A stretch of DNA of 34,021 nucleotides from Cellvibrionales bacterium (GTDB lineage Bacteria; Pseudomonadota; Gammaproteobacteria; Pseudomonadales; UBA7434), in NCBI GenBank assembly GCA_002726445.1, contig PBSZ01000015.1:1-34021 (forward strand). The letters are read 5' to 3'. Below are positions 1-34,021 of the stretch, piece after piece. The notes under the pieces were generated by a model. It had not been told where the DNA came from. It ran no database searches and was given only the letters and a program-made list of their open reading frames with translations. The translations under genes and the position numbers were made by a program. The first letter of the stretch is position 1, and each line of letters opens with the position of its first letter.

Positions 1-84
1 GATACGGTACCGATTGCTGGCCTCGAAATCACAGAGTTGCGAGTGAATCGGAGAGCGGTATCACGCACTGATCAAGGACAACCC

Positions 85-342
85 ATGAAAGCAGATATAC
101 ATCCAGAGTACCAAACCGTTATTTTTCATGACACCAGTGTCGATGAGTATTTTATGACTCGCTCAACACTGAAAACAAGTCAGACAATAGAATGGAAGGA
201 TGGAAAAACCTATCCCTACTGTACGGTGGATACTTCATCAGCATCGCACCCGTTTTATACCGGCCAACAAAAAATATTGGATACCGGTGGTCGTGTTGAT
301 CGCTTTAATAAGCGCTTCGGTAACCGTTCGACCAAGAAGTAG
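85..342 (+). CDS. rpmE2: 50S ribosomal protein L31 type B
   Basis: Translation from ATG at 85, [60 protein letters not shown], matches type B L31 ([18 protein letters not shown], SHPFYTG). The ORF-track start at 37 is probably too early. Confidence 0.93.
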
Positions 343-366
343 TAAGTTCAAATTAATTCTCTCTTA

Positions 367-392
367 CCAGCTACAGTGTTCTCTGTAGCTGG
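367..392. terminator. perfect 10-bp stem hairpin downstream of rpmE2 (possible terminator, no clear T-tract)
   Basis: CCAGCTACAG-TGTTCT-CTGTAGCTGG, 10-bp perfect inverted repeat with 6-nt loop, 24 nt after the L31 stop; not followed by a run of T on either strand. Confidence 0.5.
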
Positions 393-611
393 CATAGCCA
401 TTCAGTATGATTCAGTTATTGATCAAAAGCGTCATTATGGATTTCTCAGACAGGATGAATCCCCGCTAATTCATAAAATTTACTATCCTTTTGCTTTCCA
501 TGCATGCATAAGCGTCTTACTCTATTAAACTACTTTGTGTCTGTCCCAGTTTGATACCCCATTCTGATGATCACGACCGGCATATTCTTTGGCTAGATTT
601 TTTGGTTGATT

Positions 612-1871
612 ATGACAACTCGCTTTTCTAAAGATGCTCCTCAGCAAGCGGCTCTTGATTATCATGCATTCCCAGAGCCTGGCAAGATTTCAATTGCATT
701 AACAACATCGGCAGAGACGCAAGACGATCTTGCCCTCGCTTATAGCCCCGGCGTGGCTGAGCCAGTTAGGGCAATTGCCGAAAATCCCGAGCTCGCTTAT
801 GACTACACTATTAAAGCTAACTTGGTTGCCGTGATTAGTAATGGCAGCGCTATCCTTGGCTTAGGTAATTTGGGCGCGTTGGCCAGCAAACCAGTAATGG
901 AAGGAAAGGCTTTATTGTTTAAGCGCTTTGGCAATATTGATTCTATTGATATTGAGGTTGATACCGAGGATACAGAGAGTTTTATTGAAACAGTCAGGAA
1001 TATTTCTAAAACCTTTGGTGGCATTAATCTTGAAGATATAAAAGCCCCTGAATGTTTTGAGATTGAAAAACGCTTACAAGAACTCTGTGATATTCCAGTA
1101 TTCCATGATGATCAACATGGCACAGCGATTGTTACAGCCGCGGCGTTAATCAATGCTCTTGAACTACAAGGTAAAGTACTGGCCAGTGCGAAGATTGTTT
1201 GCTTAGGTGCTGGTTCGGCAGCGATTGCGGGCATGCGGTTGTTGGTAAGTCTAGGTGCTGATGCTGATAATATTATGATGCTCGATCGCTTGGGTGTCAT
1301 TTATCAGGGTCGAGAAGAAGTGAACGAATTTAAAGCCGAATTTGCCCTGCAGACTGAGGCGAGAACGCTCAGTGACGCCTGCGCGAATGCTGATGTTTTT
1401 ATTGGCCTTTCTGGCTCCAACTTACTTGAGCCAGAGGCGCTATTAACGATGGCGGCAAATCCAATTATTTTTGCCTGTTCTAACCCTGACCCAGAAATTG
1501 CACCAGCACTTGCACATGCGACTCGCGACGATATTATCATGGCGACGGGGCGTTCTGATTTGCCCAATCAAGTTAACAATGTTTTGGGTTTTCCCTATAT
1601 ATTTAGGGGGGCGCTTGATGTCAGAGCGAGTAAAATTAATGAAGCGATGAAGATTGCGGCAGTGCATGCGCTCAAGGACCTAGCAAGAGAAGCTGTACCT
1701 GTGGCGGTAGCGAAAGCCTGCGGTTTAGAGACCTTAAGTTACGGCAAGGAGTATATTATCCCCAAACCGCTTGATCCACGCTTATTGAACCGGGTCTCGG
1801 CTGCGGTCGCTAAAGCTGCGTTTGAGAGTGGTGTGGCACAATTGCCATTTGACGAAAAAAAATACGATTAA
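612..1871 (+). CDS. maeB: NAD(P)-dependent malic enzyme, short form without phosphotransacetylase domain
   Basis: ALAYSPGVAEPV, YTIKANLVAVISNGSAILGLGNLG, FHDDQHGTAIVTAAALINAL, ACSNPDPEI motifs of malic enzyme; ~420 aa. ATG at 612 lies two codons after the TTG used in the ORF track (606). Confidence 0.93.
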   Translation: MTTRFSKDAPQQAALDYHAFPEPGKISIALTTSAETQDDLALAYSPGVAEPVRAIAENPELAYDYTIKANLVAVISNGSAILGLGNLGALASKPVMEGKALLFKRFGNIDSIDIEVDTEDTESFIETVRNISKTFGGINLEDIKAPECFEIEKRLQELCDIPVFHDDQHGTAIVTAAALINALELQGKVLASAKIVCLGAGSAAIAGMRLLVSLGADADNIMMLDRLGVIYQGREEVNEFKAEFALQTEARTLSDACANADVFIGLSGSNLLEPEALLTMAANPIIFACSNPDPEIAPALAHATRDDIIMATGRSDLPNQVNNVLGFPYIFRGALDVRASKINEAMKIAAVHALKDLAREAVPVAVAKACGLETLSYGKEYIIPKPLDPRLLNRVSAAVAKAAFESGVAQLPFDEKKYD

Positions 1872-4444
1872 AATAATTCTTCGTTTAGCTGTGCCTCTTT
1901 CGGTTTGCTTGCCTGCTGTATCGATAATGTCTGTGGCGAGTATTCTTCAAGGAAAAGTTCAAAGCGGGTGTTTTTTGACGAATCATTGGCTGCGAGACCT
2001 GTGCGGCTATCGATTTTAACCGATACCATGCCACTTGGTCGAACAGCTGCTGTTTTCTCGAGGTGATTAAGATTCTCTCGCATAAAGTCTATCCAAATTG
2101 GTAGCGCAGCCGAACCACCGTATTCGCGGGTGCCGATATTCTTATTGCTGTCAAAGCCAAGCCAGGTTGTGACGACTAAGTCAGGATGATAGCCAGAGAA
2201 CCAGGCGTCGGTAGGGCCGTTGGTTGTCCCCGTTTTTCCCGCTAAATCTTTTCGTCCTAACCCCCTGGCTTTTCTTGCCGTGCCTTTTTGTATAGCGTCT
2301 TTTAAAATACTATCGATGATATAGACCACACGGGGGTCCATAATACGATCGGCCTGTATAGTTCCTTTAGTTTTTTCTACTAGCGGTTCCTGTTCTAGCA
2401 GGGCGTCGAGCGAGTCAGCCTCGGTGAAATCTTGGCTTTCTATTTCGCTCGATTTCTTTGTCGAGCTTGTTGTGTTGCCACAGTTTGAGCAAACTGCTAC
2501 GCGTGGCGATTTGAACACGACGTTTCCATTTCGGTCGATGATCTCGTCAACAAGATAAGGAGACATTTTAAAGCCTCCATTAGCAATACTTGCATAAGCG
2601 GTTGCGAGTTGTAACGGTGTCATTGCGTAGCTGCCTAATGCTAGCGACAGATCTTTCGGTAAAGCTCGGTCGTTGAAGTTAAACCGTTCTAAATAGCGAA
2701 TTGCTTTTCGAATACCCAGCTCCTGAAGTAATCGGATAGAAACTAAATTTTTTGACTTATACAGAGCTTCTCGAATCGTCGTTGGCCCAGAGAAAGTGCC
2801 CCCTGAGTTTTGTGGTCGCCAGTCACTTTCGAGTTGTTGGTCTGAAAATACAATAGGCGCATCGTTAATTAGACTGGCTGCGGTAAAACCATGTTCAATG
2901 GCAGCAGCGTAAATAAAAGGTTTCAAATTTGAACCAGTCTGACGGTGTGCCTGAGTGGCGCGATTAAATTTACTTGATTGAAAGTCAAATCCGCCGATTA
3001 ACGCGCTAATCGCGCCTTCATTCGGACGGATAGCCACTAAACTGGCATTCGCATCAGGCAACTGTGTAATAAAAATTTCTTTGTTTTGGAGTGATCTCTT
3101 AATTCGAATAACATCACCTGGCTGAAATAATTCGGTTAAGTTATTGATACTTGGCCCACGTTTATTTTCAGTGATGTAAGGCCTGAGCGGATTGGCTTCT
3201 CTGCTCCACTCGAAGGCTATTTCTCGATTATCAGAAAGTAATAGATGGGTGTAATATTTTGGTTCGGTTAATATGGAATCTTTGTCCGCTAGCGCTAGTG
3301 CTGGCGCTAACGACGGCCCTTCATTTTCTTGAATTAGGGGTTGGTCAGAAAAAGCGGTAATGACGGCTGGCTCGAGTCCATTGATTGTGCGCAATTGGTT
3401 GATCATTGCCGGCCACTGATCGCGTTGTTCCATTGGGAACGACTGTTCGGCCCCTCGATGGCCATGCCTTAAGTCGTAATTAAATAAGCCGTTTTGTATT
3501 GCCGCTTGCGCAGTTTCTTGCTGACGGCTATCGATGGTTGTTGTGATCGTGAAACCATCGGTATAGGCCTTGCGGCCAAGTTTTTCTACTGCAAGATTAC
3601 GCGCTATTTCTGCGGCATGACCAGCATTAAGCTCTAGCTTAGTGCCATGATAGCGAGCGGTGACAGGCTGAGCGGAATGCGTCGCAAGCTCGTCAGCCGT
3701 AATAAAGCCTAACTTGTTCATCCTACCAAGAATCCAATCTCGTCTTATCTTGGCGCGTTGTGGATTATTAATGGGGTTGTAGGCCGAAGGTGCTTTTGGT
3801 AAACCGGCAATCATGGCGAGTTGTGCCAGATTTAATTCGTCAATCGACTTGCCATAATAGACCTGTGCAGCGGCTTGTATACCGTAGGCTCGCTTACCTA
3901 AATAAATCTTATTCATATAGAGCTCAAGAATCTGATCTTTAGTGAGGCTCTGTTCGATTTGAATGGCTAAAAATATCTCGTTAAATTTACGTAAAAACGT
4001 TTTTTCACTGCTTAGAAAGAAATTACGAGCAACTTGCATGGTAATAGTGCTACCACCACTTTGAATTTTACCTGAAGCAAAAAGCTGAAGCGCAGCTCGT
4101 AGTAATCCGGCAAGATCAACGCCTTGATGTTGTAAAAATCTATCATCTTCAGCGGAAAGTATAGCATTAACAAACTGTGGCGGGACTTGTTCTCTGCGGA
4201 TAGGCGTTCGAAGCTTCTCGCCGAACTCCCCCATTAATTTTCCATTTTGTGAGTAGATTCGCAAAGGGACTTGCAGTTTAGCTTCTTGAAGCACATCGAC
4301 CGAAGGTAACTTAGGGCTAAGATAAAGGTATGTCGCGCAAATAACAATCAAGACAGAGAGGGCGCTTAGCAGGGCTAATGTAAAAAAAGTTTTAAATAGG
4401 GACTTTCGCGCTTGCATATCTGTCTGTTTGACCTTGGTAAACAC
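1868..4444 (-). CDS. mrcA: penicillin-binding protein 1A (bifunctional transglycosylase/transpeptidase)
   Basis: TM near N-terminus; GT51 motifs EDDRFLQHQGVD, GGSTITMQVARN, KIYLGKRAYGIQAAAQVYYGK; transpeptidase SNLKPF (SxxK-type), SKN and KTGTTNGPTDAWFSGY. Start could be GTG 4444 or ATG 4417. Overlaps the maeB 3' end by 4 nt, convergently. Confidence 0.95.
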   Translation of the reverse strand: MFTKVKQTDMQARKSLFKTFFTLALLSALSVLIVICATYLYLSPKLPSVDVLQEAKLQVPLRIYSQNGKLMGEFGEKLRTPIRREQVPPQFVNAILSAEDDRFLQHQGVDLAGLLRAALQLFASGKIQSGGSTITMQVARNFFLSSEKTFLRKFNEIFLAIQIEQSLTKDQILELYMNKIYLGKRAYGIQAAAQVYYGKSIDELNLAQLAMIAGLPKAPSAYNPINNPQRAKIRRDWILGRMNKLGFITADELATHSAQPVTARYHGTKLELNAGHAAEIARNLAVEKLGRKAYTDGFTITTTIDSRQQETAQAAIQNGLFNYDLRHGHRGAEQSFPMEQRDQWPAMINQLRTINGLEPAVITAFSDQPLIQENEGPSLAPALALADKDSILTEPKYYTHLLLSDNREIAFEWSREANPLRPYITENKRGPSINNLTELFQPGDVIRIKRSLQNKEIFITQLPDANASLVAIRPNEGAISALIGGFDFQSSKFNRATQAHRQTGSNLKPFIYAAAIEHGFTAASLINDAPIVFSDQQLESDWRPQNSGGTFSGPTTIREALYKSKNLVSIRLLQELGIRKAIRYLERFNFNDRALPKDLSLALGSYAMTPLQLATAYASIANGGFKMSPYLVDEIIDRNGNVVFKSPRVAVCSNCGNTTSSTKKSSEIESQDFTEADSLDALLEQEPLVEKTKGTIQADRIMDPRVVYIIDSILKDAIQKGTARKARGLGRKDLAGKTGTTNGPTDAWFSGYHPDLVVTTWLGFDSNKNIGTREYGGSAALPIWIDFMRENLNHLEKTAAVRPSGMVSVKIDSRTGLAANDSSKNTRFELFLEEYSPQTLSIQQASKPKEAQLNEELF

Positions 4445-4638
4445 CGCTATTCAAAGGTTGACAGGATAGCGAAAAGAAAGGCAAGAAAATAGGTAAAAAT
4501 CTCCTTTAGCAACGATAAAAATTCAATAAATTCGTAAATCAGACGATAAATTCACTCAGCGAGACCGTAACGAAGGGCCCGTAATGGGGCTGGGACAAGA
4601 GAAGCATTAATCACAATGGCATCACAGGGATAAGGCGA

Positions 4639-5700
4639 ATGATAAATTGGAAAGCATTACTAGATAGGTTAAAAGTATTCAATAAGCCCCCTCCATTGCT
4701 AGGCATTGATATTAATGATCAATTTTTATCGCTCATTGAGCTTGCTACTGATGGCGAAAATTTAAAAGTCATTAGTTATGCAATGGAGCAGTTGCCAATA
4801 AACGCTATCGTTAATGGCGAAATAAAGCAGTCAGAAATCGTTACCGAACACTTACTTAGCTTACTTAAAAAAGCTTCTACGAAAACAAAAAGTGTAGCGA
4901 TAGCTGTATCCGGATCGTCGGTAATTACAAAAGTTATATCAATGGTAGTCAATACTAACGAAGAAACTTTTGAAGCCAAAATTATTGCCGATGCGGAAAA
5001 ATATATTCCTTACGCATTAGAGGATGTGGCAATTGACTACTCGATAATCAAGACGGACGACACAAAAGAAAGTGAAATATTATTGGCCGCATGCAGAAGA
5101 GAAATAATAGATCAAAGAGTCGAAATACTATCTGCAGTTGGCTTAGAGACTAGCATTGTGGATATTAAGATCTATGACATCGAACGCTCATTTTCATTAC
5201 TTAAAAAAGAATATTCTCACGGAAGTCACGAAGTGGTTGCTTTATTTGAACATAATACGGGTTTATCGCTAACTGTATTGCAACAGGGTGTAGTTATTTA
5301 TCATAAAGAGGAGTCATTTGCCCCTGCTGAGGAAGAAACGCCAGGCAGTATTAATCTCATCGAAGTAACTGATGAAAACGAGGTAATTAAGCGTGTTAAT
5401 GATGCAGAAGGTGAAGCGTGCAAACGGCAACTGGCACAACAAATGAAATCAGCGATACAGTTTTTTATTTCTTCTAGCCAGCATGAAAAAATTGACCGTG
5501 TATTTTTAGCAGGGAGCTTTATATCGATAAAAGAATTTGCGGTGTGGTTAGATAATTGGCTTAAAATACCAACCAGTGTGGCTGACCCATTTCGTTACAT
5601 GTCTCTCGCTGAAAAAGTTGATCGTCAAGATATTCATGATCATGCCGCATCGCTACTCGTAGCCTGTGGATTAGCTATGCGAGGTAGTGCATGCCAATAG
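4639..5700 (+). CDS. pilM: type IV pilus assembly protein PilM
   Basis: First gene of an intact five-gene pilMNOPQ order; LLGIDINDQFLSLIEL actin-like N-terminus. Confidence 0.93.
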   Translation: MINWKALLDRLKVFNKPPPLLGIDINDQFLSLIELATDGENLKVISYAMEQLPINAIVNGEIKQSEIVTEHLLSLLKKASTKTKSVAIAVSGSSVITKVISMVVNTNEETFEAKIIADAEKYIPYALEDVAIDYSIIKTDDTKESEILLAACRREIIDQRVEILSAVGLETSIVDIKIYDIERSFSLLKKEYSHGSHEVVALFEHNTGLSLTVLQQGVVIYHKEESFAPAEEETPGSINLIEVTDENEVIKRVNDAEGEACKRQLAQQMKSAIQFFISSSQHEKIDRVFLAGSFISIKEFAVWLDNWLKIPTSVADPFRYMSLAEKVDRQDIHDHAASLLVACGLAMRGSACQ

Positions 5701-6260
5701 CAATTAACTTGCTTCCGTGGCGAGAGATCGCTCGCGAAAAAATTAGGAAAGACTTTTTTAAAAACCTCTTAATATGCACTGTTCTCGCATTGCTTTGCTG
5801 CATAGCAATATCTGTTGTGCTTAATGGTCAGCTCTCGAACCAGCAATCACGAAACAGTTATCTTATAAGCCATATTGCCCTTTTGGATGAAAAAATAAAC
5901 CAAATAAAAAATATTTCCATCCAACGCGAACAGTTAGATTTTAGGATGGAGGTAATACAGTCATTGCAGAGTTATCGGCCTATGGTTGTCCATGTTTTTG
6001 ATCAGCTGGTTCAAACATTGCCAAAGGGCGTGTATTACACTTCATTAAAAAGGAAGGATCAGCAGTTAACTATATCTGGTATGGCATCGGCTAATGGTCA
6101 GGTTTCAGAGTTGATGAGAAAGCTCAATGCTTCGTCTTGGTTGAAAAACCCAGAATTGATTTCAATTGTTGAAAATGATCAAGACCAGGCGTTAAAAGAT
6201 TTCGTGCTTACAGTTGATGTTAATCAATTGATGCATCAGCAAGATGAGCGAGATCTATGA
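5691..6260 (+). CDS. pilN: type IV pilus assembly protein PilN
   Basis: INLLPWREIAREKIRKDFF N-terminus plus TM; overlaps pilM by 10 nt; syntenic. Confidence 0.93.
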   Translation: MPIAINLLPWREIAREKIRKDFFKNLLICTVLALLCCIAISVVLNGQLSNQQSRNSYLISHIALLDEKINQIKNISIQREQLDFRMEVIQSLQSYRPMVVHVFDQLVQTLPKGVYYTSLKRKDQQLTISGMASANGQVSELMRKLNASSWLKNPELISIVENDQDQALKDFVLTVDVNQLMHQQDERDL

Positions 6261-6907
6261 TTAAACCAATAAGCTTAATTCAGACGCGGTTTGATCAATG
6301 GAGGCGTTTTGATGCGTCATTAATAGATTGGCATGAGCTGAGTTCTTGGCCAAGCGAGCTGAGACTAGCAGCGTTAACTGTTTTTTTTATGATTATTTTA
6401 TCGCTGTCAGGGTTTTTTCTGTTAGGCGGTAAAATGGGTACATTGAATAATGAAAAAAACAAAGAACAAATATTAAAAAATGATTATCAAGTTAAATATA
6501 CAGAGGCAGCAAATCTGACAGTATTAAAGCAGCAAGTTAGGCAAATGAAAATTATTTTTGAAGCTCTAATTAGCCAGCTGCCCTCTGAGACCGAAGTGCC
6601 AGCCCTGCTTGAAGATGTGACTCATGCCGGCGTTAACAGCGGGCTACTGTTTAAGAAAATTGAACTCAATGATGAGATCAAAAAAGATTTTTATGTCGAG
6701 CTGCCGATTACTGTCGAAGTATCTGGCTCCTATCATGATCTGGCTGCGTTTGTCAGTGGTGTGTCCAGTTTATCTAGGATCGTTACCTTGCATGACTTTG
6801 ATATTTGGTCTGAAAAAAATTCCTTTAATAGGCTATCTATGACCATTTCAGCAAAGACATACCGTTATAAAAGTTTTGAAAAATCCTCGCTTTCGGCAGC
6901 TAATTAG
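6257..6907 (+). CDS. pilO: type IV pilus assembly protein PilO
   Basis: TM, coiled coil, QLPSETEVPALLEDVTHAG motif; ATGA overlap with pilN. Confidence 0.92.
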   Translation: MIKPISLIQTRFDQWRRFDASLIDWHELSSWPSELRLAALTVFFMIILSLSGFFLLGGKMGTLNNEKNKEQILKNDYQVKYTEAANLTVLKQQVRQMKIIFEALISQLPSETEVPALLEDVTHAGVNSGLLFKKIELNDEIKKDFYVELPITVEVSGSYHDLAAFVSGVSSLSRIVTLHDFDIWSEKNSFNRLSMTISAKTYRYKSFEKSSLSAAN

Positions 6908-6908
6908 C

Positions 6909-7433
6909 ATGAATATTATTTTATTGATGGTCATTTTTTTACTGGCTTCTTGCGCTAGTGATAATCATCAGGATTTAGCTGCTTTTATTCATGAGGTGAA
7001 TCATAACTCAGTGCCTAAAGTGGTTAAAGTGCCTATACAGGAGGTTTATCAACCCTATACATACGATGTTGCTAGTTATCGATCGCCATTTCAGTTATCG
7101 CTTAAGCCCTTAGGTAAAAAAAATTTAACGAATAAAAAAAATAGTCTCATTAAGCCAGATTTTAAGCGTGCTAAGCAGCCATTAGAGAATTTCCCTATCG
7201 AGCAGCTCACTATGGTTGGGACACTCAGTCAATCTACGCTTAGGTGGGCGTTGTTGATGACAGCTAATGGCGACATACATAAAGTCACAGCGGGTCATTT
7301 TGTCGGTAAGAACCATGGCCATATTCAAGCTATCGATAATGACTCGATAAGCATTAAAGAAATAATTAGTAATGGCCAAAATACTTGGACTCATCGAGTC
7401 AGATTTTTAAAAATTCAGGATATCCAACAATGA
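6909..7433 (+). CDS. pilP: type IV pilus lipoprotein PilP
   Basis: MNIILLMVIFLLASC lipobox; YRSPFQ and L/MVGTLSQ motifs; between pilO and pilQ. True start probably ATG 6909, not the ORF-track 6876. Confidence 0.92.
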   Translation: MNIILLMVIFLLASCASDNHQDLAAFIHEVNHNSVPKVVKVPIQEVYQPYTYDVASYRSPFQLSLKPLGKKNLTNKKNSLIKPDFKRAKQPLENFPIEQLTMVGTLSQSTLRWALLMTANGDIHKVTAGHFVGKNHGHIQAIDNDSISIKEIISNGQNTWTHRVRFLKIQDIQQ

Positions 7434-9220
7434 GAAAAAATCATGTTGCAGCCCTTGCCGGTATAGCATTCAGATTTTTAGCCTATTTTATATGGCTATT
7501 TCCAGTGTCTTTGCAGGCGGCTGAAATAACTGCTCTTGATTTTCAGTTGGGCGAACAAGGATCAGCTAAATTACTGGTGACTTTTTCTGACAAAGTTATC
7601 GAGCCGTCTATTGTAATCAACCCGCAGTCGATGACTTTAGATTTTTCTTTGACCCGCCTTAAGCCTGGATTAGCGAACAATTATAATGTTGAGGATTTTA
7701 ATACAATCGCTAATGGTTTCATAGCAGAGAATATTGAAGGTCATGCAAGAATTGAGTTAATGACTCAGTCGCCGACTGTATTGAATTCGGTGATTATAGA
7801 TCGCCAATTGATTTTTACATTAAGTGAAAAAGTCTATTCAGACCGAGAAACTACCGTTCTTTCAGACTATATTGGCGAGCCATTATCGTTAAACTTTCAA
7901 GATATTCAAGTTCGCTCTGTGCTTCAAATAATTGCTGACTTTACTGATTTAAATTTAGTAACTTCAGATGCTGTCAATGGCAATATCACTCTGCGATTGA
8001 AAGATGTGCCATGGGATCAAGCCTTGGCTTTGATCCTAAAAACGAAGGGTCTTGGCCAACAAAAAGTTGGCAATGTTTTGATGATTGCGCCAGCAGATGA
8101 AATCGCTGATCGAGAATTGCAATCGATAGAGTCTCGTCAGCAATTACAGGATCTGTCGCCCTTACAGACAGAAATTATTCATATTCGATATGCGACGGCA
8201 AGTGATATATATGCTTTGCTGAGTGAGCAATCAAGTCTAGATATGAATGTTGAGATTAATGGTGCGAGTTCAGCGCTATTGTCATCGCGCGGTAGAATCG
8301 TTGTCGACCAACGCACCAACGCACTGTTGATAACTGAGACAAGAGCAAATATCGAAATATTTAGACAGTTAATTGAGCAAATAGATATTCCGCTTAGACA
8401 AGTGATGGTTGAAGCGCGAATTGTAGTGGCGAATGATAATTTTGATCAGCAAATCGGTGTTCGTTGGGGGGGTGGTGCTGCGCAGCAAGGCAATGGCGAT
8501 CGCTTTGGCGTTGGCGGTAGTTTAGAGTCTTTGTCTAATCAAGCGGGGTCGGGCGATGAACTAAGCAGTGTGTTTGATTTTGCCAATGGTAATGCTAGCC
8601 TTCGTTTTCCTGAGGCGAACTTTGTTGATTTAGGTGTTAGTGAGGCGCTTGGCCAGCCACAGTCTATTGCTGTTGGTTTTCTCAGTGATAATTTTGCACT
8701 TAATGCTGAGTTAAGTGCCATTGCCGCAGAGGGTCGCGGCGAAATTATTTCGCAGCCAAGAATTATTACTGGCGACAAACAAGAGGCTGAAATTAAGTCA
8801 GGTGAAGAAATCCCCTATGTAGAATCATCGGCCAGTGGTCGTTCGACTATTAAATTTAGGGAAGCGGTTTTAAGTTTGAACGTAAGGCCCAGTATTACAG
8901 CCGATAATCGTTTGATCTTGGACTTAGTGATTAAACAAGACTCCCGCAGTGAAGATAAAGTATATGGTGAAAATAATTCACAAGTGCCTATTATTTTAAA
9001 AAATGAAATTCGTACTCAGGCCTTAGTGGATAATGGTAAGACTATAGTTTTAGGGGGTATTTTTAGAGAAAGTGAGCTAGAGCAAGAAACCAAAGTGCCC
9101 TTGCTGGGCGATATTCCTTTACTTGGCAGACTGTTTAAGCGCACTATCGTTGGCCATCAAAAAAATGAGTTGTTAATCTTCATAACACCCAAAATATTAA
9201 CCGATAGCGTGTTAGACTAA
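7430..9220 (+). CDS. pilQ: type IV pilus secretin PilQ
   Basis: AMIN-like N-terminus, STN-like region (LNFQDIQVRSVLQIIADFTDLNLVTSDAVNGNITLRLKDVPWDQALALIL), secretin C-terminus VPLLGDIPLLGRLFKR. ATG 7430 overlaps the pilP stop (ATGA). Confidence 0.96.
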   Translation: MRKNHVAALAGIAFRFLAYFIWLFPVSLQAAEITALDFQLGEQGSAKLLVTFSDKVIEPSIVINPQSMTLDFSLTRLKPGLANNYNVEDFNTIANGFIAENIEGHARIELMTQSPTVLNSVIIDRQLIFTLSEKVYSDRETTVLSDYIGEPLSLNFQDIQVRSVLQIIADFTDLNLVTSDAVNGNITLRLKDVPWDQALALILKTKGLGQQKVGNVLMIAPADEIADRELQSIESRQQLQDLSPLQTEIIHIRYATASDIYALLSEQSSLDMNVEINGASSALLSSRGRIVVDQRTNALLITETRANIEIFRQLIEQIDIPLRQVMVEARIVVANDNFDQQIGVRWGGGAAQQGNGDRFGVGGSLESLSNQAGSGDELSSVFDFANGNASLRFPEANFVDLGVSEALGQPQSIAVGFLSDNFALNAELSAIAAEGRGEIISQPRIITGDKQEAEIKSGEEIPYVESSASGRSTIKFREAVLSLNVRPSITADNRLILDLVIKQDSRSEDKVYGENNSQVPIILKNEIRTQALVDNGKTIVLGGIFRESELEQETKVPLLGDIPLLGRLFKRTIVGHQKNELLIFITPKILTDSVLD

Positions 9221-9282
9221 TTTGGTTCCGCTGTGCTATAAATGACGTCTTTTAACCAGTAGGCGAAAGCAGTCGGTGCTTT

Positions 9283-9819
9283 ATGGCAGTTGCAACGAGA
9301 ATATTTTTGGTCGGCCCAATGGGTGCTGGCAAAACGACCATCGGTCGTTATTTGGCAAGTGCTTTGCAGTTACCTTTCATCGATACCGATCACGAGATAG
9401 AACAGCGCAGTGGTGCCGATATCCCATGGATATTCGATGTTGAAGGTGAGCAGGGTTTTCGCGATCGAGAGCATAAAGTGCTCTATGATATCTGCCAATC
9501 TTCATCGGCTATTATTGCTACCGGCGGTGGCATCGTTATTCGCGAAGAAAATCGGCAATTGCTGAATCAATCTGGCACGACAGTTTTTTTGCAAACCAGC
9601 GTTAGCCAACAGTTGAGACGGACAGGGAATGACCGCTCAAGGCCGTTATTGAATGAGGGCGATCCAGCCCAGACGCTTAAAAATTTGATGACCATTCGCG
9701 AGCCTCTCTATCAAGAAGTGGCTGATATTATTATTGCGACTGAAAATAACAAGCCGCGTTTAACGGCACAATTGATTGTTGCAGCGCTTGAATCTCCGCG
9801 TGGTCTGAGTAAGGACTAG
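9283..9819 (+). CDS. aroK: shikimate kinase
   Basis: Walker A GPMGAGKTTIGRYLA, DTDHEIEQRSG, FRDREHKVL, ATGGGIV; followed by aroB. Confidence 0.95.
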   Translation: MAVATRIFLVGPMGAGKTTIGRYLASALQLPFIDTDHEIEQRSGADIPWIFDVEGEQGFRDREHKVLYDICQSSSAIIATGGGIVIREENRQLLNQSGTTVFLQTSVSQQLRRTGNDRSRPLLNEGDPAQTLKNLMTIREPLYQEVADIIIATENNKPRLTAQLIVAALESPRGLSKD

Positions 9820-9965
9820 CGCTATGTATGATGCTTTTTTGTGCCTATCTACAACGGGCCGGTTCAATGAGTGAGCAGATGGATTTTTCGTCTAAGGCGC
9901 AACGCTTTGACTTTATCGTTGTTAATGGTTAAATAGTACATATTCACTGAAAAAGGTTCAGCAAC

Positions 9966-11045
9966 GTGACATCTATCACCCTTCAAGTCGACTTAGCCGA
10001 GCGAAGTTATCCCATTATTATTGGTGCGGGCCTATTAAAAGATGATGCATTATTGCAGCAGTATATTGGCTCGGGTCAGTTGATGGTGGTCAGCAATGAA
10101 ACCATCGCACCGCTCTATTTAGATTCATTGCTGAATAAGATCCCGAATGCAGACTCGGTCATCTTGCCAGACGGTGAACAGTACAAGCAATTGGCAACGG
10201 TGGAGCACGTCTTTGAGGCCCTATTAAACCAGCGCCATAATCGAACCACGACATTGCTCGCCCTCGGTGGTGGTGTGGTCGGTGATATGACGGGTTTTGC
10301 TGCAGCCTGCTATCAGCGAGGCGTCAAGTTTATTCAGGTGCCTACCACATTGTTAGCTCAAGTTGATTCCTCCGTAGGCGGCAAAACCGGAGTGAATCAT
10401 GCCCTAGGTAAGAATATGATCGGTGCTTTTCACCAGCCGGTAGCTGTATTGATTGATACAGATACTTTGTCTAGCTTGCCTACCCGTGAATATCAAGCTG
10501 GTTTAGCCGAGGTGATTAAGTACGGTTTAATCTGCGATGCTGACTTTTTCATTTGGCTGGAACAAAATATGCCAGCATTAATAGCGCGAGACCAAGCGGC
10601 TTTGCAATACGCAATTGCACGATCTTGCGAGAATAAAGCGAAGGTAGTGGCTGCCGATGAACGTGAAGGTGGTATTCGTGCGATTCTCAATTTAGGTCAT
10701 ACGTTCGGCCACGCGATTGAGACTGCAACAGAGTATAAAGCCTGGTTGCATGGCGAGGCGGTTGGTTTTGGGATGATTATGGCTCTTGACCTTTCTATGC
10801 GCTTAGGCTTAATTGACGCTTCTGGTTTAGAGCGTACGATAGCACTCATAGCGGCCGCAGGGCTGCCGGTATCAGCGCCGGCCAATTTACCAGCTGCCGA
10901 TGAGATATTAGGCTTAATGGGCATGGATAAAAAAGTGCTTGATGGGAATTTACGCCTTGTACTGTTGCGCGCTATTGGCGATGCTTTTGTCAGCAATGAT
11001 TTTGATGCTGATATACTTAAACAAACGTTACAACATTATTTGTAA
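9966..11045 (+). CDS. aroB: 3-dehydroquinate synthase
   Basis: [68 protein letters not shown] motifs. Confidence 0.97.
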
Positions 11046-11069
11046 GAAAAATCTCTTGCGTTTAACGCT

Positions 11070-12719
11070 ATGGTGATGGAAATCAATAGAGACTCAGACT
11101 CACAAGTTGACTCACAACAACGGCTTGCAGTTGATTCAGGCAAGGTTACTCCTGCTACCTCTCCGGCCGCATCTGAAACATATCGGGACGAAAAAAAACG
11201 CGCACAATTCAATGCGTATTTAGCAAGATATCGATTCGAGCGCGACCCTTTTATTGATCAAGATAATAGCGGGCTGTTTTATCCGGGATCTGGCCGTCAG
11301 CAGGCGGTCCAATCTTTGTTACATTACTCGCGTTATGGCAGTACACCCGTTTTCCTTACGGGTCCCGCAGGTGCTGGCAAGACCGCGACCTTGAGCGCGG
11401 CGGTTCGTGAATTAAAAGGCGATGTTGATATAGCAAGTATTCGAGCTGAGCTAATGATGAGCACCGCCCAAGTGTTCACGGCGTTAGCGACTGGCCTTGG
11501 TATTGATATCGATCGTGACAGTGCTAATGATGTGGAGTGCTTGGGCCAGAACTTACTGGCATTTTTTGACAGCAATACGGCGATTGAGCGCCAATCCCTT
11601 ATTTGCATTGATAATGTTGAGGATTTAGGCCACGAGGCACTGGCATCGGTATTTACTTTACTTGCGGCAGCAGAGGGTAAATTAGCGGCTATTCTGGTCG
11701 GCCAGCAACAGGCGCTGAGTTTACTCGAGTCAGCGGCAGAAGCGGAAGATTTACTGATCAATCGAATTGAGTTGTCGCCTTTTAGCCAGTCTGAAGTTTA
11801 TGACTATGTTTTTTATCGGCTTGAAGCGGTTGGGTTTAAAGGCGAGTTCCCGTTAAGCCAGATGCAGCTGCAAGCGCTAACGTATCGGAGTCAGGGTAGC
11901 GTGCGACAGTTGCATCAAGTGGTACGCAGTATGCTAATGGCAGGCAAAGCTAGCCAGATTCCATCTCGTAAACCCTTTCCATTAGGCCATGCAGTCGCAT
12001 TGATCTTTCTAACAATTTTGATCGTATTTGTATATAACTCAAGTGTAGAAGAACCGGTTTTAGTCAAAGATTTTGAGCCAATTGTCTTGGTCGGTGCTCA
12101 GTCAGGCTTTAGCCGAGAGCCAGAAAGTAATATTCAATCATCGATTGACAATGAGCCGCTCTCAACGGCTAAAGATGCCGTCACGGTTAAAACCGCCGGT
12201 GAAGTTAGGACTAGCTTACAGGCGCTGGCGGAAGACCTGCCGGCAACAAACAATGCGGATGTGATGAGTAATCGGCGCGAGCTTGTCACGACAACGGCCT
12301 CAGCGGCAGGAGTAGATGATCGGATTACACGAGATAGTAGTGATGGTAGCTCTCAAGGCATTGATTTAATAGATGAAATTGGCAATTCCCAGGCAGAAAA
12401 CAGGCGGTTTAAGATCGCAGATTGGCCTGATACCGGCTACGCACTTCAAATTTTTGGCACCCACAACCCAAAGCGTGCCAAGCAACTGGTTGAGCAATAT
12501 GCCGAGCAATTGCCGCTATTTGTCTATGAGACGCGCTACAGCGGTAAGGCCTGGTTTGTCGTGGTTGGTGGTCCGTATATAGGCCGAGATGAAGCAAAAC
12601 AAGCGATTCAAGACCTGGCTACCGGACTGCAGCGCTTGAGACCTTGGCCACGTAATATCGCCAGTATTCAATCTGATATTCAGCGATTTAGTGCTGTTAT
12701 TGAGGCCAAACAAGAGTAG
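11070..12719 (+). CDS. damX: AAA ATPase with TM segment and C-terminal SPOR-like domain (DamX-like cell-division protein)
   Basis: Walker A TGPAGAGKTATL, single TM (HAVALIFLTILIVFVYNSS), C-terminal YALQIFGTHNPKRAKQLVEQYAEQLPLFVYETRYSGKAWFVVVGGPYIGRDEAKQAI typical of SPOR; position after aroKB as for damX. Confidence 0.82.
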   Translation: MVMEINRDSDSQVDSQQRLAVDSGKVTPATSPAASETYRDEKKRAQFNAYLARYRFERDPFIDQDNSGLFYPGSGRQQAVQSLLHYSRYGSTPVFLTGPAGAGKTATLSAAVRELKGDVDIASIRAELMMSTAQVFTALATGLGIDIDRDSANDVECLGQNLLAFFDSNTAIERQSLICIDNVEDLGHEALASVFTLLAAAEGKLAAILVGQQQALSLLESAAEAEDLLINRIELSPFSQSEVYDYVFYRLEAVGFKGEFPLSQMQLQALTYRSQGSVRQLHQVVRSMLMAGKASQIPSRKPFPLGHAVALIFLTILIVFVYNSSVEEPVLVKDFEPIVLVGAQSGFSREPESNIQSSIDNEPLSTAKDAVTVKTAGEVRTSLQALAEDLPATNNADVMSNRRELVTTTASAAGVDDRITRDSSDGSSQGIDLIDEIGNSQAENRRFKIADWPDTGYALQIFGTHNPKRAKQLVEQYAEQLPLFVYETRYSGKAWFVVVGGPYIGRDEAKQAIQDLATGLQRLRPWPRNIASIQSDIQRFSAVIEAKQE

Positions 12720-13042
12720 AATAGTAATTTGCAATATCTGTATCACTATTGCTAATCGTAAGTTGTTGTTTTTCCATGTTTAATAGCTAATTTCGCAGTA
12801 AGTAAATGGATAATTGTTCATGATCGTACTTACGTGTAGAATACATCTCCCTTTTTAGCCTGATGGCCGATATTTGGCTCTGATTTTTTCAGTAACACAT
12901 TGAGAATTAACAATATTTTTTTGCCTAAAGGGGATTGGATAGTTTCGCCTCTTTTTGCATCTAAAAAAGGTGAGAGGATATTGTGGTGGCTCTCAATATT
13001 TTAAATATTCGATTTTTTGATTTTAACAAGTGATTCAAGCTT

Positions 13043-16000
13043 ATGAGTGATAACACTAGGTTCGGCCTTTACGACAGCTCGTTGGAAAAGAGCAGCTGTG
13101 GCGTTGGCTTCCTAACTCGAAAAGACGGCAAGCAGACCCATGACCTTTTAGTTAAAGGCCATGAGGCACTCTGTGCTGTGCCACACCGAGGTGGTATGTC
13201 GGCTGAAGGTGTGGGCGATGGTGCTGGTGTATCGATCGATTTATCACTGGAATTTTTTAATCACGTCACCGGCCACACTTTGAGTTTAGGCCAGTTCGGG
13301 GTTGGTAACTTCTTTATGCCCAGCGATACCAGTCAGCATGGATTGGCCAAGCAACTGATTGATGATGCGCTCAGCGCTGCAGGCATGACAACACTCATCA
13401 CCCGCGATGTGCCCGTTAATAATGACGTGCTTCGTCCTGCAGCCGTGCAATATCAATTGCCAATTATACAGTGGGTATTCTTAGCTCCCGAGGGCATTGA
13501 AAGCGATCGGTTTAATCAAAAAATTCATCAGGTTTTATTAGCGGTAGAAGCGCGAGCCTACACTGAGCCTGAGTTAAGTGGGCTGTATCCTTTGTCTTTA
13601 TCGGCGCAGATGCAGGTATTGAAAGGGCGCGTCAATTCAAACGAAATTATTCCTTATTTTTGCGATTTGAATGATAGTCAGCAAAGTATTCATACCTTAT
13701 ATTTCCATACCCGTTTTTCTACCAATACTGACCCGCACCCATCAATGGCACAGCCTTTTCGATTGATGGCACACAACGGTGAGTTAAACACTGATAAGAA
13801 AAATCGCTTATCAGAAGCGGCTATTGCCCGCGCCAAAGAAAACAACATCATTCGTCCCAAAGGCCAGTCTGATAGCTGCCGCTTGGACCAAACCCTGCAA
13901 TCGCGAGTGATTGAAGATGGTTTAGATTTAGTCACAGCTGTAGTGTCGATGATGCCGCCCGCTTGGGAAAACGACCAAACCTTATCGCCAGATGTTAGGG
14001 CGATGTTGGAATATTTTTCTTTGTATGAAGAGAAAAACGACGGGCCTGCGGCGTTAATCTTTGGCGATGGCAGTATTATTGGTGCGCGTCTCGACCGCCT
14101 CGGTCTGCGGCCACTCCGAAGTATTGAAACAGAAAATTATTTAGCGGTTATGTCTGAGGCAGGCCAGATCGATTTTAAAGATGAAGCTGTCTTGAGCCGA
14201 GGCCGGATAGAAGCGGGCGGCATGCTATATTATGATCACCAACAAAAACGTTCGTTTAATACCAACCAAGCCCTTGAGATGTTGTCAGAGCAGCGTGACT
14301 ATATTCAGCTAGTGAATGAGGCACGCACGCACATTGATGCATTAGCGGCACCTGAAGGATCTGATTCAGCGGCCTTGTTAGCTTACTCAGGCGATTTAGC
14401 TTTGGCCGGACGATATGTTTCTTATTCCCATAACCAAGAATGTTTCCGGTTTTTAATGGATCCCATGCTGGCAACTGGCGTTGAGAAGGTCTCGGCTATG
14501 GGGTATGGCAATGCGATTAATGCCTTGTCGGATAATGAAGGCGGCGTTGCAAAATATTTCTCTCAACGCTTTGCTCAAGTCACCAATCCACCACTGGATT
14601 CTATTCGAGAAGCCGAAGGCATGACTTTACGGGTGGCACTTGGGACTAAACCCAACATTGGCAAAAAAGCAGCGCGTCAAATTGTTATTGACTCGCCTGT
14701 TTTGAACTTTAACCAAATGCAGCGCATCTGCCATCAGCAAGAAACGCCCATTGGCCGCTTTAGCATGCTTTATCAGCCGGTATTTAACGATTGTGAAGCA
14801 AATCAATTGGCTTTGGTGTCAGCCATCGACGCTATTTGCGATCAGGTCGAAAAATTTGCAGCCGATAAAGGCGGTATTGCCATTATCAGTGATCGTGATA
14901 TTTCACGCACTCATGGTTCCATTGCGATGACTTTGATTGTCTCTGCAATTAATCAGCGCTTGATTGAAGCGGGCTTACGGCTGCGAGTTTCACTGATTGT
15001 TGAGAGCGGTCAGATTTGTTCCTCGCATCATATTGCTTGTGCATTGGGCTTTGGTGCGGCAGCCGTTTATCCACTGGGTGTCCAGCTTCGCGCAGAAGAA
15101 AAATTCTCTGAAGATACTGACCTTGCCTATCAAAAATTTGCTAAGGCGGCCGAAAAAGCGCTAATGAAGACTATGGGTAAAGTGGGTCTCTGTACCGTTG
15201 AGAGCTATTCGGGTGGCGAATTCTTTGAGCCAAATTTCCTCAATACTGATGACCCAGTTTTCCGTCGCTATTTCCCTAACATGAAATCGCCAGTTGGCGG
15301 TGTAGGTTTTGTCGAAGTGGCACAAGCAATGACAGACTGGCATCAGCATGCTTTAGACTGTCATTCTGAAAATGATATTCCGATGCTGGGCTTATTTAAA
15401 GAGCGTGCAGAAGGAGCCGGCCACAGTTATGGTATTACGGCAGTCCGGGGGTTTGTTGACTTAACCGAAGAAAAAATTGCCTTTGAGAATCAGGACGAAC
15501 AAGATACCAAAGACACCTTACGTTTATTAACTTTAAATCGCATGGAAAGTGCATTTGGTATCAGTGAAGAAGGCTATACCAATACCAGCTTTGATCGATT
15601 AACTCACGATGAAATTAATAACTTTGATATCACGCCCGGGTATCGTGAGTTCTCACGCTCTATGGCGGAAGAAAGAGCCCGGCGACCTGCTGCTTTACGT
15701 GATGTCTTGGCGTTTCCTGCCGATATTAGCTTTATTGATAAAGCAGATGATTTTCGTGAAGAATTGATGCGGTTTAATCGTGCCGGTAATAATGATTTTG
15801 TTATTCGAGGTCTTGATTGCGAGCCGCTTAGTGAGTCTGAATTTTCTTTACAATTAACCGGCAGCAAAGCTAATGATGCTAACCGACTTGAGCAATTAGC
15901 CATTTCGTTTGTCGATCGCTTTAACGATAATATTGTAAGCCATCAAATTAAAGGGCAACGTCTGCTTATCACGGCTAGCCATGAAGCACTTGATTATCTC

Positions 16001-18529
16001 ACACGTTTGCGTTCGGCACTGCCCGCTCTACCTCTTGAAGAGGTGCAACCAGCCAGTGCGATAACCCCATTTTTAGCCTCTGGCGCAATGAGTCATGGTG
16101 CTTTAGTGGCGACTGCTCACGAGGCGGTTGCGCACGGTACTAATATGGTCGGCGGCATGTCGAACAGTGGTGAGGGTGGCGAGCACCTATCGCGATACGG
16201 CACTATTCGAGCATCAAGGATTAAACAGTTTGCGTCGGGCCGATTTGGTGTATGGGCAGGGTATCTCGCTGACCCCATGCTTGAAGAAGTTGAAATTAAA
16301 ATTGGTCAGGGTGCCAAGCCAGGTGAAGGCGGTCAATTGCCAGCACCAAAAGTAAATGTTGAAATTGCCGCTGCACGCGGCGGCGTGCCGGGTGTCGAAT
16401 TAATTTCGCCACCACCGCATCACGATACTTATTCAATTGAGGATTTGGCTCAGCTGATTCACGATGCCAAAGCAGCGCGCGTACGCGTGATTGTTAAATT
16501 AGTATCATCCGATGGCATAGGCACCATCGCTGTTGGTGTTGCTAAAGCCGGAGCTGACGTCATTAATGTTGCGGGTAATACCGGCGGTACGGGCGCAGCG
16601 TCAGTCACTTCGCTCAAATATACCGGCCGCGCGGCAGAAATCGGTATTGCTGAAGTGCATCAAGCGCTGTCTGCAAACGGCCTTCGTAGTAAGGTTATTC
16701 TTCGCTGTTCTGGTGCCCATCAAACCGGCTCCGACGTGGTGAAGTCTGCTTTGATGGGAGGTGATAGTTTTGAGTTTGGCACCACGGCATTGATGATGCT
16801 CAAGTGTGTAATGGCAAAAAACTGTAACATCAAATGTCCTGCAGGCTTAACTACCAACCCAGAAGTGTTTGATGGTGATCCTCGTGCACTGGGTCAATAT
16901 TTATTGAATATTGCTCATGAAGTTAGAGAAATTCTTGCTCAGCTTGGCCTACGGTCTTTGCGCGAGGCGAGAGGCCGAAGCGATTTAATGCATCTGTTAG
17001 ATCATCCTTCTTCGGTTGGCCAATTAGATTTAAGAGCTATGTTGACGGTGGTCGATGAGTTTAAAGTTGATAATCCTATCTATATGGAAAGAGACTTTGC
17101 TGTTGACGATGAATTTCTTGTCCATGTTAGGCAAGCCTTAATCGATAAGAAACAATTATCGATTACTGTCCCTGAAAGCCGTCATTTAAATAACTGCAAT
17201 AAAAGCGTTGGTGGTCAGTTGGCGATTGATTTAGAGCGCATATTGAACCATGAATTAGCGGATATGGATTTACCTGCGGTATTGAAAGATCAGCGTGGCC
17301 GACGTTACCTTCGAGAGGCAAGTGTTAATATTGCCACGCACGGTTCTGCTGGTCAGTCCTACGGTGCCTTCTGTAATGACGGCATGGTGTTGGAGCATAC
17401 CGGTACTTGTAATGATGGTGTGGGTAAAACCGCTTGTGGTGGTCAGATTGTGGTGCATGCGCCAGCCAGCGAAAATCAAGCCATGGGTAATAATGTATTG
17501 ATAGGCAATTTTGCCTTATTTGGCGCAACAGGCGGAAGAGTTTTTATTGAAGGTCAAGCTGGCGATCGTTTTGCGGTAAGAAACTCTGGTTCGACGGCGG
17601 TCGTAGAAGGTGTGGGTGATTTTTGCTGCGAGTATATGACTAATGGCGCAGTGTTAAACTTAGGTGGATTTTCGAAAGGGTTCGGTAATGGTATGTCCGG
17701 CGGGTTTGCCTACCAATATGATCCTGATGGCTCGTTCACTGACAGTATTAGCCATGACTCTGTTCTATTGGGTTCATTGTCAGAAAGTTCTGAGCAATCG
17801 GATATTCATGCGCAAGCGGTTAAGACATTATTAGCTTGGCATGTAGCGGCAACCGACTCACAAAAGGCAAAGCAATTACTGGCCAATTGGAACGCTGAGA
17901 AAAAGCATTTCTCGTATATTGTTCCGCGTGCGTTACTGCAGTATCAAGATTCAGAGGCTATTTTAGCCGCTAAGCCACGTAAAGAATTATTGGAAGAGTT
18001 GGCGACAGCGCTTGCGGCTCATCAAGTGAATAAGCTTAAACGTGCTTGGCGCTCTGGTCAGCCAGTGTTTCATGGTTTCGTGCCAGATACGCAACTTGGC
18101 GATGATGGCGACAAGAAATATGAATTATTGAATACCTATTCTGTGTTAGATACGGCGCAAAAGTTGGCGCTGAAAAAACTGCCCGCCATTAACGATGTCA
18201 CGCATCCCGATGCGGTTAAAGCTACGCGCAATCTGATTTTGACTGAAGATTTTGCTTTAATGAATGGTTTGTTGCGCCACTCTCGCCAAGCAATTGCCGC
18301 TTATAGCGACAGCGAGCTGGCTGCAATGATTGCCAATAAACGATTAAATGATTTTAAACAAACGCTGAGTCTGCGCAATATTATAGCAATGGACAGTCCG
18401 GCTACTTATGGTTGGATTATTCATCAGCAACAGAAGAACAAAACAGCATTAGGTCGAATTCCAAGTTTTGAAGAGTTATTTGCCTTCAACGCGATGAATG
18501 ATTTATTACCTAATGTGAGTCAATTATGA
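13043..18529 (+). CDS. divergent, extended glutamate synthase large subunit (GltB-like, 1828 aa)
   Basis: N-terminal Ntn amidotransferase (CGVGFL with candidate nucleophile Cys19, HRGG, HTRFSTNT, LMAHNGELNT, SDS); FMN barrel (SNSGEGGEHLSRYGT, IKQFASGRFGV, QGAKPGEGGQLPAPKV, LISPPPHHDTYSIEDLAQLI); Fe-S cysteines CVMAKNCNIKCPAG; GXGXG-type alpha-domain repeats. Contains an extra ~100 aa before the FMN domain and an extra ~185 aa at the C-terminus compared with textbook GltB. Confidence 0.9.
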   Translation: MSDNTRFGLYDSSLEKSSCGVGFLTRKDGKQTHDLLVKGHEALCAVPHRGGMSAEGVGDGAGVSIDLSLEFFNHVTGHTLSLGQFGVGNFFMPSDTSQHGLAKQLIDDALSAAGMTTLITRDVPVNNDVLRPAAVQYQLPIIQWVFLAPEGIESDRFNQKIHQVLLAVEARAYTEPELSGLYPLSLSAQMQVLKGRVNSNEIIPYFCDLNDSQQSIHTLYFHTRFSTNTDPHPSMAQPFRLMAHNGELNTDKKNRLSEAAIARAKENNIIRPKGQSDSCRLDQTLQSRVIEDGLDLVTAVVSMMPPAWENDQTLSPDVRAMLEYFSLYEEKNDGPAALIFGDGSIIGARLDRLGLRPLRSIETENYLAVMSEAGQIDFKDEAVLSRGRIEAGGMLYYDHQQKRSFNTNQALEMLSEQRDYIQLVNEARTHIDALAAPEGSDSAALLAYSGDLALAGRYVSYSHNQECFRFLMDPMLATGVEKVSAMGYGNAINALSDNEGGVAKYFSQRFAQVTNPPLDSIREAEGMTLRVALGTKPNIGKKAARQIVIDSPVLNFNQMQRICHQQETPIGRFSMLYQPVFNDCEANQLALVSAIDAICDQVEKFAADKGGIAIISDRDISRTHGSIAMTLIVSAINQRLIEAGLRLRVSLIVESGQICSSHHIACALGFGAAAVYPLGVQLRAEEKFSEDTDLAYQKFAKAAEKALMKTMGKVGLCTVESYSGGEFFEPNFLNTDDPVFRRYFPNMKSPVGGVGFVEVAQAMTDWHQHALDCHSENDIPMLGLFKERAEGAGHSYGITAVRGFVDLTEEKIAFENQDEQDTKDTLRLLTLNRMESAFGISEEGYTNTSFDRLTHDEINNFDITPGYREFSRSMAEERARRPAALRDVLAFPADISFIDKADDFREELMRFNRAGNNDFVIRGLDCEPLSESEFSLQLTGSKANDANRLEQLAISFVDRFNDNIVSHQIKGQRLLITASHEALDYLTRLRSALPALPLEEVQPASAITPFLASGAMSHGALVATAHEAVAHGTNMVGGMSNSGEGGEHLSRYGTIRASRIKQFASGRFGVWAGYLADPMLEEVEIKIGQGAKPGEGGQLPAPKVNVEIAAARGGVPGVELISPPPHHDTYSIEDLAQLIHDAKAARVRVIVKLVSSDGIGTIAVGVAKAGADVINVAGNTGGTGAASVTSLKYTGRAAEIGIAEVHQALSANGLRSKVILRCSGAHQTGSDVVKSALMGGDSFEFGTTALMMLKCVMAKNCNIKCPAGLTTNPEVFDGDPRALGQYLLNIAHEVREILAQLGLRSLREARGRSDLMHLLDHPSSVGQLDLRAMLTVVDEFKVDNPIYMERDFAVDDEFLVHVRQALIDKKQLSITVPESRHLNNCNKSVGGQLAIDLERILNHELADMDLPAVLKDQRGRRYLREASVNIATHGSAGQSYGAFCNDGMVLEHTGTCNDGVGKTACGGQIVVHAPASENQAMGNNVLIGNFALFGATGGRVFIEGQAGDRFAVRNSGSTAVVEGVGDFCCEYMTNGAVLNLGGFSKGFGNGMSGGFAYQYDPDGSFTDSISHDSVLLGSLSESSEQSDIHAQAVKTLLAWHVAATDSQKAKQLLANWNAEKKHFSYIVPRALLQYQDSEAILAAKPRKELLEELATALAAHQVNKLKRAWRSGQPVFHGFVPDTQLGDDGDKKYELLNTYSVLDTAQKLALKKLPAINDVTHPDAVKATRNLILTEDFALMNGLLRHSRQAIAAYSDSELAAMIANKRLNDFKQTLSLRNIIAMDSPATYGWIIHQQQKNKTALGRIPSFEELFAFNAMNDLLPNVSQL

Positions 18530-18538
18530 GAACCGTGC

Positions 18539-20296
18539 ATGAAACCTCCCTTTATACCCGATGATGCCCCTTTTACTGGTGACCAAAAATCTTGGTTGGC
18601 CGGTTTTTTAGCGGGCTTACAATCTGCTAAGCAGATGGCAGATCAGCAAAATGCTTCTTTAACGGCGACTGCTGGTCAAGTCGCACCACGGCTGGATATT
18701 TTATACGGCAGTCAAACAGGTAATGCTGAAGGCGTTGCCATGGATGCTGCTAACGTGGCCAGAGCTCAAGGATTTAATCCTGTGGTTCAGGGCATGGATG
18801 ATGTGAACATAGAAGATTTTGCTCAGATGGAAAAAGTTATTTTTTCAGTCGCGACTTACGGCGAAGGTGAAATGCCCGATAACGCCGAATTATTTTGGCA
18901 GTCACTGTCTGCCAGTGATATGCCAAAATTACCGGATATGAAATTTGGCGTATTAGCCTTAGGTGACACGGGTTACGATGAGTTTTGCCAGGCCGGTAAG
19001 CTTATTGATATGCGTTTAGAGCAATTAGGTGCGACCCGCTTAGTTGACCGCGTTGACTGTGATGTTGATTTTGAAGATATTGCTGAAGAGTGGATTAATA
19101 CTACCATACCGTTAGCAAATGATGGCGATGCCATAGCAACGGCTATTCCGGTTCAGGCCGAATCAGCAGTGGTAAAATCCATTTGGAATCGAAAAAATCC
19201 TTACCCGGCTACGGTCACAAAGAATCTATTGTTGTCAGCGGAAGGCTCGGCTAAAGAAATTCGTCATTTTGAAATTGACCTTGGTGATAGTGACTTAAGT
19301 TATGAGGTCGGGGATGCCCTTAATGTGATGCCGATCAATGATGCTGACTTAGTTGAAGCTTTGCTGGCTTATTTTTCATTGCCTGCTGACAGCTTACTCG
19401 ATGGGCAGGAGCAACCACTGGGCGAGCTATTGACATACAAGTACGAGATTTCAACGCCTTCTAAAGAGCTTATCGCTGCGGTAGAAAAAATTGCTGATCA
19501 TGATGCCTTTAGTCATGTGTTTAAGAATGGTGACAAAGAAGCATTAGCAGACTTCTTATGGGCGAAGGATATTCTTGATTTACTGCAATTGACAGAAAAA
19601 GTGAGTTTCACTGCTGAGGAATTCTTGAGCTTACTTAAGCCGTTACAGCATCGAGCGTATTCAATATCCTCCAGTGTTAATAAACATCCCGGCTCCGTTC
19701 ACTTAACTGTGGCGGCGGTGCGATGGTCCTATGAATCAAGGCAGCATTTAGGTGTTTGTTCAACGTTTCTCGCTGATCGAGTTGCCGAGGGCGATAAGGC
19801 CGGTATCTTTATCTCTACCAATAAATCATTTCGTATCCCCGCTGACGACACTGCGCCAATGATTATGGTGGGCCCAGGAACCGGCATTGCGCCGTTTAGA
19901 GCTTTCTTAGAGGAGCGGCAGGTGCGTCAAGCAACAGGGCCAAATTGGCTTTTCTTTGGCGATCAAACTCGTGCTGCTGATTTTATTTATCAAGATGAAT
20001 TGTCTGCGATGCAAGAGCAAGGTGTATTAACTCGACTTGATTTGGCCTTTTCTAGAGATCAGGCCGAGAAGATTTATGTGCAGCATAAAATGAAACAACA
20101 TGGCGCCGAACTTTTTTCATGGTTAGAGCAGGGCGGTTACTTTTATGTCTGTGGTGATGCAACCCGAATGGCGCGTGATGTTGATCAAGCGCTTGCCGAT
20201 GTAATTGCGCAACACGGCACGATGAATGCTGAAAAAGCCACCGATTATGTTAATAATCTTAAACGTGAAAAACGTTATCTACGCGATGTTTATTAA
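18539..20296 (+). CDS. CysJ-type NADPH diflavin reductase (flavodoxin + FAD/NADPH ferredoxin-reductase-like domains)
   Basis: Flavodoxin FMN loop LYGSQTGNAEGVA, SVATYGEGEMPDNAELF; FAD motifs RAYSISSS and GVCSTFLADR; NADPH motifs MVGPGTGIAPFRAFLEER, FFGDQTRAADFIYQDEL, YVCGDATRMARDV; C-terminal KREKRYLRDVY. Starts 9 nt after the gltB-like stop. Confidence 0.93.
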   Translation: MKPPFIPDDAPFTGDQKSWLAGFLAGLQSAKQMADQQNASLTATAGQVAPRLDILYGSQTGNAEGVAMDAANVARAQGFNPVVQGMDDVNIEDFAQMEKVIFSVATYGEGEMPDNAELFWQSLSASDMPKLPDMKFGVLALGDTGYDEFCQAGKLIDMRLEQLGATRLVDRVDCDVDFEDIAEEWINTTIPLANDGDAIATAIPVQAESAVVKSIWNRKNPYPATVTKNLLLSAEGSAKEIRHFEIDLGDSDLSYEVGDALNVMPINDADLVEALLAYFSLPADSLLDGQEQPLGELLTYKYEISTPSKELIAAVEKIADHDAFSHVFKNGDKEALADFLWAKDILDLLQLTEKVSFTAEEFLSLLKPLQHRAYSISSSVNKHPGSVHLTVAAVRWSYESRQHLGVCSTFLADRVAEGDKAGIFISTNKSFRIPADDTAPMIMVGPGTGIAPFRAFLEERQVRQATGPNWLFFGDQTRAADFIYQDELSAMQEQGVLTRLDLAFSRDQAEKIYVQHKMKQHGAELFSWLEQGGYFYVCGDATRMARDVDQALADVIAQHGTMNAEKATDYVNNLKREKRYLRDVY

Positions 20297-20326
20297 TCTC
20301 ACAGTTGTTTTATCAAGCGACCTCAC

Positions 20327-21400
20327 ATGCCTGTATTAAAAAACGATCGTTTTATTCGTGCGCTGCTTCGCCAACCGGTAGATGCTACGCCGGTGTGGAT
20401 GATGCGGCAGGCAGGCCGTTATCTACCAGAATACCGTGCTACAAGGGCTAAAGCAGGCGATTTTTTATCGCTATGCAAAAATACAGAATTAGCAACGGAA
20501 GTGACATTACAACCCTTGCAACGTTTTCCTTTAGATGCCGCTATTTTATTTTCAGATATTTTAACTATTCCCGATGCCATGGGGCTAGGGCTCTATTTTG
20601 CCGAAGGTGAAGGACCTAAATTCCAGCGACCGCTTAGTTCGCAGGCCGATATTGAAAATCTATCAGTCGATGTGTTGAGTGATTTGCGTTATGTGATGGA
20701 TGCGGTCACTATGATTCGCCAGACCTTAGGCGGCTCAGTGCCATTAATTGGTTTTACTGGTAGTCCCTGGACCTTAGCCACGTATATGGTTGAAGGTGGC
20801 TCGACTCGTGAATTTAAAAAGATTAAGCGTTTACTTTATACCAATCCAACCGCCATGCACCTGCTGTTAAATAAGTTGGCGATAGTCGTGACTGATTATT
20901 TGAATGCGCAGATTGATGCCGGCGCGCAAGTGGTGCAAATATTTGATACCTGGGGCGGTGTCCTCAGTCATGACAGCTATTTGGAATTCTCGCTGGCTTA
21001 TATTCAGAAGATCATTGCCGGCTTAAAGCTAAATCGACCGGATGGTTCGATCGTGCCTGTTATTGCTTTTACTAAAGGTGGAGCGCCTTGGTTAGAGGCT
21101 ATCAGCCAATGCGGTTGCCATGCGGTAGGCCTTGATTGGACGGTCGATCTCGGTGTCGCAAGAGCTAAAATAGGATCAAAAGTAGCCTTGCAGGGTAACA
21201 TGGACCCCAATATATTACTGGCGCCTATCCCTGTCATTGAGCAAGAAGTGAAACGACTGCTCGGCTCTTATGGCCAGCACAGTGCTGGCAATGGCCACGT
21301 ATTTAATCTTGGCCATGGGATTACACCTGACGTTGAGCCCGAACATGCAGCGGCCTTTATTGAAGCGGTTAAGCAGTTTTCCCCGCATTATCATCAGTAG
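20327..21400 (+). CDS. hemE: uroporphyrinogen decarboxylase
   Basis: [70 protein letters not shown]. Confidence 0.98.
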
Positions 21401-21431
21401 ACAATTAATTAATAATCACTTGTCGTTATCA

Positions 21432-22250
21432 TCAGCTTAAATTTTGATTCATAGACAATGAAGGCATGGCTTCGTCAGGCGTGCCTATGACAACGGCTGG
21501 CACACCGGTAACCATTGAGTGTGCAGGAACGTCGTTAAGCACCACGCTGCCGGCACCCACTTTTGCGCCTTCCCCAATATGTATGTTACCTAAAATTTTA
21601 CTGCCGGCGCCAATCAATACCCCGGCGTCTATTTTAGGATGGCGATCTTTGGTTTCTTTGCCCGTACCGCCAAGCGTGACCGATTGCATAATTGAAACAT
21701 TGTCACCGATAACGCTGGTTTCTCCGATGACGATGCCCGTTGCATGATCGAGCATTAAACCATAACCCACTTTTGCAGCGGGGTGAATATCAACACTGAA
21801 ACAGGTCGATATACGACTTTGCAGAAACAATGCAAATTCGCGTCGTTGTTGATGCCACAGCCAATGCGCGACGCGAAAAGCTTGTAAGGCATGAAAGCCC
21901 TTATAATATAAAAATGGGGTGCCGCATTCATTACAAGCAGAATCACGATTGCGAATCGCTAAAATATCGCTAAAGGCAGCGTCTACAATGGCGCTGTCTT
22001 TTTTATAAGCTTCGCTAAATATCTCTTGCAGCGACTGCGCGGAAGCCGTGAGATTGCAGAGAAGATTAGAAAGATGGAATGATAAAGCCGTGGCGAAATC
22101 ATCATGATTGAGAATGGCTTCATCTAAGAAGTCAGCCAGTAAGGGCTCGGATTTAGCCTCTTTTTTTGCCTCTGTTAAGATACACTGCCAAATTTTTATT
22201 TTTTCACTGGCGAATTGAGCATCCGAAGGTAGTGGCGGATTGTTAATCAT
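21432..22250 (-). CDS. cysE: serine O-acetyltransferase
   Basis: [67 protein letters not shown] left-handed beta-helix SAT signature. Confidence 0.93.
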
Positions 22251-22280
22251 AGGTGCTCCCCGAGCAACGCAAATGTCTTA

Positions 22281-23003
22281 TCAACTTTCTGATATAAGCG
22301 AATTTTGTAACTCATTGTTATTATTGTCAACAGTAAGGTCAGCGGTTAACTGCCATAGGGCATGTTGACTTTTGTGGTATTTTTTTTCGAAGTCCGACAA
22401 CCATTGATCATTTTGCACTTTCAGTAATTTTTTTTGGCTGCTAAAGCGCTGTGTGGTTAATGCGGTAGAAAATTCGTCAATATAGATAGGCCAGTTGCTT
22501 CTTATTTCAAGTTGCCCCCCCAATGCTATGATCGTTTTAAACAATGGAGAGGTATGCCAACGCCGTTTTAGATGGTGTTTTTTTGGCCATGGATTTGGGT
22601 AAAGTATAAAGTGCCGCAGTAATGTTATATTGTCATTCGCTGCCAAGCGCCAGAAATCGATAAGGTCCGCTCTAATTAAGATAAAATTAGGGTCGCTCAG
22701 CGATTGGCCAGACTTATCCGCTTGCTTAGTGAGGCGAGATAAGGACTTATCGATACCGATAATGAAGCAATCAGGGTATTGTCCAGCTAGGTTCAAAGTA
22801 CTGTTGCCATTGCCGCAACCGGAATCAAATATAATGGATGGCTTATTTATTGCAGCCATAGCTTGCTGGTAGGCCCGGCGATTATGTTCTGCAATAGGCT
22901 TTTGAAACTGCGTACGCCAATGTTTTTGAACGACTTCACTGACCTTGTCATGCGCTTCAGTTTGATTGCTGTCAACACTGCTTGAAGAGTATTCCATAGT
23001 CAT
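22281..23003 (-). CDS. TrmB-like SAM-dependent tRNA (guanine-N7)-methyltransferase family protein
   Basis: SAM motif FDSGCGNGNSTLNLAGQYPDCFIIGID and the TrmB-type YPNPWPKKHHLKRRW motif followed by LGGQLEIRSNWPIYIDEF. Confidence 0.75.
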   Translation of the reverse strand: MTMEYSSSSVDSNQTEAHDKVSEVVQKHWRTQFQKPIAEHNRRAYQQAMAAINKPSIIFDSGCGNGNSTLNLAGQYPDCFIIGIDKSLSRLTKQADKSGQSLSDPNFILIRADLIDFWRLAANDNITLLRHFILYPNPWPKKHHLKRRWHTSPLFKTIIALGGQLEIRSNWPIYIDEFSTALTTQRFSSQKKLLKVQNDQWLSDFEKKYHKSQHALWQLTADLTVDNNNNELQNSLISES

Positions 23004-23133
23004 GGCTTGAATAATCGTTGTTAATAAACAATCGTCAATTTGTTTATATTAGGGTTTATATTATGGCATAGTATATCATTAGATATGCATCGCTATTGCT
23101 TCAGTTGATTTAAATGCTTTAGGAACCCTGATA

Positions 23134-23856
23134 ATGCAAAAAGATTATCGACCTTACTGGATTAAAAAAACCTATTTAAGGTTTCGAAGTGGCTATGCCG
23201 AATATTTTTTGCGCCCGCGATTTAAATCCTTAGGCCAATTTGGCACCTTTATGCGGCCATGGCATATTAAGATAAATGGCGAGGGAATTTCTTTAGGTGA
23301 TTGCGCAACGATCGTGGCGGAGCCAGATCGACATGTTTCGATTGGCGTTTGGGGTGTCAGTGAAGGCGATGGCGAAATAGCTATCGGTCATTATGTGATG
23401 ATATCCCCAGGCGTAAGAATTAGCGCGGCAAATAAAATCACCATAGGCGATAGTTGCATGTTCGCTAATGGCGCTTATATTACCGACTCAGACTGGCATG
23501 GTATTTATGATCGTATGAGTCGCGATCAGTCGAGTAAGCCTGTGATCATTGAAGACAATGTTTGGGTCGGCGATCATGCCACAGTCTTAAAGGGCGTACA
23601 TATAGGAAAAAACAGTATTGTTGCAGCGGGCTCAGTGGTTACAAAAGATGTACCACAAAATACCATTGTGGCAGGCAATCCAGCGGTTAAGGTTCGTGAT
23701 CTTGATCCCGAGCAAGGATTTAAAACCCGAGGCGATTTTTTTTCTGATCCATTGGAGCATGCAAAAGAATACGATCAGATCGACCGCATGGTATTAGAAG
23801 GTAACTCGTTTTGGGTATGGCTGATTAGTCTTTTCTGGCCCGGCATAAAGAAATAA
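23134..23856 (+). CDS. hexapeptide-repeat (left-handed beta-helix) acyltransferase
   Basis: Hexapeptide repeats ITIGDSCMFANGAYITDSDWHG, PVIIEDNVWVGDHATVLKGVHIGKNSIVAAGSVVTKDVPQNTIVAGNPAVKV. Confidence 0.88.
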   Translation: MQKDYRPYWIKKTYLRFRSGYAEYFLRPRFKSLGQFGTFMRPWHIKINGEGISLGDCATIVAEPDRHVSIGVWGVSEGDGEIAIGHYVMISPGVRISAANKITIGDSCMFANGAYITDSDWHGIYDRMSRDQSSKPVIIEDNVWVGDHATVLKGVHIGKNSIVAAGSVVTKDVPQNTIVAGNPAVKVRDLDPEQGFKTRGDFFSDPLEHAKEYDQIDRMVLEGNSFWVWLISLFWPGIKK

Positions 23857-23861
23857 CACCA

Positions 23862-25481
23862 CTAATTAACCGCTTCTGTTGCGCCTAATTGTTGGCTTAT
23901 TGGCACAGTTAATTGGAAGCTTGACCCTTTGCCTACTTCACTACTGAGGCTGATATCACCTCCAATTAATTTAGTAAGGTTCATTGCTATTGATAGCCCT
24001 AGACCGGTACCAACAAATTTCCTCGTTTCACTGCCATCTATTTGCCTGAAAGGCTCAAAGATAACGGCTTGCTGCTCTGGGCTGATGCCGATACCGCTAT
24101 CGATAACGTCAATAGTTAATAGCTGTTTATTGATTGACGCCGTTAATTGAATAGAGCCTTGGTGAGTAAATTTAGCTGCGTTGCTCAACAAATTTAACAG
24201 CACCTGAAATAATTTCTTTTGATCAATGTCGATGTCTTGTTGAATATTTTCTGTATTAACAATTAATGTATTGTCATTTTTTTCGATAAGCGGTGCAATG
24301 GTATCAGCGACGGTGTTGAGTAATTCAGCGATATTAGTTTGCTGGTTATTAAGTTCCATTTTACCAGCTTCAATCTTTGATATATCTAAAATTGAATTGA
24401 TTAAACCCAATAAGTGATCTGCATTATGGGTGATTCTATCGAGGTCGCTTTGGGTATGAATAACACCTTCATCAAGCAGCAATTCTTTGACGACTTCCGA
24501 ATAGCCAATAATGCTTTGTAACGGTGTTCGGAGTTCGTGAGTGACATTGGCAAGAAACTCAGTTTTATGCTGGTTGGCCTCTAATGCAGCATCTCTCGCC
24601 TGCACTAACTCACTGGTTCTTAAGGCAACTTCCGTTTTGAGTAGATTTTTTTGACTTCGTAATTTTTGATCGCGCTCAGCTAAATTAGAGATCATTTGGT
24701 TATAAACTTCAGCGACTTTAATGATTTCTTTTGATGCATTATCGTCAATATCAGAAATTTTATAGGTGCCGTCTGATGTTTGCTCCATCACTTTAGTCAG
24801 TTTATTCATCGGCTTTAATAATCGGCGTAAGGTTAGTATTAATAGTGTGGCGAATACTAAGCCATAGCCGAGGCCGAGGCCGAGGTTTCGAATAAATAAT
24901 AACAATTGAAAGTTACGTAATTCAGATGTATCAATTTGTATGGCAACATAGCCTAGATAAATTTCTTCTATGCCCTCATCGTTTAGGCCAAAGCTATTAT
25001 CCTCTTCGCTATAAGAGGTGAATACTGGCGCAGCCACTTGCCAGGTTGCTTGGCTGGTAGAAAGAATTTGTGCAGTCTTATTTTGCCAGTCATCTTTTCC
25101 TAGTGATGACAATATTGATTCGTTAGTTTCACCCTCGGCTAAGATGACAATATTGCTATCGCTGATGACCGCAACATGTTTGATGCTCGGATAATTTAAA
25201 GTCGCTAATGCTGCTTCTTTGGCATTTTCACCGCTTTCGTAAATTAAGGCGAGCTCACTGAGCTGAGCAAAGTGCTCGGTCGCCTGCAAGCCCTCCCGTT
25301 CATAAAATGTGGAAATCATATTACTGGCGATATAGGAGTAGGCAAATGCAGCGGCAATGGCAATGATAAAACCAGTGATGGCGAAATTGATAAAAAGCTT
25401 TTTTTGAAAGCTTTGAGGATTAGTACTTTTCGCTCTTTTGCTAGCGTATGAAGACGAATTGATTGACTGTATAAAATTCAT
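23862..25481 (-). CDS. membrane sensor histidine kinase (HAMP-HisKA-HATPase_c)
   Basis: Two TM segments flanking an extracytoplasmic region; HisKA FLANVTHELRTPLQSIIGYSE, N-box LLSNAAKF, G1 DSGIGIS, G2 GTGLGLSIAMNLTKLIGG. Preferred start ATG 25481, preceded by GGAGGGAAA; the ORF-track start at 25520 overlaps the upstream gene. Confidence 0.93.
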   Translation of the reverse strand: MNFIQSINSSSYASKRAKSTNPQSFQKKLFINFAITGFIIAIAAAFAYSYIASNMISTFYEREGLQATEHFAQLSELALIYESGENAKEAALATLNYPSIKHVAVISDSNIVILAEGETNESILSSLGKDDWQNKTAQILSTSQATWQVAAPVFTSYSEEDNSFGLNDEGIEEIYLGYVAIQIDTSELRNFQLLLFIRNLGLGLGYGLVFATLLILTLRRLLKPMNKLTKVMEQTSDGTYKISDIDDNASKEIIKVAEVYNQMISNLAERDQKLRSQKNLLKTEVALRTSELVQARDAALEANQHKTEFLANVTHELRTPLQSIIGYSEVVKELLLDEGVIHTQSDLDRITHNADHLLGLINSILDISKIEAGKMELNNQQTNIAELLNTVADTIAPLIEKNDNTLIVNTENIQQDIDIDQKKLFQVLLNLLSNAAKFTHQGSIQLTASINKQLLTIDVIDSGIGISPEQQAVIFEPFRQIDGSETRKFVGTGLGLSIAMNLTKLIGGDISLSSEVGKGSSFQLTVPISQQLGATEAVN

Positions 25482-25491
25482 TTTCCCTCCA

Positions 25492-26505
25492 CTAGCGTTG
25501 CGTTGGGTAGATTTTATCAAATCCTGCTTGATCTGATGTGCTTAAACGAATACCAATATGTGAGCTGGTTCGTAAATTAATGGCAATACGCAGTTCTTGA
25601 GTGCCAATAATGGCGTCATTCGTTTTACCTTGAAAATGGTCAGTGGCAAATTTAGCCAGCTGGCTGCCCATTTTTTGGTGCTCAGGATAGATGGCCATTA
25701 GACCACCTAACTTTGTGTGCGATGGGTTGTTAGAAAATACCGCTAACTTTTTACTCCATGCACGCTCTAGCAACATCGGCAGTATGGTCTTAGACGGCAC
25801 AATATTCCTTAACGGTAACCAGATAGCCGAGGTGTTTGGCGTGGCATCATCTAATAATTGCTGATATGACTGAACGCCAGCCTTAATATCTTTAGCGTTA
25901 TAGCCAACAATATTAAAGCCATATTTAGGGGCGATTTTTTGTGCTTTATGGTACCACCACCCATTAAGTGATTCGTTGTATACCAGCATCACATCTTCAA
26001 TATGGGGAGCCACTCGTTTTAATTCTTTTAATGCTGCTTCAGGATCGCTGGACAAGCTGAGTGTTGGCCTCAATGACTGGTTGCCGGTAATTCCTCCAGC
26101 AATGACCAGTGTATCGATGGGTAATAATGCGGCTAAGCGGTAACTGGTATTACCCAGTGCAATCACTAGCTCACTGTTGTTTTCTAGAATATGTTGCTCA
26201 ACCATTTCAATAGACGACGCTTTATCAACCATCATAATAGAAATTTTTAGATCGCTATTCGATGTAATGCCCTCGGCAACATTTTGATAAATGTTTTTAG
26301 CGGCGCCCGTCACTAAAGGCATGATTAAGGTCGTTTTAATCGGGATATTGCTGCTGGGTTCCACAGGGCTAATGGTATTGTCAGCACCGCTTAGAGCGCT
26401 AATCATTAACAGCAGCCATAGGCAGGCCACACGCCGAAAGAACCCGCGAGCCAGTTTATTGCTTGAATAGCAAATCGCTTGCTTAGCTGCTGTTATGTGA
26501 GTCAA
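25492..26505 (-). CDS. periplasmic ABC-type substrate-binding-like protein
   Basis: N-terminal hydrophobic signal-like segment; Rossmann-like repeats (LVIALGNTSYRLAALLPIDTLVIAGG, DVMLVYNESLNGWWYHKAQKIAPKYGFNIVGYNAK, AVFSNNPSHTKLGGLMAIYPEHQKMGSQLAKFATD) resembling the ABC substrate-binding (PF04392-like) fold. Confidence 0.72.
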   Translation of the reverse strand: MTHITAAKQAICYSSNKLARGFFRRVACLWLLLMISALSGADNTISPVEPSSNIPIKTTLIMPLVTGAAKNIYQNVAEGITSNSDLKISIMMVDKASSIEMVEQHILENNSELVIALGNTSYRLAALLPIDTLVIAGGITGNQSLRPTLSLSSDPEAALKELKRVAPHIEDVMLVYNESLNGWWYHKAQKIAPKYGFNIVGYNAKDIKAGVQSYQQLLDDATPNTSAIWLPLRNIVPSKTILPMLLERAWSKKLAVFSNNPSHTKLGGLMAIYPEHQKMGSQLAKFATDHFQGKTNDAIIGTQELRIAINLRTSSHIGIRLSTSDQAGFDKIYPTQR

Positions 26506-26857
26506 TTGCTTGCAGTATCCCTAGCATAATTACCGTCATTGCTTAGCTTAATAAATAATCTATTCGTGTTTCTAACGCAGTAAACACTTACTTCCTGATC
26601 ATTAAGTTTGGCAGATATTTGGTAATTTGCCGCCAATATTTGATTATTTTTTAACTCATTTGTAAATAATTCATTAAAACCAATAATTTACATGACAAAC
26701 TGAAGGTAAGGCTGTAAAAATGATGGCTATAGTATGCAGAATATTATCCGATAAGCGATTGGTCTTTATTGGGGTGTTTTATTAGGCGTGGATTGATTAA
26801 TGAAGTTGATAATCAAAGCGTTTTTACCTGTGTTTATTCAAACTTAAAGGGTATTAA

Positions 26858-28756
26858 GTGTCTGAAATAAAACATATTATTGGTAAATCACAGGCGTCAG
26901 ATAAGACGGCTAACCCCGCTTTCACATATGCCGATTTGATCGTTGATTATCTCAGCCAAATCGATGTCGAGTTTGTTTTTGGTATCCCTGGCGGTGCGAT
27001 TGAAGGGCTGTTTGACGCCTTAGCACGGCGACATAAGGGCGAGATCCCTCAAACATCGATCCATCACTCCCGCGCGCTTGAGCGAAAAAGACCTCGCTCA
27101 GTCTCGGGCCCCCAAATGGTGGTTGCTCGGCACGAAACGGGCGCTGCCTTTATGGCTGACGGCTATGCTCGGTCAACGGGCAAGTTAGGTGTCTGTTGTT
27201 CGACCACGGGTCCAGGGGCAACGAATTTACTGACCGGTGTGGCTAATGCCTACGTTGATCGTGTACCGATGCTGGTGATTACCCCTCAAACGGCCTTACC
27301 GAGCTTTGGTCAGCGGGGTTTTCAAGAGTCGTCGAGTGATTTAGTCGACGTCGTGTCTATCTTTGATCACTGTACTCGCTACAGCTCGTTGGTCTCGCAT
27401 CCCGATCAATTAGAGGGTAAATTATTCACTGCCTTGTCAACCGCTTTTCGACGCCCTCGCGGCCCTGTCCACCTGAGTATTCCGGCTGATATTTTATCGA
27501 TGCCGGTGCCAAATGCCGCTGCCAGTTTTAATGTTGCAACCCTGCTAAGAGAGCCCGTTGCGGTTGACGATGCCAGTTATCAAGCCTTACTGTCAGCGAT
27601 TGAGAAGTCTCGACTTAATCGCCGTAATATCACCCTTTTTATCGGCGAAGATTGCGGTGATGCTGCCGATCAAATTCTCCATTTTGCCGATTTAGTCGAA
27701 GCGAATATCGTCAGCTCTCCTGCCGGAAAGCGTTGGTTGGGCGCTGGCCATCCACGCTACTGTGGCGTATTTGGTTTTGCCGGCCATGAAAGTGCTCGGC
27801 GGGCGTTGGTTGATGAGAGTGTCGATCTTGTCTTAGCCGTAGGCACCAGTTTTAATGAGCTAGATACTGCTGGCTGGGATACGCAAGCCTTACTGAATGA
27901 TCGCTTAGTGCATATTGCCTCTTCAGTGGGTAGCTTTGATCGCTCTCCCATGGCCTATTTACATGTATATGGCAACTTACATACCTTATTTGCCAAGCTG
28001 ATTGCTGGCATTGATGCGAAATACGTCGCCTACCCACATGCCACAGTCGACGCGCTTCAAGCGCCGCAAGCAAGCCAAAAACTGATGGCTCAGTTGATGC
28101 CGGCCAACATAGAAATTGTTGAGCCAGAAAAAACATTAAGCCAAGACTTGCCCATAAAACCGCAGCGCTTAATGGCGGCGCTGGCTGAAAAGTGTGCCGA
28201 TAATAGTCGTTATTTTATTGATACGGGCAATGCTTGGAGCTGGGCGACGCATTACATGCATCTACCTAAAGCGGATACTTTTTACATTGCTATGGGTTTT
28301 GGCGCGATGGGGTGGGCCATCGGTGCCGCAGTGGGAGCTGCATTCGGCAACCGACAATCACCGGTTGTGTGTATTACAGGCGATGGCTCCTACCTCATGT
28401 CAGGTCAAGAAATAACGGTTGCTATTGAACACCAACTCCCGGTTATTTATGTGATTTTGAATGATCAGGCCTACGGTATGGTTAAGCACGGTCAACGCAT
28501 GAATAAAGCAGAAGAAATCGGCGCAGAATTGCCGCCGATCAATTTTGCTGAAATGGCCCAGTCTATGGGTGTCAAAGGGCATAGAATTGAGTGTTGGGAA
28601 GATTTCAGTGATATTGATTCAACTGAACTTCAATCGCCATCAGGTCCTATCTTGTTGGATATTATTATTGATGGTGAAGAAATCCCACCCATGAAGACCC
28701 GTCTAGATGTCTTGCAAGAAGCCAAACATGGCATTGAACTCGCCCAGTTGCCCTAA
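26858..28756 (+). CDS. thiamine diphosphate-dependent enzyme, acetolactate synthase-like
   Basis: FVFGIPGGAIEGLFDAL; catalytic Glu context VARHETGAAFMADGYAR; TTGPGATNLLTGVANAYVDRVPMLVITPQ; ThDP motif GDGSYLMSGQEITVAIEHQLPVIYVILNDQAYG. GTG start preceded by AAAGGG. Confidence 0.9.
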   Translation: MSEIKHIIGKSQASDKTANPAFTYADLIVDYLSQIDVEFVFGIPGGAIEGLFDALARRHKGEIPQTSIHHSRALERKRPRSVSGPQMVVARHETGAAFMADGYARSTGKLGVCCSTTGPGATNLLTGVANAYVDRVPMLVITPQTALPSFGQRGFQESSSDLVDVVSIFDHCTRYSSLVSHPDQLEGKLFTALSTAFRRPRGPVHLSIPADILSMPVPNAAASFNVATLLREPVAVDDASYQALLSAIEKSRLNRRNITLFIGEDCGDAADQILHFADLVEANIVSSPAGKRWLGAGHPRYCGVFGFAGHESARRALVDESVDLVLAVGTSFNELDTAGWDTQALLNDRLVHIASSVGSFDRSPMAYLHVYGNLHTLFAKLIAGIDAKYVAYPHATVDALQAPQASQKLMAQLMPANIEIVEPEKTLSQDLPIKPQRLMAALAEKCADNSRYFIDTGNAWSWATHYMHLPKADTFYIAMGFGAMGWAIGAAVGAAFGNRQSPVVCITGDGSYLMSGQEITVAIEHQLPVIYVILNDQAYGMVKHGQRMNKAEEIGAELPPINFAEMAQSMGVKGHRIECWEDFSDIDSTELQSPSGPILLDIIIDGEEIPPMKTRLDVLQEAKHGIELAQLP

Positions 28757-28882
28757 ACTTTGCCCGTTATCTTATTGATCTAAATTTAAAAAAATGCCCT
28801 TCATCACATTTTACACTTTCAATATCGGTCGATAGCTCACTTCAATGTGAAATCCTGAAAATAGCCTATAATTTCAGTATTG

Positions 28883-28902
28883 GGTAAGTCCTGATACTTA
28901 CC
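28883..28902. repeat. short inverted repeat in the leader of the TonB receptor gene
   Basis: GGTAAGT-CCTGAT-ACTTACC, 7-bp perfect inverted repeat with 6-nt loop, ~110 nt upstream of the start at 29013. Confidence 0.5.
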
Positions 28903-29012
28903 GCTGTTACTGGCTAAATCCTGCAAGCCGTTGTTGACAATGAGAGTTTTTAATCATTTTGGCTTATCGACACAGGCAATTAGCTTAACTTGACGCTAAC
29001 GAGATACTAGTC

Positions 29013-31049
29013 ATGCACATTCCAACCTATTTCGCTATTTTGTTTTTATTTATTTGTTCGACAGCGACGGCTCAAATTGAAGATGATCTCATCGGTCTTT
29101 ACGAAGAGGACGAGCTCATTACCATTGCTACCGGTACGGCAAAAGAAGTTCGATTTGCGCCGTCTGTTGCGACCGTGATTACTGCTGATGATATAAAGAA
29201 TACAGGTGCACGCTTCCTAGATGACGTCTTGGAGATGGTGCCTGGCATGCATGTAGGTAGAGGCTCAAATCGCCAAAATGCTATTTATTCTTTAAGAGGT
29301 ATCCATACGGATGAAAACCCACAGGTTTTATTGTTAATTGATGGTATCGACACGGCGCAACTTTTCAATAGCAGTCGGTCATACAACTATCGTTTACCAG
29401 TAGCTAATATTAGCCGGATTGAAATTATCCGAGGTCCGGGCTCTGCGGTTTATGGTGCGGATGCTTTCTCTGGCGTGATCAATGTTATTACTAAAGTGCC
29501 CAGTGATACGGGTGAAAAATTGCTTGGTGGACGAAGTGGTTCTTTTGATTCAGATGATTTGTGGTTTATCGGCGGCACGCAATTGGCTGGCCTTAACGTT
29601 GATCTGGCTGTGGAGTATTCGCGCAGTGAGGGTGATGATGGTCGCATTGTGCCAGTTGACGCGGCATTTCCCAGTCAGCCGACCTTTGCGCCGAGCGCAC
29701 TGTCGACTCACTATGAATTATTCAACAGTCGACTATCGATTGCAAATGACGATTGGAAGCTGTCATTGAGTTCATATAATTTAGTCAGTGCTGGTTTAGG
29801 TTCTGGTGGGGCAGAGGTCCTTGACCCTATCGGTCGCGATAAAGCTAATGCTTTTAAAATCCACTATAGTCAGCAATTCAATGAATCGGTTGATAACTGG
29901 CGTTTTAAATTAGATATAAGTGGCGGTATCAACGATCAAAACCCGCGTTTTGTTTTATGGCCTAGCAACACAACTTTACCCTTTTTGCCTGGTGCTTTTC
30001 CAGAGGGGGTAATTGGTCAACCTAGCACTGAAGATACTGTCTACACCGTTGAGCTTGCGTCAATATTTGATGGCTTGGAATCACATTCAATGCGAATTTC
30101 AGTGGGTTATGAATATCAGAATATTAAGTCGGCTGAAGTAAAAAACTTTGATTTTTCTGGAGGTATTACCGCTGGGACGTTAACGGATGTAACGGGAACA
30201 GATTTGATCTTTCTTGAAAATCAAACGCGAGAAGTTCATTTTGTCTCATTACAGGATGAATGGCAGCTGGCTAATGACTGGGCGCTTACCTTCGGGCTTC
30301 GATTTGATGATTACAATGACTTTGGCAGTACGGTAAACCCACGTCTGGCTTTAGTATGGGCTGCCGATTATAACCTAACTATGAAAGCCTTGTATGGCCG
30401 TGCATTTAGAGCACCAAGTTTTGCGGAGTTATTTGCAAAAAATAATCCAGCAATTTTGGGTAATGCGACGCTTGACCCTGAAGTTATTGATACTTTTGAA
30501 ATCTCGATAGAATATGACGTGACTGCCGATTTAAATACTAGTTTGAATATTTTCTACTATGAGGTTGAAGATTTGATTGACTACCCTAGTTTTGGTCAAC
30601 CAGCAGCAAATCTTTTTGCACAGTATGGGCATGGCCTTGAGTGGGAATTAAATTGGGCTATAAACAGTAAGTGGTCAACAAAAACTAATATGGCATGGCA
30701 GCATTCAGCACAGGCCGGTGTTCGAGTGGCCGATGCTCCTAATCACCAAGTTTATACGATGCTAACTTGGCAGCCAGATTCAGACTGGACTTTTAACGCT
30801 GTTGCAACTCGTGCCTTTGGCCGTGCCAGGGCGGAGGGCGACTCTCGAGATAAAATCGATGATTATTCGACGGTTGATTTTGTTGCCTATAACGATAACT
30901 TAATTCCAAATCTACAAACCAGTATAGTTATTAAGAACGCTCTTGACCGAGAAAACTTTGAACCCAGCGCTTCTGTCAGCTCTCTTCCAGGCGACTATCC
31001 TTTAGAAGGCCGATCAGTTAGAATCGAACTCACATACTCACTCAACTGA
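29013..31049 (+). CDS. TonB-dependent outer-membrane receptor
   Basis: Signal peptide; TonB-box-like ELITIATG; plug PSVATVITADDIKNTGARFLDDVLEMVPGMHVG, IEIIRGPGSAVYGADAFSGVINVITK; barrel motif ALYGRAFRAPSFAELF. Confidence 0.95.
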   Translation: MHIPTYFAILFLFICSTATAQIEDDLIGLYEEDELITIATGTAKEVRFAPSVATVITADDIKNTGARFLDDVLEMVPGMHVGRGSNRQNAIYSLRGIHTDENPQVLLLIDGIDTAQLFNSSRSYNYRLPVANISRIEIIRGPGSAVYGADAFSGVINVITKVPSDTGEKLLGGRSGSFDSDDLWFIGGTQLAGLNVDLAVEYSRSEGDDGRIVPVDAAFPSQPTFAPSALSTHYELFNSRLSIANDDWKLSLSSYNLVSAGLGSGGAEVLDPIGRDKANAFKIHYSQQFNESVDNWRFKLDISGGINDQNPRFVLWPSNTTLPFLPGAFPEGVIGQPSTEDTVYTVELASIFDGLESHSMRISVGYEYQNIKSAEVKNFDFSGGITAGTLTDVTGTDLIFLENQTREVHFVSLQDEWQLANDWALTFGLRFDDYNDFGSTVNPRLALVWAADYNLTMKALYGRAFRAPSFAELFAKNNPAILGNATLDPEVIDTFEISIEYDVTADLNTSLNIFYYEVEDLIDYPSFGQPAANLFAQYGHGLEWELNWAINSKWSTKTNMAWQHSAQAGVRVADAPNHQVYTMLTWQPDSDWTFNAVATRAFGRARAEGDSRDKIDDYSTVDFVAYNDNLIPNLQTSIVIKNALDRENFEPSASVSSLPGDYPLEGRSVRIELTYSLN

Positions 31050-31059
31050 TGTTTATTTT

Positions 31060-31881
31060 ATGGTTAACCGTTCGGTTAAAAGCAGGAAAGAACCCTTTGT
31101 AAAAAAAGCCTCGACCAATATCTGGCAAGAACAGCCGGTTGAGCATAACCCTTATCTTGTTGAGAAAACGCATCTTCGTGGTTACGATTTTGATGAGCTA
31201 ACTCAGCATTGTGATTTCACAGAGATGTTCTATTTACTTTTTTTGGGTGAACTACCCAATCGAAATCAGAAGCAATTACTGCAATTACTGTTAGTTACTT
31301 TTATTAGTCCAAGCCCAAGACATCCAGCTTCTAGGTCGGCTATGAGTTTAGGCGGAGGTAAAACCTTTCCACAGCATATCCTACCGGCATCGCTCGGTAT
31401 CGCAGGTGGCGAATATTTAGGTGGTCGTCAAGTGCAGCTTTGTATGCAGTTAATTCAGGACAATCATCAGATAATACCTGCACTATGGTTAGAGGAACAG
31501 GAAGCTAGATTGGCCGAAGCGGATAAAGCTTTATTAGCTGAAGGCCGGATTATTTACGGTTTTGGCCAGCAGTATGGTGAGATCGACCCATATGCCTCGT
31601 TATTGGCTGATAAGTTTTTAGGTAAATCTTTTTCAGGGCCACATTTAACGTGGTGCGCCGGTCTTGTTGAAGAATTAAAGCCATATTGTATAGGCTGGTT
31701 GCAAACTGGTATTGTTGCGGCAGTGCTTTGCGATTTAGGTTTTCCTCCTCATGCGGGTGCGGGGCTATTTCAACTCATACAAGCCCCTGGCTTACTTGCC
31801 CATGGATTAGAAGCTTACCCTAAGTCCCGCACAGAATTTCCATTTGTTAGGGATGAGGATTACGACATTGTCGACACTTAA
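31060..31881 (+). CDS. citryl-CoA lyase/citrate synthase-like protein, copy 1
   Basis: IWQEQPVEHNPYLVEKTHLRGYDFDELTQHCDFTEMFYLLFLGELP resembles the N-terminal part of the citrate synthase/citryl-CoA lyase family; 10-nt gap after the TonB receptor. Confidence 0.75.
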   Translation: MVNRSVKSRKEPFVKKASTNIWQEQPVEHNPYLVEKTHLRGYDFDELTQHCDFTEMFYLLFLGELPNRNQKQLLQLLLVTFISPSPRHPASRSAMSLGGGKTFPQHILPASLGIAGGEYLGGRQVQLCMQLIQDNHQIIPALWLEEQEARLAEADKALLAEGRIIYGFGQQYGEIDPYASLLADKFLGKSFSGPHLTWCAGLVEELKPYCIGWLQTGIVAAVLCDLGFPPHAGAGLFQLIQAPGLLAHGLEAYPKSRTEFPFVRDEDYDIVDT

Positions 31882-32701
31882 AATAGAAGATTACGATCGC
31901 TTACGGAGTAAATTACCTAACCGTACAGGCGGTTGGGTACCCGGCACTGCGGTCTATTGCCGCGGTTATGACATGATGGACGATTTGGTGGGTAGGGTCG
32001 ATTTTTTTCAAAGCTTAGTGCTTAATATTACTGGTCAATTGCCCGAAGAACGGTTTGCAAAATGGCTGCATGCCGCCCATATCTGCGTCAGTTGGCCTGA
32101 TCCGCGCATTTGGTGCAATCAAATTGGTGCTTATGCTGCGATGGCGAGAGCCACGGTAAATGCAGCTAGCAGTTTTGGCAATCTTGCGGCTGATTCCGTG
32201 ATGTACGGTCAAGGCACTTTACCTATAGGAACTCGCTTGATACAGCGCTTGCATACACAGCATTTAAACGAAAAAAAATCGGTTGAAGAGATTGTTGATC
32301 AGGAGATTGAACGTAAGGGCGGTAAGGTTAATATTATGGGCTTTGCTAGGCCATTAGCATCAGGTGACGAGAGGGTGGTTGCGATGCGAAGGACTGCCAA
32401 AAATCTTGCCTACCAAGATGGCGCGCATATGCAATTAGCATTAGCTATAGAGGAGCTATTGTATAATCGGTACTCGGAGACGATGAATTTTACCGGCTAT
32501 TTGTGTGCATTTATGTCAGATTTAGGCTACTCAGCAGAGCAAGTGCATAGGATTTTTGCATTGATAGTCGTCAATGGCGTTACCGCCAGCTTTAGCGAAG
32601 AGGCCGAAAAACCAGTAGATAGTTTTTTACCGTTAAGGTGTGAAGACATTGAATATACTGGACCGGCTAAACGAGCCTTACCCGATATGACAGATGAATA
32701 A
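31853..32701 (+). CDS. citryl-CoA lyase/citrate synthase-like protein, copy 2
   Basis: AVYCRGYDMMDDLVGRVDFFQSLVLNITGQLP... and SPSPRH.../WPDPRI... segments align with copy 1; overlaps copy 1 in a different frame. ATG 31853 is the first ATG; the ORF-track start 31844 is TTG. Confidence 0.7.
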   Translation: MRITTLSTLKIEDYDRLRSKLPNRTGGWVPGTAVYCRGYDMMDDLVGRVDFFQSLVLNITGQLPEERFAKWLHAAHICVSWPDPRIWCNQIGAYAAMARATVNAASSFGNLAADSVMYGQGTLPIGTRLIQRLHTQHLNEKKSVEEIVDQEIERKGGKVNIMGFARPLASGDERVVAMRRTAKNLAYQDGAHMQLALAIEELLYNRYSETMNFTGYLCAFMSDLGYSAEQVHRIFALIVVNGVTASFSEEAEKPVDSFLPLRCEDIEYTGPAKRALPDMTDE

Positions 32702-32703
32702 AG

Positions 32704-34021
32704 TTAAGAGCCGGTTTTTTTAATAGCGGGTATTTTAGCGAGTTCTTCTATGGGCGCAGGCTTGGCAACTTCGTAGCCTTGAAACGCATCAACCTCTAGC
32801 ACGGTCAACACTTCTAATATGGCGCGGTTTTCAACGTATTCGCCAATCGTTTTAAGCCCCATTACGTGGCCTACCTCATTAATTGATTTAACCATCGCCA
32901 TATCAACCGGATTATTAAGGATGTCTTTAATAAATAAGCCATCGATTTTTAAAATATCAACCGGTAGTTTTTTCAAGTAAGCAAAGGACGACATACCGCT
33001 GCCAAAATCATCTAATGCGAACTGACAGCCAAGGTCTCTAACCGCGCCAATGAATTCAAGCGCATTAAGGAAATTTGAAATGGCTGCTGTTTCAGTGATC
33101 TCAAAACAGATTTTTTCAGGTGGCACTGATGAGTTTCTAAAGGACTCTGAAATAAATTCTGAAAAGCTGTCATCGCAGATAGACAAGCCTGAAAGATTAA
33201 TCGATATGTATTCGATATTATCCAGCGTCGATGGATGATTGCCTAACCATGCGAAGGCTTGGCTGATGACCCAGCGGTCGACGGTAGGGCTGAAGTTGTA
33301 GCGTTCTGCGGCTTCTAAATAGGGGGCGGGGCTAATAAGATTATCGTCTTTGTCGCGAATTCTTAGTAGGATTTCATAGCTGTCTTGTCCTTCGGCAGTT
33401 CGATTACTGATGCGTTGCTGAAACAGGCAGGTACGACCTTCTTGTATTGCTTCCATTAGCTCGGTCGCGAGCAAAGCTTCCGTGCGTTTAGCATAAATTG
33501 TTTCATCTTTACCGCTGTAGCTGGCTACGCGGTTTTTGCCACGCTCTTTCGCTTTGTTGCAAGCGGCGCTCGATGCTGAAATAAGCTCAGTCAGATCAGT
33601 AGTTTCATCATTAATAGAGACGATGCCAATGCCAACATTGATATCAAATATCTTGTCTTCATAAGTAAACTTTTGATTTGAAAATTCACAGGCAATGACT
33701 TCGCAGATACGTTGTGCAGCATCAATAGGGCAATGTCTAAGAAGAATGCCAAATTCATCACCGCCAACCCGTGCTATTGCATCGCTAGGTGAGCGAACTT
33801 TTTGTCGGAGCGTGCGAGCAATTTGCTGAAGTAATTGATCACCTGCATGATGGCCGCAGGTTTCATTAATGATATTAAATTGTGATATTGATAAATGACA
33901 CAGGGCGTGATGAAGTTCGTTGTTTGCTACTTCATGAATCGCTAGTTTAACTTCTTGATCAAAGGTGCTGCGATTATTTAGGCCCGTCAAAGGGTCATGA
34001 CTGGCATGAAATGACAGTTGT
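32704..34021 (-). CDS. GGDEF-EAL cyclic-di-GMP protein (5' end outside window)
   Basis: RVGGDEFGILL (intact GGDEF), EAL-domain landmarks YEILLRIRD, NLSGLSICD, FEITETAAI, ALDDFGSGMSSFAYLKKLPVDILKIDG. Upstream of the ORF-track TTG start the frame continues as QLSFHASHDPLTGLNNR to the window edge, so the gene is truncated. Confidence 0.93.
   Translation of the reverse strand, partial: QLSFHASHDPLTGLNNRSTFDQEVKLAIHEVANNELHHALCHLSISQFNIINETCGHHAGDQLLQQIARTLRQKVRSPSDAIARVGGDEFGILLRHCPIDAAQRICEVIACEFSNQKFTYEDKIFDINVGIGIVSINDETTDLTELISASSAACNKAKERGKNRVASYSGKDETIYAKRTEALLATELMEAIQEGRTCLFQQRISNRTAEGQDSYEILLRIRDKDDNLISPAPYLEAAERYNFSPTVDRWVISQAFAWLGNHPSTLDNIEYISINLSGLSICDDSFSEFISESFRNSSVPPEKICFEITETAAISNFLNALEFIGAVRDLGCQFALDDFGSGMSSFAYLKKLPVDILKIDGLFIKDILNNPVDMAMVKSINEVGHVMGLKTIGEYVENRAILEVLTVLEVDAFQGYEVAKPAPIEELAKIPAIKKTGS

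Follow-up and report, generated by a model that had tools for sequence, protein, structure and literature searches.

The window analysed here, i.e. the whole stretch of 34,021 nucleotides of contig PBSZ01000015.1 from a Cellvibrionales bacterium, carries two neighbouring forward-strand genes which encode citrate-synthase-fold proteins. The first one, C1 (31060..31881; assigned from its open reading frame, Pfam and profile alignment), starts with ATG and codes for 273 amino acids, the second one, C2 (31853..32701), for 282 amino acids, and both open reading frames are intact and complete. C2 might alternatively start from a TTG at 31844, yet the ATG at 31853 is more likely as it aligns with the start of the relative L014. 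Counted from this ATG, the genes overlap by 29 nt in different frames (31853..31881), which would become 38 nt with the TTG.

Only 10 nt upstream of C1 ends the gene of a TonB-dependent receptor (TBDR; 29013..31049, forward strand) whose plug and barrel reach 82.3 and 122.1 bits in Pfam, above the respective cut-offs. It is preceded by the gene of a thiamine diphosphate (ThDP, TPP) enzyme with Pfam N, M and C domains (26858..28756, forward strand). Divergently oriented from the latter are the genes, both assigned by Pfam, of a periplasmic binding protein (PF04392; 25492..26505, reverse strand) and of a sensor histidine kinase with a HAMP domain (23862..25520, reverse strand) the N-terminal stretch of which looks periplasmic. 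Downstream of C2 a reverse-strand gene, likewise assigned by Pfam, encodes a GGDEF-EAL protein which runs off the window (32704..34020); a full-length relative of it comprises 837 amino acids in the order receiver-receiver-PAS-GGDEF-EAL.

The intergenic region between the binding protein and ThDP genes contains blocks, namely AAGTTTGGCAGATATTT at 26604 and ATTAAAACCAATAATTTACATGACA at 26673, which the loci of the genus conserve ahead of the ThDP gene. A pattern search allowing up to 3 mismatches finds the 25-nt core of this motif a single time in the genome, as would suit an operator or promoter specific to this locus, and we consider it likely that the forward-strand region 26604..26719 serves as such.

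Fold and catalytic positions of C1 and C2

Both proteins match the citrate synthase superfamily (PF00285) above its gathering score (34.8 and 32.0 bits, cut-off 27), and their hhalign alignments to the citrate-synthase fold span 211-232 columns. They share 21% identity with each other (E 2e-6) at a profile-profile probability of 99%, which bears out the tandem paralogues that the earlier note had read from this DNA. The top solved relative of either is citryl-CoA lyase (Ccl, PDB 6hxp; E 7e-16 for C1 and 5e-13 for C2), and citryl-CoA lyase models are also the top-scoring named families. The resemblance to this enzyme and its NCBIfam PRK06224 models comprises the fold, the length, the N-terminal RGYD..L..LP region, the C-terminal YTG..R motif of C2 and a profile match across most of the length. 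The curated NCBIfam cut-offs for citryl-CoA lyase are, however, missed widely (at best 79.1 versus 212 and 76.6 versus 245), the catalytic His/His/Asp residues are replaced, and in place of one gene there are two co-inherited paralogues. A search of a plasmid collection returned nothing but remote citryl-CoA lyases. Since a canonical citrate synthase is encoded on a different contig of the same genome, C1 and C2 do not represent the housekeeping enzyme.

The catalytic positions were mapped by profile alignment to 6hxp, in which the first His lies within AHGG, the second His within GHR and the Asp within NVDG (C2 numbering refers to the ATG at 31853). C1 harbours Tyr119, Gln170 and Thr216 at these positions and C2 Met117, which adjoins the invariant Tyr118, Arg166 and Thr214. 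Hence, neither copy possesses an intact triad, as the earlier note had claimed by eye, and the replacement also extends to the second His, which that reading had not covered. In the same alignment an ordinary citryl-CoA-lyase relative (L094) retains His/His/Asp, demonstrating that the alignment is able to recover the triad. None of the 83 aligned rows (41 C1 and 42 C2 relatives) retains the second His or the Asp, while a His at the first position is present in 10 of 41 C1 relatives and in none of the 42 of C2. Partial loss of the triad extends beyond the pair, as two single-copy citryl-CoA-lyase-like proteins from other loci (L093, 8653-9453; L095, 8201-8977) retain the second His alone.

A marked asymmetry exists between both subfamilies. 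In C2, the position of the second His is occupied by Arg in 42/42 relatives, and 41 of these have Pro as the next residue. All 42 retain both Asp and Arg of the DPR motif, the NVDG Asn and the C-terminal Arg, and 40 of them the Tyr of YTG. The conserved set comprises the further invariants P82, R85, W87, N89, Y118 and G119 along with R166, P167, D172, E173, R174, N212, G270 and R274. The Arg of DPR corresponds to Arg314 in the citrate synthase of E. coli, which binds oxaloacetate. Such invariant alternative residues indicate that C2 is no decayed copy. In C1, on the other hand, the positions of the Arg, Asn and Tyr of C2 are not conserved columns, and conserved polar residues are few (E24, R87, W198, H248 and E251). 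As the pocket residues are kept in C2 and not in C1, this pattern suggests that C2 binds a ligand while C1 acts as a partner subunit. Even on a modest reading, the pair should not be counted among the enzymes of citrate metabolism.

Co-inheritance of the pair and its gene cluster

Among 369 genomes of the class, C1 is present in 41 and C2 in 42, and 41 of these 42 carriers have both (Fisher p 8e-54, relatedness ignored), as would be expected of the subunits of a heteromer. In the tree each protein forms one clade (100/100 in either case), both clades divide into the same groups A and B, and the distance matrices of C1 and C2 correlate with r = 0.90, so that the trees mirror each other. To judge from this phylogeny, both clades are ancient. 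Conservation as a pair had been set beforehand as a test of the earlier note, and the two genes turn out to be inseparable. C1 and C2 may, as the earlier note proposed, form an obligate heteromer with a non-citrate activity. A phylum-wide sample of 399 genomes reveals the pair also in three families outside the class.

In most carriers C1 and C2 are adjacent. The overlap in different frames emphasised in the earlier note does exist in the window but is not a conserved trait, because the spacing in relatives ranges from overlaps of tens of nt, via a common ATGA-type overlap of 4 nt, to gaps; the 29-nt overlap is accordingly nothing special. In one genome (G208, locus L065) C2 and C1 are unlinked on contigs C36 and C31, respectively, yet both retained. 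In another one, which consists of a single contig (G147; 3257642 and 3775498), C2 is split; its N-terminal part is next to C1 and the remainder lies at a distance of about 0.5 Mb, which points to a rearrangement.

The genes in the loci of relatives were placed by tblastn. Most loci examined contain, near the pair, a ThDP enzyme, a TBDR, a PF04392 binding protein, a histidine kinase and a (receiver-)GGDEF-EAL protein. Their order changes among loci, often giving two modules, ThDP-C1-C2-TBDR and binding protein-kinase. The minimal set observed is ThDP-C1-C2 (L146-L149), and in the f223/f236 loci these three genes alone were recognised while TBDR and binding protein were not; the sensory part is thus not universal. 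The ThDP gene, C1 and C2 lie together in most loci, and if a locus has no adjacent ThDP gene, the genome usually carries it at another place. Within the genus, two genomes without the pair (G003 and G011, 98-99% complete) also lack a close ThDP homologue, which the other genomes possess. An apparent loss of the pair in three further genomes with a ThDP gene (G004, G006 and G010) was rejected, as their contigs end at most about 2 kb downstream of this gene.

Among the conserved neighbours of the cluster we recognised neither a dedicated ABC permease/ATPase or other inner-membrane importer nor further degradation enzymes, nor does the cluster hold a conserved exporter or an obvious tailoring enzyme. 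No description of the cluster was found in the literature. In one locus (L079 of G045, 7979-11401) the matches to TBDR, C2 and ThDP enzyme are fragmented or contain a stop, and the cluster looks decayed. Upstream of the cluster in four group B loci (L070, L075, L088 and L096) chemotaxis-like genes are present which, by reading, are methyl-accepting, CheW-like and CheR-like.

The ThDP enzyme contains the catalytic Glu (RHETGA), the GDG motif (CITGDGS) and the sequence GVFGFAGH, as befits a member of the superfamily. Among solved structures it scores highest against BbmA (290 bits; we take the name BpmA in the literature to denote the same protein) and CsmA (253 bits), followed by acetolactate synthase (179 bits). 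BbmA and CsmA are alpha-hydroxy-beta-keto acid synthases. In the tree the ThDP enzymes of the cluster are separate from the acetolactate synthases of the same genomes, and BbmA joins their f215 members (98/86), though BbmA and CsmA sit on long branches. The scores and a GVFGFAGH-like motif common to the cluster enzyme, BbmA and CsmA favour a relationship to the BbmA/CsmA/CybE/ScyA type over one to acetolactate synthase; it would be a remote one, as seen from the long branches, and the cluster enzyme scores under the curated ScyA cut-offs.

Exchange of the TBDR-C1-C2 cassette

Comparison of the window with the locus L026 of the sister genome G001 reveals a sharply bounded region of divergence. 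The proteins encoded on the flanks are 75-92% identical (histidine kinase 85%, binding protein 75%, ThDP enzyme 88%, GGDEF-EAL protein 92%), while TBDR, C1 and C2 share 48%, 39% and 49%, respectively. At the DNA level the match amounts to about 79% as far as the beginning of the TBDR gene and to 73% from there to 29345; no match exists inside the cassette (29345..32639, forward strand), and from 32639, with about 60 nt of C2 remaining, the match resumes with 82%. The C1/C2 type of L026 is that of L024 (67% and 72% identity), though its flanks are closest to those of the window. In agreement with this, the flank tree unites the window, L022 and L026 (100/100), a grouping rejected for C1+C2 (p 2.7e-5) and for the TBDR (p 7e-4), whereas L026 and L024 group with 100/100 for C1+C2 and with 94/96 for the TBDR and are rejected as a group for the flanks; all these p-values are optimistic, since the tested groups were picked after the identity table had been seen. 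C1 and C2 of L025 group with those of other families.

A second case is provided by L150 and L153 from a genus of f215, outside the class. Their DNA is about 88% identical except for the stretch from the middle of C1 to about 90 nt before the end of C2, and the protein identities amount to 94% for the TBDR and 95% for the ThDP enzyme versus 77% for C1 and 53% for C2. The diversity of C1 and C2 is therefore not just due to hitch-hiking on the receptor. The right-hand border at the 3' end of C2 recurs in both cases. These comparisons show TBDR, C1 and C2 to be exchanged as a cassette within the genus and C1 and C2 only in another class. In other same-genus pairs the contrast is milder or absent. 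Most loci apparently stem from fragmented draft genomes; intact open reading frames, conserved gene order and recurrence nevertheless argue against chimeric assembly.

A possible function and its alternatives

Two known pathways offer a model. CybE, a homologue of BbmA/CsmA-type enzymes, and CqsB3/NzsH make alpha-hydroxy-beta-keto acids, and these are then coupled with an acyl thioester by a partner enzyme (PMC12395478, PMC7466098). The present locus resembles the cyanobacterin (CybE and CybF) and carbazole (CqsB3 and CqsB1/CqsB2) systems in that a ThDP enzyme is accompanied by a dedicated partner, which in those systems takes up its alpha-hydroxy-beta-keto acid (PMC12395478, PMC7466098). The kind of partner differs, CqsB1 being KAS III-like (PMC7466098) and CybF annotated as a ketoacyl-ACP synthase (PMC8777810), whereas here a citrate-synthase-fold pair is found along with a receptor and a sensor. 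Homology of CybF to C1 and C2 was considered and rejected, as CybF is described as a 3-oxoacyl-ACP synthase. Among the gene families common to at least 3 loci, we recognised, by reading and a partial Pfam search, no KAS III-like protein as a partner for the ThDP enzyme. By analogy, not homology, C1 and C2 would fill the partner's place of the furanolide and carbazole pathways.

The reading we prefer, albeit tentatively, is that C1 and C2 turn the product of the ThDP enzyme into a variable small molecule which is recognised by the TBDR and sensed by the kinase/c-di-GMP arm. The ThDP enzyme would make an unstable alpha-hydroxy-beta-keto acid from two 2-oxo acids. C1 and C2, as subunits of a heteromeric citrate-synthase-fold enzyme devoid of citrate or citryl-CoA chemistry, would convert it, perhaps together with an acyl thioester, to the small molecule. 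C2 would form the ligand pocket from its DPR Arg, its Asn and its C-terminal YTG...R, with Arg replacing the second catalytic His, while C1 would be the faster-changing partner. As the canonical acetyl-CoA-activating residues are absent, a condensation would need another mechanism. The cognate TBDR would import the molecule, presumably self-made, and the periplasmic protein would bind it; the histidine kinase would sense it and signal to the receiver-GGDEF-EAL protein (c-di-GMP). Alleles of C1 and C2, often swapped along with the receptor, would each yield their own chemical type matched to it.

An extension of this proposal, doubtful but in keeping with the exchanged cassettes, is a chemical typing system for pheromone signalling or kin recognition. 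ThDP enzyme, binding protein, kinase and c-di-GMP protein would constitute a fixed chassis, and swappable C1/C2 pairs, often with a matching TBDR, would each make and recognise their own molecule. In siderophore or pheromone type systems a fixed locus holds a biosynthetic gene and its matched receptor, which diversify and travel jointly. The C1/C2 locus is similar in that enzyme gene and receptor co-diversify and co-move at a fixed place; it is dissimilar in that no metallophore genes were recognised, in its output via a kinase and a c-di-GMP protein, and in its enzyme fold.

A TBDR with a sensor might just as well be devoted to a nutrient from outside. In a catabolic locus of this kind the TBDR would import an environmental compound, the sensor would detect this compound, and C1/C2 together with the ThDP enzyme would degrade it in the lyase direction, with alleles tracking substrate range. 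The nearest solved relative of C1 and C2 is indeed a lyase, TBDR and binding protein lie within the cluster, and ThDP enzymes such as 2-hydroxyacyl-CoA lyase, albeit weaker matches, act in the direction of cleavage. We nevertheless consider this unlikely because the ThDP enzyme is closest to synthases, importer and degradation enzymes are missing from the recognised conserved neighbours, and the swap of C1 and C2 between L150 and L153 without receptor change fits a model of substrate range poorly. Alternatively, C1 and C2 might be dead enzymes which regulate or scaffold the ThDP enzyme, similar to the small subunits of acetohydroxyacid synthase. The lost triad, the constant association with the ThDP gene and the few conserved polar residues of C1 would agree with such a role; the many invariant polar pocket residues kept in C2 make it distinctly improbable, as does the swapping of the pair with the receptor next to a ThDP enzyme conserved to 88%, unlike a subunit which has to fit that enzyme.

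Synthesis and uptake of a siderophore-like metallophore is highly unlikely. Although the TBDR shares an operon with biosynthetic-looking genes and receptor and enzyme co-diversify as in siderophore types, no convincing Fur box is found upstream (best 12/19), no ABC importer or exporter was recognised in the conserved cluster, and the orphan binding protein beside the kinase suggests sensing. The data on residues and co-occurrence already refute for the most part the idea that C1 and C2 are, in line with their best named-family scores, ordinary citryl-CoA lyases which have drifted and have no special function: co-inheritance is deep, the alternative residues are invariant, and the cluster is conserved inside and outside the class.

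If the preferred reading, a small molecule made by ThDP enzyme and C1/C2 and perceived via the TBDR, is true, a heteromer of citrate-synthase fold which lacks the classical triad would be a second kind of partner for acyloin-type ThDP synthases, and many gammaproteobacterial families would share a receptor-gated small-molecule system. Strains with different cassettes should then produce different molecules and each respond to its own. Automatic annotation likely masks the system under the names 'citryl-CoA lyase', 'acetolactate synthase' and 'TonB-dependent receptor'. Gene cluster, ThDP partner, the asymmetry between C2 with its conserved pocket and C1, and the cassette exchange go beyond the earlier note.

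Elsewhere in the window (13043-20296), the gene of the glutamate synthase large subunit is directly followed, at the place where gltD is expected, by that of a flavodoxin/FAD/NAD-binding diflavin reductase resembling the sulfite reductase flavoprotein.
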